From Natrinema sp. SYSU A 869 (lineage in GTDB: Archaea > Halobacteriota > Halobacteria > Halobacteriales > Natrialbaceae), in the NCBI RefSeq assembly GCF_019879105.1, contig NZ_CP082247.1, forward strand, positions 682,001 through 746,000: a stretch of DNA of 64,000 nt, read 5' to 3'. Positions within the stretch are counted from its first letter, which is position 1. The number at the start of each line of letters is the position of its first letter. Made by a program: the position numbers and the translations under genes. Of the stretch, positions 1 through 64,000 are shown piece by piece. The notes under the pieces are model-generated. The model saw nothing but the letters and a program-made list of their open reading frames with translations, was not told the DNA's origin and searched no databases.

Positions 1-218
1 GCCTCGTCTGCTTCGATAGTCCCTGGATCTCCGTACTCATCGAGTACCTGCTCAACGAGTGACGTCGTCGCACCGGTGACACGGTCAGCGATCGCTGCCA
101 TCGATTCCTCCGGGCGTGATTCTGCGATTTCGAGGATCCGCTTATGAACGACTGCTCGCGGAACGGTCGATTTGTGATCGGTACCCCGTTTTGTAGTAGT
201 TGCTTGTATATCACTCAT
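1..218 (-). CDS. Small HTH-like haloarchaeal protein, C-terminus cut by window edge
   Basis: The reverse strand is open from an ATG at 218 to the left edge, giving about 72 residues that begin MSDIQATTTKRG. The visible part has a basic N-terminus, then two predicted helices (VVHKRILEIAESRPEESM and MAAIADRVTGATTSLVEQ) that look like the start of a winged-helix domain: a helix for dimerisation, then 'AAIADRV' where the recognition unit would begin. I do not recognise a specific family. It points away from the ABC operon that follows and is separated from it by about 530 nt, so they are probably unrelated. Function as a regulator is inference only. Confidence 0.6.
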   Translation of the reverse strand, partial: MSDIQATTTKRGTDHKSTVPRAVVHKRILEIAESRPEESMAAIADRVTGATTSLVEQVLDEYGDPGTIEADE

Positions 219-754
219 ACACCTTCCGTCTCGTGAGATATTACTTCACCATCTGCTGACTTGTAGCTTTTCCAGAGATATGATAACTATCACCATTCAG
301 CAACCTCTATATCAGAGAATAGAACAAACCGAAATGAGCCGTTCGAACGGACCGTCAATCGTCCATGTGAACATCATCGTCGTCACAAACTATTGTACTG
401 CTTCGAGGACGTCCGCAGTTTCGTCAGACAAATCGTCACCGCATTGAAAGCGGCACGTTCGTACCAGCTTTCCAGATCAGCCGAGATTAATGTGTCCGAT
501 TTCTGATGTCACGATGGAGCACCGATCTCGGCTGTGCTCAACACAAACGTGAGTACGCACTGCAAAAGAGCAATGTAAACCGAGATTGCCGTTCGTTCGA
601 GGGAACGACTCGCTGCAGTGTGTTTTACGACAATTCGTGGTGAGGCGGCACCTTGTTTTACATTCCCTACTAGTGGCATGTAATTGTATTCAGGGTGCAG
701 TAGGAGGGGCAAAACAATGATCGGCCGCCGAGAGTCCCTGTCTAAGACAGTAGT
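219..754. other. Intergenic stretch without recognised gene
   Basis: This 536-nt stretch lies between two divergent genes. It is lower in GC than its surroundings, and open frames inside it are antisense or unconvincing. It should contain the promoters of both neighbours, but I could not pick a single convincing TATA box. Confidence 0.4.
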
Positions 755-1537
755 ATGGCACATGATCCACCGCCGAGCACAGACGACCGAACACTGGCGA
801 CCACCAATAAACACACTCAAGCGGTCGCCACACCACCAGTTACTGTCCACTGTTCGGGAGTGACTCACGAGTACGGCGACAATCCCTCCAGACTTCGATC
901 CGTCTCATCGCGAACGGTAACCGCGCTCGAAGACGTCTCATTCGAGATTCGTGCCGGCGAGGTTGTCGGCCTCGTTGGTCCGAGCGGGAGCGGTAAATCG
1001 ACGGTACTCCACGTCGTTGGAGGACTACTCGAGCCGAGCAAGGGAACCGTCGACGTACTCGATACGGATCTCACAACACTCTCTTCGTCCCAGCGAACGC
1101 GACTGCGCCGCGATCATGTTGGGCTCGTCTTCCAACAGTTCCACCTCCTCTCGTCGCTGTCAGCTCGAGATAACGTCGCCCTTCCACTGGTTGAACGCGG
1201 GGTAGCACGACGCGAACGGCAGCAACGGGCTACCGAGTTACTCGAGCAGGTTGGTCTCGACGATCGTATGACCCACCGACCGGGCGAACTCAGTGGCGGA
1301 GAACAACAGCGCGTCGCGATTGCGCGGGCGCTAGTGACCGATCCCGAGATCGTCCTCGCCGACGAGCCGACGGGCGAACTCGACACGGAAACTGGCGAAC
1401 AGGTGCTTGAACTCCTCGTGGATATCGCGGACGATCAGACGGTACTCGTGGCGACCCACGACGAACGCGCAATCGAGGTAACGGATCGCGTCCTCCGACT
1501 GCTTGATGGGGTAGTGACGGTCGATGAGAGACGATAA
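755..1537 (+). CDS. ABC transporter ATP-binding protein, LolD/MacB type
   Basis: A 260-residue nucleotide-binding subunit of a type VII (MacB/LolCDE-like) ABC system. Visible motifs are Walker [10 protein letters not shown] at about residues 75-83, the Q-loop in VFQQFHLL near 127, signature LSGGEQQR at 179-186, Walker B IVLADEP near 199-205 and the H-loop ATHDE. The 'GELD' after Walker B is characteristic of the LolD/FtsE/MacB branch. The first 30 residues are polar and variable. The stop is 14 nt before the first FtsX permease gene, so the three genes probably form one operon. The family acts on lipoproteins, antimicrobials or cell-envelope stress rather than small nutrients; the substrate here is unknown. 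Confidence 0.92.
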
Positions 1538-1551
1538 CGGCTCCTTCATCT

Positions 1552-2868
1552 ATGGCTGATGAGACACCGAATCGAGATCGATGGCTGCCTCGAGGTCGGC
1601 GATTTCGGCGGTGGATCGGGCTCCTCCGGGTTGCTGTCGGCCGGCTGGTGTCGCAACTGCGACGGATACCGAGACAGACAGCAGTAACGGTTTCTCTCGT
1701 CGCGCTCACGATTGCGCTGTTGGTCCTCGTAACAGGGATTTCGGCAGGTCTCGCGACAGATTCGACGGCCGATGACGAAGCCGATGTCCGTGTGCTACCC
1801 GAGGGAGGCGGCACGCTCTCGTCGGTCGTCGATGTCGAAAGTGCACGACTCGGCAACGTCCACGAAACGACGGCGACGGTCGATGACCGTGACGGCATTT
1901 CGTACGCGACACCCGTACTCACGGAGGCCGTCCAGGTCCAATCCGAGGGAAGTGACGAACCTGAAACCGTACTCGCACTGGGCGTCGTCCCGCCGGATGA
2001 ACCGACGACGATCGAGGATATTTCGACATCCTCACTCGAGCCAGGAGATCCCCACTTCGCAAACGGCTCCTATGACGGTCCACGAACGGGAGAGGTTGTA
2101 CTGACGGACGCTGCAGCGGATGGGATCAACGCGTCGGCTGGCGACAACCTCAAGATCAGGAGACCGACTCCCACTGGAGCACTCCAGTTGGAAAATGATA
2201 ATCAATCTCCAGAATATACCGCGACTGCCGTCGAAGACACGGAAATCGATGGCCTGACAGGCGAACTCCCACTCGTCGTGCTCCATTTGAGCGAACTGCA
2301 GTCTATTACGGGTGCCAACGACGATGATCTCGCCGATCAAGTGCTCGTGAATGCCGAGTCAGACACGTCGATGAGCGCTGCTGAATCGGCCGCCGAGAAC
2401 GCGTATCCGAACGCGACGATTCAATCCGGCGGAGAGAGTGAATTCACATCGATCCGAAGCGACGATTTCGCGCTCGCGACGAGTCTTGTTGCACTGGTCG
2501 TCACAGTCGTGATCTGCTCGCTGTTCGTCGCAACCTCCTCAGCACTGACGATCGATCAGGATCGGCAAACGATCGCTGTACTCGCGGCTGTCGGCTTCTC
2601 GGTCCGGTCGCGACTAGCCATCGTCGCGATCACGACGCTTAGCCTGACGCTTGTCGGTGCGGTTGCTGGCGTCGTCCTCGGCATTCTCGGCGTTTCGATC
2701 ACGAACTACGCGGCTACGGCAACTGTCGCACCGGAACCGATCGCAACGCTCCGTCCAGTGGTTGTCCCCTACGCGATTGCGGTCGCATTGGTCGCAGGTA
2801 TCCTCGCGCTTCCGTACCCGCTCTATCTCGTCGCGCGAACAAATGTTGTCTCCGAACTGAGTCGATAA
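1552..2868 (+). CDS. FtsX-family ABC permease (first of pair)
   Basis: A 438-residue permease with the MacB/LolC layout. A basic N-terminus is followed by one membrane segment at about 45-70, a large extracellular domain (about 70-300) and three C-terminal segments from about 308 on that form the FtsX domain. The extracellular domain contains the haloarchaeal FtsX sequence GDPHFANGSYDGPRTGEVVL, which recurs in altered form in the next gene. It sits directly after the ATPase gene and ends 1 nt before the next ATG, so the two permeases probably assemble as a heterodimer with two copies of the ATPase. Transported substrate cannot be read from the sequence. Confidence 0.88.
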   Translation: MADETPNRDRWLPRGRRFRRWIGLLRVAVGRLVSQLRRIPRQTAVTVSLVALTIALLVLVTGISAGLATDSTADDEADVRVLPEGGGTLSSVVDVESARLGNVHETTATVDDRDGISYATPVLTEAVQVQSEGSDEPETVLALGVVPPDEPTTIEDISTSSLEPGDPHFANGSYDGPRTGEVVLTDAAADGINASAGDNLKIRRPTPTGALQLENDNQSPEYTATAVEDTEIDGLTGELPLVVLHLSELQSITGANDDDLADQVLVNAESDTSMSAAESAAENAYPNATIQSGGESEFTSIRSDDFALATSLVALVVTVVICSLFVATSSALTIDQDRQTIAVLAAVGFSVRSRLAIVAITTLSLTLVGAVAGVVLGILGVSITNYAATATVAPEPIATLRPVVVPYAIAVALVAGILALPYPLYLVARTNVVSELSR

Positions 2869-2869
2869 C

Positions 2870-4096
2870 ATGAGCCGATTACTCACGAAAGGACGCGCTG
2901 TTGCACGGCTCGCGGTCAGTCAGATATGCCACGAACGCGGACGGACCGTACTCGTTGTTCTCGCGATCGCACTGGCCGTCCTCGCCGTTACGCTCCTGTC
3001 AAGTCTCGGACTGGGCGTCATGCAGACCGGTGAGGAGCGATTCGACCGGGCTGGACAGGACGTTTGGATCTCGGGGGACTCCGTTGAATTGACAGCAACC
3101 GGTAGCCTCGAGAATCCGATTACGGACTCCCACCGACTTGCTACCGACCTCAACCAACGCGACGATGTTGAGACAGCGTCACCGCTGGCGTTTCATTCTG
3201 TTTACGTCGGGACGAAACCGGACAACACCGAACTCGTAACTGGGGTCGGCGTTCCCGGTACTGGGAGCGACAATACCGCTGATGGCGACGGGTTCTCGGG
3301 AGGCGACAGCCACTATGCTAACGGCAGTTACGACGGACCGATGAGCCAGGAAATCGTTATCGATCCGCAGACAGCCGAACTGTTCGATGTGGGTGTTGGG
3401 GACACGATCTACGTCGGAACGAGTCGGGTGAGCGCTCCGGAACGTGAGTTCGAGATCGTCGGGATTTCGTCAGAGTACTCGCAGTTCCTCGGTACGTCCA
3501 CGGTGACGATGCCGATCAGCGAGTTACAGGAACTCGCCGGTACCACCGGGACTGATCGAGCAACGTTTGTGACCGTTACTACGGTAGATGGTGCCGATCG
3601 AGAGACCGTAAGTGAAGATATTCAACAATCGTATCCGGGGTACAACGTGCGGACGAGCGAAGAACAGTTCGAGTCGATGCTGAACGAGTATCTGCTGGTA
3701 CTCGCTAGCGGGGCGACGCTCGTCGTGTTAGCGCTGGTAGCCGGAATCGCGTTGACAACGAATACCCTCGTTCTCGTGGCCGTCCAACAGCGCGACGAAC
3801 TCGCAGCCCTTCGGGCGCTCGGCCTCTCGCGCGGCCTGATCGCGGGCGTTATCGGCGGCCAGGGATTCACGCTCGGGGTGCTTGGTGGGATCCTCGGACT
3901 CCTCTCAACACCGCTGTTCGCATTTATACTCAACCACATAGCCACCTCATTCGTTGGCTTCGAGAACCTGTTGCGAACACCGCCGATTATCTATGCAACC
4001 GGCCTCCTAATCGCAGTCGCCATCGGGACACTCGGTGCCGTCATCGCCGGCTGGCGGGCAGCTCGATATGCCCGTGTTGATAACCTCTACGCCTAG
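2870..4096 (+). CDS. FtsX-family ABC permease (second of pair)
   Basis: A 408-residue paralogue of the preceding permease. One membrane segment lies at about 26-50, then an extracellular domain with GGDSHYANGSYDGPMSQEIV and three C-terminal segments (from about 272). The conserved FtsX sequence ELAALRALGLSRGLI joins the first two C-terminal helices, as in MacB. Start ATG at 2870 immediately follows the TAA of the first permease, so translation is probably coupled. The pair plus the ATPase make a complete exporter or mechanotransmitter; no accessory periplasmic partner gene is adjacent. Confidence 0.88.
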   Translation: MSRLLTKGRAVARLAVSQICHERGRTVLVVLAIALAVLAVTLLSSLGLGVMQTGEERFDRAGQDVWISGDSVELTATGSLENPITDSHRLATDLNQRDDVETASPLAFHSVYVGTKPDNTELVTGVGVPGTGSDNTADGDGFSGGDSHYANGSYDGPMSQEIVIDPQTAELFDVGVGDTIYVGTSRVSAPEREFEIVGISSEYSQFLGTSTVTMPISELQELAGTTGTDRATFVTVTTVDGADRETVSEDIQQSYPGYNVRTSEEQFESMLNEYLLVLASGATLVVLALVAGIALTTNTLVLVAVQQRDELAALRALGLSRGLIAGVIGGQGFTLGVLGGILGLLSTPLFAFILNHIATSFVGFENLLRTPPIIYATGLLIAVAIGTLGAVIAGWRAARYARVDNLYA

Positions 4097-4178
4097 AAGA
4101 GACTAAATGCCTTCAGCTCGACCTCGAGTCAGTGTACGAACGACACATCTTTGCGGATACGCCTGAAATCTCGGGACA

Positions 4179-4748
4179 ATGTGGCCCTGGGGACACCTCG
4201 CTGTCGCATACTTGGTTTATACGGTCTACTGCCACCACCGAACCAGTCGGTCACCAAGAGTGCTTCCGGTGGTCGTCCTAGCGATTGGATCGCAGTTTCC
4301 CGATCTGATCGATAAACCATTTGCGTGGTCACTCGAGATCCTACCCGGCGGCCGGACACTCACTCATTCGGTGTTCGTCGCCGCACTGCTCCTCCCAGTG
4401 GTCTATAGGGTTTCCCTCCGTCTCGAGCGACCTGCTCTTGGGATAGCATTTGCCATCGGGCATGTATCACACCTAGTGGCTGACATTCCACCGTCTGCAA
4501 TCGTCGTTCGAGATCTCTCAGCAACGACCTTCTTGTTCTGGCCGGTCCTCGAACCACCGGCATACGAAACGGTCGACGGCATTCTGGCTGGCTTCCTTCG
4601 GTACTCGATGGGGTGGTACGAGTGGGCCCAGTTTGGACTCGTCCTTATTGCACTCGTCACCTGGCACCATGATGGGAGACCTGGCCTTGACTACGTTCGA
4701 CGTGGCCTCGAGCGAGCCGTCCGAAAGAACGGAGCGTCTGATCGGTAA
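4179..4748 (+). CDS. YdjM/DUF457-like membrane-bound metal-dependent hydrolase
   Basis: A 189-residue, mostly hydrophobic protein starting MWPWGHLAVAYLVY. It carries the diagnostic spaced histidines and acidic residues of the DUF457/YdjM family: GH near the N-terminus, FPDLIDKP at about 46-53, LTHS near 68-71 and GHVSHLVADI near 96-105. In this family they form a putative metal site on a membrane scaffold (the family includes the SOS-regulated E. coli YdjM). About four membrane segments are expected. It is 80 nt downstream of the FtsX operon on the same strand and may be read with it. Substrate is unknown. Confidence 0.8.
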   Translation: MWPWGHLAVAYLVYTVYCHHRTSRSPRVLPVVVLAIGSQFPDLIDKPFAWSLEILPGGRTLTHSVFVAALLLPVVYRVSLRLERPALGIAFAIGHVSHLVADIPPSAIVVRDLSATTFLFWPVLEPPAYETVDGILAGFLRYSMGWYEWAQFGLVLIALVTWHHDGRPGLDYVRRGLERAVRKNGASDR

Positions 4749-4810
4749 CACACTTCCCGCACCGAAGCGCGCAGATTAACTGCTACTGCGACGAGCGCAG
4801 CTGTGCTATC

Positions 4811-6910
4811 TCAATCGTCCGCTGGATTGTTGTCAGTTGACGGGTCGTCGAGACCACACAACGCCTGCGCTCGCTCGAGAACGGCAGTCGCTTCTGTCGT
4901 CGAAATCCGATCCTGACCGAAGGCCGCAGATTCGTACCCTTCGGTGACCTCACGGAGCAATGTGGCCTTCGTCTCGTCCTCGTTTTGGAAGGTACGATAG
5001 AACTCCCAGTGAGTCAGCGCGTCCCGGCCATCGATCTGTGATGACAGCGCCTGACGAACCGCCACATAACTCGAGTGGGCCGCGTCGTCGGGCCGGCCGC
5101 GTGAGAGTTGGTCACTCGCTCGCTCGAGCAGCGGTTCGACAGCGAATTGGTGTACTGACTGCTCAGACCCAGACGACTCAATGCCGGTAGCGGGGGAGTC
5201 CTGATCGGCGCCAGGACCGTTTGGAGCAGGGCTCGTCCCCCCCGATTGGCGATACCACCAGCCGACGAGGCCGCCAACGATCACGAGGCCGAACCCAACT
5301 GCGAGCCAATCCCACCGAGGAAGTCCTAATTCCGTTCTCCCTGAACCAACAGTAACGATCGTCTCAGCGGTCGCTGACTTGATATTGGATTCGTGGCCCT
5401 CGTAGACAGCGACGACTCCCATGTCGTTGCCACCGACCGAATTCGGAATGGTGACTGTCTCCTCGAACGTCCCGTCCGCCATCGTAGTCGTATTTCCAAC
5501 AGTCGTTCCATCGATCTGGATTTGAACAGGTTCGCCGCCAATCCCGTCACCGCCGTCGGTGGCTAGCGTACCATCGAGCACGACTCTCCCATCGCCTGCC
5601 GACGTCCCCGCAACCGAGAGCGAACTATCTGTCTCGCGGACCATTATACCCGACGCGTCGCTCGTCGGGGCGAGAGCCCGATCTTCGAACGGGAATCGGA
5701 CGCGCAGTTCAGTTTCACCGTCGGGAACCGACGCAGGCACGTTGGCGCTCCCATTGAACTCGCCGTCCGTTACAGTGACCGTGCCAATACGCTGCCCATC
5801 AAGGATCACCGCAAGGGGGACGTCATCAACGGGAACACCGTCGACATCGACTTCTCCGGCGACAGTCGCTTCTGTCCCATAAGCGACCTCACTGCTGGCC
5901 TCACTGAGGGAAACCGTCGGTTCGGTCTGCCCGATCGAGACACTGACGTTTGTCCTGTCACCCAAGTATGTCGATTGTGTATTCGGAACATACCGAACCT
6001 CGAGTTCCTCAACTGATAGCGACTCAGTAGTTGGTCGATACTCGAGAGAGAACACCCCGTTCGAATCCGTTGAGACTCGCTTCGTGTGGTTGTTGATATC
6101 CAGTCGAATCTCCGTATCGGCGATCGGATCGCCATCCGACGTCCGTAGCTCTCCTGTAGCAACCAGCGGCTCGACGAACGAGATCGTCTCGCGTTCGGGT
6201 GTAACTGTCAGGTCCGTTTCGACGAACTCCTGTTCGCGGACCGTCATCTGTTCGGACCGGATGTCTTCGGTAACCCCCTCGATCGCTGCGTTCGGTTCCG
6301 AGAGATCAGCACCTGTCCCCGCCTCAACCGAGTCGTAGCTCTCACGAACAGAGCCGCCCAGAGAGTTGATTTCGTTGGCAAGCGTCTCGAGTTCGCGAGC
6401 GAGTTCACGTGCGCGCCCTTCGTCACCAGCTTCGCGAGCGGCTTCGTACTCCGCTTTCGTTTCCCGGTACTCTTGAACCGCGTCTGTCAATTGTGATTGT
6501 TTCTCGCTGGCGTTCTCGAACTCGTCCGCAAGATTATTGCCTTCGGTTTCCCCGGCGACATCGACGTACTGCTCTAGTCGGTTTTGGTACTCCTCGTCGA
6601 TGTACCCCTTCGCGAGTTCGTACTCACCCTCGCTCAACTGGATCGCACCCTCACCGAGTTGGCTACTCATTCTGTCAGTCAGCCACCCCTCGACGCCCTC
6701 TAGATCCCCGTTTTCGGAGTAGTTATCGGGGTTCCGATGGGGGGACGTCTCGTTTTGATCTTCTTCACTATCAGTTTGCTGGACCGCAACACGCTGGACG
6801 GCATCACCGTCTTTCGCGACGGCCACGCCTGTCAGGCCGGCCCCGGCAGTAGCCCCAAGTAAGAGGACAAGGAAGGTGAGAACGACCGCATGGCCGCTGA
6901 CGTTATTCAC
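4811..6910 (-). CDS. Secreted-domain membrane protein with coiled coil, Ig-like repeats and DUF4129 tail
   Basis: A 699-residue protein. A signal/anchor segment lies at about 9-33. Next come a predicted coiled coil rich in E, A and Q (about 110-190, YRETKAEYEAAREAGDEG), several beta-sandwich segments with carboxypeptidase-regulatory-like phrasing (GELRTSDGDPIADTEIRLD, then two related units), a single membrane helix near 535-555 and a cytosolic C-terminal DUF4129 domain (about 590-685, VEPLLERASDQLSRGRPDDA). DUF4129 proteins are recurrent partners of MoxR/DUF58 modules, which follow here on the other strand, so a role in envelope protein assembly or quality control is likely but unproven. Divergent promoters fall in the 278-nt gap to the DUF58 gene. 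Confidence 0.8.
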   Translation of the reverse strand: MNNVSGHAVVLTFLVLLLGATAGAGLTGVAVAKDGDAVQRVAVQQTDSEEDQNETSPHRNPDNYSENGDLEGVEGWLTDRMSSQLGEGAIQLSEGEYELAKGYIDEEYQNRLEQYVDVAGETEGNNLADEFENASEKQSQLTDAVQEYRETKAEYEAAREAGDEGRARELARELETLANEINSLGGSVRESYDSVEAGTGADLSEPNAAIEGVTEDIRSEQMTVREQEFVETDLTVTPERETISFVEPLVATGELRTSDGDPIADTEIRLDINNHTKRVSTDSNGVFSLEYRPTTESLSVEELEVRYVPNTQSTYLGDRTNVSVSIGQTEPTVSLSEASSEVAYGTEATVAGEVDVDGVPVDDVPLAVILDGQRIGTVTVTDGEFNGSANVPASVPDGETELRVRFPFEDRALAPTSDASGIMVRETDSSLSVAGTSAGDGRVVLDGTLATDGGDGIGGEPVQIQIDGTTVGNTTTMADGTFEETVTIPNSVGGNDMGVVAVYEGHESNIKSATAETIVTVGSGRTELGLPRWDWLAVGFGLVIVGGLVGWWYRQSGGTSPAPNGPGADQDSPATGIESSGSEQSVHQFAVEPLLERASDQLSRGRPDDAAHSSYVAVRQALSSQIDGRDALTHWEFYRTFQNEDETKATLLREVTEGYESAAFGQDRISTTEATAVLERAQALCGLDDPSTDNNPADD

Positions 6911-7188
6911 AGTAGCGCCATTTGTGTTCCTTATTAATAAGGTATTCTCTCGAACGAAAGAACACTAGTGGGTAACAATTACATGTTCATTCGTCACTAT
7001 GGCACTGTATGGCGTTCTCAGCGCCTTTCTAAGCTGTTTTTCAAGCGTCCGATTGAGACGTTGTCTTTCGAAATTCAACCACGAGCGATATTGCACAACG
7101 ATTCACCCCGATCGCACCACTGGAGATCTGATCGATTCTCGCCCAGTAACCAATAGTTTCAACAGGGTCTCGGAAAGTCTGTCCAGAC

Positions 7189-8741
7189 ATGCAGCCCACG
7201 CGCCGGGGATGGACAGTTGTGGCACTCACCGTTGTGCTCGCCATCCTCGCGATGGTGTTCGCGCGTCCGCTTACACTTGTTGGTGCAGCTCTCGTTGGTA
7301 CGTGGTTTCTGACCCATCAGTACCGCTTCGCCCGCGATCTCGAGCGAACGGTAGCGTCGTTGTCCGTCGTTCAGTCCACGGCCCAGACTAGTGTTCACAC
7401 TGGAGACGTGATACCGGTTACACTCGGTGCAACGCGCGAAGCCGACACGGCGCTAACGGTCGAGATCACCGCCGGGCTTCCGGTCGCAAGTGAGGCAACC
7501 AAACCCTTCACCGTCACTCTCGAGTCGACTATCGAGCGGGCGGACCGAATGCGAATGGTCACCTGGCCAGTCGCCGGTAACCACTCGTTCGAGGGAGCGA
7601 CTGTAACGGCGACAGACGGACTCTTCCGCGAGACGCTCACCGCAGGTCCGGCACCGATGGTAACGGTCGAACCACCCAGTACCCAACGGGTTCACGTCGG
7701 TGAGGGTGGCAACCAAGTTGCTGCTTCGTACGGCAGCCATGACGCCGGACAGGCCGGTTCGGGGATTGAACTGGCGGAACTCCGTGAGTACGTACCGGGC
7801 GACCAAGGGAAAGAAATTGACTGGAAAGCAACTGCACGGCATGCGACACCGTACGTCCGTAAGTACGAAGCCGAAACCGATCGGCGGACACTGCTCGTCG
7901 TCGACCACCGCGCCTCGCTCACGACCGGTCCTGGGACCATAACGAAACTAAATACGCTCCGAGAGGTAGCGTTGGTCATCGCGGGGAACGCACGTCGACT
8001 CAACGACCCACTTGGTCTGGTGACGGTCGGTGACGATGGGATCACTAACCGCCTCAGTGTGGCCTCACCGTCCGTCAACTATGGGCCAGTCAAGCGTCAC
8101 TTACTCGATCTCACGCCGACAATTGAGGCAAATGCAAACCAAACAGATCCATTCTCCGGCCGCGCCAACTCGAACTCGACAAATGGACCGAGAGATTCAG
8201 TATCTCCGTCGACCCATTCGGAGGCCCGTTCGTCGACCACGGTTGGTTCAAGTGGAAACGGTACCACACTCGCTCGACGGCACACCGGCCCACGGATGTA
8301 CAACGGTCACTCACCAATCTAGAGGGAACAGATGACACGTTCGCGCAGACGCTACGCCTCTTCTACAACGATCGGCAGAGATATCAGGAACGTATCGCCG
8401 AGGACCCACTCTATGGTGCGGTCCATACCGGGGTAACGGAAAACCAGGGAAGAATCTGGACAGTCATCTGTACTGATGACTCGCGGCCGGCTGAACTACG
8501 TGAGACGGTTACACTTGCTCAGCAGAACGGGAACAGAGTGACTGTCTTACTCGCTCCCTCAGTGCTTTACGAACCGGGCGGTCTCGCAGATGTCGAGCAA
8601 GCCTACGACCGATACATCGAATTCGAGGAGTTCCGACGGGAGCTTTCACGGATGGATAATGTAAGAGCACTTGAGGTCGGGCCAGCTGACCGACTGGCGA
8701 CAGTGCTTGAAGCAGGACGATCTGGTGGTGATGGACTATGA
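7189..8741 (+). pseudogene. DUF58 protein (vWA-like), gene interrupted by one frameshift
   Basis: Two N-terminal membrane segments (about 9-40) and a beta-rich region precede the DUF58 core at about residues 205-240: ELREYVPGDQGKEIDWKATA, then VRKYEAETDRRTLLVVD, the vWA-like strand with its Asp. After about 8250 the conserved sequence continues in another frame (FAQTLRLFYNDRQRYQERI, then a C-terminal segment ending at 8741 with LLAPSVLYEPGGLAD). Adding one base restores a single reading frame of 517 residues, the usual size of haloarchaeal DUF58 proteins. The most likely site is the AAA run at 8256-8258, but anywhere between about 8200 and 8290 is possible. The next gene overlaps the stop (ATGA). 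Either a sequencing slip or a true frameshift. Confidence 0.8.
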
Positions 8742-9295
8742 GTGTCCGCATCGACGCAGTACCATCTGCAAGTGGCCATGACTGGCCGACCGTCGCTGCG
8801 TTCGTCGCGCTCGTCGTCGCTTTCGGCGTGGTCGCTGGCCCGCTTGGCGTGCTTGCAGGGCTCGCGACTGCGCTACTCGGATACGTACTCGGACCACCAT
8901 ACGCGCTAGCGGCCGGTCACGTTGCGCTTGTTGCGTGTACTCCTGGTGGAATCGATCCACTCTCGTTCGTAGTCGTCGAAGTCGCGTTCCTGGGCGTCGT
9001 GCTCGCGCCCGTCCATCGGACCACTAGTTCGAGTCACGTCGCGCTCGTTGCCGTCGCGAGCGCCCTTACGCTCGCTGGGGTCATGTGGATCGTCGTCGGC
9101 TCACAATCGATCTGGCTGGCCGCCGTGACCCTGCTTTCAGTGCTTGCGATAATCGCTTACGGGCACCATCGTCTCGAACTCGTTCAACTCGGGCTAATCC
9201 CGGGCAGCGATCGAGACCCCTTACTGGACGATACCGAGCGGACGACCAATTCAGGGAACGAGACAACTGACGGAAACACCACTAACCATGAGTAA
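8738..9295 (+). CDS. Haloarchaeal polytopic membrane protein linked to DUF58/MoxR
   Basis: A 185-residue protein with about five to six hydrophobic segments between residues 18 and 150, and a charged, disordered C-terminus (ERTTNSGNETTDGNTT). Its start overlaps the stop of the DUF58 gene and its stop overlaps the next start, so the three genes are translationally coupled. This small membrane protein is a regular member of haloarchaeal MoxR-DUF58 clusters (I believe the DUF7519 group, without a search). It may anchor or regulate the MoxR/DUF58 assembly; no catalytic motif is visible. Confidence 0.72.
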   Translation: MSVRIDAVPSASGHDWPTVAAFVALVVAFGVVAGPLGVLAGLATALLGYVLGPPYALAAGHVALVACTPGGIDPLSFVVVEVAFLGVVLAPVHRTTSSSHVALVAVASALTLAGVMWIVVGSQSIWLAAVTLLSVLAIIAYGHHRLELVQLGLIPGSDRDPLLDDTERTTNSGNETTDGNTTNHE

Positions 9296-10238
9296 GAAGG
9301 ATGTTGACTTCGATACGAAAATTTCCGACTTAGATGCTAGTCCCCCGACCGGTGATCACGCTGCGGAAGGGGAGACAGATCACCTCGAACAGACAGCACG
9401 AACGGAGCTCTTAGAACAGGAGAACCGGCGATTACGAGCCGAGTATGCCCGCACGCATCAAGCACAGTATCGTCGGACAGCAGTGGGGCTAGCATCCATC
9501 GGAGTTTTCGCTTGTCTCGGTGCGGTCCTCTTCCCCGACAGTCGGGAGGTGCTTTTTGCACTCGCCGCAGTGGGGCTGTTCGGTGGGGTACTCACGTACT
9601 ACCTGACCCCCGGCACGTTCGTTGCCGCGACCGTCGGCGAGCGAATTTATGCTGCGATGGCGATCAATGAGGCCGTGATCGCTGACGAACTCGGATTGAG
9701 CGATGAGCGCGCTTATCTGCCAACCGGTGATGCTGCAGGGGTCCGTCTCTATGTTCCCCAGCGGCCGACCGATGAGTTCCCCGAGACACTGGAGGGACCG
9801 ATCGTGACTGATCCCGATCACCGTGGGCTCGCCCTCGATCCCACCGGGAGGACGCTGTTCGAAGAGTTCGAACGTACCCTTACTGACGAAATTGCCACCG
9901 CACCGGAACCGCTCGCAGCCCAGCTCGTAGACGGACTCGTCACACAGTTCGAACTTGCAGGAGGAGCGGATTCGGACGTCGACACGAAGACGGGGCGCGT
10001 CACCGTCGCTGTTGACGACAGCGCGTTCGGTGATATTGACCGGTTCGATCACCCAGTTGCCTCGTTCCTTGCGGTTGGCTTCGCTACTGGCCTCGAACAG
10101 CCAATCAAGCTCGAGGTTACATCGGGAGATGAGCGGTCTGACTGGCTCATCACGTGTCGCTGGTCCGATAATAGTGGAATCGACGACGAGAGTGAAGAGA
10201 AAACGACCGACGACGGAATCAGGGAAAGAACCGAGTAA
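9288..10238 (+). CDS. Haloarchaeal membrane-anchored protein of unknown function
   Basis: A 316-residue acidic protein. A short coiled-coil segment (about 35-60, ELLEQENRRLRAEYARTHQA) leads into two membrane helices at about 66-105 (TAVGLASIGVFACLG, then FALAAVGLFGGVLTYYL). The soluble C-terminal domain of about 200 residues includes LYVPQRPTDEFPETLEGP and a strand-rich end. I do not recognise an enzyme motif. Coupling to the upstream membrane gene and the convergent MoxR gene at 10282 indicate membership of the same functional cluster. Confidence 0.68.
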   Translation: MSKKDVDFDTKISDLDASPPTGDHAAEGETDHLEQTARTELLEQENRRLRAEYARTHQAQYRRTAVGLASIGVFACLGAVLFPDSREVLFALAAVGLFGGVLTYYLTPGTFVAATVGERIYAAMAINEAVIADELGLSDERAYLPTGDAAGVRLYVPQRPTDEFPETLEGPIVTDPDHRGLALDPTGRTLFEEFERTLTDEIATAPEPLAAQLVDGLVTQFELAGGADSDVDTKTGRVTVAVDDSAFGDIDRFDHPVASFLAVGFATGLEQPIKLEVTSGDERSDWLITCRWSDNSGIDDESEEKTTDDGIRERTE

Positions 10239-10281
10239 GGTCCGGGTGCAGGCAGCGTATGGATTTCGTCTCAGGTGAGGA

Positions 10282-11319
10282 TTACTGGAGTGTAGTGTTA
10301 CCACCGTCGCTTGCTTCGGTGGCGTTAGAGACACCGCTTGTGTCTGCACTCGGCGGATCAGCCGCATCAACGATGTCTGAGATGACATCTGCTGGATCGA
10401 CGTTGCTCAGGTCTGCATCAGTGCTTAACACGAGCCGGTGGCGCAATACTGGTTCGGCAATTGCCTTCACATCATCCGGAATAACGTAGTCACGACCATG
10501 AATTGCGGCTCGTGCTTTCGATCCGCTGAGAAATGCCAACGTCGCACGCGGTGAGGCACCGTGGGAAACGTCTGCATGGTCTCTCGTCGCAATCACTAGA
10601 TCCAACGTATACTCCTTGACAGGCGGGGCAATATGGATTTCTTCAACGGTTTGTCGTGCGTTGACGAGAGCCTGTGGCTCGATGACCTGATCGACATCGT
10701 CGGGGTCGAGTTCGGGATTGTTGTCGAACCGGTCGAGCAATTTCCTCTCGTCCGGTCGATCCGGCAGATCTAGTGTCAGCTTGAACTGAAAGCGGTCCCG
10801 TTGGGCTTCCGGCAACTGGAATACACCCTCGGACTCGATTGGGTTCTGCGTTGCAACGACCATAAATGGGTCAGGCAACGAGAGCGTCTCACCTTCGATA
10901 GTCACACGTCGTTCCTCCATTGCCTCGAGCAGAGCACTCTGGGTCTTCGGCGTCGCGCGGTTGAGCTCGTCGGCAACTACCAAGTTAGCAAAGACGGGAC
11001 CACGCTGAAGTTCGAACGTCCCCGCGTTCTGTCGGAAGATATGTGTTCCCGTGATGTCGGCCGGGAGCGTGTCGGGGGTCATCTGAATCCGGTTGTATTC
11101 GAGACCGGTTGTCCGTGCGAAGAGGTTCGCAAGCGTCGTCTTGGCGATGCCTGGAACCCCCTCAAGCAGGAGGTGGCCACGGGTCAACAGCGAAATCGCT
11201 AGATACTCGACTGCCTCATCGTTGCCGATCAGGACACGGTCAATCTCCGAACGAAGTAATTCATAGATTGCTTCGGGATCGCCACTCGTCCCGTCGACCG
11301 AATCGATGTTCCCACTCAT
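10282..11319 (-). CDS. MoxR-family AAA+ ATPase
   Basis: A 345-residue AAA+ protein. Visible motifs are Walker A GVPGIAKT (about 54-61, with Ala where many AAA proteins have Gly), the MoxR-specific ARTTGLEYNRIQMTPDTLPADI, Walker B VVADELNRA near 114-122, ESEGVFQLPEAQRDRF with the arginine-finger region, and a C-terminal lid with DYVIPDDVKA. MoxR proteins act as chaperones that activate partner vWA-domain proteins such as DUF58. Its ATG overlaps the stop of the DUF4350 gene. It is convergent with the DUF58 operon, ending 43 nt away. Confidence 0.93.
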   Translation of the reverse strand: MSGNIDSVDGTSGDPEAIYELLRSEIDRVLIGNDEAVEYLAISLLTRGHLLLEGVPGIAKTTLANLFARTTGLEYNRIQMTPDTLPADITGTHIFRQNAGTFELQRGPVFANLVVADELNRATPKTQSALLEAMEERRVTIEGETLSLPDPFMVVATQNPIESEGVFQLPEAQRDRFQFKLTLDLPDRPDERKLLDRFDNNPELDPDDVDQVIEPQALVNARQTVEEIHIAPPVKEYTLDLVIATRDHADVSHGASPRATLAFLSGSKARAAIHGRDYVIPDDVKAIAEPVLRHRLVLSTDADLSNVDPADVISDIVDAADPPSADTSGVSNATEASDGGNTTLQ

Positions 11320-12440
11320 TCGTCGGTTTCTCCTTCCGAACGTGGATGGTTAAGCGCTTTTATCACTCGGTCGATCTGTTCTTCATCCCACTCAGGATGG
11401 CGACTGCGAAGAAATTCGGCCCGCTCGTCGTTGGAGAGTTCGGGCCGCTTCCGTCTCCGATCACGACTCCCAGAGGACTGGAGACGTGTTGGGAACTTCG
11501 ATCGCGCACCCTTGAGTATGGATCGAACACGCGCTTGCGACAGGATCGCAACGAGCCCGATTCCGACGGTACCAACGAGCAACTGTAACAGCGGGGAATC
11601 CTGAATAACTAGCATCGCGGCAGCCAAGGGGGGCAGCTTGGTCCCGTGTGACCGATCGAAGATGACGTGATCGGCGTCGGTGTACAATCCGCGCACGAAC
11701 GCACTGTTATCCGGTTCATTGTACATCGCGTTTATCGTGATACTCGGATCACCAACAACAACGACTTGTCCCTCACTGATGTTCTCAACTGTGGCGACCG
11801 GATACGATTGCAAGTCATCCTGTTCGTCCAACCCATCTTCCTCAGGGCCGAGATACGCGAAGTCACTAGTCGATACTAGTACTGTTGCGTTACCCGCATC
11901 AATAGCAGTCGCATGGTTGAGCGTCAGCTGCTCAACGCCGGTTGTGAACGTGTGATTCTCGACGCCCGTTGCGACCGGCATTGTCGGTCCGCGGAAGTGA
12001 TGGCGTTCGTCTCGGAGAAGTTGTCTATCAGCCTGTGCTTCAGCACCGACATCGGCAAGCAAGGCGTTCCCGGGCTCACCGAAGTTCTCGAGGACGACTA
12101 GGGTACCGCCGTCCGCAACGAACTCTCGGATGCGTTGGGCATCCTCATCCTCGTAGCGTTCGTCCGGTGTAGTCACAAATGCCACTGTCTCGTTAGCTGG
12201 CAGTTCCTGGTACTGGGCAGTATCACGCACGAGATGGCTCTCGACAGCGGGATTATCTGCACTGTCCTGATGGAAGTCAGACGAGCCGTCCCATGCGTGA
12301 TTGTATAGACCGAATGAAGTCGACGATGTCGCCGCGGTGGCCCCTAGTGCGACGAGTACGGTAAGGGTAAGCGCAAGCAACAGAGCCCGTGGCCAATCGA
12401 TCCTGCTACCATCGCTGAGCAAGCCGGTATGCCAGCTCAT
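11316..12440 (-). CDS. DUF4350 domain membrane protein
   Basis: A 374-residue protein. An N-terminal membrane segment (about 18-38) precedes a soluble GATase-like DUF4350 domain (about 45-265: TVAFVTTPDERYEDEDAQRI, then FVADGGTLVVLENFGEPGN), a second membrane segment near 287-310 and an Arg-rich cytosolic tail. DUF4350 proteins accompany MoxR and DUF58 in many archaea and actinobacteria. A clear Shine-Dalgarno (AAGGAGG) lies 5 nt before the ATG, unlike the many leaderless starts elsewhere in the window, consistent with an internal operon gene after the small membrane protein. Confidence 0.85.
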   Translation of the reverse strand: MSWHTGLLSDGSRIDWPRALLLALTLTVLVALGATAATSSTSFGLYNHAWDGSSDFHQDSADNPAVESHLVRDTAQYQELPANETVAFVTTPDERYEDEDAQRIREFVADGGTLVVLENFGEPGNALLADVGAEAQADRQLLRDERHHFRGPTMPVATGVENHTFTTGVEQLTLNHATAIDAGNATVLVSTSDFAYLGPEEDGLDEQDDLQSYPVATVENISEGQVVVVGDPSITINAMYNEPDNSAFVRGLYTDADHVIFDRSHGTKLPPLAAAMLVIQDSPLLQLLVGTVGIGLVAILSQARVRSILKGARSKFPTRLQSSGSRDRRRKRPELSNDERAEFLRSRHPEWDEEQIDRVIKALNHPRSEGETDE

Positions 12441-12504
12441 TGGACCTCCTTCACGGCTTGAGCAGACGGCAGTTCCCGATATCGGTGCACACTGTATCTC
12501 ATAT

Positions 12505-12779
12505 TTAGATTACCTCCGGTGGCAGGATCTCGAGAATCCGCCGGACGACGACCATCACGAAGCCGACGAGGCCGAGTAGAATGAGCCACCGCAACCGACG
12601 GCGCCACGTTGGCGTGACGTTGAACGGCGCAGTGAGTTCTATGATGACTAAAATCCAATCAGCGAGAGGACGAAGAACAACTCGTAGGAGAGTGCGTTCA
12701 ACAGTGCGAGCGCGAGCACCGTTGCAACCATCCACGCGATGTTCCCACGAACGAACTGCATTCGACGCTGAGTTGGCAT
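12505..12779 (-). pseudogene. Small two-helix haloarchaeal membrane protein, one frameshift
   Basis: From ATG at 12779 the frame gives 43 residues with a membrane helix (WMVATVLALALLNALSYELF) and stops at TAG 12648. The natural continuation is in the next frame: LVIIELTAPFNVTP, then RRLRWLILLGLVGFVMVV and the end EILPPEVI at 12505. Adding one base to the AAAA run at 12650-12653 (TTTT on the coding strand) joins both halves into a 91-residue protein of a type I recall from haloarchaeal MoxR/DUF4350 operons. It lies 65 nt upstream of the DUF4350 gene. It is easily missed because neither half is a complete protein. Confidence 0.62.
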
Positions 12780-13366
12780 CCATTCGAACGAGTAGTACAG
12801 AGATACCTAAACGTAGCGCACTGTCAATGCGAGCAGTGGGACTGTCCCTCGAACTCACAGGCTGTGTTTCTGTCTTCGATCTGATCGAAGCCTCAGTCCG
12901 ATATTTCACTATCTCGCGTAATACTAACTACTCGAGACCCGAACGATAACTGTGACGATAGGCTGGGACGACGAGGACCTGAGGCGGTATCTCGGACCCG
13001 TTGACGACCCCGACACGCTCGTGGAAGCGTTCGAATTGCTGTCTCGCTCGCGGTCAGTCCATGGATATTACCGATAGGCTTGCTGTTCATCGTGCTTGTG
13101 TACGGCGTGTTCGGGATCCCAGCCGTGGACTTGTGCTGCGGATACTCTGGGAACAGGCGTATCCCGAACGGAGCGACTGAGAAAAGAACAGGTATCTCGT
13201 CTTTCAGTCCTTTGTCCACTATTTCGAACGCCTCGAGAAGCGTTTAGTGGCTTTACGGACAACTTCGCTGTGGCCACCGTGCCCGTGTCAATCGCGAAGC
13301 CGCCGAGGTACTGTAACAGCGATTCGGGTATTGAGATGCCGATATACTAAGTCGCCCATCAGTGTT

Positions 13367-13381
13367 AATAATACTGTTATT
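13367..13381. promoter_or_regulatory. Palindrome AATAA-N5-TTATT upstream of first COG0523 gene
   Basis: A perfect 5-bp inverted repeat with a 5-nt spacer sits about 26 bp before the TATA-like element of the GTPase gene. A related AT-rich palindrome (TATT-N3-AATA) precedes the ZnuA-like gene at 16294. Candidate operator for a zinc or manganese metalloregulator; inference from position and symmetry only. Confidence 0.35.
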
Positions 13382-13406
13382 GGTGTGCGGGTTAAAGCGC
13401 GATAGT

Positions 13407-13418
13407 TAATATTTTAGT
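13407..13418 (+). promoter_or_regulatory. TATA-like box for COG0523 gene
   Basis: TTAATATTTTAG is centred about 28 nt before the ATG at 13441. An archaeal promoter of this spacing would start transcription at or next to the ATG, giving a leaderless message; no Shine-Dalgarno is visible. Confidence 0.5.
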
Positions 13419-13440
13419 ATAGCATCTTAATAGTCCACAT

Positions 13441-14658
13441 ATGCCGTCGAACACGACACCAATTCCGGTAACGATTCTGAGTGGGAGCCTCGGTGCAGGG
13501 AAAACAACGACGCTCAACCACGTACTGAACAGTAACCGAGAGCTAAATACTGCCGTCGTCGTCAACGACATGGGCGAAGTGAACGTCGATGCCGACCTCG
13601 TCGAGCGCGAGTCGGACCTCTCCCAAGACGGTGAGGACATTATCGAACTCTCGAACGGCTGTATCTGCTGTCGTCTCCGCGGCGACATGCTTGAGGAGAT
13701 CGGTCGGCTGGCCGAGACCCGTGACTTCGACTACCTGCTCGTCGAGTCGTCCGGGATTAGCGAACCGATCCCGGTCGCACAGACGTTCGCCCGCGGGTTC
13801 GAGGATGCGTCGTTCGATCCGACCGGCGTCTACGAGCTCGATACGATGGTCAGCGTTGTCGACGCCTACAGCTTCTGGCAGGGGTTCGACTCGGGACAGG
13901 CACTGACCAACAACGACATCGAACCCAAGGGGAGTCAGGTCCCCGAGGGGGTCCTGATGGACCAGATCGAGTTCTGTGACGTCCTCCTGTTGAACAAGTG
14001 TGATCTGGTTCCCGACGAGGACCTCGCGGAAATGGAAGCGGTCCTCAGCGCGCTTCAGCCGCGTGCGGAGATCGTTCGTACTGAACACGGCAGCGTCGAC
14101 CCCGACGTAATTCTGGACACGGGTCGGTTCGACTTCGAGCGTGCGAGTCAGTCGGCCGGCTGGAAGCGCGAACTTCAGGGGGGACATCATCACGACGCCG
14201 CCGCCGCTGAACACGGCGTCGAATCGTTCGTCTTCGAGGTCGACAAGCCGTTTCACCCGGAACGAATCGCCAGCCTACTCGCCGATTTCCCGGATGGCGT
14301 CATCCGAGCGAAAGGGTTCTTCTGGTCGGCCGGGCGAGAGGACGTCGCGATGGGCCTGGACAAGGCCGGACAGTCAGTCCGGGCCGGCCCGGCCGGGACG
14401 TGGATCGCAACGCTCCCGGAGGCCGAACGGAAGCAGTACTTCGCCGCTCGACCCGGTATCGAGGACGACTGGGACGAGGAGTGGGGCGACCGCGGGATCC
14501 AGCTCGTGTTTATCGGCCGCGAGTTCGACGAAGCGGGGCTCGTCGACCGGCTCGAGGACTGTCTCCTGACCGACGAGGAGATGGACGGCGACTGGAGCCA
14601 GTACCCAGATCCGTTCGGGGCGGACGAGCAGCGCGAACTGGCGCTCGCCGACGACTGA
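13441..14658 (+). CDS. COG0523/CobW-family metal GTPase
   Basis: A 405-residue G3E GTPase. Walker A GSLGAGKTT is at 15-23, the metal-binding CxCC motif GCICC at 73-77, ESSG at 102-105, the base-specificity motif NKCD at 185-188, a short His cluster (HHH, about 249-251), and a CobW C-terminal domain from about 260. COG0523 proteins bind zinc and related metals through CxCC and hand them to client enzymes, often under zinc limitation. The adjacent ZnuABC-type importer supports a zinc role, although cobalt or nickel service cannot be excluded. The next gene, a paralogue, starts 1 nt after the stop. Confidence 0.9.
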   Translation: MPSNTTPIPVTILSGSLGAGKTTTLNHVLNSNRELNTAVVVNDMGEVNVDADLVERESDLSQDGEDIIELSNGCICCRLRGDMLEEIGRLAETRDFDYLLVESSGISEPIPVAQTFARGFEDASFDPTGVYELDTMVSVVDAYSFWQGFDSGQALTNNDIEPKGSQVPEGVLMDQIEFCDVLLLNKCDLVPDEDLAEMEAVLSALQPRAEIVRTEHGSVDPDVILDTGRFDFERASQSAGWKRELQGGHHHDAAAAEHGVESFVFEVDKPFHPERIASLLADFPDGVIRAKGFFWSAGREDVAMGLDKAGQSVRAGPAGTWIATLPEAERKQYFAARPGIEDDWDEEWGDRGIQLVFIGREFDEAGLVDRLEDCLLTDEEMDGDWSQYPDPFGADEQRELALADD

Positions 14659-14659
14659 G

Positions 14660-16009
14660 ATGGCCGACGAACTGCTTCCGGTCACGATCCTGAGCGGCGG
14701 GCTCGGGGCCGGCAAGACGACGACGCTCAATCACCTCCTCAGGGAAGGCGGCGAGCGCCACGACATCGCCGTGCTCGTCAACGACGTCGGGGAGGCGAAC
14801 ATCGACGCGGACCTCGTCGAGAACGGTACTGATCTCTCGATCGACGACGGCACCGTCACCGAGCTCTCGAACGGCTGTATCTGCTGTGGGCTTCGGGACG
14901 AACTGGACCGCGAACTCGAACGACTCGCCACCCAGGAGACGTTCGACTACCTGCTCATCGAGCCGTCGGGGATCAGCGATCCCGTCCCGATCGCCGAGCG
15001 GTTCGTCTCCGCGGGGCGCGTGGCCGCGCGATACGATCTCGATTCGATCGTCACCGTCGTCGACGCCGCGCAGTTCCACTGGGCGTTCGTCGCCGGCGAG
15101 CCGCTCGAGCAGACGACCGACGGGACGCGGCCGCTGTCGGACCTCCTCGTGGAGCAGGTGGAGTTCTGCGACGTCGTCCTGTTGAATAAGTGCGACCTCG
15201 TCGACGACGACGAGCGCCGGGCCGTCGAACGAGTACTTCGAATGCTTCGTCCCGACGTCGAGATCGTTCGAACGACCGACGGACGGGTCGATCCGGATCG
15301 GACACTGGAGACGGGCCGATTCGACAGCGCCGAGATCGACGCCGCAGCGAGGTGGAAACGCGCGATCGATGACGATGAACGCGCTCCGGACAGCACCCAC
15401 GACCACGGCCATGCAAATGATGACGGACGCGAGCACGGTTACGGGGACGATGACGGACACAAACACGGGCGTTCGAACGACGGAGAACACGAACACAGCC
15501 ACGAGAGCGATGGCGAACACGACCACCTGCATCCGCCGGCGGAATTCGGTGTCGAGTCGTTCGTCTACGATCGCTATCGACCGTTCCACCCGGAACGTGT
15601 CCACGATTGGCTCACCTCGTTCCCGGAGTCAGTCATCCGGGCGAAGGGCCACTGCTGGGTCGCCGGCCGCGAGCGCTACGCGCTCGACCTGAGCCAGGCC
15701 GGGACGGAGATTCACGTCGACGTCAATGGCCGCTGGGCGGCGACGCTGCCGTCGTTCCAGCGAGAGTCGTACCGTGAGTCGCAATGGGACGGCCACTGGG
15801 ACGAGGAGTGGGGCGATCGCGAGACGAAACTCGTGTTCATCGGTGCGGGAATGGACGAGACTGCGATCGTCGACGCGATGGACGGCTGTCTCCTCGACGA
15901 CGCCGAGATGCGCCATGAGTGGGATACGTACGAAAATCCGTTTCCTGGAGACTGGAACGGTTCGGCACCACCCGAGGAGCAGCGGCTCGTGATCGACGAG
16001 ACGCGATGA
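14660..16009 (+). CDS. COG0523/CobW-family metal GTPase with His-rich insert
   Basis: A 449-residue paralogue of the preceding protein. Walker A GGLGAGKTT lies at 13-21, GCICC at 72-76, EPSG at 101-104 and NKCD at 176-179. Between the GTPase and CobW_C domains is a low-complexity insert (about 241-292) with at least ten His among Asp/Glu/Gly, e.g. THDHGHAND and EHEHSHESD. Such inserts act as zinc stores or loading sites in HypB, ZigA and ZnuA. The tandem arrangement suggests either partition between clients or induction at different metal levels. GC is higher than in the neighbouring carbohydrate genes. Confidence 0.9.
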   Translation: MADELLPVTILSGGLGAGKTTTLNHLLREGGERHDIAVLVNDVGEANIDADLVENGTDLSIDDGTVTELSNGCICCGLRDELDRELERLATQETFDYLLIEPSGISDPVPIAERFVSAGRVAARYDLDSIVTVVDAAQFHWAFVAGEPLEQTTDGTRPLSDLLVEQVEFCDVVLLNKCDLVDDDERRAVERVLRMLRPDVEIVRTTDGRVDPDRTLETGRFDSAEIDAAARWKRAIDDDERAPDSTHDHGHANDDGREHGYGDDDGHKHGRSNDGEHEHSHESDGEHDHLHPPAEFGVESFVYDRYRPFHPERVHDWLTSFPESVIRAKGHCWVAGRERYALDLSQAGTEIHVDVNGRWAATLPSFQRESYRESQWDGHWDEEWGDRETKLVFIGAGMDETAIVDAMDGCLLDDAEMRHEWDTYENPFPGDWNGSAPPEEQRLVIDETR

Positions 16010-16354
16010 ACGGATCCCGTCACAGCCGGTTTCGACTCGAGGACTGACGATCACTGACGAAACGCACGCCGACGAGCGGATCTCACCCACGAGCCAGCTG
16101 ACTGATTCCGGGTCTCGTCGCGGTCCGCTGTCTCTCTGCCGACTCATCCCGTTTGGTCGGCGATAGATCCGATCGGCCTCGAGTGCGTTTCGGACCGGGT
16201 TCAACGGTAGACGTCTGAAACGACGAGATATCGATACTGTTCTCGTGTGTTGCACCTGCATCGGATCGACAGCCGCGACTACGACTACCATGTTATTAAC
16301 AATAGTTACTATGATCACAACCCTTATTATCTTGATCCAGTAGACTAGTAACAG
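16010..16354. other. Intergenic stretch with promoter of the zinc importer
   Basis: 345 nt without a credible gene. The first 270 nt are GC-rich; the last 70 turn AT-rich and contain a palindrome (16294-16304) and a TATA-like CTTATTATC at about 16323-16331. Confidence 0.45.
16294..16304. promoter_or_regulatory. Palindrome TATT-N3-AATA upstream of znuA-like gene
   Basis: An 11-bp inverted repeat lies about 19 bp before the TATA-like CTTATTATC (16323-16331), which in turn lies about 28 nt before the ATG at 16355. Its placement and composition resemble the palindrome before the COG0523 gene, so both could be bound by one metal-sensing repressor. Not tested. Confidence 0.35.
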
Positions 16355-17389
16355 ATGACGCAACAGAGCCGTCGACGATTCATCGGAATGGGGATCGGAG
16401 CCGCCGCGATCGGTACGATCGCGGGGTGTGTATCGAATCCGATCGACAGCGAGAGCGAAGGAACGGTGACCCAGTCCTCGTTTTTCGTGTTCGGCGACTT
16501 TGCGAGCGCGGTCGCGGGCGAAACTGCGACGGCGGAGACGCTGGTCCCGGTCGGGCAGCACGGTCACGGCTGGGAACCGGGGCCGCAGATCCAGGGAACG
16601 GTCCTCGAGTCGGACCTTTTCGTCCGCGTGACCGAGGGGTTCCAGCCCTGGGCCGACGACCTCGCAGAGAGCCTCGAGGACGACGACGCCGACGTTCGTC
16701 TCGTCAGTGCCGGCGCGAGCGTCGACCGTCTCGAAGCCGGCCACGATGACGGCGATGAGCACGAGCACGACGAACACAACCACGAGGACCACGCCGATCA
16801 CGGTCACGAGGATGAACAGAATGACAACGAGGACCATGACCACAATCACGCCGTCGGCGACCCCCACTTCTGGCTCGATCCGACGCGCGCGATAACGGCC
16901 GTCGAGGCCATCCGCGACGGGTTCGTCGCCGTCGACGGCGCCAACGAGGACGCGTACGTCGACAACGCCGACGAGTACTGCGCCAGACTCGAGGAGCTCG
17001 ACGAGACGTTCCAGTCGACGCTCGCGGACGCGTCCAAGGACGTCGTGCTCGTCGCCGGCCACGACGCGTACCAATATCTCGGTCACCGCTACGACTTCGA
17101 GATCAAGACGCTGACGGGGCTGGCACCCGACAGCCAGCAGACTCTGGCGGACAACGGGCGAGCACAGGAGATCATCGCGGAACACGACCTCGAGTACGTC
17201 TGTGTCGACCCGCTGGAATCGCAGACGGCGGCCGAGCGACTCGTCGAAGAGACGGACGCGACGGGCATCCTCCCGCTGACGCCGATCCCGGGCCAGACGC
17301 AGGAGTGGGTCGACGAGGGCTGGGGGTACGTCGAGATCATGGAGAACATCAACCTCGAAACGTTGTCGGAGGCCCTCGATACGCGATGA
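16355..17389 (+). CDS. ZnuA-like metal ABC substrate-binding lipoprotein
   Basis: A 344-residue cluster A-I (SBP_bac_9) protein. The N-terminus has twin arginines (RRRFIGMG) and a lipobox ending at Cys25, so Tat export and lipid anchoring are expected. Likely metal ligands are the His pair in QHGHGWEP (69, 71), His171 in DPHFWLDP, His236 in GHDAYQYLG and an acidic residue near the C-terminus. A His/Asp/Glu loop at about 130-165 is the ZnuA-type metal-capturing loop, which favours zinc over manganese. The stop overlaps the next small gene (ATGA), starting a tightly coupled operon. Confidence 0.9.
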   Translation: MTQQSRRRFIGMGIGAAAIGTIAGCVSNPIDSESEGTVTQSSFFVFGDFASAVAGETATAETLVPVGQHGHGWEPGPQIQGTVLESDLFVRVTEGFQPWADDLAESLEDDDADVRLVSAGASVDRLEAGHDDGDEHEHDEHNHEDHADHGHEDEQNDNEDHDHNHAVGDPHFWLDPTRAITAVEAIRDGFVAVDGANEDAYVDNADEYCARLEELDETFQSTLADASKDVVLVAGHDAYQYLGHRYDFEIKTLTGLAPDSQQTLADNGRAQEIIAEHDLEYVCVDPLESQTAAERLVEETDATGILPLTPIPGQTQEWVDEGWGYVEIMENINLETLSEALDTR

Positions 17390-17607
17390 ACGACTCGACC
17401 TCGACTGACTCCGAACCGGAGTGGACCGGGTCGGCGGGACCGGGGGCATCCGATCCGTCTCCCTCCACACTGATGGCGGTCGTCGTCGGCCCCGCAGAGC
17501 GGCCGGCCTGTACGATCTATCCGCCGGACGTGGCCACCCCCTATCGGACGACGACGTGGATAACGGCTCACGGGGACGCGTTCGTCGACCCGGAGGAGAT
17601 GCGATGA
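17386..17607 (+). CDS. Small DUF7511-type haloarchaeal protein
   Basis: A 73-residue protein with a disordered acidic N-terminus and a conserved core VVVGPAERPACTIYPPDVA followed by TTTWITAHGDAFVDPEEMR. I recall this core as the DUF7511 family of haloarchaea, usually a stand-alone regulatory-looking protein. Here it is embedded by ATGA overlaps on both sides between the binding-protein and ATPase genes of a zinc importer, which is unusual. It may tune the transporter, but no function is established. Confidence 0.75.
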   Translation: MNDSTSTDSEPEWTGSAGPGASDPSPSTLMAVVVGPAERPACTIYPPDVATPYRTTTWITAHGDAFVDPEEMR

Positions 17608-18377
17608 CGACCGCACCACCGGATGAACAGGATGCAACGGAGCCCATCGTCAGCATCGACGATGTGACGTTCCGGTACGGCGACCGACCGGTCCTCGAGG
17701 ACGTCTCGATCGACGTCGATCCGGGCGCGTTTCTCGGACTGGTCGGGCCGAACGGAAGCGGCAAGAGCACACTCCTCGAACTTGTGCTCGGTCTCAAACG
17801 CCCGGACGCGGGGTCGGTGACGCTCTTCGGGGACCGCGCTCACGAGTTTGACAACGGTGAACGGATCGGATACGTCGCACAGGATGCCACCGAGACGGCG
17901 CGGACCATGCCGATGACGGTGCGCGAGGTCGTCGCAATGGGGCGATACCCCCACCGGCTCGTCGGTCGGTTCTCACGGGCAGACCACCGGGCGATCGACG
18001 AGGCGATCGCACGCGTCGGGATTACAGACCTCGCGTCGCGTCGCATCGGCCGGCTCTCCGGCGGACAGCGACAACGCGTGTTCATCGCCCGAGCGCTGGC
18101 GTCCGAGGCGGACCTCCTGATACTCGACGAACCGACCGTCGGCGTGGACGCGGAATCGCGGGAGGCGTTCTACACGCTCCTCGGCGACCTGAACGCGTCC
18201 GGGCTCACGATCGTCCTCATCGAACACGATATCGGCGTCGTCACGACGCACGCGACCGAGATCGCGTGTCTCAACCGCCGTCTGTACTTCGACGGCGATC
18301 CGGCGGACTTCGTCGCGACCGACGCCCTCTCGCAGGCGTACGGAACCGACCAGCACGTCGTCCACCACGATCACTGA
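17604..18377 (+). CDS. ZnuC-like metal ABC ATPase
   Basis: A 257-residue ATPase from ATG 17604, which overlaps the stop of the small gene. A longer upstream frame exists but would read through that gene out of register. Motifs are Walker A GPNGSGKST (48-56), the Q-loop in YVAQDATE, signature LSGGQRQR, Walker B LLILDEPTVGVD and the H-loop LIEHD. The sequence 'MTVREVVAMGRYPH' is typical of metal and siderophore ATPases. Works with the permease that follows 3 nt later. Confidence 0.9.
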   Translation: MTTAPPDEQDATEPIVSIDDVTFRYGDRPVLEDVSIDVDPGAFLGLVGPNGSGKSTLLELVLGLKRPDAGSVTLFGDRAHEFDNGERIGYVAQDATETARTMPMTVREVVAMGRYPHRLVGRFSRADHRAIDEAIARVGITDLASRRIGRLSGGQRQRVFIARALASEADLLILDEPTVGVDAESREAFYTLLGDLNASGLTIVLIEHDIGVVTTHATEIACLNRRLYFDGDPADFVATDALSQAYGTDQHVVHHDH

Positions 18378-18380
18378 CCC

Positions 18381-19442
18381 ATGACCACACGAACTACACC
18401 CGTACCTGACGCGACAAGCGAGAGCATGGCGATGGTATCATCGTTCCTCGGCATCGCGTTCGATCTCTTCGACTGGTTCCTCGAGGACGTCTACGGCGCG
18501 AGGATGGACTGGCTCGCCGACTTCCTCGGCGCATCGATGCTCGGCTATCCCTACATGCAGCGGGCGTACCTCGGTGCCGTATGTATCGCCGTTATTGGAC
18601 CGCTCGTCGGGACGTTCCTCGTGCATCGAGAGCTCGCAATGATCGGTGATACGCTCGCCCATACTGCCTTCGCGGGCGTCGCCGTCGGACTGTTCATCAA
18701 CGCGACGTTCTCGCTGTCGCTGCCGCCGCTGCTCACCGCTTTCGTGGTGGCGGTCGTCACGGCTCTGCTTGTCGAGTTACTAATTGAACACGCTGGCGCG
18801 GACAGCGATACGTCGCTGGCGATCGTGTTGACCGGCGGGTTCGCGCTCGGGAGCATTCTCATCACGGCGACGGATGGCGGGATCGCCGTCGGGATCGACG
18901 CCTACCTGTTCGGGAGTCTGGCGACCGTTTCGAAGTCGGACGTCGGGCTTCTCGTCTTCATGTGTCTGCTCGTTGGCGGGGTTGTCTCACTCGCGTATCG
19001 ACCGCTGTTGTACGTCACGTTCGATGCGACGGCCGCCCGCACGGTGAGAATAAAGGTCAGACGCTACAAACGGCTCATGGTTGTTCTCACGGCGTTCGTC
19101 GTCGTCAGCGCAATGCAGATCATGGGCGTCATCCTGGTCGTCGCGATGCTCGTCGTGCCGGTCGCGACCGCGGCGCTCGTCGCCCGAAGCTTCAAGCGAT
19201 CGATCCTCCTCGCGATACTCGCCGCCGAGTTCGCGGCGGTCGTCGGCGTCACGGTTTCGTACGCCTACGGCATCGCCGCCGGCGGCTCGATCGTCCTTAC
19301 GGCAATCGGCGTCTACGTCGCCGTACTTGGTTCCCGAAAGTTACCTCGAGAAATACCCGTTCCGACGATGACGGGACGGAACCGGGATCTCGTCGAACAC
19401 TCCGCAGACGGCATCAAGGCAGACGGGGGTGAGGAGGAATGA
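18381..19442 (+). CDS. ZnuB/MntB-like metal ABC permease
   Basis: A 353-residue ABC-3 family permease with about eight to nine membrane segments from residue 62. Family signatures are visible: VHRELAMIGDTLAHTAFAGV (the coupling region), YLFGSLATVS and VVSAMQIMGVILVVAMLVVP. The first 60 residues contain an extra amphipathic stretch before the usual start. Completes the ZnuABC set. The C-terminus is hydrophilic (HSADGIKADGGEEE). Confidence 0.9.
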   Translation: MTTRTTPVPDATSESMAMVSSFLGIAFDLFDWFLEDVYGARMDWLADFLGASMLGYPYMQRAYLGAVCIAVIGPLVGTFLVHRELAMIGDTLAHTAFAGVAVGLFINATFSLSLPPLLTAFVVAVVTALLVELLIEHAGADSDTSLAIVLTGGFALGSILITATDGGIAVGIDAYLFGSLATVSKSDVGLLVFMCLLVGGVVSLAYRPLLYVTFDATAARTVRIKVRRYKRLMVVLTAFVVVSAMQIMGVILVVAMLVVPVATAALVARSFKRSILLAILAAEFAAVVGVTVSYAYGIAAGGSIVLTAIGVYVAVLGSRKLPREIPVPTMTGRNRDLVEHSADGIKADGGEEE

Positions 19443-19822
19443 CTGGCGAATCATCGCGTCGACGACGGAGACGCACGTTCGGACAGCCGGATCGACACCG
19501 CGAATCGTTCTCCCTCGAGTTATCGAGGCGGACGGCGCGTTCACGGAGAAACCTACACTTTTACAACCAAAACTTCAGTACTACAAGCAAGGTTGTATGA
19601 ACGAACTGCTCGATGCTGACCGGACGATGGTCGACGGTTCCCGCTGCAGATCGCCCAGAACCGACCGTGCCAGGAGGAGGCACAAAGTTCCACGAATAGG
19701 ACAGCACACTGCCCGGTGTGACGGTCAAGCACGACGGCACTGCCGGTTCTCCGATCACAATAATTGCTCGAGGAAGATCACTCGAGCGCGAGCGCAACCG
19801 ACTGTTCACTCCCTCTACTGAG
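19443..19822. other. Intergenic stretch before Dpp-type operon, with long inverted repeat
   Basis: No convincing gene. TACAACC at 19562-19568 is matched by GGTTGTA at 19591-19597, an inverted repeat with a 22-nt spacer, about 225 bp before the permease start. It could be an operator or an RNA hairpin in the leader of the transporter operon. Confidence 0.35.
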
Positions 19823-20773
19823 ATGTTACGTGCCCTCCTCTCTCGACTCGGGTCGCTGTCGGCCGTGATGGTCGGCGTCTCACTGATCACGTACGGGTTC
19901 GTGTTTCTCACACCGGGCGATCCGGCGTACACGATCCTCAGAGAGCAACGCCAGAGCCCCCCGTCGGCGTCCGAAGTCGCGGCTTTCCGCGCCGAACACG
20001 GACTGGACGATCCCTTCCTCGTCCAGTACGTCTCGTGGCTCACCGACGCGGTTCAGGGAGACCTCGGAACCTCGTACTATCAGTCCGAACCCGTGACCTC
20101 GCTAGTGCTCGCACAGCTGCCGAACACGCTCGAGCTCGCACTAGCGGCGACGGTCATCTCGGTGCTGGTCGCTGTTCCGATGGGCGTGGTCAGTGCCGTC
20201 CACCGTGACACCTGGATCGATCGGACTAGCCAAGTTGTCGCGTTGATCGGCGTCTCGATGCCGAACTTCTGGCTCGGCTACTTGCTACTGCTCGTGTGCT
20301 CGCTGTGGCTCGGCCTGACGCCCGTCGGCGGGGCAGGGACCCTCGGTCACCTCGTGTTGCCCGCGATCACGCTTGGCACCGGGATGGCCGCAATCGTCAC
20401 GCGGCTCGTCCGGACGTCGATGCTCGAGGTCCTCGAGGCCGAGTACGTCGATACTGCGCGGTCGAAGGGCGTCCGTGAACGGCTCGTGGTGTACAAACAC
20501 GCGCTCCGGAACGCCCTCGTCCCGGTCGTAACGATCGTCGGGCTCCAGTTCGGGACCGTGATCAACGGTGCCGTGATCGTCGAGGCCGTCTTCCAGCGCC
20601 CCGGGTTGGGGACGCTACTCGTCGACGCTGTCTTCGCCAGAGACTACCCGATCGTCCAGGGCGTCGTTCTGGTGACGGCGGCCGTGTTCGTCGTGACCAA
20701 CCAACTCGTCGATCTCGCGTACGTTGCGCTCGACCCGCGCATTGAACGCGGACGCGGAGGTGAGCGACCGTGA
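19823..20773 (+). CDS. Dpp/Opp/Nik-type ABC permease B
   Basis: A 316-residue permease from ATG 19823 (MLRALLSRLGSLSAVMVG). A longer frame starts at 19718 but adds 35 residues that resemble nothing in the family. It has the DppB layout: one N-terminal helix, an extracellular segment with GDPAYTILREQRQSPPSA, and five further helices with the EAA loop EAEYVDTARSKGVRERLVVYKHALRNAL and the C-terminal VEAVFQRPGLGTLLVDAV. The next gene starts with GTG overlapping its stop. The substrate class (peptide, nickel chelate, oligosaccharide) is not readable from the permease. Confidence 0.9.
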   Translation: MLRALLSRLGSLSAVMVGVSLITYGFVFLTPGDPAYTILREQRQSPPSASEVAAFRAEHGLDDPFLVQYVSWLTDAVQGDLGTSYYQSEPVTSLVLAQLPNTLELALAATVISVLVAVPMGVVSAVHRDTWIDRTSQVVALIGVSMPNFWLGYLLLLVCSLWLGLTPVGGAGTLGHLVLPAITLGTGMAAIVTRLVRTSMLEVLEAEYVDTARSKGVRERLVVYKHALRNALVPVVTIVGLQFGTVINGAVIVEAVFQRPGLGTLLVDAVFARDYPIVQGVVLVTAAVFVVTNQLVDLAYVALDPRIERGRGGERP

Positions 20774-21678
20774 GCGAACGACGCTCCGGACCACTTCCCT
20801 CAAGCGCGGATCCGGCTGGTCTCCTCGAGCGGGGGCGACAGCTCGTCCCGCGGACGAACGCCCAGATCCGGCTGGGTGGCGGAATCGTCGGGCTGCTCGT
20901 GGCCGTCGCCTTCGTCGGCCCAATGGTGTCGCCGTATGATCCGGCAGCACAGGCACTCGAGGCCCGGCTTCAGGGACCATCGTTCGCTCATCCGCTTGGA
21001 ACCGACGCGCTCGGCCGCGACGTGGCTACCCGGCTCGCCCACGGGGCTCGCGTCTCACTCGCACTAGCGCTCGGGGCGACGGCTGTCCGCCTCGTGATCG
21101 GAACGGCGATCGGCCTGCTCGCTGCGACGGGTGGGCGCGTCGTCGGCACTGTCCTGATGCGGCTCGTCGATATCCAACTCGCGTTCCCTGGACTCGTGCT
21201 CGCGCTCGTGATCGCCGGCGTCCTCGGGCCGAGTCTGCGAAACGTCGTCATCGCGCTCTCGATCGTCGGGTGGGCCTCGTACGCGCGGGTCATTCGAGGG
21301 AGCGTCCTCTCGATCAAAGAACGACCGTTCGTCCAGGCTGCGAAACTCTACGGGACGCCGTGGCACCGGCTCGTTCGCCGGCATCTGCTGCCACACGTCG
21401 CGAGTCCGGTAGTGGTCCTCGCGACGCTCAACCTCGGGACAGTCGTGCTGGCGGCCGCCGGGCTCTCCTATCTCGGACTGGGTGCCCAGCCTCCGACGGC
21501 CGAATGGGGGTCGATGATCGCTGACAGCCGGAGCTACCTGCGATCGGCACCGTGGCTCGTCACCGCACCCGGCGTCGCGATCATGCTGACCGTCATCGGC
21601 TTCAACCTACTCGGCGACGGGCTGCGAGACGCACTGGATCCCGACCACCTTGACGACCGCCAACGGAGACGAACCTGA
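20770..21678 (+). CDS. Dpp/Opp/Nik-type ABC permease C
   Basis: A 302-residue DppC-type permease starting with GTG 20770 in a GTGA overlap. The N-terminal cytosolic segment is followed by a helix at about 38-58, the conserved HPLGTDALGRDVATRLAHGARVS, and the EAA loop (YARVIRGSVLSIKERPFVQAAKLYG). The end LNLLGDGLRDALDP is typical. Pairs with the upstream permease to form the channel. Confidence 0.9.
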   Translation: MSERRSGPLPSSADPAGLLERGRQLVPRTNAQIRLGGGIVGLLVAVAFVGPMVSPYDPAAQALEARLQGPSFAHPLGTDALGRDVATRLAHGARVSLALALGATAVRLVIGTAIGLLAATGGRVVGTVLMRLVDIQLAFPGLVLALVIAGVLGPSLRNVVIALSIVGWASYARVIRGSVLSIKERPFVQAAKLYGTPWHRLVRRHLLPHVASPVVVLATLNLGTVVLAAAGLSYLGLGAQPPTAEWGSMIADSRSYLRSAPWLVTAPGVAIMLTVIGFNLLGDGLRDALDPDHLDDRQRRRT

Positions 21679-21680
21679 CC

Positions 21681-24092
21681 ATGAACAACGCACTCGAGAT
21701 CGAAAACCTCCACGTTCGATTCCACACCCGATCCGAAACGGTCCACGCAGTCAACGGCGCATCGTTCGAAATTGCCCCCGGCGAAATCGTTGGGCTGGTC
21801 GGCGAGAGCGGCTGTGGGAAGTCGGCCACCGCGCGATCGATCGTCCGCCTCGAATCGCCAGGCGAGATCACCGACGGCAGCATTCGATACGATGGCCAAG
21901 AGCTGACGACGGCCGACGACCGGACGCTCCGGCGGCTTCGCGGACGGGAACTCGCGATGGTCTTTCAGGACCCATCGACGACGCTGAACCCGGTGTACCC
22001 GGTTGGCGAACAGATCGCCGAGGCGCTGCGGATCCACCGCGACCCGGACCGTCAACCGTTCCTCAAAGAACTCGCTCTCGGGACGAGTTCCCGGCTCCGA
22101 TCGACGCGGCTCCGGTCGGATGTCCTCGATCTCATGGAGACTGTCGGCATCCCCCGCCCCGGCGAGCGGATCGACGCCTGCCCACATCAGTTCAGCGGCG
22201 GCATGCGCCAGCGAGCGATACTTGCGATCGCACTCGCCCGTCAGCCGTCGGTGTTGATCGCCGACGAGCCGACGACGGCTCTGGATACGACGACGCAAGC
22301 GGCCATCCTCGAGCGGCTGGCTGAACTCAACGACGCACGCGGGATGGGAATGCTGGTGATCAGCCACGATTTCGATGTCGTCTCGGCGCTGTGCGACCGA
22401 ATCGTCGTCATGTACGACGGCGTCGTCGTCGAGCAGGGCCCGGCCGACGAACTCCGTTCGAATCCCGCGCATCCGTACACGAAAGCGTTGCTCGGATGTC
22501 TGCCGAGCCGAGCCGATCCGCAGTCGCGATTGCCAACGGTCGAGGGGACACCACCGGACGGCACGTCGCCGTCGACGGGCTGTGCGTTCGCCGATCGCTG
22601 TCCGTTCGCGACCGACGACTGCCGCGGCCGGAATCCGCCCGTCGTCTCGGTCGGCCCGGATCGAACGGTCCGGTGTGGCGTGCCCAAAGCGCGCGACGCG
22701 TCGCTCGAGTCGATAGACGGCCGACAAACGACTGCGGAGACAGTGAGTAGTGCGCCGAACCCGTCGAACGCGTCGAGCACATCGGGTGTGTCAGATGCGC
22801 CGAACACGCCGTCGTCGCTGGCCGTCGACGGCGGGACAGCCGCGTCCCCCGCAAACGCGACAGTCGACTCACATACGGGCGGCAAGCCGACAACCGCTCT
22901 GTCGCTCGAGCCCGACGACTCGAAACCGGACGATCAGTCGACGCAGTCGAACGAACCGATCGTCGAACTCGAGTCCGTCACGAAGTCGTTCCGCCGCTCC
23001 GACGCGCTCGTCGACCGACTCCTCGGAGCCGACGATCGGATTCCGGCAGCCAGGAGCCTCTCGCTCGAGCTTCGCGCCGGCGAGACGGTCGGGCTGGTCG
23101 GCGAGAGTGGCTGTGGCAAGTCGACACTCGCGAAACTGATCGCGGGGCTCGAGGAACCCGACGACGGAGCTGTCAAACTCCATGGCCACCAGGTCGGCGT
23201 CGTCGACGGGCGGACGAGCGCGCAACTGGCCGAGATCGGTGTCGTATTCCAGCATCCGGGTGCGAGCCTCGACCCGAAGCGGACAGTGGCACAATCGATT
23301 GCCGAACCGCTGCTCGAGGCGGGGTGGTCGACGCCGCGGCGAACTGACCGCGTCGCGGAGGTGCTCTCGCTGGTCGATCTCTCGCCTGAGTGTGCCGATC
23401 GGTATCCGAAACAACTGTCCGGCGGGCAGCGCCAGCGCGTCGCGATCGCTCGCGCACTCGCGCTGGAACCGTCTGTACTTGTGGTCGACGAGCCGACGGC
23501 CGCGCTCGACGTCTCGACCCAGGCGACGATACTGAACCTGCTCGCCGACGTACAGGACGAACTCGGGCTCGCGACGCTGTTCGTCTCGCACGACCTCGAT
23601 GTCGTTCGCCACGTCGCGGACCGAGTCGCAGTGATGTACTGCGGGCAGCTCGTCGAGACCGGCCCCGCTCGCTCAACGCTCTCGACGCCGACACATCCGT
23701 ACACGCAAACGTTGCTAGACGCGATCCCGGACGATCGACGGGACGATGGGGCGGACACGAGTCAACGCGACGACGCGCTTGCGGGAGAGCCGCCAAGTCC
23801 TGCAGAACCACCGTCGGGCTGTGCCTTCCATCCGCGCTGTCCGGTCGCCACCGGGGAGTGTTCGCAGATCGAGCCGTCGTTGGAGTCCGCTGGCGACTCC
23901 CAGTCGCGCTGTCTGTATTCGGACGAGTGGACAGACGACGCGGATCGACGAGGTGGGGATCCGGATCGGCGGATGAGGGACGCGGATCGTTCGCGATCGG
24001 ACGGCGAGCGAACGGATTCTGACTCGAGCATGTACGACGCCGATACCGAGGAATCGCACACTGAGACTACTGACGGCTCTCCAAGCCAATGA
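21681..24092 (+). CDS. Fused DppD-DppF double ATPase
   Basis: An 803-residue protein with two complete ABC ATPase domains that are usually separate subunits. The first has Walker A GESGCGKSA (Ala instead of Thr), signature FSGGMRQR and Walker B VLIADEP. A Ser/Thr/Ala/Pro-rich linker covers about 340-430. The second domain has GESGCGKST, LSGGQRQR and VLVVDEP. Each is followed by the OppD/OppF C-terminal Cys motif (GCAFADRCPFATDDC and GCAFHPRCPVATGEC). The tail from about 750 is very acidic and Arg-rich. Fusion enforces 1:1 assembly under the B/C permeases. Overlap with the next gene is ATGA. Confidence 0.9.
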   Translation: MNNALEIENLHVRFHTRSETVHAVNGASFEIAPGEIVGLVGESGCGKSATARSIVRLESPGEITDGSIRYDGQELTTADDRTLRRLRGRELAMVFQDPSTTLNPVYPVGEQIAEALRIHRDPDRQPFLKELALGTSSRLRSTRLRSDVLDLMETVGIPRPGERIDACPHQFSGGMRQRAILAIALARQPSVLIADEPTTALDTTTQAAILERLAELNDARGMGMLVISHDFDVVSALCDRIVVMYDGVVVEQGPADELRSNPAHPYTKALLGCLPSRADPQSRLPTVEGTPPDGTSPSTGCAFADRCPFATDDCRGRNPPVVSVGPDRTVRCGVPKARDASLESIDGRQTTAETVSSAPNPSNASSTSGVSDAPNTPSSLAVDGGTAASPANATVDSHTGGKPTTALSLEPDDSKPDDQSTQSNEPIVELESVTKSFRRSDALVDRLLGADDRIPAARSLSLELRAGETVGLVGESGCGKSTLAKLIAGLEEPDDGAVKLHGHQVGVVDGRTSAQLAEIGVVFQHPGASLDPKRTVAQSIAEPLLEAGWSTPRRTDRVAEVLSLVDLSPECADRYPKQLSGGQRQRVAIARALALEPSVLVVDEPTAALDVSTQATILNLLADVQDELGLATLFVSHDLDVVRHVADRVAVMYCGQLVETGPARSTLSTPTHPYTQTLLDAIPDDRRDDGADTSQRDDALAGEPPSPAEPPSGCAFHPRCPVATGECSQIEPSLESAGDSQSRCLYSDEWTDDADRRGGDPDRRMRDADRSRSDGERTDSDSSMYDADTEESHTETTDGSPSQ

Positions 24093-25630
24093 CGCACGAC
24101 AGTTACTTCATGATGGATCGCCGAACCGCACTGCAAACGACGCTCGGAACCGCGACACTCGCCGTCGCCGGCTGTCTCTCAAGCAACGCCAAGAGTGCCG
24201 ATTTCCGGATCGGGAGCCCGTGGAAACCGAACCGGGATCCCCTCGATGGCGGGAGCATGATTCGCCGGCTCGGAATCACGGAGGCCCTGCTCGGCGTCAA
24301 TTACGACGCCGAGCCGGCCCCCGAACTGGCGACCGAGTGGGTGCGACTTGACGATCGGCGATGGGAGTTCACGCTCCGGGAGGGCGTCACGTTTCACGAT
24401 GGCGATGCCGTCGACGCGGCGGCTGTCATCGACTCGCTTCGCCGGACCACCGAGTCGACCGCGTTCGCGGATGTCCCGATCGAGACTGTCGAGGCGGTCG
24501 ACGAAACAACCGTTGCCGTGACGACGACAACGCCGTTCGCTCCGTTACCGGCGCATCTCTCGCGCAACGAGGCGGTGATCCTCAGTCCCGACGCTGTCGA
24601 CGCGGACGGGTCAGTCACTGACCTGTACAGCACCGGCCCGTTCGCCGTCGACTCGTTCCGGCCCGAGACCGCGGTTCGAACCGTCCGCAACGACGACTAC
24701 TACGGGCAGTCGCCCGCCCTCGAGTCCGTCCGCTACGAGGTCGTCGCGGACGACCAGACGCGCCGGATGAAACTCGAGACCGGCGAACTCGAGATGGCGC
24801 GGACCCTCCCCCACGAGACGGTCGACTCGCTTGAGTCGACCGACGGGATCGATGTCTACACGCCGGCGGTGCCGCGGGTACGGTTCCTCACGTTCGATAC
24901 GGACTCGGAACCGTTCGATGACGAACGCGTTCGACGGGCGGTCTCCCTGGCAATCGATCGGGAGACGATTACCGAGTCACTGCTCGACGGGGTCAGCGAT
25001 CCCGCCATCAGCCCGTTTTCGTCGTCGATCACGGAGTGGGGGAATCCGGACCTCGATCCGAATCCGTACGATCCGGACCGAGCCCGGACACTGCTTTCCG
25101 AGGCCGGCTGGACCGGCGGGACCGGGGGACGAACCCGCGACGGCGAGCCCCTCTCGGTCGAGTTTCTCACCTTCGACGCCAGGAGCCTCCCACTCATCGC
25201 CGAGGTGATGCAGGACCACCTCGCCGACGTGGGAATCGAAGTCGACGTGACGGTCCTCGAGTACAGCGCGATGATCGATCAAGTCGGCCAAGGCTCGTTC
25301 GACGCGTACCTCACGTCGTGGGGGACTCTCTGGTACCCCGATCCCGATCGGCTTGCCGAGATGTTCCATTCGACGGCCGCATCGTTATACCACGGGTACG
25401 AGAACGACCGCGTCGATACGCTGCTCGAGGAGGCGCGGAAACTCGATGATACCGATACGCGGCGGGAACGATACCACGAAGTCCAGTCAATCGTCGCGGA
25501 AGAAGCGCCGATTGCAGTGATAACGAATTACACGAATGTTATCGCGACCATCACAAATGTCCGCGGGTATGAGCCCCATCCGACGGAATCGAAGTACGGA
25601 CTCGAGTCGATCTCCCTGGACGATGACTAA
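24089..25630 (+). CDS. Family 5 (Dpp/Opp/Nik) substrate-binding lipoprotein
   Basis: A 513-residue SBP_bac_5 protein. An RRTALQ twin-arginine signal precedes a lipobox at AVAGC, so it is probably Tat-exported and lipid-anchored. The real start may be ATG 24110 or 24113. Conserved phrases are EPAPELATEWV, FTLREGVTFHDGDAVDAAAV, DDERVRRAVSLAIDRETI and the YHEVQSIVAEEAP end. It is the last gene of the operon, unusual because the binding protein is more often first. The neighbouring zinc genes make a metal-chelate or nickel substrate worth considering, but peptides are equally compatible. Confidence 0.88.
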   Translation: MTHDSYFMMDRRTALQTTLGTATLAVAGCLSSNAKSADFRIGSPWKPNRDPLDGGSMIRRLGITEALLGVNYDAEPAPELATEWVRLDDRRWEFTLREGVTFHDGDAVDAAAVIDSLRRTTESTAFADVPIETVEAVDETTVAVTTTTPFAPLPAHLSRNEAVILSPDAVDADGSVTDLYSTGPFAVDSFRPETAVRTVRNDDYYGQSPALESVRYEVVADDQTRRMKLETGELEMARTLPHETVDSLESTDGIDVYTPAVPRVRFLTFDTDSEPFDDERVRRAVSLAIDRETITESLLDGVSDPAISPFSSSITEWGNPDLDPNPYDPDRARTLLSEAGWTGGTGGRTRDGEPLSVEFLTFDARSLPLIAEVMQDHLADVGIEVDVTVLEYSAMIDQVGQGSFDAYLTSWGTLWYPDPDRLAEMFHSTAASLYHGYENDRVDTLLEEARKLDDTDTRRERYHEVQSIVAEEAPIAVITNYTNVIATITNVRGYEPHPTESKYGLESISLDDD

Positions 25631-25727
25631 AATAGTTTGAGACCAATAAGGTCAGCCATTCCATAGACTACAATATATGTTCTATATTATTACTGATCCC
25701 ACATCTCTTGTCTCTAAAATCGAACCC

Positions 25728-25969
25728 CTATCGATGATAAGTGTGGTTTATTTTAATATTACTGTTGACAATAGATGCAGTATTATCGGCGTCACATTTC
25801 CCGTAGCGTTCCCGGAAGACTAAACTCGCAATGACTTCGTCTCTGGCCTGTTCAAGCGTTCTATGCGGTAACCGGTTCGTCATATAATCGATAGCAGTAG
25901 ACAGCCATACCGCTCGTCGAGACGAATCTCGGTTTCGTCGTCCGAGACATGATCTGGACTTCGACTCAT
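25728..25969 (-). pseudogene. Small conserved-looking ORF with one frameshift
   Basis: From ATG 25969 the frame reads MSRSPDHVSDDETEIRLDER and soon stops. The other frame continues as WLSTAIDYMTNRLPH, then RTLEQARDEVIASLVFRERY, to TAG at 25728. Adding one base near 25907 unites them into an 80-residue, helical, acidic protein. A TATA-like TTTAAAAATAAG lies 13-25 nt before the ATG. I do not recognise the family. It is the only coding-like unit in the AT-rich gap between the transporter and the arabinan island. Confidence 0.4.
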
Positions 25970-26908
25970 ATCAGTTAATCTTATTTTTAAATTACCTTGA
26001 CTGTCATTGATTCCATTCACTAGCCGAATCTGCCGAGAACCCAAACAGTATTTGAAGACGAAAATTCTTCAAAACAGAACGAACTCAACTTCACCAACAG
26101 CCTTGGTGATGCTTCTCACTCTATACGACCCTGATCAATCTCATAAGTACTATTATTGAAGTGAGTTTTCGGGCAGAATTCCCTCAGAAGACGCGACGCT
26201 TCACTGTTCAATCGGTATCTGAACACCGCCAAGCGACTGCGCTAGTCATACCAGACAGGCACCAGTGGAGGTGGAAAACTAGACGGAGACTTCTCTCACT
26301 TCCGTTCTCTATCACTGATAGTGGGGACTCAATACAGCGTAACGGTTACTTCGTGTTTTGGCATATCGATACGAACTCGGCTCCTCTCGTGTCGCGACTG
26401 TGTATTTGAGTTTGGGGGAGGATGACAAACCCGATATTTACATACGTACGTTTGTAATAAATGTTGCGCTGACTTCGTGATCTGCCGTACCAGAGGCCGT
26501 TTTACGCGTAAGGAACATGGCTGTTGTACGAATCAGGACGCCGTAATAGACATAGAATATCGTTCTCTATGAGTGGAGCGACAGTGTCTCCGACTTTCCC
26601 TTCCGCTTCTGCAAGTGTTTTCGTCCCGGTCTCGAAAAGCGGCCGAACGTGTACTGTTTCGATCGGTGCATCGCGTTCGGCAGCCTCAATGTCTTCGAGA
26701 AGCGTGCGTAGACACCTGCGAACGACGGAGAAAGGACCTGACGAGTGCGTCAGACCGGATACCGGCCAGCGGCTGATCGTCCCCGCCGAAGTCGTCTGGT
26801 CTCGTCACCGGCCCGCATAGTACGTCGGATCCGCGAGCGAGTCGACAGCCGATACCACCCTCCGAACCGGGAAAATCGTCACGCGTTCTCAAGCCCACGT
26901 ACCCGCTA
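25970..26908. other. AT-rich intergenic region with possible gene remnants
   Basis: About 940 nt at the left border of the arabinan island, clearly lower in GC than the flanks up to about 26500. On the reverse strand 26523-26710 reads as protein-like sequence (LLEDIEAAERDAPIETVHV, then ETGTKTLAEAEGKVGDTV) without a start and interrupted upstream, suggesting a decayed gene. No insertion-sequence ends or terminal repeats were seen. Confidence 0.35.
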
Positions 26909-28423
26909 TTACACTAGGTCGAACGTCCACCTCTGGTTTGCACCGCCGTTCCATTCCCACTGGACGACGGTAGCGCCGTCGTCCGTCGACGCGCCGTCGA
27001 CGTCAGCGACCTTTCCGCTATTGGCGTTCTCGATGCGGTAGGTACCGTCACCGTTGTCGACGATGTGCCAGTCCTGGGTCGCGTGCCCGGTGTCGGCGTA
27101 CTGCTGGACGTTCCCACCGTCGCTCGTATCGGCGCTGGTCACTTCCATGAGCTTCCCGCTGTTAACGTTCCGAAGGTGGAACGTCTCGTGGTCGTCCGTC
27201 TCGACCACATCCCACTGCTGGCAGGCGTGGCCGGTATCGCTGTACTGGTGAACGTCGTCGCCGTCGCTCGTTCCGGCAGCAGCGACCTCGAGGCGCTTAC
27301 CGCTGTTGACGTTCGTGATCGCGTAGGTCCCCTCGCTGATACCGATACCGCTGGTGACATTGCTGCAGTCGTAGCTTCCGGTGCTCGGCATCGGGCTCTG
27401 CGTGCTCGGCGTCCCGTCGCAGGCGACGACCGGCCAGTCGTTCTCCCACTGGATTCGATCGAGCATCATCGTGCGGTCTTCTCGGTCCGCCGTGGCCTCG
27501 ACGTGGTAGAGCATCCACCAGTCGCCGTTTTCGTCCCGGATCGCGGTGTTGTGGCCCGGACCGGTGAACTCGTCCGTCCCGTTGAGGATCGACACGCCGC
27601 TCCGATGCTCGTTCAGGTCGCGCAGATCGGTCCCGTTCTGATTGTAGTAGGGGCCGAAGAACGACTCGGACCGGCCGACCTCAAGCTCGTAGGTACTATC
27701 GTAGCCGTCACAGCAGTGGCCGGTCGAGTAGAACAGGTAATAGTAACCGTTCTCCCGGACGATCATCGGACCTTCGCGGTCGTCACCGGCCAGGTGGAAC
27801 GTCGTCCCCGGGACGTAATCCATTCCGTCGCTCGTGAGTTCGACGCCGTAGAAGCCATAAAAGCTCCCCCAGACGATGTAGGGAGTGCCATCGACAACGC
27901 GGAACTCCGAATCGATACAGTTGGTCATCCCGAGGTCCTCATCCCTGAACACCGGTCCCTGATCCTCGAACGGGCCGTCCGGCGTGTCCGAGATCGCGAC
28001 GCCGATCCCGGGGTTGTCGGTGCTCCCCCACGTCGAATAGGAGTAGTAGAGGTAGTACTGGCCGTTGTAGTAGTTGATGTCGGGCGCCCACACACCCGCG
28101 TCGGGATCGTCACGCCAGTCAGGGTAACTGTCGAACGCAGAATCGATGTACGTCCAGTTGGCCAAGTCATCCGAGGTCGCTATTGGAACGATGTCCTCCG
28201 GCGTCTCGGTCCCGTACGCGTAGTAGGTACCATCGTCAGCCTGGATAGCGGTCACGTCACCGAATCCGATCGGACCGACCGGATTGTGGTAATGGGTCGA
28301 ACTGTCGTCCGCGGACGCCGACCCACTCGTCGCAACTGCACCCGCAGTTCCGAGCGCACCGACTCCGATCGTTTGCAGGACACTTCGCCTATCGATGTCT
28401 GTGTGTTCATGACTATCAGCCAT
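26909..28423 (-). CDS. Exported GH43 arabinanase/arabinofuranosidase with ricin-type trefoil
   Basis: A 504-residue protein with a Tat signal (RRSVLQTIGVGALG, about 12-38). The five-bladed GH43 domain (about 45-345) shows the three acidic catalytic positions: Asp in GFGDVTAIQADDG (base), Asp in NCIDSEFRV (pKa modulator) and Glu in DREGPMIV (acid). WAPDINYYNGQYYLYYS is typical of endo-arabinanases and related GH43 enzymes. The C-terminal 135 residues are a ricin-B/CBM13-like trefoil with three repeats of the type VNSGKRLEVAAAGTSDGDDV and QQW/QDW/QRW ends. Likely hydrolyses alpha-1,5-arabinan outside the cell; exact activity (endo or exo) cannot be fixed. Divergent from the GH51 gene next door. 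Confidence 0.88.
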   Translation of the reverse strand: MADSHEHTDIDRRSVLQTIGVGALGTAGAVATSGSASADDSSTHYHNPVGPIGFGDVTAIQADDGTYYAYGTETPEDIVPIATSDDLANWTYIDSAFDSYPDWRDDPDAGVWAPDINYYNGQYYLYYSYSTWGSTDNPGIGVAISDTPDGPFEDQGPVFRDEDLGMTNCIDSEFRVVDGTPYIVWGSFYGFYGVELTSDGMDYVPGTTFHLAGDDREGPMIVRENGYYYLFYSTGHCCDGYDSTYELEVGRSESFFGPYYNQNGTDLRDLNEHRSGVSILNGTDEFTGPGHNTAIRDENGDWWMLYHVEATADREDRTMMLDRIQWENDWPVVACDGTPSTQSPMPSTGSYDCSNVTSGIGISEGTYAITNVNSGKRLEVAAAGTSDGDDVHQYSDTGHACQQWDVVETDDHETFHLRNVNSGKLMEVTSADTSDGGNVQQYADTGHATQDWHIVDNGDGTYRIENANSGKVADVDGASTDDGATVVQWEWNGGANQRWTFDLV

Positions 28424-28669
28424 GTGTTATGATTATAAACATCGATACATAATAATTCTTCGTATACCACATCTAACACTAGTCGACAGCACTGCAATTA
28501 AAGGGTAGTCGGGTCGGTACTCCATTTACACCGACGTGAACGGTCAGCGTTGATCGCCTAACCGCGGTCGCTCCACTGGATGACGCTGTCGGCGTCCTCC
28601 ACAATACAACCTGGCAGCAGCGTTTGGCCACGTAACCGCCCTATCATTGCCGGATTCGCTGCAATCTTC

Positions 28670-28690
28670 GGACTACATAGATCATAGTCC
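28670..28690. promoter_or_regulatory. Palindrome GGACTA-N9-TAGTCC upstream of exported GH51 gene
   Basis: A perfect 6-bp inverted repeat spanning 21 bp ends 13 bp before the TATA-like AATATTTAGT (28704-28713). Position and symmetry fit an operator for a dimeric regulator such as the IclR protein encoded at 48.6 kb. The same layout, with different sequence, precedes the second GH51 gene. Confidence 0.4.
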
Positions 28691-28725
28691 AATACTATCA
28701 AAGAATATTTAGTAAATGATAGTGA

Positions 28726-31203
28726 ATGGCAAATCGAATGGTACATAATCACAACCATAGATCGGTGACCAGTAACACCGATGACAACCGTGGGATCGTC
28801 TCTCGTCGACGCTTTCTGGCTCTCCAGTCGATGGTCGTGGCCGGAGCCGCCACCGGGACAGCGGTAGGGAATCCGCACACAGGATCCGCTGATGAAATAC
28901 AGAACACCGTCTCGCTGAACCTCGCGGAACGAACGGAAGCAGCGGTTTCCGACCAGTTGTTCGGACGGCTCTGCGAGCACTACGAGTCAGGCACGATCTA
29001 TCCGGGTATCTACTCCGAGCACGTCACGAACAACTCGTTCTATCCCAGGGAGTGGTCGGAAGACGATCACTTCGGCCCGAAGACGTTCTTTGACCCTGGA
29101 TCGATAGACCGCCACGAGAACGTCCCGTTCCCGTGGGAACCCGTCGGCGACTCCGGCGTCGCCTTCGAGCAGCGAGAGGCCGGCGTCGCCGCCGTTGAGA
29201 CGACAGATTACCAGCGAATCGCCATCGAGGACGCTCGTGGCGGTATCTCTCAAAAAATCGTCCTCCCAGACTTCCGCACACTGGGATACGACCTCTCGTT
29301 TTCGGTTCGTGGCGACGGTCTCGAGACCATTACCGCTGCCATCACGACGCTGGACGGCGAGACCCTCGCAGCCACCGACGTCGCCGTCGCCGACGACTGG
29401 AATCGTCACGAAGTCACACTCAAACTGGCCGAAGAGAGCGGCGATCAGTACGTCGCTGGGTCGGTCGCGGACGTCGAAACGCCCTACGGAAAGTATGTCC
29501 TCGAGTTCACCGCGGAGGGAAGCGGCCGCGTTGATTTCGACTGGATCATGCTTCGGGCGGACGACGCGATCAACGGCAAGTTCAACCCGTCGACCGTTGA
29601 GCTGATGCGAGAGCAGAACGCGACCTGGCTGAAGTGGCCGGGCGGGAACTTCACGAGTCAGTACAATTGGCGGGACGGCATCGGCCCGCTCGACGAACGG
29701 CCGATGCGCTTCAATCACGCGTGGGGCGGCGTCGATCCGAACTACTTTGGCACGGACGAGTACCTCGAGCTGTGTGAGGTCGCCGATCTCACGCCGCGTC
29801 TCACCGTCGGCTGGTGGGACAATCCGGGAGAGTGGGCGGCTGAGAGACAGATTCTCCCCAAAGACGCTGCCGACTGGGTCGAGTACTGTAACGGTTCGAC
29901 GGACACGGAGATGGGTGCACTTCGTGCCGAGAACGGTCACCCGGAACCGTACGACATCGAACATTGGGAGGTCGGCAACGAGGTGTGGGGCCCGTGGCAG
30001 CGCGGTCACACGGCCGATCCCTCGGAGTACGCGAGCGGATCCGCGGAGCGGATCGGGTTCAACGAGTACTACGACGCGATGATGGCGGTCGACGACTCCA
30101 TAACCGTCCTCGCGGATGGAATGGATCCGGGATACAACGAATCGAATACGCCGGATCCGGCCGAGTGGAACAGCACGCTGTTCGAAGAGTCGGGCGACCG
30201 CCTCGACGGACTGGACCTGCACCGCTACAACTGGGGAATCGAGAGCCAAGCGGAACGGGACGCGTGGTACGATGAGAACGACGCCGGCCCCATCGACTAC
30301 AACGAGGTGTTGCTCATGTTCCCGACGCAATTTGGCGTATTGATGGACGAACTCAGCGCCGAGGCCGCCGATGCGGACATCGAGAACTTCCGGATCAACG
30401 TCGGCGAGTACGGGCTCTTCCCGTCGGTCGACGAGGGCGCTCCGTACCCCGGTCCGGAGACGATGCCGGGTGGCTCCTATATTTCGGGGATGCTCAACTC
30501 GTTCATCCGGCAGAGCGAGACCGTCGTCGAGGCCTCCCAGACGTGGGTGCCCGTCCGCATGTTCCCGCCAGAGTTCACCGAGGCACCGCCGGACCCGAAC
30601 CCGCTGGCCCCGGCGGGATCGGTGTTCGGCCTCTACTCGGCGGTGTTCGAGACCAACGCCGAGTGGCACGCGATCGACCTCGACGTCGGCGGTGCCGGTC
30701 GAACGATTCCTGACACCGGCCCGCGAATTCGCCACATGGCGGATGTTCCCTACGTCGACGCCGCCGCCATACAGAACACGCGTGGGAAGGAACTGTGTGT
30801 CTTTCTGACTAACCGAAACCTCCGGGGAAGCAGTGAGGTCACCATCGACCTTCCCGAGGAGTACGCCGGCAAACCGGTGGCGATCACCCGCCACCGAGCG
30901 ACTGCGAGCGAGCGACCGCTCCCACACGACTTTCAGGAATCGTGGGAGGAACCGGACGTCTACGAGGTCGACCATGCAATCGAATCCGTCGATCATGATG
31001 GCTCGCTCACGCTCGAGGTCGGACCCGCCGCAGTCGTCCGATTACTCGTCGACAACGATCACGGCCGTCCCGATACGGTCGGTGACGACGGCGTCTGGTC
31101 GGGACTCAACGGTAGTGAGTGCGAACACCATCCAGGAAACGGAAAGGGGCACGGTGGTCCGCCGTCTGACTCGCACGACCAGCGAGGATCCGGCAAACGA
31201 TAG
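28726..31203 (+). CDS. Exported GH51 alpha-L-arabinofuranosidase
   Basis: An 825-residue protein with a Tat signal (RRRFLALQSMVVAG, about 27-45). A carbohydrate-binding-like beta domain (about 140-270) precedes the GH51 TIM barrel, with WLKWPGGNFTSQYNWRDGIG, acid/base Glu419 in HWEVGNEVWG and nucleophile Glu561 in INVGEYGLF, then the C-terminal beta domain. The His/Gly tail (GNGKGHGGPPSDSHDQRGS) is disordered. GH51 enzymes remove terminal alpha-L-arabinofuranose from arabinan and arabinoxylan. ATG 28738 is an alternative start and fits leaderless transcription from the TATA box at 28704. Most GH51 enzymes are intracellular, so an exported one is noteworthy. Confidence 0.88.
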   Translation: MANRMVHNHNHRSVTSNTDDNRGIVSRRRFLALQSMVVAGAATGTAVGNPHTGSADEIQNTVSLNLAERTEAAVSDQLFGRLCEHYESGTIYPGIYSEHVTNNSFYPREWSEDDHFGPKTFFDPGSIDRHENVPFPWEPVGDSGVAFEQREAGVAAVETTDYQRIAIEDARGGISQKIVLPDFRTLGYDLSFSVRGDGLETITAAITTLDGETLAATDVAVADDWNRHEVTLKLAEESGDQYVAGSVADVETPYGKYVLEFTAEGSGRVDFDWIMLRADDAINGKFNPSTVELMREQNATWLKWPGGNFTSQYNWRDGIGPLDERPMRFNHAWGGVDPNYFGTDEYLELCEVADLTPRLTVGWWDNPGEWAAERQILPKDAADWVEYCNGSTDTEMGALRAENGHPEPYDIEHWEVGNEVWGPWQRGHTADPSEYASGSAERIGFNEYYDAMMAVDDSITVLADGMDPGYNESNTPDPAEWNSTLFEESGDRLDGLDLHRYNWGIESQAERDAWYDENDAGPIDYNEVLLMFPTQFGVLMDELSAEAADADIENFRINVGEYGLFPSVDEGAPYPGPETMPGGSYISGMLNSFIRQSETVVEASQTWVPVRMFPPEFTEAPPDPNPLAPAGSVFGLYSAVFETNAEWHAIDLDVGGAGRTIPDTGPRIRHMADVPYVDAAAIQNTRGKELCVFLTNRNLRGSSEVTIDLPEEYAGKPVAITRHRATASERPLPHDFQESWEEPDVYEVDHAIESVDHDGSLTLEVGPAAVVRLLVDNDHGRPDTVGDDGVWSGLNGSECEHHPGNGKGHGGPPSDSHDQRGSGKR

Positions 31204-31276
31204 CGGTGTTACGGTGAGATCCCGTTCGTCCCACGGTATAGACCGCTCGGATCCTATTTCTATTCAACAGAACCGG

Positions 31277-32104
31277 TTACAGGATCTGGTAGCCGCCGTC
31301 GACATAGAGGAGATGGCCGGTGACGTAGTCGGCGTCGTCGGAGGCCAAAAATAGGTACGAGCCCGCGAGTTCGTCGGGTGTTCCCATCCTCCCCATCGGG
31401 ATCTCGGGGTTGATCTCTTGCTCGTTGAGATCGGGAAGCTCCGCATCGGGGAGGATGAATCCGTCATCGATCTCCCGGTCGAAGTCGGGGTTGCCAGCAC
31501 CGAAGGTGGTCTCGATGATCCCCGGCGCGACGGCGTTAACCCGGATGTCGTACCGGGCGAGTTCGAGCGCCGCAACGCGGGTGAGCATCATGACCGCTCC
31601 CTTCGAGGCGTCGTACATCGAGTGGCCGACCTGTGCGTACTCGGAGCTGATCGAGGCCGTGTTCACGATCGAGCCCGGTTCCTCCCGGTCGAGCATGTCT
31701 CGAGCCGCCGCCCGACAGCCGGCGAAGACGCCGCGGACGTTGATCGCGAACACCTGATCGAACGCGTCGGCGTCGGTTTCTACCAGCGATGCCTCACGGT
31801 AGATGCCGGCGTTGTTGACCATCACATCGACGCCTCCAAACTCCCTGGCGGCTTCGACGACCGCGCCGACGTCCTCGGGATCGGAGACGTCCGTTTCGAT
31901 AAACTCCGCTCGGCCGCCGTTATCTTCGACGAGCTCGTGTGTCGGCGCCGACGCGTCGTCTTCCTTGGGCTGTTCGCGGATGTCCGCGACGATCACCGTC
32001 GCGTCTGCCTTTCCGAACCGGCGAGCGACTTCGCGGCCGATACCGGACGTTCCGCCGGTCACGATCACGGTCTCGTCGGAGAAGTCATACGTAATCTCTC
32101 CCAT
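31277..32104 (-). CDS. Classical SDR dehydrogenase, candidate pentose dehydrogenase
   Basis: A 275-residue short-chain dehydrogenase. TGGTSGIG is at 16-23, Asp41 at the end of strand 2 favours NAD over NADP, NNAG is at 97-100, the catalytic Ser at about 151-153, Tyr164 and Lys168 are in YDASK, and it ends YVDGGYQIL. An insertion around 43-60 and another before IPMGRMGTPDEL are longer than usual. In this arabinan context it could oxidise L-arabinose to arabinonolactone as the first step of the oxidative pentose pathway. That is inference: the known Haloferax arabinose dehydrogenase is an SDR but of a different subgroup as I recall. Confidence 0.75.
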   Translation of the reverse strand: MGEITYDFSDETVIVTGGTSGIGREVARRFGKADATVIVADIREQPKEDDASAPTHELVEDNGGRAEFIETDVSDPEDVGAVVEAAREFGGVDVMVNNAGIYREASLVETDADAFDQVFAINVRGVFAGCRAAARDMLDREEPGSIVNTASISSEYAQVGHSMYDASKGAVMMLTRVAALELARYDIRVNAVAPGIIETTFGAGNPDFDREIDDGFILPDAELPDLNEQEINPEIPMGRMGTPDELAGSYLFLASDDADYVTGHLLYVDGGYQIL

Positions 32105-32361
32105 ATCCTACCTGTCGCTACCAGTCACTTAATTATTGCTTCGACCGATCGGAGGACACCCGGACTGACGGCGTCGGGGAACGGCTGCGAATATGAGAGC
32201 TGACGCCGACAACTGCGAACTCGAGCCCCGACCCCCGTCTACTCGCTTCGACCACTCGAATTTATGTAAACAGAGACGGGTGTGGAAATCGTGAGTCAGC
32301 CTATTGGACGGATCGAAACCGATCTGCTAGAACCGACCGTGAGGACGCGGGTGAGCGCCAG

Positions 32362-33521
32362 ATGACGACTGATGGGAACCGAAACGGAAAAGCGCTCTAC
32401 ACGCCGCCGGAGGGTGCTCCCGGGCCCGGTGCGATGTACCCCCGTGTCGTCTGCTTGGACCACGACGAGTCCGAGGGAGAGACCCTGCTCGCGACCTTCG
32501 AACAGTACGAGAGTATCGACAATGATGGCACAGGACAGCCGGTCTTCCCGCTTTACCGCAGTCCTGACGGGGGAGAAACCTGGTCGCGATTCTCCGAAAT
32601 CCGCGACATGCAAAACGGCTGGGGGCTCCGATATCAACCGACGCTATTCGAACTGCCCGAGTCGATCGGCCCCTGGTCGGCGGGAACGATACTAGCTGCG
32701 GGGAACTCCATCCCGGACGACCGATCCCGGACGAAAATCGACGTGTACGCGAGCGAGGATGGCGGCCGAAACTGGTCGTCCGTGAGTACGGTGGCAACCG
32801 GTGGCAAAGCCGTTCCTCAAGCCGGTGCGACGCCGGTCTGGGAACCCGAGTTCGCGATCGACGCCGACGGGAACCTCGTCTGTTACTTCGCCGACGAACG
32901 CCACCGCGAGGAGGGGTACGCTCAGCTCGTCGGACACCGCGTCTCCCGCGACGGCGGTCGAACGTGGGGCGAGGAGACGTTCGACGTCGCGATCCCCGAC
33001 GGCGAGCAGCGACCGGGGATGCCCGTCGTGACGACACTCCCCGACGGCGGCTACGCGATGGTCTTCGAGATCGTCGGACCGAAATACGACGGAGGGATCT
33101 TCGTCAAGACCTCCCCGGACGGACGGTCGTGGGGAGAGCCGGCCGACATCGGCGCTCCGGTCCGGACGGCGGAGGGTACCAGCTCACGAACGGCCCCTAC
33201 ATCACGTGGACGGCCGCCGGCGGCGACGAGGGGACCGCACTCGTCTCAGGGAAGACGCTGCGCGACCCGGACGGGCGACAGGCCCCCGGAAGCGGCCGGA
33301 CGCTCCTCGCCACGACCGATCTCTCGGGGTTCGACTCGTGGACGACCGTTTCCGCGCCGCTCGAGTTCGACGACGCGATCGACGTCGGTCACGAGACAGT
33401 CGGGTGGACCACGCCGTTACTGCCCTCGCGGGACGATGAACGGCTGCTCCAGTTGACCTCGACGTCGGTCCAGGGCGAACGCTGTGCAATCAGCTACGCG
33501 TCCGGCCCGCTGACGCTGTGA
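32362..33521 (+). pseudogene. Cytosolic sialidase-fold (GH93-like) exo-arabinanase, one frameshift
   Basis: A six-bladed propeller protein with BNR/Asp-box repeats (SPDGGETW, SEDGGRNW, SRDGGRTW). Sequence features recalling fungal GH93 exo-arabinanases are GAMYPRVVCLD, GTILAAGNSI, VWEPEF and PGMPVVTTLPDG. It lacks a signal peptide, in contrast to the homologue at 42.6-43.9 kb. The first frame goes astray after VRTAEG at about 33175, and the homologous text continues in the next frame as YQLTNGPYITWTAAGGDEG up to 33521. One extra G in the GGG run at 33174-33176 repairs it to 386 residues. Either a sequencing slip or recent inactivation. Confidence 0.78.
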
Positions 33522-33557
33522 CGGTCGATCGTTCGGCATCGGAATCCGGGGCGAAAC

Positions 33558-36230
33558 TCAGCCGCACTCCTTGGACCCGAGATCGTCGACGAGCGCGGCG
33601 AGGGCCGCCATCCCAACGGGCTGCGCTCCGTACGCGTCCGTGATTCGAAACGTGAACGCGCCGACGCGGCCGTCGCCGACCTCGCGAACGACGGCCGCTG
33701 CCGACCGGTTCGCTAGCCAGCCTTCGACGTAGCCGATCGACACGTCGTCATCCGTCGAGATATCGGCGACCACGTCGTAGGGGTAGAGACCTTCTAGTTC
33801 CCACCCGGGAACGGTGTCGACGTACTCGGCCAGCGAGGCGTCGTTGCAGTAAAACAGCGACGCCACGAGATTCCAGCTTTCCGTTTCCGGCAAACGACGG
33901 TACTCGAAGAACTCCTCGTCCGCCATGTGTCCGCTCTCGTCGGGGAGAAACACGGCGACTCCACCGTCTTCGACGTACGCTCGAACGGCAGAGTCTGGAT
34001 GGACCACCAGCGCCACGTCGACGGTCTCGTCGAGGCTCGAGACGACCTCGAAGCCGGTCTTGGACAGTCCGTCGGCGAGCCCCTCGGCGTCGGTGTACAC
34101 CGTCGTATCGCTGTCGGCGCTGGGTTCGGGAACGACGGTGATCGGTTCCCCGTTTGTCGGCGCGCTCGGCACCGAGACCGTCAGTTCGTCGTCGCGGACG
34201 CCGTCGACGGACGGGACGTCGACAGTGATGGCGTTTTCGACGCGTTCGACGCCGAAACCGTCAATTTCCACGTCGACGGTGCTCGACTCCCCGAAGATCG
34301 ACCACTCGAGCGGACCGTCGACGGCGTCGGTGGTGCCGTTGCTGACGACCACGTCGGCGGTCAGCGTCCCGCCCGACGCGACGGCGTGGGCGTCCGGATC
34401 GACGCTGACGAGGACGTCACTGTTTATTCGGGCGATGTCGTCGTGGAACGCCTTCTCCTCGCGGCGATAGTCCAGCACCCCGTTGAACTCCCACTCGATG
34501 TCGGAGAACTCCGTGAGCACGTATCCGGCGATGTCCTCACGGGTCCGCATCCGTTCGATGACGTCCGCGATCGAGCGGAACTCGCGACGCTGCCACGCGT
34601 CGGCCATCGCCGACCAGTCGTCGAAGACGTCCGAGAGGGCCGTCTCCTCGAACCGGTCGTACGCTCCCGCGGGACGCTTGATCGGGTCGTCGAAGAACTC
34701 GTAGTCGAACCACGGCGGTTCGCCGCCGTAGTGCTCCTCGATCGCGGGCAGATCGCACATCCCCCACGTCCCGAACTCGGAGACGATCTGTGGCGCGTCC
34801 GCCGGATCGGTCTCCGTTGCGCCGTAGTTGTCCGCCGGTGACGACGTCATCGACTCAAGATCGTCCGCCCACGCGGCCGCGCGGTCCGGACTGACGAAGT
34901 ACCGGTGGTAATCGTTCACGTCGGTCGCCACGTGAGCCCAGCCGGAGTTGTCGCAGACGAGCCGCGTGGGATCCCACTCCCGGGCTGATTCGTAGAGATC
35001 CGCGAGGTACCGCTGTTTCGCTTCGTCCACCCACAGCGACGTCTCGTCCTCGAGTCCCTGGGGGTTTCCGATCCCCCACTCCTCGTTGTACAGGCTCCAG
35101 ACAATCACACTGGGTCGGTTGTAGTCCCGGTCGATCATACCGCGGATCTGTTCGCGGACCTCCCGCCTCGAGCGGTCGGTGTGCACCGTCGGATTCGCGG
35201 GCTCCTCCCAGACGAGGATTCCGAGTCGATCCGCGAGTTCCAGGAAGTCCGGATGGGCCGGCTTGATGTGCTTGCGGAGCAGGTTGAACCCGAGTTCCTT
35301 CGCCGTGCAAATCTCGGACTCGAAGAGATCGGCGTCGAACGGCCGGTACAGCGTCTCCGGGTAGTACCCCTGATCGAGCGCGCCCCGCACGTAGAACGGG
35401 TCTCCGTTCAGGTACAGGCGGCCGTCGCGAGACTCGACGCTCCGCATCCCGAAGTAGTCCTCGTACCGATCGACGACCGTGCCGTCGCGCGACAGTTCCA
35501 CGACGATGTCGTACAGCACCGGGGTCTGCGGCGTCCAGTACTCGGGGTCGCCGATGGCCAGCACCGCGGTTCCCGCCCCCGCGTCTACGTCGACGGTCGA
35601 TCTCGTGACCGACTCACCGTCCCGCTCGACCATCACGGCGGCGGTCAGGTCGGTCGCACTCGCGGGCGTCGCGTCGAGATCGATCCGTACCGTGTCGTCG
35701 TCGAGATCCGGCGTCGCGCGAACGCCGTCGACGTGCCACTTCGGGACGGTCGTTACCGTGACGTCCTGCCAGATCCCGCTGATGCGCTGATACCACGGCG
35801 CGCCCTGCTTTCCGTGGGGGATCTCGCTTACGTCTTCGGGATCGGTCACTGCGACGACGATCACGTCCTCGCCGTCAGTCACCGCATCCGTGATATCTAT
35901 CTCGAAAGGGAGATAGCCGCCGCGATGCTCCCCGACCCGCTCGCCGTTCACCCACACCGTCGCCTCGTAGTCGACGGCGCCGAATCGGAGGAGCGTGCGG
36001 TCGTCTCCGGACCGTGGGAGGGCGGTATGACGGCGGTACCACGCGGTCCCGGTGTACTCGCGATACTCGTCGCGCTCTTGCCAAGCGTGGGGGACGTCAA
36101 CGGTGCAACGGCGATCGGGCCAGGTCGCGTCCGGAGCGTACCAGTTACCGGAGCGTCCGTCGGACGCCGGGTCGGTAACGAACTCCCACGGTCCGTTTAG
36201 TGTTCTCGTTTCTCGGTAACTCTCTGTCAT
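33558..36230 (-). CDS. GH2-family glycosidase (beta-galactosidase/arabinosidase-like)
   Basis: An 890-residue cytosolic enzyme (no signal). It has the N-terminal jelly-roll domain (LNGPWEFVTDP, then WYRRHTALPRSG), an Ig-like domain, and the TIM barrel with GFNLLRKHIKPAHPDFLELA, acid/base Glu383 in SLYNEEWG and nucleophile Glu485 in VSEFGTWG. An extra C-terminal region of about 270 residues includes a beta domain and a GATase-like segment (VDVALVVHPDSAVRAYVEDGGVA). GH2 enzymes hydrolyse beta-galactosides, glucuronides, mannosides or, in some members, alpha-L-arabinopyranosides. In this locus side-chain galactose from arabinogalactan is the most natural substrate, but this is inferred. Confidence 0.85.
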   Translation of the reverse strand: MTESYRETRTLNGPWEFVTDPASDGRSGNWYAPDATWPDRRCTVDVPHAWQERDEYREYTGTAWYRRHTALPRSGDDRTLLRFGAVDYEATVWVNGERVGEHRGGYLPFEIDITDAVTDGEDVIVVAVTDPEDVSEIPHGKQGAPWYQRISGIWQDVTVTTVPKWHVDGVRATPDLDDDTVRIDLDATPASATDLTAAVMVERDGESVTRSTVDVDAGAGTAVLAIGDPEYWTPQTPVLYDIVVELSRDGTVVDRYEDYFGMRSVESRDGRLYLNGDPFYVRGALDQGYYPETLYRPFDADLFESEICTAKELGFNLLRKHIKPAHPDFLELADRLGILVWEEPANPTVHTDRSRREVREQIRGMIDRDYNRPSVIVWSLYNEEWGIGNPQGLEDETSLWVDEAKQRYLADLYESAREWDPTRLVCDNSGWAHVATDVNDYHRYFVSPDRAAAWADDLESMTSSPADNYGATETDPADAPQIVSEFGTWGMCDLPAIEEHYGGEPPWFDYEFFDDPIKRPAGAYDRFEETALSDVFDDWSAMADAWQRREFRSIADVIERMRTREDIAGYVLTEFSDIEWEFNGVLDYRREEKAFHDDIARINSDVLVSVDPDAHAVASGGTLTADVVVSNGTTDAVDGPLEWSIFGESSTVDVEIDGFGVERVENAITVDVPSVDGVRDDELTVSVPSAPTNGEPITVVPEPSADSDTTVYTDAEGLADGLSKTGFEVVSSLDETVDVALVVHPDSAVRAYVEDGGVAVFLPDESGHMADEEFFEYRRLPETESWNLVASLFYCNDASLAEYVDTVPGWELEGLYPYDVVADISTDDDVSIGYVEGWLANRSAAAVVREVGDGRVGAFTFRITDAYGAQPVGMAALAALVDDLGSKECG

Positions 36231-36504
36231 TGATGATCTATGTACTTACTATCGAACTGGCTGCGGGTGAGTATCCGACGTTCAGGCGGACAGTTCGTCC
36301 ACCGGGACGCCTCCGTGTCATAGCCTATCACCCACGGTAATCGTTTGCACCACGGTCATATATCTCTTCCTCCGACAGCCGTACAGAGAAGCCGCGATAT
36401 CGCGATCGGACGAGGTTCACAGTACTTCCTCGAAGCTGATGGGACAGCGGATCGAACGGTCTGCATCCACAACGATTTATTGGACGCCCCTCGTTGCGAG
36501 GGAT

Positions 36505-37605
36505 ATGACGGCGATACGCGACCAGAAACTGACGCGTCTAGACGAGTACATGGCCGAACAGGAGTTGACCGAATTGTGGTTCCTCAGGCCGGAGAACTTC
36601 GCGTGGCTCACCGGCGGGAACTCGACCGTCGACCGTGCGGCGGACGTCGGCGTCGCCGCGCTCGGCTACGACGGCGACGCGGTGCGCGCGCTCACGTCGA
36701 ACAACGAGGCGGAGCGGTTCCGTGAGGAGGAACTCCCGTCGGCAGTGCCCGTCGAGACGTTCGACTGGCACGAGTCCTCGCTCGGCGAGGCAGTGGCGCG
36801 TGCGAGCACCGATCGAGCCGGCACGGACGTTCCGACGGTACCGGGCCTCGAGCCGATAGACATCTCCCAACTGCGGCTTCCGCTTACCGAGCATGACCAG
36901 CAGACACTCGAGCGGGCCGGCCGAGCCACCGCCGACGCGGTCGAAACGGTCGCACGGGAGGTGTCTCCGGACGATACCGAACGTACCGCGGCGGGACGGC
37001 TTCGCGACGAACTCTGGCAGCGGGGCCTCGAGTCGCCCGTCGTCCTCGTCGGCGGCGCCGAGCGCTCCCAGCGCCATCGACACTTCACGCCGACGGACAA
37101 GCCGCTGGGCGACTACGCGCTGCTCACCGTCGTCGCGGTCGAACGCGGCGTCAACATCGCCGTCACGCGGACCGTCGACTTCGACGCCCCCTCGTGGCTG
37201 CGCGAGCGCCACGACGACGCGAGCCGTGTCGCGGCGACGGCGATGGCGGCGACGCAGGACGCTGCGACGGCCGACGACGGCACCGCCGGCGACGTCTTCG
37301 CAGAGATTGAGCGAGCGTACGCAGCCGTCAGTTGGGAGGGCGAATGGCAGCAACACCATCAGGGCGGTGCCATCGGGTTCGAGAGTCGGGAATGGACCGC
37401 GACACCGTCGGCCGACGCGCCCGTCGAAACGCCCGCGCCGTACGCCTGGAACCCGACGGTACAGGGGGCGAAGACGGAGGATACCGTCCTGATTTCGCCG
37501 ACCGACGTCGACGTGGTCACCGATACCGGCTCGTGGCCCACCGCGGAGTACGCGGCCGTCGATGCCGATCTGCGCCTCGAGTTACCGACGCCGCTCACCA
37601 GATAG
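36505..37605 (+). CDS. M24 (creatinase/Xaa-Pro peptidase) homologue without usual metal ligands
   Basis: 366 residues from ATG 36505 (MTAIRDQKLTRLDEYMAEQE); the upstream in-frame start at 36439 adds residues unlike the family. It has the creatinase N-terminal domain (ELWFLRPENFAWLTGGNSTV) and a pita-bread C-terminal domain (LERAGRATADAVETVAREV). At the place of the first two metal-binding Asp it reads ERGVNIAVTRTVDF, with no Asp in the first position, and the usual GHGIG motif is replaced by QQHHQGGAIGF. It is therefore unlikely to be a metallopeptidase and may bind a small metabolite. It sits among sugar genes, so a role in that pathway is possible. Confidence 0.75.
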   Translation: MTAIRDQKLTRLDEYMAEQELTELWFLRPENFAWLTGGNSTVDRAADVGVAALGYDGDAVRALTSNNEAERFREEELPSAVPVETFDWHESSLGEAVARASTDRAGTDVPTVPGLEPIDISQLRLPLTEHDQQTLERAGRATADAVETVAREVSPDDTERTAAGRLRDELWQRGLESPVVLVGGAERSQRHRHFTPTDKPLGDYALLTVVAVERGVNIAVTRTVDFDAPSWLRERHDDASRVAATAMAATQDAATADDGTAGDVFAEIERAYAAVSWEGEWQQHHQGGAIGFESREWTATPSADAPVETPAPYAWNPTVQGAKTEDTVLISPTDVDVVTDTGSWPTAEYAAVDADLRLELPTPLTR

Positions 37606-37826
37606 ACCGCGACGCTCGTGGTTCGGATTCAATGCGCCTCCGAACGACTGATTCGTTCGAGAGGTGTGTGAAAATGCTGGGAGCGTCAGTTCAGTTCGAG
37701 CAGATACTTGGCGGTCGCAGCCAGCAGGTCGTCGACTATCTCGTCTCGCTCGAGTATCATGTCCTCCACGTTACGCGCGCAGAGCAACCGTGAAAAGTAG
37801 CGAGGTGAAGTCTGTGCGGGTGCCAG

Positions 37827-38690
37827 TTACCCGGTCGTGCCGGTCCCCTGAACTTGGACGGCACGGACGATCTCTCCCTGGAAGAAGAGATAGACGATGA
37901 ACAGCGGAAGCGACGCCAGCACCGTCACGGCCATGTGCAGACCAGGCGTCGTGATGTTCCCTTGGTAGAGGTTCACCAGTCCAATGGGAAGCGTGTACGC
38001 CGACTCATCGGAGAGGACGATGAGCGGCCAGAGGAACGCGTTCCAGTTGTAGACGAACATGAACAGCGCGAGCGAGGCGAGGATGGGCCTGGCCAGCGGC
38101 AGGATGATACGGTAGTAGATTTGGAACGTCGAGAACCCATCGAGGCGCGCGGCCTCCTCGTACTCGTCAGGGATGTCCCGGAAGAACTGGTACAGGAGGA
38201 AGACGCCGAGCGGACTCGCAACCGCTGGCAGAATCACCCCCCAGTAGGAGTTCACTAGGCCGAGATCGGCAACGACCGTGTACAGCGGGACGATGTTCAT
38301 GTAGTACGGCACCATGAAACTCGCGAGGATAACGCCCATCACGATAGATTGGCCGGGCCAGTCGAGTCGCGTGAGCGAGAACGCGATCATCGAGTCGACA
38401 ACGAGGATGATGATCGTTGCCCCACCGGCAATAACAAACGTGTTAATAGTCCACTGGACGAACAGCGACTCCGTCAGGAGGTACTGGTAGTGCTCGAGCG
38501 TGATTTCCGGCGGGATCCAGTGCGGTTTCGGGTCCATCAGGTACTTCCGCGGCTGGAACGACCGTGAGATCGTATAGAGGTACGGGATCGCCATGAGGAG
38601 GGCGACACCGTACAGCACCACGTGGGTGCCCAGCGAGCGAAGCGAAACGTCGTCGAGTCGACTCGTCTGTTGTGTCGTGGAATCAGTCAT
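37827..38690 (-). CDS. CUT1 sugar ABC permease, MalG type
   Basis: A 287-residue permease with six membrane segments. The MalG signatures are the EAA loop EEAARLDGFSTFQIYYRIILPLARP and the C-terminal FFQGEIVRAVQVQG. Together with the upstream MalF-type gene (8-nt overlap) and the extracellular binding protein it forms a sugar importer, very likely for arabino-oligosaccharides, energised by the MalK/UgpC-type ATPase transcribed divergently at 41253. Confidence 0.92.
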   Translation of the reverse strand: MTDSTTQQTSRLDDVSLRSLGTHVVLYGVALLMAIPYLYTISRSFQPRKYLMDPKPHWIPPEITLEHYQYLLTESLFVQWTINTFVIAGGATIIILVVDSMIAFSLTRLDWPGQSIVMGVILASFMVPYYMNIVPLYTVVADLGLVNSYWGVILPAVASPLGVFLLYQFFRDIPDEYEEAARLDGFSTFQIYYRIILPLARPILASLALFMFVYNWNAFLWPLIVLSDESAYTLPIGLVNLYQGNITTPGLHMAVTVLASLPLFIVYLFFQGEIVRAVQVQGTGTTG

Positions 38691-39608
38691 TGGTACCGAT
38701 CACCTTGAAGTTGATAATCGCGATGAGTACGAGTATCATGACAAGAACGTAGCCGATTGCAGCTCCGTAGCCGTATTGATGTTGGGAGAAGGCGCTCCGG
38801 TAGAGGTAGTACACCAGCGTGTCCGTCGAACCTCTCGGACCGCCCGTGGTCAACACGAACGGCTGCGCGAATACTTGGAACTGGAGAATGAACTGAATGA
38901 TGACGACGAAGAGAATGGAGTTGCGCATCTGCGGGAGCGTGACGTCTTTGAATGCACGCCACGTGCTCGCGCCGTCGAGTCTGGCGGCTTCATAGAGGCG
39001 TTCCGGAACGCTCTGTCGAGCCGCGAGAAAGATCACGAAGTTGAATCCGACCAGCCACCAGACGGTCATGAATGCGAGCGCCGGCATCGCTAATTCCGTA
39101 GACGTCAGCCAGCCGGGTGGGTCCGACATAACGTATCCGAGATAGTGGTTGATCAGCCCATAGCTCTCGGAGTAGACCTCCGACCAGATGAGCGTGACAA
39201 CCGCGACGGTTAGGATATACGGGCTGAAGTAAATCGCCCGGAGGACACGTTTGCCCTTGACGTTCTTGTTAACGCCGAGTGCCAATCCCAGCCCAACGAT
39301 GACGAGCAGCGGGACCGAGAGTGCGACAAAGTATATCGTCCCTTTCATCGCATCCCAGAAGACGGGGTCGTTGAACAGTTCGATGTAGTTGTCGAGTCCG
39401 ATGAATTCGGACTCGGAAGGGACGAACGGGTCCCAGTTGTGAAGGCTCATGTAGAAGCCCTTCAGCGCCGGCCACACGAGGAACACCGAGAATACCGCCA
39501 GATACGGAATCGACCACCCGATTCCTTCGACCGTTTCCTTCCGGATACCGAATACGGTCTGCTGAGCGCGCTCGTTTCACTGCTCGTGAAACGGTTTCGT
39601 ATTCCCAT
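38683..39608 (-). pseudogene. CUT1 sugar ABC permease, MalF type, frameshift near start
   Basis: The frame from about 39574 down encodes a MalF-type permease (ETVEGIGWSIPYLAVFSVFL, then the EAA loop YEAARLDGASTWRAFKDV) but has no start codon before its first membrane helix. An ATG at 39608, 7 nt after the binding-protein stop and with GAGGAG upstream, opens as MGIRNRFTSSE in another frame. Adding one A to the run at 39575-39577 joins this to NERAQQTVFGIRKE, giving 308 residues. A GTG start at 39486 would delete the first helix. A perfect hairpin overlaps the same site. The slip may be a sequencing error, since loss of this subunit would inactivate the importer. Confidence 0.82.
39573..39593. 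repeat. Hairpin CGTTTCAC-N5-GTGAAACG at binding protein/permease junction
   Basis: A perfect 8-bp inverted repeat with a 5-nt loop begins 23 nt past the binding-protein stop codon, reading in the direction of transcription. Stem-loops at this place in sugar ABC operons (e.g. malE-malF) protect the upstream message so that the binding protein is made in excess. Here it overlaps the first codons of the permease frame and the suspected missing base. Confidence 0.5.
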
Positions 39609-39615
39609 CTGTCAG

Positions 39616-40929
39616 TTACTCCTCAAGGCCGTTACTGATCTCCGAGACGCCGTCGTCGAGTGCCTCTTGGGGGCTCCCGTAGTTGTGACCCCACATGTCG
39701 AGCAGCCACTGGTACCAACTCTCCGAGTTGGGGTCGCCGTTTGGCACCTTCGGGTGATAGAAGTACATGTCGTCTTCCGCCATCTCGAGGTACTTACTGA
39801 GGGTTTTGTCGTAGAACGACGCGTTTTGAAACACGTCGGACTCCCTGATGTCCGCGGCGGCGGGAAGGTGACCGGCTCGAGCACCCCACTCTGGGTTTTC
39901 AGTCGTCAACCAGTGGGCAACCTCCGCTGCGATTTCGGACTTTTCATCGCTACGGTTCTGGTTCCCGGGTAACACAATCGTGTGACCGTCCGCCCAGACC
40001 TGATCCTGGGTCTTATTGGGAGCGATGGTCGGCTTGAAGAAGCCCCAATCGATGTCCGACTCCTCGAGGGTGGCCACGTACCACGTACCGTTCATCGTCA
40101 TGCCCAGATTTCCGTTCTCAAAGGCGTTTGCACCCCAGTCCGCTTCAGTTGTCTGGGAGGACCACTCCATATCACCGGTCATGTCCCAGAACAGTTCGGA
40201 GGTCTCTTGGCCCGCTTGGCCGTCGAACGTCGGATTCCAATCGCTGTCGAAAAGCTCTCCGCCCTGTTGCTTGACGAGAGTGCTCCACGTTCGCCACGAG
40301 CCGAAGCCGTCATTGTAGGGAGTCTGGCTGAACGCCGATTTATCGGTTTCTTCGGCGATGGCGTTCCCTGCGGCTTGGAACTCCTCCCAGTTCGTCGGCG
40401 GGGACTCAGGGTCGAGGCCTGCTTCCTCAAAGATACCCTTATTGTAGTACATCCCGACCGGGTGCAAGTCCATCGGAAGCGCTCGCGTCTCATCTTCGAC
40501 CGACACGAGGTCCCAGTGGTTATCGAGGTAATCGCCTTCGATTTCCTCGGTATCGATGTAGTTGTCCATCGGCACGATCGTGTCGTCCCACGCACGCAGA
40601 TACGCTGCATGCATAACCGCTAGATCAGGCCCGCTACCGCCCGCAAGAGTAGTGTATAGGTTATTGTAGTACTGATCCCACGGCGTTCGCTGCCGGTCTA
40701 TTTTCACCTCCTCGTCCACGTCAAGCGGCTGTTCGTCATTGAACTTTTGAACGATGTCCTCCATCACGGGGCCTTCGCCACCGCTGAACAGTTCCCAGAA
40801 TGAAATGGTGTAGCCGCTAGAGCCCCCGGTACAGCCGGCGAGCGAGACGGCGCCTGTAGCACCAACGCTTTGGATGAATCTACGACGCGATTTCGTCGAT
40901 ATTCGATCACGAGTCATGTTTGTTCCCAT
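39616..40929 (-). CDS. CUT1 sugar-binding lipoprotein
   Basis: A 437-residue SBP_bac_1 protein. A Tat motif (RRRFIQSVGATG) and lipobox SLAGC indicate an exported lipoprotein. Typical phrases are ISFWELFSGGEGPVMEDIV, VMHAAYLRAWDD, PMDLHPVGMYYNKGIFEEAG and NGTWYVATLEE. ATG 40917 is an alternative start. The gene lies upstream of both permease genes and is first in the operon; a TATA-like element at 40952-40961 suits leaderless expression. Substrate is probably an arabino-oligosaccharide, inferred from the neighbours. Confidence 0.92.
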   Translation of the reverse strand: MGTNMTRDRISTKSRRRFIQSVGATGAVSLAGCTGGSSGYTISFWELFSGGEGPVMEDIVQKFNDEQPLDVDEEVKIDRQRTPWDQYYNNLYTTLAGGSGPDLAVMHAAYLRAWDDTIVPMDNYIDTEEIEGDYLDNHWDLVSVEDETRALPMDLHPVGMYYNKGIFEEAGLDPESPPTNWEEFQAAGNAIAEETDKSAFSQTPYNDGFGSWRTWSTLVKQQGGELFDSDWNPTFDGQAGQETSELFWDMTGDMEWSSQTTEADWGANAFENGNLGMTMNGTWYVATLEESDIDWGFFKPTIAPNKTQDQVWADGHTIVLPGNQNRSDEKSEIAAEVAHWLTTENPEWGARAGHLPAAADIRESDVFQNASFYDKTLSKYLEMAEDDMYFYHPKVPNGDPNSESWYQWLLDMWGHNYGSPQEALDDGVSEISNGLEE

Positions 40930-41252
40930 TAGTCATGCTCAACTGCATCATGATAAATATTCGGGGTTGGAGGCAATCACGCCCGTGACGTCTACAATTA
41001 CCCGAATAGGAACAGGTTCCTCTGAATTAGTATGGAAATCTCGATATTCACACCATCGCCAATGAGTGCGAGTCCAGTAACGAGCGTATCTCAGTTTCGT
41101 CGAAGTACTGCAGAATTCGTCGCTCTGCTGGCTGTACTGGATCCCATATAGACGGCCCACGACCCGACGTATCGAATCTAGTCGCCAAGCTCAGTTCTTG
41201 AAAAGAGTGACCTATCCAAAGGGTTATTATACGTTGATAGTAACCTTGTACC
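40930..41252. promoter_or_regulatory. Divergent promoter region between sugar-binding protein and ATPase genes
   Basis: 323 nt without a gene. On the reverse strand ATATTTATCA (40952-40961) lies about 28 nt before the binding-protein ATG. On the forward strand TTATTATAC (41224-41232) lies about 25 nt before the ATPase ATG at 41253. Both spacings predict leaderless messages. The shared region is a natural site for joint control of the transporter halves. Confidence 0.55.
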
Positions 41253-42395
41253 ATGAGTCGTGTTAGTATTGAGGACGTATCGAAGCTCTACGACGGAAGT
41301 AGCGACGGAAAAGACACAATCGTGGCCGTCGACGAAGTTAATTTCGACATCAAAGACGGCGAATTTCTCACCATCGTCGGGCCGTCTGGATCGGGCAAGT
41401 CGACACTACTGCGGATGGTCGCGGGCCTCGAAGACATCAGCAAGGGACAGATTCGTATCGGTGACCGCGTCGTCAACAACATTCAACCCCAAGACCGAGG
41501 GGTCGCCATGGTGTTCCAGAACTACGCGCTGTACCCACACATGACAACTCGGAAGAATATGGCCTACGGGCTAAAGCTGACGTCGGACCTCAATGACGAC
41601 GAGGTCCAGCAGCGAGTCGAGGACGCTGCCGAGATGATGGGCATCGAAGACCAACTCGACAAGAAACCTGGGAGCCTCTCCGGTGGCCAGCAACAGCGGG
41701 TTGCCACCGGCCGCGCTATCGTCCGCGATCCAGAAGTGTTCCTCATGGACGAGCCACTGTCGAATCTGGACGCGAAACTTCGCGCGCATATGCGGACGGA
41801 GATCCAACGCATTCACGAGGACCTCGGAACCACGTTCATCTACGTGACCCACGACCAAGAAGAAGCGATGACGATGTCCGATCGCGTCGCCATCCTCGAT
41901 CAGGGGAAAGTCCAACAGATCGGGACGCCCGACCAAATCTATAATGAACCCCAGAATCTCTTCGTCGCCGACTTCGTTGGCAGCCCTGCAATGAACCCGT
42001 TCGACGTCGAACTTGACGGAACGACGCTAATTGGAGCCGACTTCGAATACGAGCTGTCCGAGGAGTACGCCGAGCGAGTACGGGAACAGATCGCGGATGG
42101 GGAGTCTCTCGTGCTCGGGATTCGGCCTGAAGATATTCACCTCACGGACTCCTCAGCCTGGAACGCCATCGAGGCTTTCCTTGACGTGCTAGAACCCGTG
42201 GGATCAGACAACTACCTCTACCTCGAGATGAAGGGGGTCGAGGAATGCCGGGTTCGGGTTCCCGGCGACGTGAAACCCGAGGAAAACGACTCGCTGACAA
42301 TCTCCTTCGACGAGGACGACATCCACCTCTTTCGACAATCCAACGGCCGGAACATTCTGGCAGAGGAACGCGAGAAACAGGAAGTCACCGCGTGA
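41253..42395 (+). CDS. MalK/UgpC-type sugar ABC ATPase
   Basis: A 380-residue ATPase of the CUT1 class. Motifs are Walker [11 protein letters not shown]-loop VFQNYALYPHM, signature LSGGQQQR, Walker B VFLMDEPLSNLDAKLR and H-loop VTHDQEEA. The C-terminal regulatory (TOBE/MOP) domain from about 245 contains VLGIRPEDIHL. Such ATPases are often shared between several sugar importers, which would explain its separate, divergent promoter. Pairs most simply with the MalFG-type permeases at 37.8-39.6 kb. Confidence 0.93.
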   Translation: MSRVSIEDVSKLYDGSSDGKDTIVAVDEVNFDIKDGEFLTIVGPSGSGKSTLLRMVAGLEDISKGQIRIGDRVVNNIQPQDRGVAMVFQNYALYPHMTTRKNMAYGLKLTSDLNDDEVQQRVEDAAEMMGIEDQLDKKPGSLSGGQQQRVATGRAIVRDPEVFLMDEPLSNLDAKLRAHMRTEIQRIHEDLGTTFIYVTHDQEEAMTMSDRVAILDQGKVQQIGTPDQIYNEPQNLFVADFVGSPAMNPFDVELDGTTLIGADFEYELSEEYAERVREQIADGESLVLGIRPEDIHLTDSSAWNAIEAFLDVLEPVGSDNYLYLEMKGVEECRVRVPGDVKPEENDSLTISFDEDDIHLFRQSNGRNILAEEREKQEVTA

Positions 42396-42587
42396 GTTAG
42401 CTGTTGGCGCAGTAGTTCGGTAGCGACGAAGTCTGGCCGCAGTGCTGGCGAGGTGATGAAATCAAGTTCTCGGACGATCGGCTGCCTGTTACAGTATGTC
42501 GCCTCGAGCTACTGTCGATAAACGTGGTGTGCAGCGGCGTCTAGGCGACCAGTGATTGGCTATCAGTTGCCCAGTCAGCCTGCGTTC

Positions 42588-43919
42588 TCAGAGTTTGTTC
42601 AACTTCAGCGGACACTCCGCGTACTGAATCTCACAGAGGTCCTCGTTCATCGCGGTCGAGGTCATCTGGAGGAGGTGTTTGCCGTTCGCGGATGGGAGAA
42701 TCGGCGTCGTCCATCCGGCGAAGATCCGGCCGCCGAGTTCGCTCTCCGTCTCGAAGGACAGCGATGCCTTGACCGGCGTCCAGTTGCCGCTCCCGTCAAG
42801 GTTCGTGTTGGCGAGGACAACCTCGCCGTTGCCGTCGGCCAAATTCCGGTTCCCGTCGACCAGTTGTTTGCCGGAAACGAGAATCGTCCCGTCGGGTCCA
42901 CCTCTTGGCGTCCACGTGATGTACGGGCCGTTGATGAAGCGCCGCCCGTCATCGGTGACGACCTGTTGCCCGAGGTCCGTCGGGTCGCCCCAGTCGCGGC
43001 CGTCGGGCGACGTCTTGACTCTCACCTCGCCGTTCACGTTATCGGAGCCGACGACCTCGTAGACGGCCATATAAGTGCCGTTCGGTAGTTCGACGACGAC
43101 CGGCATGCCGGGCCGGTCTGCACCGTTTGGAATTGCAGTCACGAACTCCTCGTCGCCCCACGTCTGGCCGCCATCGCTCGACGCCTTGAGGCCGACGAGT
43201 TGGTTGTAGTCGTCGTCGTCCGCCTGTCGTTCGTCGGCGAAGTAGCAGACGAGATTTCCATCCGCGTCTAGCTGTAGTTCGGGCTCCCAAACGGGGCTGT
43301 TGCCCGCGTGAGGGACTGCAGGGCCGCCGGTGGCGACGGTGCTGACATACTCCCACGACTCTCCGTGGTCGGTGCTCGCGTATAGGTCAATACTCGAATC
43401 GCCGAGTTCACCGATTTCGCCGTCCGCGACGTTGTCGGGGTCGTCGAGGATCGGAATAGCGTTCCCGGCGGCGAGGACTGTCCCGGCCGGCCACGGCCCG
43501 GTTTCCGCGGGGAGCTCGTACAGCGTCGGCTGGTATCGCAGTCCCCAGTCCTTGCCGCTCTGATCGTGGATTTCCGAGAACTTCGACCACGTCTGGCCGC
43601 CGTTCGTGCTCCGATATATCGGGAAGTACGGTTCCGCGCCGCCGCTCATCGATGGGTAGTACTCAAACGTTGCGAGCAGCGTCTCGTTGCCGCCCGGACT
43701 GTACTCGAGACGTTCGACACGCGGGTACATCGCACCCGGCGCCGGCGCTCCCTTCGGCGGAGAATAGAGTGTCTCTCCGCTATGCTCGTCGCCCGAATTC
43801 AGGTGGGCTTTCGTTACCTGTACAGCGCCGGTCGTGCCGAGACCGACAGCTCCGAGGAGCCCGATTGCTTGCAGGTGCTCTCTACGCGTGCGGTCATCGC
43901 CAGTCGTTGATTTCTTCAT
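42588..43919 (-). CDS. Membrane-anchored sialidase-fold (GH93-like) exo-arabinanase
   Basis: A 443-residue intact homologue of the frameshifted gene at 32.4 kb. The start ATG 43919 is preferred over an upstream TTG because a TATA-like TATAAATATT (43946-43955) lies about 28-36 nt before it. A twin-Arg-like N-terminus (DRTRREHLQAIGLLGAVGLG) suggests Tat export. The propeller has Asp boxes (STNGGQTW, STDHGESW, SSDGGQTW, SPDGRDW) and the GH93-like features GAMYPRVERLEY, VWEPEL, FINGPYITWTP and GWTTPILPS. GH93 enzymes release arabinobiose from the non-reducing end of linear arabinan. A sialidase role is unlikely here, but family assignment rests on my reading, not a search. Confidence 0.75.
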   Translation of the reverse strand: MKKSTTGDDRTRREHLQAIGLLGAVGLGTTGAVQVTKAHLNSGDEHSGETLYSPPKGAPAPGAMYPRVERLEYSPGGNETLLATFEYYPSMSGGAEPYFPIYRSTNGGQTWSKFSEIHDQSGKDWGLRYQPTLYELPAETGPWPAGTVLAAGNAIPILDDPDNVADGEIGELGDSSIDLYASTDHGESWEYVSTVATGGPAVPHAGNSPVWEPELQLDADGNLVCYFADERQADDDDYNQLVGLKASSDGGQTWGDEEFVTAIPNGADRPGMPVVVELPNGTYMAVYEVVGSDNVNGEVRVKTSPDGRDWGDPTDLGQQVVTDDGRRFINGPYITWTPRGGPDGTILVSGKQLVDGNRNLADGNGEVVLANTNLDGSGNWTPVKASLSFETESELGGRIFAGWTTPILPSANGKHLLQMTSTAMNEDLCEIQYAECPLKLNKL

Positions 43920-44084
43920 ACATTCGTCACCGCAACACAATCATGAATATTTATACACAATAATCTTTCCCCAAGTGAAACGAAACAGATCGGCCTTCGG
44001 TTTACGGCGACCGACGTCGTCTCACGGCGACTCGCGAAGGAACTGCATCGACGGGCCGCCGGTAGGTTCGTCAAGCGTGACGGT

Positions 44085-44469
44085 CTCACGGACTTGCGCA
44101 ACCGGCGCAACGATCGTCCTGCTGCACGTGTTTTCGGAGGACGAGTTCGACGACACGGCCCACAAACTGAGTTTGATCCGTCGAAAAAGGACGTCGACGC
44201 GGACATAGTCGCCTCGAAGGGGTATGACGATCCACGAACTTATCGAGACGTTTGAGCAGGCTGGTGTCGACTATAGGATTCGCGGTGAAATTGGGAAAAC
44301 GGACGAGCAACTCGTCAGGGTCGCCGAATCGATAGACGCCGACCGAGTGTTCGTCGGTGGCCGGAGCCGAAGTCCGACTGGGAAAGCGTTCTTCGGGAGC
44401 GTTTCGCAAGCAGTGATGCTCTCCTCACCGTGTCCAGTGACGTTCGTCCGCCGCGAACTGGATGCCTGA
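44085..44469 (+). pseudogene. UspA-type protein remnant with compensating frameshifts
   Basis: Only parts of a universal stress protein are readable. GATIVLLHVFSEDEFDDTAHK is in one frame, TEFDPSKKDVDADIVASKG in the next (44166-44222), and MTIHELIETFEQAGVDYRIR back in the first frame up to 44469. The last part ends with the Usp ATP-binding motif GGRSRSPTGKAFFGSVSQAV. Changes at the AAA run 44164-44166 (one short) and the GGGG run 44219-44222 (one long) would restore one frame. The N-terminus before 44085 is not recognisable, so at least part of the gene is decayed. An intact Usp gene with the same end motif lies at 55936. Confidence 0.6.
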
Positions 44470-44587
44470 TTGGCAGGCAACGTGATACTCCTCCTTCTCT
44501 CTGCGGTGACCAAAACGCTTGCCGGCAGCGGTCCAACCAGCCGACAGTGGGGCGTGCATCGAAGGTTTGCTATGAAATATCAGGTGG

Positions 44588-45193
44588 TTACCCCTCATGT
44601 TCAGCGATGACGGCGACGTGGAACGTGAACAACAAGAACGGGAACACCAGACACACGGTAACGGTGAGAACAGCACTGACGGCGAATAATCCGAGGCTGA
44701 CGAAGCCGAGGAGTACCGTGTCGAACGGGTGAGTGGCGGTCCACGAGTACCCACTCGTAACCGCGTCGTATACCGAGTCGCCTTCCGCTAAGCGGACGAA
44801 CGCTACGACGAGAACAGCGCCAAGGTGGGCGGTCAAGTAGCTCGCTATGACCGCAAGGGTGCCCGTCTGCACAGCTCCCGTCTGAAGGTACTGGGTGGCG
44901 TAGCCGACGGTAACGGCAGCAAAGACGACGAACACGCCGCTAAGGAGCATCGAGTTATGCCAATGCTGTGAGAGAGCGGAGACGACTGCTTCGCGGTCGA
45001 TGTGCCCGTCCTCGCGGAGCGTCAGCACGGCAGTGTAGGCGGCAAGCGTCGCCGGCCCAATAGTTATAATTGGGAGCGATGCGACGACCCAGAGAAGGCT
45101 GACAGCGACCATCGTAACACCGTTGTTGTACGCGGATTTGAACGCAACGCCGACCCCGTGGTGGACCGAACGGATGTCGTCTGACGTGTTCAT
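44588..45193 (-). CDS. DUF624-like membrane protein
   Basis: 201 residues from ATG 45193 (MNTSDDIRSVHHGVG); the upstream frame to 45232 adds an unlikely extension. It has about five membrane segments. The N-terminal amphipathic helix, then NNGVTMVAVSLLWVVASLPI and the motif TIGPATLAAYTAVLTLREDG, is the hallmark of the DUF624/YesL family. In Firmicutes, DUF624 genes sit beside CUT1 sugar importers for pectin and arabinan fragments, matching the location here. The biochemical role is unknown; it may modulate the transporter. Confidence 0.75.
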   Translation of the reverse strand: MNTSDDIRSVHHGVGVAFKSAYNNGVTMVAVSLLWVVASLPIITIGPATLAAYTAVLTLREDGHIDREAVVSALSQHWHNSMLLSGVFVVFAAVTVGYATQYLQTGAVQTGTLAVIASYLTAHLGAVLVVAFVRLAEGDSVYDAVTSGYSWTATHPFDTVLLGFVSLGLFAVSAVLTVTVCLVFPFLLFTFHVAVIAEHEG

Positions 45194-45420
45194 TGTCGCA
45201 CCCATGAAGTGGACAGTCGCGTCGCTGCGCAACAGGTGGTATCAGTCGTACCGCCCCCTACAACTCGAGCCGCTGACTGACCACCCAGCTGGCAGTTACT
45301 CGACTGCTGTCGGTCGGTCCAGTGGCTCGATCGATTCGCCATTCCGTCAGAACCCCATCGAGCGTGCATTTTGTACTATACTCTGGTTGGCCGTAATGAG
45401 TGTTACCGTCCCGTCGGAAT

Positions 45421-45908
45421 TCACTCGATCGTGTAGTAGCCGAAGTCTTCCTCGGGAGTCAGCTCGTCGCTGACGTCCTAGTCAGTCCGAAAGTACGGGA
45501 GGGACTCGCTCAGATGGTGGTTCGATTCCTCCCGTTGGAGCGGTTCGCAGCGCACGGAAGATACCACCGGGACCGAGCGTGTCACCGACAGCTTGTTTCA
45601 CGCCGTACGTTTTGGGGCTGCGAATCTCGTTCTCGAACGGTTCTTCTCCGCCGACGTTGATCGTGTTGAGAACGTAGTCGGCATCCTCTAAGGCCTCCGT
45701 CTGTCCGTCGTCGTGTGGATCTCTCCGGGAGATCGTGATAGTTGATAATCGCCTCTCCCACCGTTGCAGTTCGCGACAGTCGGTGAGAATCGATATCCAT
45801 CAACGTGACCGTACTGTCTCATAGACTGTCGAACGAGAAGATATCCGTCAGCAGGTTCTTCGCAAAAACGACACTTCTGGCTCCAATAAAGGTCACGTTT
45901 GTCATCAT
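45421..45908 (-). pseudogene. Decayed GH4 glycosidase
   Basis: The reverse strand from ATG 45908 reads MMTNVTFIGARSVVFAKNLL, the NAD-binding N-terminus of GH4 enzymes. It reaches an in-frame TGA after FDSL and resumes (DSTVTLMDIDSHRLSRTATV), then shifts frame to ALEDADYVLNTINVGGEEPF and VKQAVGDTLGPGGIFRALRT. It next jumps to ESNHHLSESLPYFRTD, which in full-length enzymes comes well further downstream, and ends near DELTPEEDFGYYTIE. One nonsense codon, at least two shifts and a large internal deletion make this a clear pseudogene. GH4 includes alpha-galactosidases, glucosidases and galacturonidases. Confidence 0.75.
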
Positions 45909-45999
45909 TCAAAAAGTACGGTCGGGATGAGTTATACTGTTGGACCAACTGGGTTCGAACGGTCCCGCTCAGTCCCCGTTGCCGTACGACCGCTGTCGC

Positions 46000-46866
46000 T
46001 CACACTTCAACGACCGTGTTGACGAGTTCGCCGATCCCGTCAATCGCGATGCGCACTTCGTCATCCGGCTGGAGCGTGAATCCGTCGTCCGGGACGAGCG
46101 ACGTTCCGGTGAGCAGAACACCGTTCCCTGGAACCGCATTGTGGTCGCGCCAGCACTCGACCAGTTCCTCACATGAGCGGTCCATCTTCCCCGTCGAGGT
46201 TTCACCGTCGTAGAGTGTCTCCCCGTCGCGGCTGATCTCCATCGTCATCGTCAGTTCGTGGGGATTGCCGACGCTGTTGGCCGACGCGACGCAGGGGCCG
46301 ATCGAACAGCACTTGTCGTACACCTTCGCCTGCGGAAGGTACAGTGGGTTCTCGCCCTCGATCGAACGGCTGCTCATGTCGTTGCCGATCGTGTAGCCGA
46401 CGATTTCGCCGTCGTAGAGGACGATCCCTAGCTCCGGTTCCGGGACGTCCCACGCTGAGTCCGCACGGATGCCGACCGGTTCGTCGGGACCGACAGTCCG
46501 ACTCGGCGTCGCCTTGAAAAAGATCTCCGGCCGCTCGGCCTCGTAGACATCTAGGTACATTTCCGGCATCCCGCTCTCGGCCTCGCGGGCTTCCTCGCTG
46601 ATCTCGTAGGTGACGCCGGCCGCCCAGACCTCGTCGGGGACCATCGGAAGAGCGCTGTCGCGTAGCGCCTCGCGCTCAACGGACGGTGCGTCGGCCATGA
46701 GCGACTCTCCTAGCTCGTCCACGCTCTCGTCCGCGACGTTTGCCGCGGCGGCGAGGTCTGCAAAGGTATCGAGTCGGGGTTTGACTGCCGTGAGATCGTA
46801 GACAGCGTCACCGTCATCGGCGACCAATCTATACCCGTCTCCGCTGGGAAGTCGATGATACCGCAT
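46000..46866 (-). CDS. xacE: Fumarylacetoacetase-fold dehydratase, XacE-like
   Basis: A 288-residue FAH-superfamily protein. The C-terminal FAH domain (about 75-285) shows EIFFKATPSRTVGPDE, the metal-site acids in EPELGIVLYDGEIVGYTIGN, DMSSRSIEGENPLYLPQAK and GNGVLLTGTSLVPDDGFTL. In Haloferax volcanii the 2-keto-3-deoxy-xylonate/arabinonate dehydratase (XacE) is an FAH-family protein that yields alpha-ketoglutarate semialdehyde. The neighbouring XacD-like gene makes this assignment the most likely. A TATA-like TTTATTACC (46888-46896) about 25 nt before the ATG predicts a leaderless message. Confidence 0.8.
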   Translation of the reverse strand: MRYHRLPSGDGYRLVADDGDAVYDLTAVKPRLDTFADLAAAANVADESVDELGESLMADAPSVEREALRDSALPMVPDEVWAAGVTYEISEEAREAESGMPEMYLDVYEAERPEIFFKATPSRTVGPDEPVGIRADSAWDVPEPELGIVLYDGEIVGYTIGNDMSSRSIEGENPLYLPQAKVYDKCCSIGPCVASANSVGNPHELTMTMEISRDGETLYDGETSTGKMDRSCEELVECWRDHNAVPGNGVLLTGTSLVPDDGFTLQPDDEVRIAIDGIGELVNTVVEV

Positions 46867-47149
46867 AACCAGACAAAATAACTTAATGGTAATAAAGGTC
46901 CCGTCCGTGGCGGACTATCAGCCCGTCCGCCCACAGCCGCCTGATGAATCTGGACGAAGTCATCGTCGCCTGCCCCACCTACCGATATCACGGACCGCGC
47001 CATCGACGCCGTCAGTATGGGTTCCATCCCACTATCGCGTCCCCACTGATCCACGGGTTTACGGGTTAGCGATCAGTCGGACGGGCGACGGAACCGACTC
47101 CATCTCCACATCGAACCGCAGAGGGTCGCTCCGTGAGTGTGACGTCGGT

Positions 47150-48379
47150 TTACGCCTCATCGAACATTTCAGCACCGTCAGCCAGATGCTCCTCGACGGC
47201 GTCGAAGTCGAGCGTCAGGCCCAGCCCCGGCTTCTCCGGCACTTCTGCGTACCCCTCGTGGATGATGTCTTCCTCGACGAGATCCGACCACCAGCCCAGT
47301 TCGTAGGAGTGGTACTCGACGGCCAGCGAGTTCGGAATCGCCGCGCCGACGTGGATACTGGCCATCGTCCCGATCGGCGAGGAGACGTTGTGCATCGCGA
47401 CCGGCACATAGTACATGTCCGCGAGATCCGCGATCTTCCGCGTCTGGCGCATCCCACCGACGCGAGGCACGTCCGGCGCGACGATATCAACCGCCTGCTC
47501 CTCGAGGAGGCGGCGGTTGCCGTGATTGCGGTAGACGTTCTCGCCGACGGTGATCGGCGTCGAGGTGCGCTTGGTGACTTCGGCCTGGACGTCGTGGTTC
47601 TCCGGCGGGATTGGGTCCTCGAGCCACCAGACGTCGTAGTCCTCTAAGCGCTCGGCGAGGCGGTGTGCGCTGCCGGAACTGAACGACCAGTGACAGTCGA
47701 AGGCGACGTCGGCGCGGTCGCCGATGCGTTCGGTGACCTTCTCGACGATTTCGGCCTTGTGTTCGATCTCGGGGCCCCGGAGGTGGCGGTTCGCGCGGTC
47801 TTTCTCGTGACCGCTGGGGACGTCGAGGTCGAACTTCAGTGCGTCGTAGCCGAGGTCCTCGACGACGCGTTCTGCCTCGTCGGCACACGCGTCCGGGTCA
47901 GCCTCCTCCTCGGTGTGGCAGTCGCAGTACATCCGCATTTCGTCGCGGTACTTGCCACCGATGAGCTGGTAGGCCGGCACGTCCAGAATCTTGCCGGCGA
48001 CGTCGTGGAGTGCGAGCTCGATCCCGGAAATCGCGGAAATCGCTTTCCCGGCGATCGAGCCCTCACCGGAGAGCTTCTGGACGAGGTGTTCGTAAAGTCG
48101 GTCGATGTCGAGCGGGTTCTCGCCCTCGAGGAAGGGTGCCATCCGCTCGATGATCTCCTGTTCGCCGGCTCCCCAGTAGGACTCGCCGTTCCCAACGAGA
48201 CCCGCGTCAGTGTAGACACGGACCAACGTCCACGGATAGTTGCCGTCGACGATGGTCGTCTGGACGTCCGTAATCTCGACATCGCGCGGCCCGCGAGAGC
48301 TGGAAACCCCCATCGTCTCCGCGGAGAGGTCGCGCATCGTATACTCTGCGTTCGGGTCGGACAGCTGTCTGTAGTCCAT
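47150..48379 (-). CDS. xacD: Enolase-superfamily pentonate dehydratase, XacD-like
   Basis: 409 residues from ATG 48379 (MDYRQLSDPNAEYTMRDLSA); the longer frame from 48505 adds non-homologous residues. Mandelate-racemase/enolase family: catalytic Lys in YDALKFDLD, metal ligands Asp in VAFDCHWSFS, Glu in WLEDPIPPEN and Glu in ITVGENVYRN, and catalytic His in VAMHNVSSPIG. H. volcanii XacD, of this family, dehydrates D-xylonate and L-arabinonate. Together with the XacE-like and IclR genes it forms the core of the oxidative pentose pathway. The dehydrogenase for the final semialdehyde is absent from the window. Confidence 0.85.
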   Translation of the reverse strand: MDYRQLSDPNAEYTMRDLSAETMGVSSSRGPRDVEITDVQTTIVDGNYPWTLVRVYTDAGLVGNGESYWGAGEQEIIERMAPFLEGENPLDIDRLYEHLVQKLSGEGSIAGKAISAISGIELALHDVAGKILDVPAYQLIGGKYRDEMRMYCDCHTEEEADPDACADEAERVVEDLGYDALKFDLDVPSGHEKDRANRHLRGPEIEHKAEIVEKVTERIGDRADVAFDCHWSFSSGSAHRLAERLEDYDVWWLEDPIPPENHDVQAEVTKRTSTPITVGENVYRNHGNRRLLEEQAVDIVAPDVPRVGGMRQTRKIADLADMYYVPVAMHNVSSPIGTMASIHVGAAIPNSLAVEYHSYELGWWSDLVEEDIIHEGYAEVPEKPGLGLTLDFDAVEEHLADGAEMFDEA

Positions 48380-48594
48380 CGACAGTCGTGAATGACGGCA
48401 GATACTACTAAAACTTCCGTCTGCAATAATACTACTGTCCGAGAATGTCCCTCGTCGGCCTTGAGTGGGGTGAACCGGTCGGCGAAGGGGACTCGCCGGT
48501 ATCACGGAAACAGTCGGACACAGCGAGCGCTCGACACTCTGTGCACGCGCATCGAGGGTCGGAACGCTGAATATTGGTACCAGAGGCGGAGAGA

Positions 48595-49355
48595 CTACGA
48601 ATAATTATGCTCGAGTTCGATGACGTTTGCGGTGCCGAGCACGGCGTCGGGAAGTTCCTCGTAGAACCGTTCCTCACTGATACGGTGGACCGGGCAGGCA
48701 ACGCTAATGGCACCGATACTCCGTTCCTCGCCATCCGTAATAGGGGCGGAGACACAGCAGAGGCCAGCGAGACGCTCCTCGTTGTCGACCGAGTACTTTC
48801 GCTCCCGAATCTGGTCGAGTTCGTCGAACAGCTGGTCACGGTCCGTAATTGTCTTGTCTGTCCTCCCGGGCATCCCATGCTTGTCGAGTATTTCGGAGAC
48901 TTCGTCGCGGGGGCGGAAGGCCAGTATCGACTTTCCGAGTCCCGTACAGTGAAGTCTAACCTGCTTTCCCTCGTGCGTATCTAGCTCGACGGCATTCTGG
49001 CCCTTCGATTGGTAGAGGTAGATTCCCATCCCGTTTTCTCGACGAGAAGGTTTGCCAACTCACCGGTTTCGTCGGCGAGTTTGTCGACTTCGGGCCGAGC
49101 GGTTTCGTAAATTTCGGTTCGATTTCGGGCGTACGCGCCGAGCCCGAGAAAGGAAAGGCCGATCTGATACTTGTCGCCTTCCTTGACGAGATACTCTCTG
49201 TTGACGAGCGTATTCAGGTGATTGTGGACCGCGCTTTTGCCGATATCGACCTGCTCAGCGATTTCAGAGACGCCGGCACCGTCGAGTTTCTGGATTATTT
49301 CGACGATCTCCATCGCCCTGTCGACCGTCCGAACCGGATGTTTTGGGTCTCCCAT
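48595..49355 (-). pseudogene. IclR-family regulator (XacR-like), one frameshift
   Basis: The N-terminal half (ATG 49355) has an IclR winged helix: MEIVEIIQKLDGAGVSEIAE, then GKSAVHNHLNTLVNREYLV. The effector-binding half is in the next frame from about 49030 (MGIYLYQSKGQNAVELDTHE, then LHCTGLGKSILAF, the usual IclR core). One extra A in the coding AAAAC run (TTTT at 49034-49037) yields a 253-residue protein, normal for IclR. XacR, an IclR protein, activates pentose catabolism in H. volcanii, and this gene sits beside xacD. A TATA-like AAATCATATA (49373-49382) lies about 22 nt before the ATG. If the shift is real, the pathway would have lost its local regulator. Confidence 0.82.
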
Positions 49356-50150
49356 ACCACACCTCTAATTCGAAATCATATAGCTTTTGTTCTGTTTGAA
49401 GTCTTTTGCGTTCTGCAAGAGAGTTCTACTCTCCGCTATCACGGAACGCACCCGTAGTTGTCCGCCTCATTGAGAGAAACAACGCGTCGTTCCCTCGTAG
49501 CGAATAGATATCTGGGTATACTAAATCCGATTCTGTGATAGAGAACACAAGCGGTGCTATAGTTATTACAATTGTATGGTTGTAAATACGCGGTCCGTTG
49601 GAGCGTTCGATCTCGTCGTACCGAAGCACACACAGAGGAGTAACAGAGATACGGCGAACAATCGGAACGAGACGGTCCAGGAACTACGGAGGAGTGTCAC
49701 TCATTCAGCGATTACAGAGATACAAGGAGAACAATGTTCTCTAAAATAGAACCCGATAGCTATGAATAGGCGGTAGTGTCACCACGACAGCAAAGCCGGT
49801 ACCCCGGTAGCAGGCGATAACGGTTCGTACTCTCTGCGAGCGACGATGGCTTCTCTCGTTTCAATAGCGAGAGAACGGACGAGTTTGGCAGTGAGAACTG
49901 CCTACATAAACCATCAGACAGTGATACGACGCTCGGTAGTAGCTATTGTTCCGAATTCTCGTTCTAGAGAGGTGAAACGGCGAGGACCGACTCCACGAAT
50001 TGATCGCCGGCCGACAGACCGGGTGAGCAAACGGTACGCCACGGGTGGCGTCTATCACATCGGTGTGAAGTCCTCAGCAGTCCAGCGTGCCGTATCTCTC
50101 GACAACCTTTATTAGTAGATGGCTGATATGAGCAGCCGGGAAACACACTC
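49356..50150. other. Intergenic stretch between IclR and GH127 genes
   Basis: 795 nt with no recognised gene. Short open frames in it lack coding character. Promoter elements are visible at both ends: AAATCATATA for the IclR gene and TTTATTAG (50108-50115) for GH127. The middle part is AT-rich compared with the flanks and may be the remains of a lost gene. Confidence 0.4.
50108..50115 (+). promoter_or_regulatory. TATA-like box for GH127 gene
   Basis: TTTATTAG with two C residues before it lies about 40 nt before ATG 50151, so a leader of about 15 nt is expected. No strong Shine-Dalgarno is seen. Confidence 0.45.
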
Positions 50151-52070
50151 ATGAGTTCACACGGAGGGCCCGGAGACACGGTGACGCTCGCGGACGTCGA
50201 AGTCGACGACGAATTTTGGTCGCCGCGACGGGAGCGAAACAGGAAGGTGACGATCGAATACCAGTACGAACAACTCGAGGAGTCCGGCACGCTCGAGAAC
50301 TTTCGGCGCGTCGCAGCCGGAGAGTCCGGCGGCTTTCAGGGGATGTGGTTTCAGGACTCGGACGCCTACAAGTGGATCGAAGCGGCCTCATACGTGCTCG
50401 CTCAGCGCGATGATCCGGAACTCGAGGAGAACGTCGACGCGGTGATTTCGCTGATCGCCGATGCACAGGGGGCAGACGGCTACGTGAACACCTACTTCTC
50501 GCTGGTCGAGCCCGAGAATCGGTGGACGAACCTCCACATGATGCATGAACTCTACTGTGCCGGGCATCTGATCGAATCCGCAGTCGCCCACTACAGAGCG
50601 ACGGGAAAGGAGACGCTGCTCGACGTGGCGATTGACTTCGCGGATCTCGTCGACGATGTCTTCGGCGACGAGATCCAGGGGGTCCCCGGCCACGAGGAGA
50701 TCGAACTGGCGCTCGTGAAGCTCTACCGGGTTACCGGCACGACTCGATATCTCGACCTCGCGAAATACTTCATCGATCTCCGCGGGACGGACGATCGATT
50801 GGCGTGGGAAATAGACAATCCGGAGACGCTCGGCGGCGGCGAGTACGAGGACGGTGCCATCATTCCCGACGCACGGAGCGTCTTCACCCACGAAGACGGA
50901 ACGTACGACGGGCGGTACGCTCAGGCCCACGAGCCGCTCCGAGACCAGGAGACCGTCGACGGCCACTCCGTCAGGGCGATGTACCTGTTCGCGGCGGCGA
51001 CGGACCTCGCCATTGAGACGAGTGAGTCCGAGTTGATCGAGGCCATAGAGCGCCTCTGGACGAACATGACCACCAAGCGGATGTACGTCACCGGCGGGAT
51101 CGGCCCCGAAGAAGCACACGAGGGGTTCACGACGAACTACGATCTCAGAAACGACGCCTATGCCGAGACCTGCGCCGCGATCGGAAGCGTCTACTGGAAT
51201 CAGCGGCTGTTCGAACTCACCGGCGAGGCGAAGTACGCCGATCTCATCGAGCGAACGCTATACAATGGCTTCCTCGCCGGTGTCTCGCTCGACGGGACCG
51301 AGTTCTTCTACGAAAATCCCTTAGAGAGCGACGGCGACCATCACCGAAAGGGATGGTTCACCTGCGCGTGCTGCCCGCCGAACGCGGCCCGTCTCCTCGC
51401 GTCGCTGGGCGAATACATCTACAGCCAGCGGGAGTCAGAACTCTACGTCAATCAGTACGTCAGCAGCACCGTCACGACGACGGTCGGCGACGCGACCGTC
51501 AAACTGTCACAGGATAGTTCCCTCCCCTGGTCCGGCGGGGTGGCCATCGACGTTGACGCCGACGGAGCGTCGGTGCCGCTTCGCCTTCGAATTCCCGAGT
51601 GGACCGAATCGACGACGGTGACGGTAAACGGCGAGCCGCTCGAGGCTTCCGTCCCATCGGAGGGCTACCTCGAGCTAGAACGGGAGTGGACCGATGATCG
51701 GATCGAGTTGACCGTTGACCAGACGGTCACGCAACTGGAAGCACATCCGGACGTAGCTGCCGACGCCGGCCGCGTCGCCCTCAAACGCGGCCCGCTCGTC
51801 TACTGCCTCGAGGCGGTCGACAACGATCGGCCGCTCCATCAGTACGAGGACCCGTCTTCGGCGGTTTCGACGGAGTATCGACCGGACCTGCTCGAGGGGG
51901 CCACGGTCATCGAGGGAGAGGCGAGCGTGCCAGATCGGGAGGGCTGGGACGACGAACTGTATCGCCCAGCGAGCGAGACAGCTCGGGAACGGACCGAGTT
52001 CACCGCGGTGCCGTACTACGCGTGGGACAACCGCGATCCCGGATCAATGCGGGTCTGGATACGGTCGTAG
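50151..52070 (+). CDS. GH127 beta-L-arabinofuranosidase
   Basis: A 639-residue cytosolic enzyme (no signal). The alpha/alpha-barrel has AGESGGFQGMWFQDSDAYKW and GYVNTYFSLVEPENRWTNLH. The catalytic zinc site is visible as Glu339 and Cys341 in AYAETCAAIG and Cys407-Cys408 in CACCPPN, the same arrangement as in Bifidobacterium HypBA1 (Glu338, Cys340, Cys417, Cys418), where the first of the Cys pair is the nucleophile. C-terminal beta-sandwich domains follow (VPLRLRIPEWTESTTVTVNG). Releases beta-L-arabinofuranose, found in plant extensins and some arabinan side chains. Intact, and oriented opposite to the IclR gene. Confidence 0.88.
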   Translation: MSSHGGPGDTVTLADVEVDDEFWSPRRERNRKVTIEYQYEQLEESGTLENFRRVAAGESGGFQGMWFQDSDAYKWIEAASYVLAQRDDPELEENVDAVISLIADAQGADGYVNTYFSLVEPENRWTNLHMMHELYCAGHLIESAVAHYRATGKETLLDVAIDFADLVDDVFGDEIQGVPGHEEIELALVKLYRVTGTTRYLDLAKYFIDLRGTDDRLAWEIDNPETLGGGEYEDGAIIPDARSVFTHEDGTYDGRYAQAHEPLRDQETVDGHSVRAMYLFAAATDLAIETSESELIEAIERLWTNMTTKRMYVTGGIGPEEAHEGFTTNYDLRNDAYAETCAAIGSVYWNQRLFELTGEAKYADLIERTLYNGFLAGVSLDGTEFFYENPLESDGDHHRKGWFTCACCPPNAARLLASLGEYIYSQRESELYVNQYVSSTVTTTVGDATVKLSQDSSLPWSGGVAIDVDADGASVPLRLRIPEWTESTTVTVNGEPLEASVPSEGYLELEREWTDDRIELTVDQTVTQLEAHPDVAADAGRVALKRGPLVYCLEAVDNDRPLHQYEDPSSAVSTEYRPDLLEGATVIEGEASVPDREGWDDELYRPASETARERTEFTAVPYYAWDNRDPGSMRVWIRS

Positions 52071-52178
52071 CGCTGCGGTCTCGGTACCCACGGCGACGAT
52101 GGAGGGGAGGACGGTGGTGAAACGTTACCGACCGATGGACCAGCGGGCCGTCACCGACTGATGGTCCGACAGCCATCC

Positions 52179-54068
52179 TCACCCGTTCCGGGTAATTCGC
52201 TCGACGAACGCGTCCGGGAGATCGTTTATCTCGCCGGCCTGTACCTTCCAGAGGTTCGCGTAGAGACCGTCCGCCTCAAGCAACGCGTTGTGGCTCCCTC
52301 GCTCGACGATCTCACCGTCGTCGAGGACGAGGATGGTATCGGCATCGCGAACGGTCGACAGTCTGTGGGCGATGACGAACGTCGTTCTGTCAGCGGTGAT
52401 TTCCTCGAGCGAGCGCTGAATGAGCATCTCTGTCTCGGTGTCGACGTCGCTGGTTGCCTCGTCTAACACGAGGATCTCCGGATTCGAGAGGATGATGCGC
52501 GCAAGCGCGATTCGCTGGCGTTGCCCGCCGGAGAGCTTGACGCCCTCCTCGCCGACCTCGGTGTCGTACCCGTCCGGAAGTTCCGTGATGAATGCGTGGG
52601 CCTGTGCGGCCGTAGCGGCCGCGACGACCTCCTCGTCGGTCGCATCGAAAGTCCCGTACGCGATGTTCTCCCTGACTGTGCCGCCAAAGAGGTAGTTTTC
52701 CTGACTGACGTAGCCAATCGTGTCCCGGAGACTCGACAGCGTCACGTCGCAGACGTCGTGGCCATCGATCCTGACCTCACCCTCGTCGGTCTCGTACATC
52801 CGCATGAGGAGTCGGACCACTGTGGACTTGCCCGCACCAGTAGGGCCGACGAACGCGACCGTCTCGCCTGGATCGACCTCGAACGAGACGTCCTCGAGGA
52901 CGTACTCCTCGTCGGGATCGTAGCCGAAACTCACGTCGTCGTACTCGACGCGACCGTCGACGTCGGACAGCGCCGTCGCGTCGTCTACGTCCTCGATGGC
53001 GACGGGCATGTCCATGAGGCCGACGACGCGTTTGCCAGACGCACGCGCGTTTTCGTACTGCTCGATGATTCTCGCGATCTGCTTGAGCGGGCCGGTAAAC
53101 CGCTGACTCATGAACAGGAAGGTGACGAGCGAGCCGACGGTGAGCGTTCCGCTGAACAGTGGCGGCGGCCCGACAACGACCCAGTAGCCGCCGATGATGA
53201 ACGTCGCTGCGAACGACACGTTTGTGATGAAGTTGCTCCCCGGGTGGTACGCCGTGTTGAGCTTGATCCGTTGCCAGTTCGTATCGAAGTAGCGGTAGGA
53301 CACGTCGCCGACGCGGTCGGATTCGTAGGACTCCGTCGTCATCGTCTTAATGAGGTGGATCCCTCCGAGATTGTTCTCGAGGCGGGTGTTCATGCTGCCG
53401 ACGCTCGATCTGATCCGGTCGTAGATCGGCTCGACCCGGCGCATGAACCACAGCGTGAACGCGGTGAGCAAGGGGACCGCTCCCAGCGTCACGATCGCAA
53501 GCTGCCAGTTCAGGTAGACGAGAATAGCGGTGATGCCGACGAGTACCGTCCCGATCCGAACCGCTCTAGTGAGAGCGTCGTCGAAGAACTGCTCGAAGTT
53601 GGAAATGTCGTTGTTCAGGATGCTCATGAGTTCGCCCTTCTCGTGGCCGTCGAAAAAGCGAACGTCCAGTTGTTGCATCTTGTCGTACGTCGACGTGCGA
53701 ACGACGTGCATCAGGTGGTGCGAAAAATAGTCGACGGAGAGCATCCGCACTGTCGCCAGCAGCGCCGTGAGTACGTAACACCCAAAGATGATCCCGAACG
53801 AGAACCAGAGCTGTCCCTCCGTCGTCGCCGGAACGATCCCGTCCGAAACGAGCGGCAGTTCGTACGCCGTCGTCTGGTTGAACACGGCGTCGATGGCGAC
53901 ACCGAGAACGAACGGCGGGATCAGCGACGCCATCCGTTCGAACAATCCGGCGAGCAGCCCGAGCGAGAACCAGCGGCGACGGCTTCGACTGAACCGGGCA
54001 AAGAGACGGACCAGCGGCCACTCGACTGCGTCACGGTACTCCTCTAATCGATGGTCTCTCTTGGACAC
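52179..54068 (-). CDS. ABC exporter with fused membrane and ATPase domains
   Basis: A 629-residue half-transporter of the MsbA/BmrA type. Six membrane segments (about 35-330) precede a C-terminal ATPase: Walker A GPTGAGKST, Q-loop YVSQENYLFGG, signature LSGGQRQR, Walker B ILVLDEATSDVD and H-loop AHRLS. The linker reads VVGLMDMPVAIEDVDDATAL. It probably works as a homodimer exporting a lipid, drug or sugar-linked compound; its place in the arabinan island gives no clear hint. Convergent with GH127 and divergent from the second GH51 gene. Confidence 0.88.
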   Translation of the reverse strand: MSKRDHRLEEYRDAVEWPLVRLFARFSRSRRRWFSLGLLAGLFERMASLIPPFVLGVAIDAVFNQTTAYELPLVSDGIVPATTEGQLWFSFGIIFGCYVLTALLATVRMLSVDYFSHHLMHVVRTSTYDKMQQLDVRFFDGHEKGELMSILNNDISNFEQFFDDALTRAVRIGTVLVGITAILVYLNWQLAIVTLGAVPLLTAFTLWFMRRVEPIYDRIRSSVGSMNTRLENNLGGIHLIKTMTTESYESDRVGDVSYRYFDTNWQRIKLNTAYHPGSNFITNVSFAATFIIGGYWVVVGPPPLFSGTLTVGSLVTFLFMSQRFTGPLKQIARIIEQYENARASGKRVVGLMDMPVAIEDVDDATALSDVDGRVEYDDVSFGYDPDEEYVLEDVSFEVDPGETVAFVGPTGAGKSTVVRLLMRMYETDEGEVRIDGHDVCDVTLSSLRDTIGYVSQENYLFGGTVRENIAYGTFDATDEEVVAAATAAQAHAFITELPDGYDTEVGEEGVKLSGGQRQRIALARIILSNPEILVLDEATSDVDTETEMLIQRSLEEITADRTTFVIAHRLSTVRDADTILVLDDGEIVERGSHNALLEADGLYANLWKVQAGEINDLPDAFVERITRNG

Positions 54069-54276
54069 TGTCTCAGCAAGTGTCGAACCCGGTCGTTCAA
54101 ATAGGTTGGTACTCCGTGGCGACTGCGTTCATCCGATGACATCGCTGTGACTGTCTCTCGTCGAGGCCGATTCCGCTCGTCGTCAGATAGAGGGGTCCTC
54201 GAGAGAACCACGTGACGGCCGGTCGAGTTGGGCCGCTTCATCGGCTCCGACGCGTCGATCGTCGGTCCGGCCGTCT

Positions 54277-54295
54277 CGATTCACTAAGCGAATCG
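54277..54295. promoter_or_regulatory. Palindrome CGATTC-N7-GAATCG upstream of cytosolic GH51 gene
   Basis: A 6-bp perfect inverted repeat (19 bp overall) ends 18 bp before the TATA-like CTTATACTAT (54314-54323), which lies about 28 nt before ATG 54346. Candidate operator; its arms differ from the palindrome before the other GH51 gene, so a common regulator is not assured. Confidence 0.35.
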
Positions 54296-54345
54296 GTGAC
54301 ATAAACCGAGACACTTATACTATCCTATCAGAAAGGGGATTGTGG

Positions 54346-55848
54346 ATGGCTGACGCACATATTACAGTTCATACTGCAGCGGGTATCGACCGCATCGAAC
54401 CCGAAGTACACGGTCACTTCTCCGAACACCTTGGGCGGTGTATCTACGATGGCGTCTGGCAAAGCGACAGCGCGGACGAGGACGGGTTCCGGGAAGACGT
54501 CGTCTCACTCCTGTCCGACCTCGAGGTTCCCGTTCTTCGCTGGCCCGGCGGCTGTTTCGCCGACGACTATCATTGGGAAGACGGCGTCGGCCCACAGGAG
54601 GAGCGACCGCGACGTCGGAACCTCTTCTGGGCGCAGGGGACCGAAGAACTCCCCGAAGAGTCCAACGCCTTCGGCACCGACGAGTTCCTGGAACTGTGTG
54701 AACGCATCGGTACGGAACCGTACCTCGCAGCCAACGTCGGCTCGGGCGATCCACAGGAAGCCGCCGACTGGGTCGAGTACTGCAACTACGACGGCGACAC
54801 CGAACTCGCGGATCGTCGACGGGAGAACGGACACGAGGAGCCCTACGGCGTCAAATACTGGGGGCTCGGCAACGAGAACTGGGGCTGTGGCGGCCAGATG
54901 ACTCCCGAGCAGTACGCCCGGAAGTACCGCCAGTTCGCGACCTACGTCGGGACCATGGATAACCTGATGCTCGATCACGAGATCGAGCGCATCGCCTGTG
55001 GCTTCGAGGGCCACGAGTGGAACCGCCGCTTCCTCGAAGAGGTCAACGGCTCGGCGTGGGGCGCGGAGTTCCCGCTCGACCACCTCACGCTGCATCACTA
55101 CTACGGGCGGACGATGAACGTTTCCGAGGCGGACGAGGACCAGTACGACCAGCTCCTCGTCGAAGCGCTCGAGATGGAAGACCACATCGAGCGAATGGCC
55201 GCGGCGATCAACGCGGTGGCGACGACTCGCGACATCGGCGTCATCATCGACGAGTGGGGCACTTGGCATCCCGAAGCGACGGCCGACAACGGGCTTGAAC
55301 AGCCGGGGACCGTCCTCGACGCCCTCTCCGCAGCAGCCGTCCTCGACATCTTCAACGACCACAGCGACGTCGTGACGATGACGAACATCGCACAGACGGT
55401 CAACGTCTTGCAGTGTCTCGTCGAGACCGACGGGGACGACGCCTGGGCGCGTCCGACCTACCGTGTCTTCGACATGTACGCGCCGCACAAGGGTAGCGAG
55501 GCCGTTCAGACATCGGTCGAAGCACCAACGCGCGAACTCACCGATGATGACCGCGAACTGCCGCTCGTTGGCGCGTCTGCGTCGGTCGACGACGACGAGG
55601 CCTACGTTACCGTCACGAACCTCGACTGCCGTGAGACGCACACGATCGACGTCAACCTCGAGGGCATGTCGCTCGAAGCCGATGACGTCGACGCCGAACT
55701 CCTGTTCGAGGACCACGACCCTGCAGTGGAAGCCGACGCCGACAACGCGGCGGAGTTCACCGCTGAGGACCTCGACGTCTCGATCGACAACGGATCTCTG
55801 ATAGCAGAACTTCCAGCGTCGACGGTGGCCGGAATTTCGATCGAGTAA
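54346..55848 (+). CDS. Cytosolic GH51 alpha-L-arabinofuranosidase
   Basis: 500 residues from ATG 54346, the usual GH51 length. Highlights are EPEVHGHFSEHLGRCIYDGV, RWPGGCFADDYHWEDGVGP, acid/base Glu177 in WGLGNENWGC and nucleophile Glu303 in VIIDEWGTWH. The C-terminal beta domain from about 380 includes VTNLDCRETHTIDVNLEG. No signal peptide, so it acts on imported arabinosides. It differs strongly from the exported GH51 at 28.7 kb, which has an extra N-terminal domain; they are not recent duplicates. Confidence 0.92.
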   Translation: MADAHITVHTAAGIDRIEPEVHGHFSEHLGRCIYDGVWQSDSADEDGFREDVVSLLSDLEVPVLRWPGGCFADDYHWEDGVGPQEERPRRRNLFWAQGTEELPEESNAFGTDEFLELCERIGTEPYLAANVGSGDPQEAADWVEYCNYDGDTELADRRRENGHEEPYGVKYWGLGNENWGCGGQMTPEQYARKYRQFATYVGTMDNLMLDHEIERIACGFEGHEWNRRFLEEVNGSAWGAEFPLDHLTLHHYYGRTMNVSEADEDQYDQLLVEALEMEDHIERMAAAINAVATTRDIGVIIDEWGTWHPEATADNGLEQPGTVLDALSAAAVLDIFNDHSDVVTMTNIAQTVNVLQCLVETDGDDAWARPTYRVFDMYAPHKGSEAVQTSVEAPTRELTDDDRELPLVGASASVDDDEAYVTVTNLDCRETHTIDVNLEGMSLEADDVDAELLFEDHDPAVEADADNAAEFTAEDLDVSIDNGSLIAELPASTVAGISIE

Positions 55849-55935
55849 GCTGCCACCAACCGGTACCGTAACGGTTCTCCAGCGATCGTCGAGTGATGCC
55901 TTTCGTAGTTGACTCGAGTGGGACGAATCCCCAAT

Positions 55936-56400
55936 TCAGTTCATTTTGAGCGTCACGGTACCGTCGAAGTTGAGCAGGATGCGCTGGGCGACGTCGCCAA
56001 ACAGCGCTTTCCCGGTCGGCGACCGCTGTCGGCCGATGAGAAAGAGGTGATCGCAGCCGAGTCGCTCCGCAGCGGCGATAATCTCGTCGGCGCGCTCGTC
56101 TCCGTCGGTGACGATTCCCTCGGTAGTGAACTCGATCGAATCGTCAGCCGATTCGAGCACGTCTGCTGCGAACTGTCGTGCGAACTGCTGTGCGGTGGCG
56201 GTCGGATCGGGATCGCTGTATGACGTTCCTTCGACCTGTTCGATGGCCTCTATGTTTGCCGCCGTCTCGTCGGCCTGATCCGGCGTTATCCACGAGAGCA
56301 CGGTCAGGGTCGCGCCGGTATCGTGTGCGAGTTGTCCGGCCTCTGTGAGCAGCGTTCGGTGTGCATCAGTGTCATCGATAACGACGAGTGCGTTATCCAT
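55936..56400 (-). CDS. UspA-family universal stress protein
   Basis: A 154-residue single-domain Usp. The N-terminus NALVVIDDTDAHRTLLTEA holds the Asp that contacts nucleotide, and the C-terminal ATP-binding loop reads GRQRSPTGKALFGDVAQRIL. Haloarchaeal Usp proteins are abundant near transporter and metabolic operons. It shares the GRxRSPTGKAxFG ending with the remnant at 44.4 kb. Precise role unknown. Confidence 0.88.
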   Translation of the reverse strand: MDNALVVIDDTDAHRTLLTEAGQLAHDTGATLTVLSWITPDQADETAANIEAIEQVEGTSYSDPDPTATAQQFARQFAADVLESADDSIEFTTEGIVTDGDERADEIIAAAERLGCDHLFLIGRQRSPTGKALFGDVAQRILLNFDGTVTLKMN

Positions 56401-56505
56401 GCCACGGTTTTGATCAGTCTCCCAAATAAGTGTACTGTCCGTATCGGTCCGCGTTCGACATCTGGAGGGATTTATAACGGTATCTAACCGATCCCAACCG
56501 TCTCT

Positions 56506-56790
56506 TCAGGTGGTGAAAGGCTGATCAAGTGACTCGCACAGTGGAACCGCTCGCGCTCGCTGTCGGACCTCGTGTTCTTTAGTACGGGCTCCGACGAGTT
56601 CGTCGCGAGCGTCGCCGACAGTCCGCTCAAGGAAACCGGCGAGAGCGGGTATCCGATGTGGACGGAGGTGTTCGTCAAGATCCATGAGAACGATCTCGCT
56701 GTCAGCGAGGGCATCAAACGAGAGCATGTCGTCGACGAGGTTCCGCGCGAATACCATGCTCCCGGCCCCGATGAACGTAATCCGTCGCAT
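56506..56790 (-). pseudogene. GH4 glycosidase N-terminal fragment
   Basis: From ATG 56790 the first 40 residues (RRITFIGAGSMVFARNLVDD, then SFDALADSEIVLMDLDE) are the NAD-binding start of a GH4 enzyme. After LMDLDE the frame continues into Arg-rich sequence unlike GH4 and stops at 56506. No further GH4 segment was found downstream. It is a truncated relic, separate from the GH4 pseudogene at 45.4 kb, whose N-terminus is clearly different (TNVTFIGARSVVFAKNLLTD). Confidence 0.65.
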
Positions 56791-56941
56791 GCGATGAGCT
56801 TCTATCCGAACAATTAATTAAGTTAATGTTCGGGATACCGTTCTGTCTGATATCGGGACCTCTGAGGTGTGTACTCGACGTTCCGCGGTGAGGGAACGGC
56901 AGTGAGACCAATATCTAATCGTGTCCGCCCGCCGCAGCGAC

Positions 56942-58386
56942 TCAGTCGTCACCGGCCACGATATCGGGACGGTACGCTTCGCTAATCGTTTTCCACTTAT
57001 CGGTACGAAACCGCCAGTAGTTGATCGCGGCAGGGATACTCGTCTCCGCCGTGAACGCGAGATACAGCCCCCAGTACCCCAACCCGGTCGTCGCGCCGAG
57101 GTACGCGAGCGGAATCGAACCAAGGAACATTCCGATGAACTGGCTCACGAACGGAACGCGCGTATCACCGCTCGCGTCGAGCGGTCCGGCAGCGGCACCG
57201 CCGACGCCCTGAAAGACGACCGCGCCGCAGGCAGCGTACACGAGGTTGACGGCGATTGGGATCTCGGGGCTCGTTGGATCATTTGCAAATAACACGACGA
57301 TCTGCTCGGCGAACAGTGCGATGAGGACCGCAGAGACGGCGTACGTCGCCACCGCGAACCGAATAATGTCGCGGCCGTATGCTTCCGCCGTTCCCTCGTC
57401 GTTTCGCCCGAGCGCTTGGCCCACTAAACTGGACGAGGCGAGACCGAATCCCCATCCGGGCGCATTCATCACCCCCCAGATGCGACGGGCGATGACGAAC
57501 GCAGCGACGGTGTTTCCCCGAAGACATCGAGGATCGCGAGCATCGGAAATTCGGCGACGGTCCAGACAAGGTTCCGAGCGCCGATCGGGAGACCAATTCT
57601 AATCAGATCACGGACCGTTCCGGGATCGACGTACGTTCCCATCGGATCCACCTGAATGGGAAACTCGCCGATACCGGGGAAGCGACCGCGGCTAATCCCG
57701 ATCGCAAACGTCATCGACACTACGACGTTCGACAGAACTGTTCCGAGCGCCGCTCCAGCGACGCCCCAATCGAACCCGAAGATGAACACGGCGTTCAGAC
57801 CGATATTAGCGAGGGCACCGCCGGCGCGCAGTTGCATTGCAATGTAGGAATCGTCAGCGCCGACGAGCGTGCGACTCCCGACAAGGTTCAGCCCCGCAAA
57901 GGGAATCCCGAGCCCGACGACCTGCAGGTACGTCGCTCCGTAGTCGATTGCCTGCTCGTTGCTACTCAACACCGAGATGAGTTCGTGCGGAACGAACCAG
58001 AAAACGGCGGTGACCGGAACGCTAAGCACCACGATAAGCAACGTACTCGAGCGGACCGCCAGCTCCAACTCGTCGTCAGCGTCCGCGCCGTAGCGCTGGG
58101 AGACCAGAGCGATAGTACCGCCGGCAACTCCGCCACCGATCGCGAAGGCGAGTCCCCAGAACGGTCCTGCGAATCCGACGCCAGCGACGGCTGCAGTGCC
58201 GACTGACACACCGACCATCGCGACGTCGACGGCGTTTTTCGACATTCGAGCGATACCGGTAACGATTCGCGGCCACGCGAGGGTGGTCGTCTGAATGGCG
58301 CGTTCGCGGTCGATGAGCCCAGCTCGCGCGAGTACGAGACCGATAGAGAGGATTACTAGCCGAAGCGGGTTCGGGAACCGAGTCAC
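56942..58386 (-). pseudogene. MATE-family exporter, one frameshift
   Basis: The N-terminal half (from about 58386) reads as a MATE protein (WPRIVTGIARMSKNAVDVAM, then GGVAGGTIALVSQRYGAD) and runs into a wrong frame after LAILDVFGE. The C-terminal half (MNAPGWGFGLASSSLVGQAL, then VYAACGAVVFQGVGGAAAGP) lies in the next frame. One extra A in the coding GAAAC run (TTT at 57513-57515) reconnects them through NTVAAFVIARRIWGV and gives 481 residues with about twelve membrane segments, the full MATE size. Probably an Na+ or H+ coupled drug/metabolite exporter. Confidence 0.82.
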
Positions 58387-59263
58387 GAGCGTTATCAGTC
58401 CATCACATACTCAAAGGTGTTTTGTTCTCCAGTGCACAGCGAACCGAGAATCAACCGACTCTGCGAAGAGAGCCGGATCAGCGCTCGCTTGATCGCGGAC
58501 TGACCGTCTCTCTCGTCGACGCTTTGCTACCAGTCGTGGGATAAAAGACGATAGAAACGATCGTCCTGAACACCCGATGCATCTACTCAGGAAGCGAAAC
58601 CTTCATTCGAGACCGTTGCGGTCGGTTATAGTGCGGATAGTCGTCGGTCTAAGTAGCCGGTCCCAATTGAAACGAAAACAGAACGATAGACCGGTTTTCC
58701 AGAACAATACTTGCGCTTCTGTCTATTCGAATTCGACACTACCGGTACCAATACGACACTCGTTCACAGATCAATTACAAACATAGACTTGTAATCTACC
58801 CGTCCCGTTCGATGGTATCCACCCACACATGCATGGCCTATTGCGAGATGAATTCATAACGCATAACTCACGTCTTTCGGTAGTTCTGCCAATAAAACAG
58901 CTGATACACCGCACAAAGCCGCTCGAGACGAGTTCCGGTGAGGCGATTTGGGATAACTGGCGCATCAACTAACCCGAATCCAGTTATATACTCATGTTCA
59001 GTTCATTTTTAGATTACTCCCATCCAGTCATACAGAATATCAGTCACATATAGATATCGACCGTCACGCTATTTCAGGGTCAGTCGACTGAACTAGCGGT
59101 GAGCTGTAGCAGGTCCTCAAGAATGACCATAATTCCTCTCAAGAGAAGAGTGGCGATTATGTTCTCATTGAACAGTCTCTGAACAAAAAGTAATTGCTAG
59201 TCCACAATGTTTTTCACTCACTATTGTTAATGAGACCCTATGCCATTAGATGGCACAGGACCT
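58387..59263. other. Intergenic stretch before second Dpp-type operon
   Basis: 877 nt with no recognised gene. Most of it is AT-rich and shows no coding bias in any frame. An ATG close to a TATA-like TTATATAC near 58984 gives only 19 codons. It should contain the promoter of the binding-protein gene at 59264. Confidence 0.4.
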
Positions 59264-61009
59264 ATGGGGAAGTCGAATCAGCGGTCTATCTCACGCAGAC
59301 ACCTCCTTCGCGGCGCAGCGATGGGGGGCGCAATGGCGATGGCCGGTTGTCTTGGGGGTGTCGAAGGGGACAATAACACGTTCGTCGAGCCGATAACGGT
59401 GGATCCGACGAACTATCAGTTCAATCATCTCAATCTGCAGAATCCGTTCTCGCACGACATGCAGAGCGACCAGCTGCAACGGTACTTCATCGATAAGGAA
59501 GAGTTCGAATCGTACGCGGTGAGCATTGAGGAGTTCGAGGGCGAGACTGCGGTGCTGAAGGTTCGGGACGGTCTCACGTGGCACAACGGCGACCCGGGCG
59601 ATCCGGTCAACGCCGACGACCTCTACACGAAACTCGTCACCGACGCGATCATTGGTGACACGCTATCGACCCTCTGGACGGACATCCAGCGAGCCGGTGA
59701 CAAGTCCGTCGAACTCACCCTCGACGGCACGGTCAATAAGCAACTGTTCCAAGACGGACTGAATTACTACTGGCTCGAGACACCTCACCGGCTGTACAAG
59801 GACTACGTCGAGCGGTGGGAGGATGCGACGAGCGACGACGAGGTCGCCGACATTCGGAGCGACCTCCGTAACGACTCGTTCGATGAACCGAAGGGGAACG
59901 GTCCCTTCCAGTTCGAGGAACGGGACAACCGCCACCTCAAGATGAGCCTGTACGAACACCACCCCGACGCGGACAACATCAACTGGGAGAACTGGGAGCT
60001 CCACAAGGTTTCGACCGACACCGCGAGCGTGCTGCTCGGCAACGAAGTCGACGCGATCCGGAACTACTCCGCACCGGAATCGGTCTTCGAGGAAGCTCCC
60101 GACGAGCTCCTGCACGCACAGCTCCCCGCGCTGTGGGGACACTCGCTGCCCTTCAACCACGAGGACGACGACTTCGGAAATATCCGGGTTCGACAGGCTA
60201 TCAGCGAGTTCATCGACAGACAGGCCTGTGCGGGCAACTACGGACGGCTCGGACAGCCGGTCGAAGCACCGAGCGGACTCGTCGGAAACATCGACGGTCA
60301 AAACGAACCGTCCAGCCGGTGGGAGAACAAGGTCTCCGACGAGATGGTCGAGCAACTCCACCGCTACGACGATTCGGATCGCGGTCGACGACTCCTCCGC
60401 GAGGAAGGGTACCAGAAGGACGACGACAAGTGGTACCGACCCAACGGCGACCGTTTCGGGATGACGATCAAGGTCCCCGCGGGATACAACGACTGGCATC
60501 CGGTCTACGAGACGGTCATTGATAACCTCGACAACGAGGGTATCGACGCTGAAATGCAGAGAATCGAGGAGTCAACGTACTGGGCCGACCACTATACTGC
60601 GGCGAACTATACGGTTGCGTCGACGGGGTGGACGCTTCAGCGATCCAGTCCGTACTACGTCTTCGACATGTACTACAACATCGACACGGAGTTCATGAAC
60701 CTCGCCCCCGAGGACCTCGAGGCACCACCGATGGGTAATCCCGACGGCGATCTCGAGCCGGTCGATCCCCGCGGGCTGATGGACGAGTTGCTCGTGGCAC
60801 AGGACGAGGAGAGAGCGACCGAGATCACCGATCAGCTCGCATGGGTCACTAACCAGACGATCCCCATGCTCCAGCTCAACGAGATCAATGACCCGGTCTG
60901 GTTCTACACGGACGACTGGGAGGTTCCGGAGCCGGACTCCTCGAAGTACCAGTCGAAGTGGCCCCTCTGGTGGTTCCCGCGGACCGGTGACTTGCAGGCC
61001 AAGAACTGA
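59264..61009 (+). CDS. Family 5 substrate-binding lipoprotein (second Dpp-type system)
   Basis: 581 residues from ATG 59264 (MGKSNQRSISRRHLLRGAAM); an upstream ATG at 59240 adds eight residues. It has a Tat twin-Arg and a lipobox MAGC. SBP_bac_5 phrases include VSIEEFEGETAVLKVRDGLT, IRVRQAISEFIDRQ and DWHPVYETVIDNLDNEGIDA. The C-terminus has WPLWWFPRTGD with unusual aromatic density. Dpp-type systems carry peptides, but in several archaea and Thermotoga they carry oligosaccharides; adjacency to the arabinan island makes an oligosaccharide substrate plausible. Confidence 0.85.
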   Translation: MGKSNQRSISRRHLLRGAAMGGAMAMAGCLGGVEGDNNTFVEPITVDPTNYQFNHLNLQNPFSHDMQSDQLQRYFIDKEEFESYAVSIEEFEGETAVLKVRDGLTWHNGDPGDPVNADDLYTKLVTDAIIGDTLSTLWTDIQRAGDKSVELTLDGTVNKQLFQDGLNYYWLETPHRLYKDYVERWEDATSDDEVADIRSDLRNDSFDEPKGNGPFQFEERDNRHLKMSLYEHHPDADNINWENWELHKVSTDTASVLLGNEVDAIRNYSAPESVFEEAPDELLHAQLPALWGHSLPFNHEDDDFGNIRVRQAISEFIDRQACAGNYGRLGQPVEAPSGLVGNIDGQNEPSSRWENKVSDEMVEQLHRYDDSDRGRRLLREEGYQKDDDKWYRPNGDRFGMTIKVPAGYNDWHPVYETVIDNLDNEGIDAEMQRIEESTYWADHYTAANYTVASTGWTLQRSSPYYVFDMYYNIDTEFMNLAPEDLEAPPMGNPDGDLEPVDPRGLMDELLVAQDEERATEITDQLAWVTNQTIPMLQLNEINDPVWFYTDDWEVPEPDSSKYQSKWPLWWFPRTGDLQAKN

Positions 61010-61087
61010 TCGGTCACCGCTTTTAATCAACCGGTCAGATAAAACGGAACTATTATAAGATAACACGCACCACAAACACGCAAATTA

Positions 61088-62101
61088 ATGTACATAATAA
61101 AGCGACTTGGACAAGCATTCGTTACGTTCGTCGCGGTAATCACGGTAACATTTGGACTGATACGGGCGATACCGGGCGGACCGGCGGACCACATTAGATC
61201 AGAAGTCATGCGGAACCGAGGGGCGGACGGCGTGAGCATGTCCGAGATCAACTCGCTGACGGAGACGTACACGAACTACGATCCCTCAACTCCGGTGCAC
61301 GTTCAGTACTTCGATTACGTTACGAACATCCTGCAGGGGGATCTGGGACAATCGATGTCGTTCACCAACAAGAGCGTCAGCGAGCTCATCATCCAGGCCG
61401 CTCCGTGGACGATCTTCCTGCTCACGATGGCGATCCTGCTCACGTTCGCGATCGGTATTGTGCTCGGCGCGGTCATGGCATACCGAGAGGGAAGTCGGTT
61501 CGACATCGGATCGACGGTCCTCTCGATGTTCCTGAACTCGGTCCCCTACTACGTCGCGGCAATCTTCCTGGTGTACGTCCTCTCCATCCAGCTGAGTATC
61601 TTCCCGCAATCGGGGAACTACGCAATCGGGTTAGAACCGGGACTGACGCCCATCTTTATCTCCGACGTATTCTACCACGCGACGCTTCCGATCGCGTCCC
61701 TCGTCCTCACCGGATTCGGCGGGACCGCGATCACGATGCGAGGGAACGCGATTCAGGAGATCGGGGAGGACTACATCCGGGTGGCACACCTCCGGGGTGT
61801 CCCCGGACGCCGGATCGCGGTCCGGTACGTCGGTCGGAACGCGCTGCTGCCGATGTACACCAACCTAATGATCTCCGTCGGATTCATGTTCGGCGGCTCG
61901 GTCATCCTCGAAGAGATCTTCGCCTACCCTGGCCTCGGAAGCTACCTCCTACAGGCGATCCACGCCCGCGATTACCCGCTGATGATGGGGATCTTCCTCG
62001 TCATCACCGGCGCGGTTCTGATCTGTATCCTGATCGCGGATCTCACCTACGGGATGATCGATCCGCGAGTCAGCAAGGGCGAAGGCAAGGAGGCCTACTG
62101 A
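61088..62101 (+). CDS. Dpp/Opp-type ABC permease B (second system)
   Basis: A 337-residue DppB-type permease. The first helix (LGQAFVTFVAVITVTFGLIR) is followed by an extracellular loop, then five helices with the EAA loop (EDYIRVAHLRGVPGRRIAVR). It ends EEIFAYPGLGSYLLQAIHAR and a basic tail. It begins 78 nt after the binding-protein stop and is followed 13 nt later by the C permease. Confidence 0.9.
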   Translation: MYIIKRLGQAFVTFVAVITVTFGLIRAIPGGPADHIRSEVMRNRGADGVSMSEINSLTETYTNYDPSTPVHVQYFDYVTNILQGDLGQSMSFTNKSVSELIIQAAPWTIFLLTMAILLTFAIGIVLGAVMAYREGSRFDIGSTVLSMFLNSVPYYVAAIFLVYVLSIQLSIFPQSGNYAIGLEPGLTPIFISDVFYHATLPIASLVLTGFGGTAITMRGNAIQEIGEDYIRVAHLRGVPGRRIAVRYVGRNALLPMYTNLMISVGFMFGGSVILEEIFAYPGLGSYLLQAIHARDYPLMMGIFLVITGAVLICILIADLTYGMIDPRVSKGEGKEAY

Positions 62102-62114
62102 GAGGTAACATTCG

Positions 62115-63107
62115 ATGGCTGAAACCAATTCAACGTTCGACGCAACCGACGATCGCGACAGCACGAGTGACGGACCGACGGCGACCCGTTCGGAACTATA
62201 CAGGGAGTGGCTCGATGTAGCCATCCTCGCCCCGCTACGGGTCGTCTGGAACGACTGGCGGACGAAGGTCGGCTCGATCATTATCCTGTTCTACATACTG
62301 ATGGGAACGGTCGGTCTCTATCTCGTTTCCCCACCGAACCAGGGGCAGGGACCGCGACTGATAGGCCCCTTCGAAAGTATGGCGTATCCGCTCGGAACGG
62401 ACAACACCGGGACGAGTCTCCTCTCAGAGATCGTCTACTCGACACCGCCGGTGCTGAAGATGATTCTGGCCGGTGCGGTGTTCTCGACGATTATGGCGAC
62501 GATCATCGGGACTATCTCGGGCTACAAGGGTGGGGTCGTCGATAGTGTCCTCACCACTCTCACGGACATCGCCATGACCATTCCCGGCCTGCCCCTGATC
62601 ATCCTCCTGGTTGCCGTCTTCGAACCGGAGAGCCCGTATCTGATCGGCGTCTTCCTCGTGATTAACTCGTGGGCCGGTCTCGCGCGGTCAATCAGGTCGC
62701 AGGTGCTCTCGATCAGGGACCACTCCTACGTCGAGGTCTCCCGGATCATGGGCGCATCCACGCCGAAAATCATCGCTGACGATGTCCTGCCGAACATCAT
62801 GCCCTACGTGCTGATCAACTTCGTCAACTCCGCACGCGGGGTCATCTTCGGTGCGGTCGCGCTGTTCTACCTCGGGCTCCTCGGCGGCTTCTCGTCCAAC
62901 TGGGGGATCACGCTTAACGAGGCCTATACCAACGCAGCGATCTACTCGTTAGACTCCGTTTACTGGCTGCTCATTCCGATGGTAACGATCGTCGGCCTCT
63001 CGTTCGGGTTGGTACTGTTCGCACAGGGAACGGAAAAACTGTTCAATCCGCGTATTCGGGCGCGCCACGCGGAAACGGTCGATGACACTGCGCCCTACGA
63101 GAAATAA
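62115..63107 (+). CDS. Dpp/Opp-type ABC permease C (second system)
   Basis: A 330-residue DppC-type permease with a polar N-terminus, first helix about 56-76, YPLGTDNTGTSLLSEIV (the family HPLGTDxxGRD motif in a diverged form), and the EAA loop (SYVEVSRIMGASTPKIIADD). It partners with the upstream B permease. Confidence 0.88.
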   Translation: MAETNSTFDATDDRDSTSDGPTATRSELYREWLDVAILAPLRVVWNDWRTKVGSIIILFYILMGTVGLYLVSPPNQGQGPRLIGPFESMAYPLGTDNTGTSLLSEIVYSTPPVLKMILAGAVFSTIMATIIGTISGYKGGVVDSVLTTLTDIAMTIPGLPLIILLVAVFEPESPYLIGVFLVINSWAGLARSIRSQVLSIRDHSYVEVSRIMGASTPKIIADDVLPNIMPYVLINFVNSARGVIFGAVALFYLGLLGGFSSNWGITLNEAYTNAAIYSLDSVYWLLIPMVTIVGLSFGLVLFAQGTEKLFNPRIRARHAETVDDTAPYEK

Positions 63108-63109
63108 CA

Positions 63110-64000
63110 ATGCAGCACAAACGCACATCAACCGTCGACGATCCGATCTTCGAGGTACAGGATACGACCGTCTCATTCGACATGTCACGAGGGGAATCGA
63201 GAGTACTGAACGAAGTGGATATCGACGTGGCACGAGGTGAAGTCCTCGGCGTCGTCGGCGAAAGCGGCAGTGGGAAATCGATGTTCGCGTCCGCGTTGCT
63301 CGACGCTGTCGTCGACCCAGGTGTCCTCACCGGCGATATCACCTTCTACCCCGAGTCGGGGGAGCGTATTGACCTGCTCGAGCTTTCCGAGTCGGAAATC
63401 AAGCAGGTCCGCTGGGAGGAGATTTCGATGGTGTTCCAAGGCGCGATGAGTTCGTTCAACCCGACGATGTCGATCGGAGACCACTTCCGAGAGACGCTGG
63501 CCGTCCACGACGAAGACGTCGACGAAGGGATGGAACGCGCCGAGGACCTCCTCTCGGAACTCTACCTCGAGTCCGACCAAGTGTTGGACTCCTATCCGCA
63601 CGAACTGTCAGGTGGGATGAGCCAGCGCGCACTCATTGCCCTGAGTCTGGTACTCGAGCCCGAAGTGCTGGTGATGGACGAGCCGACGGCCGCGCTGGAC
63701 CTCCTCATGCAGCGCAGCATCATCCGGTTGATCAGGGAGATTGCGGACGAGCGCGATCTGACGATCGTCTTCATCACCCACGACCTGCCGCTGGTCGCGA
63801 ACCTCGCCGACCGGATCGCGGTCCTCTATGCCTTCGAGTTCATCGAGGTCGGCCCCGCCTACGAGGTGTTGACTGAAGCGAAACATCCCTACACGCGAGC
63901 GCTGCTCAACTCGACGCCGAACTTGGAGACGCCCCGCGAACAGATGCAGCCAATCGAGGGCGCGGCTCCGGATCCGGTTTCGGTTCCTAACGGGTGTTCG
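63110..64000 (+). CDS. Dpp/Opp-type ABC ATPase D (second system), cut by window edge
   Basis: ATG 63110, 2 nt after the permease stop; 297 codons are visible and the frame is open at the right edge. Motifs are Walker A GESGSGKSM (Met at the usual Thr/Ser place), Q-loop VFQGAMSSFNP, signature LSGGMSQR, Walker B VLVMDEPTAALD and H-loop THD. The OppD C-terminal region begins (HPYTRALLNSTPNLETPREQ). A partner DppF gene is expected just beyond the edge. Confidence 0.88.
   Translation, partial: MQHKRTSTVDDPIFEVQDTTVSFDMSRGESRVLNEVDIDVARGEVLGVVGESGSGKSMFASALLDAVVDPGVLTGDITFYPESGERIDLLELSESEIKQVRWEEISMVFQGAMSSFNPTMSIGDHFRETLAVHDEDVDEGMERAEDLLSELYLESDQVLDSYPHELSGGMSQRALIALSLVLEPEVLVMDEPTAALDLLMQRSIIRLIREIADERDLTIVFITHDLPLVANLADRIAVLYAFEFIEVGPAYEVLTEAKHPYTRALLNSTPNLETPREQMQPIEGAAPDPVSVPNGCS

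Follow-up and report, generated by a model that had tools for sequence, protein, structure and literature searches.

A haloarchaeal GH93 protein, predicted to be a secreted exo-arabinanase, in an arabinan-utilisation locus, and catalytically dead GH93-IclR fusions in related genomes

The gene for P0001 lies among arabinan-related genes in the 64 kb stretch of DNA analysed here (the window), and it raises the question of whether a protein bearing Asp boxes is a GH93 exo-arabinanase, a sialidase or a member of a novel family. An earlier note on this DNA, which gave no strand for the gene, had favoured GH93 on the basis of Asp boxes and two short motifs, and had described the N-terminus as Tat-type. 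The open reading frame is on the minus strand, with its ATG at 43919 and the last base of its stop codon at 42588, and encodes 443 aa; orthologues at 68-88% identity and PDB matches at 7e-53 place it far beyond chance, and it is a genuine gene. The noted motifs were all located in P0001: three good Asp boxes (residues 104-111, STNGGQTW; 182-189, STDHGESW; and 247-254, SSDGGQTW), a degenerate fourth at 304-311, VWEPEL at 210-215 and FINGPYITWTP at 328-338. The N-terminus, MKKSTTGDDRTRREHLQAIGLLGAVGLG, likewise carries a twin-Arg motif and, after it, a hydrophobic stretch, and relatives keep the motif as TRREHL, SRRKYL or TRRDYL; Tat export of P0001 is predicted from this motif.

Sequence and structure comparisons were used to place P0001 in a family. 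In phmmer searches of the PDB, Penicillium chrysogenum Abnx (3A71/3A72) was the top match (E 7.2e-53), followed by the Fusarium graminearum Arb93A structures 2YDT and 2W5N (about 1e-46), and the best sialidase scored 0.0012; a profile built from 20 haloarchaeal GH93 sequences reached 2.5e-76 to Abnx, and the profile value with A2 was 1.9e-111. An AlphaFold model of P0001 made from a 29-row alignment (mean pLDDT 82.9, pTM 0.84) is a GH93-type six-bladed beta-propeller with disorder limited to residues 1-43 (pLDDT <50). When this model was compared with the PDB by Foldseek, the top six matches were all GH93 (E 3e-26 to 2e-25), with the next at 8e-12, and VIA-align gave Z 46.1-46.6 against GH93 structures (rmsd 2.0-2.1 Å, 346-351 residues aligned). 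A GH33 sialidase, or another sialidase-fold protein outside GH93 that merely resembles the family, would share the Asp boxes and six-bladed fold, and P0001 matches only the generic BNR_2 model in Pfam (5.8e-9), with no GH93 model match found in Pfam or NCBIfam, generic BNR only; however, GH93 outscores the best sialidase by 50 orders of magnitude (7e-53 versus 1e-3), sialidases align to the model with Z of only about 30 versus 46, the GH93 catalytic Glu pair is present and the neighbouring genes are arabinan-related. The best match is thus not to sialidases, and this alternative is extremely improbable. P0001 has several conserved Arg residues (R67, R128, R231 and R269). Because P0001 shows homology to fungal GH93 over the whole catalytic domain, the same propeller fold in its model and both catalytic Glu residues, it is a GH93 member and not the founder of a novel family, and the preference of the earlier note for an exo-arabinanase over a sialidase is strongly supported by the sequence and the model. 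Overall, P0001 is very probably a haloarchaeal GH93 exo-alpha-1,5-L-arabinanase acting in arabinan use.

The catalytic pair, which had been proposed as something to look for in a structural model, was found at E212 and E288, corresponding to E170 and E242 of Arb93A (the E242A mutant of which is PDB 2YDP), and every aligned member that is not a fusion, whether archaeal, actinobacterial (Streptomyces) or fungal, has both residues. A third residue of Arb93A, Tyr337 (chain position 323 of 2YDT), is listed as catalytic alongside E170 and E242 (PMC11813348), although it lies outside the CAZy family definition; P0001 has Trp403 instead. Bacterial sequences of intermediate form (SGYSQTLVLSPDG against AGWTTPILPSANG) fix the position of this column. 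Y433 was considered as the Tyr337 equivalent and was ruled out by counting from E170/E242 (PDB chain offset 14) and by the Streptomyces alignment, both of which lead to W403. Directly before the Trp403 column, haloarchaeal GH93 sequences carry an insertion of 7-10 residues. Trp also occupies the column in two distant sequences from small genomes (L065 and L066). As judged from the alignments, the change from Tyr to Trp is a real, branch-specific difference; it leaves family membership unaffected, since GH93 membership rests on sequence similarity, but details of the mechanism or its rate may differ. The Trp found in every aligned haloarchaeal sequence, together with the insertion in the archaeal C-terminal blade, could instead mean that the enzyme has the GH93 fold but a shifted specificity, with a target such as another furanoside oligomer or the arabinosyl side chains of arabinogalactan; the presence nearby of genes for a GH2 enzyme and a GH127 beta-L-arabinofuranosidase suggests that the substrate is richer than linear arabinan. 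Against this, P0001 retains almost every other residue that is invariant in GH93 from fungi and bacteria, and a GH43 endo-arabinanase is encoded in the same locus, which makes shifted specificity unlikely.

The gene for the predicted exo-arabinanase sits in an arabinan-utilisation locus (Table 1). The surroundings had been called purely arabinan-related, and this is true in the main but not strictly, as the 64 kb also encode zinc and nickel/peptide ABC transporters, CobW proteins, an ABC exporter and a MatE protein; no sialic-acid genes, which were also said to be absent, were found among the window ORFs scanned (a part of all ORFs). When proteins of the window were compared with other loci by tblastn, clade A GH93 genes, to which that of P0001 belongs, were found to adjoin a MalFGK-type importer with its solute-binding protein and a DUF624 gene, usually with GH51 as well, and this arrangement is present in Haloferax, Haloarcula, Halarchaeum and Haloterrigena, that is, in several haloarchaeal families. 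This co-location supports import of the products of the clade A enzyme.

Table 1. Positions of the features discussed, in window coordinates except for the fusion ORFs, which are given by locus.
Feature	Position	Strand	Basis or remark
GH93 clade A protein P0001, 443 aa, predicted secreted exo-alpha-1,5-L-arabinanase (arabinobiohydrolase)	42588..43919	-	sequence, fold
Tat-type N-terminus, residues 1-40 (RR, then hydrophobic stretch)	43800..43919	-	sequence, kept in orthologues; low-confidence, disordered in model
TATAAATA, probable archaeal TATA element, some 30 nt before the P0001 ATG	43948..43955	-	inferred from sequence; Haloterrigena salina L030 has a similar one
Codon of E212 in VWEP (Arb93A E170)	43284..43286	-	alignment; residue numbers from PMC11813348
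Codon of E288 (Arb93A E242)	43056..43058	-	alignment
Codon of W403 (column of Arb93A Y337)	42711..42713	-	Tyr in fungi and Streptomyces, but Trp in all aligned haloarchaeal sequences
GH43 endo-arabinanase (AbnA-like) with ricin-type lectin repeats	26909..28423	-	
Arabinosylfuranosidase-like (ArfA) alpha-L-arabinofuranosidase	28726..31203	+	
SDR dehydrogenase, candidate pentose dehydrogenase	31277..32104	-	inferred from context
GH93 clade B paralogue without signal sequence, frameshifted	32362..33521	+	one-base homopolymer deletion, GGG versus GGGG, near 33173-33176
GH2 glycosidase	33558..36230	-	
MalG, MalF and solute-binding protein of CUT1-type sugar ABC importer	37827..40929	-	co-located with clade A genes
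MalK/UgpC-type ATPase of CUT1-type importer	41253..42395	+	
DUF624 membrane protein	44588..45232	-	usual companion of clade A GH93 and importer
FAH-family hydrolase/dehydratase, candidate 2-keto-3-deoxy-pentonate step	46000..46866	-	inferred
MR/MLE-family sugar-acid dehydratase, candidate arabinonate dehydratase	47150..48505	-	
IclR-type regulator	48595..49355	-	one-base frameshift in A-run near 49037
GH127 beta-L-arabinofuranosidase	50151..52070	+	
GH51-type alpha-L-arabinofuranosidase	54340..55848	+	
GH93-IclR fusion ORFs	L085:9221-11326, L086:8076-10163, L087:8332-10446		
GH93-IclR fusion ORFs	L088:9468-11582, L089:9825-11909, L090:9448-11514		

GH93 matches were found in 24 of 391 sampled genomes of the class of the window organism and in 12 of 125 of its family; named relatives come from haloarchaea and Streptomyces, and no relatives were found in viral contigs. 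In the tree, clade A, which includes P0001 and has the Tat-type N-terminus, received support of 99/100, the bacterial and fungal sequences grouped together (100/97) apart from the haloarchaea, and the GH93-IclR fusions described below formed a group of their own (100/99). A further B-like set is mostly without a signal sequence, and the tree does not show it to be a single clade. Two B-like proteins, from Actinarchaeum halophilum and a near relative (L043 and L044), do have a twin-Arg N-terminus, unlike other clade B members, and the gene at L043 adjoins importer genes of its own. Haloterrigena salina and two other genomes carry both GH93 copies intact, about 10 kb apart, in the arrangement of the window; in the window itself the clade B copy is broken at a GGGG run that is intact in relatives, and one A is missing from an A-run in the IclR gene, again intact in relatives. 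Among the syntenic genes of the window compared with relatives, no other clear frameshift was found. The two breaks reflect either long-read consensus error or genuine decay, which are inseparable here because both are homopolymer losses.

Six genomes from the family of the window organism (G062, G105, G242, G379, G691 and G710) each have a single ORF of 688-704 aa in which a signal-less, B-like GH93 domain is joined in frame, through a variable linker, to an entire IclR regulator (HTH_IclR and IclR_C). No such fusion was found in the genome of the window, nor outside its family in the sampled genomes. Both catalytic Glu residues are absent in all six, with E212 replaced by A, V or D and E288 by F, Y or H. 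Just five of the 120 positions invariant in 17 archaeal enzymes are altered in every fusion, and the catalytic pair accounts for two of these five (p about 0.0014 for both falling among them by chance, by simple hypergeometric counting). Pairwise dN/dS of the GH93 domain is 0.11-0.27, with similar values in the IclR part and in active B enzymes, and reaches about 1 in the linker in some pairs; as measured on these sequences, the dead domain is still under purifying selection. The fusion genes are surrounded by GH127, GH2, GH51, GH43 and ArfA genes, and in five of the six genomes a GH2 or GH51 gene is oriented divergently to the fusion. Among IclR proteins that stand alone, the closest relatives show 45-49% identity; one of them, in Halorhabdus, is encoded roughly 6 kb from the gene of an active GH93 B enzyme and is a plausible source of the fusion. 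Five of the six fusion genes (L085, L086, L088, L089 and L090) are preceded by an ORF of 27-50 codons that begins MTHART.., MTNART.., MRHARS.. or MAHART... Its start lies some 30 nt downstream of a TATA-like ATAAG element, and its end overlaps the start of the fusion at ATGA; translational coupling or a leader peptide is possible. Altogether, the GH93 domain of the fusions is probably a sensor, in which the dead cleft would bind arabinobiose or arabino-oligosaccharides and switch the neighbouring glycosidase genes, so that a one-component regulator would have arisen from a retired enzyme.

In the pathway that we propose, secreted P0001 would clip two-sugar units (arabinobiose) off arabinan, and this arabinobiose, along with short arabino-oligosaccharides, would enter the cell through the adjoining MalFGK-type importer. 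Imported oligomers may be hydrolysed in the cytosol by the clade B paralogue, which lacks a signal sequence and is frameshifted in the window assembly. L-arabinose would be set free by the GH51, ArfA and GH127 enzymes and would reach central metabolism by way of the SDR, MR/MLE dehydratase and FAH enzymes. In the six related genomes, the dead B-like GH93 fused to IclR would most likely bind an arabino-oligosaccharide uncut and control the local arabinan genes.

According to excerpts of two reports, GH93 genes were annotated in 2011 in Haloferax volcanii, Haloterrigena turkmenica and Halorhabdus utahensis (PMC3102087), and in 2022 in mannan-utilising natronoarchaea (PMC9726719). Archaeal GH93 is therefore prior knowledge, and of the suggestion that P0001 belonged to a new archaeal branch or a novel family, what stands is the clade split and the Tyr-to-Trp change. 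These two, together with the dead GH93-IclR fusions, are new here; the fusions are the surprising part, and the window gene itself is ordinary. The excerpts of the two reports hold no clades, active-site analysis or regulator fusions, and no published GH-IclR fusion or inactive glycoside hydrolase sensor within a regulator was found in searches of open-licence papers. One GH93-bearing isolate showed no growth on arabinan (PMC9726719, in excerpt), so possession of the gene is not enough to predict the phenotype. All characterised GH93 enzymes in the table of a 2025 review are fungal (PMC11813348); a secreted, presumably salt-tolerant archaeal GH93 would allow the family to be tested for the first time in a prokaryote, and in P0001 one of the residues listed as catalytic is naturally changed from Tyr to Trp. 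The fusions, if they are sensors, would show an exo-acting glycosidase turned into a cytosolic sugar sensor, with the live enzyme, the dead enzyme and the free-standing regulator all available for comparison.

Among known systems, P0001 resembles Arb93A (2W5N, 2W5O, 2YDT and 2YDP) over the whole domain, as a six-bladed propeller (Z 46.6, rmsd 2.0) with E212/E288 in the places of E170/E242, but differs in being archaeal, in its Tat-type N-terminus, in having Trp403 for Tyr337 and in the insertion before the last blade. The same differences separate it from Abnx, its best PDB match (7e-53; profile 2.5e-76) at 37% structural identity, which uses a eukaryotic secretion route. The Streptomyces GH93 proteins (L045-L059) share 38-41% best-segment identity with P0001 and keep the catalytic Glu; unlike P0001, they have Tyr at the 337 column and C-terminal ricin-type (QxW) repeats in the ORFs read. 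Ricin-type lectin repeats are common to these proteins and the GH43 endo-arabinanase of the window. The haloarchaeal GH93 genes in the excerpts of PMC3102087 and PMC9726719 belong to the same organism group and family as P0001 and are annotations only. Finally, the haloarchaeal IclR regulators XacR, GacR, RhcR and MscR, which control sugar catabolism, have the usual two-domain composition (PMC11519228); they have the HTH and IclR_C effector domain in common with the fusions and are relatives of their C-terminal half, whereas the fusions carry in addition an N-terminal dead GH93 domain of 390 aa and a linker.
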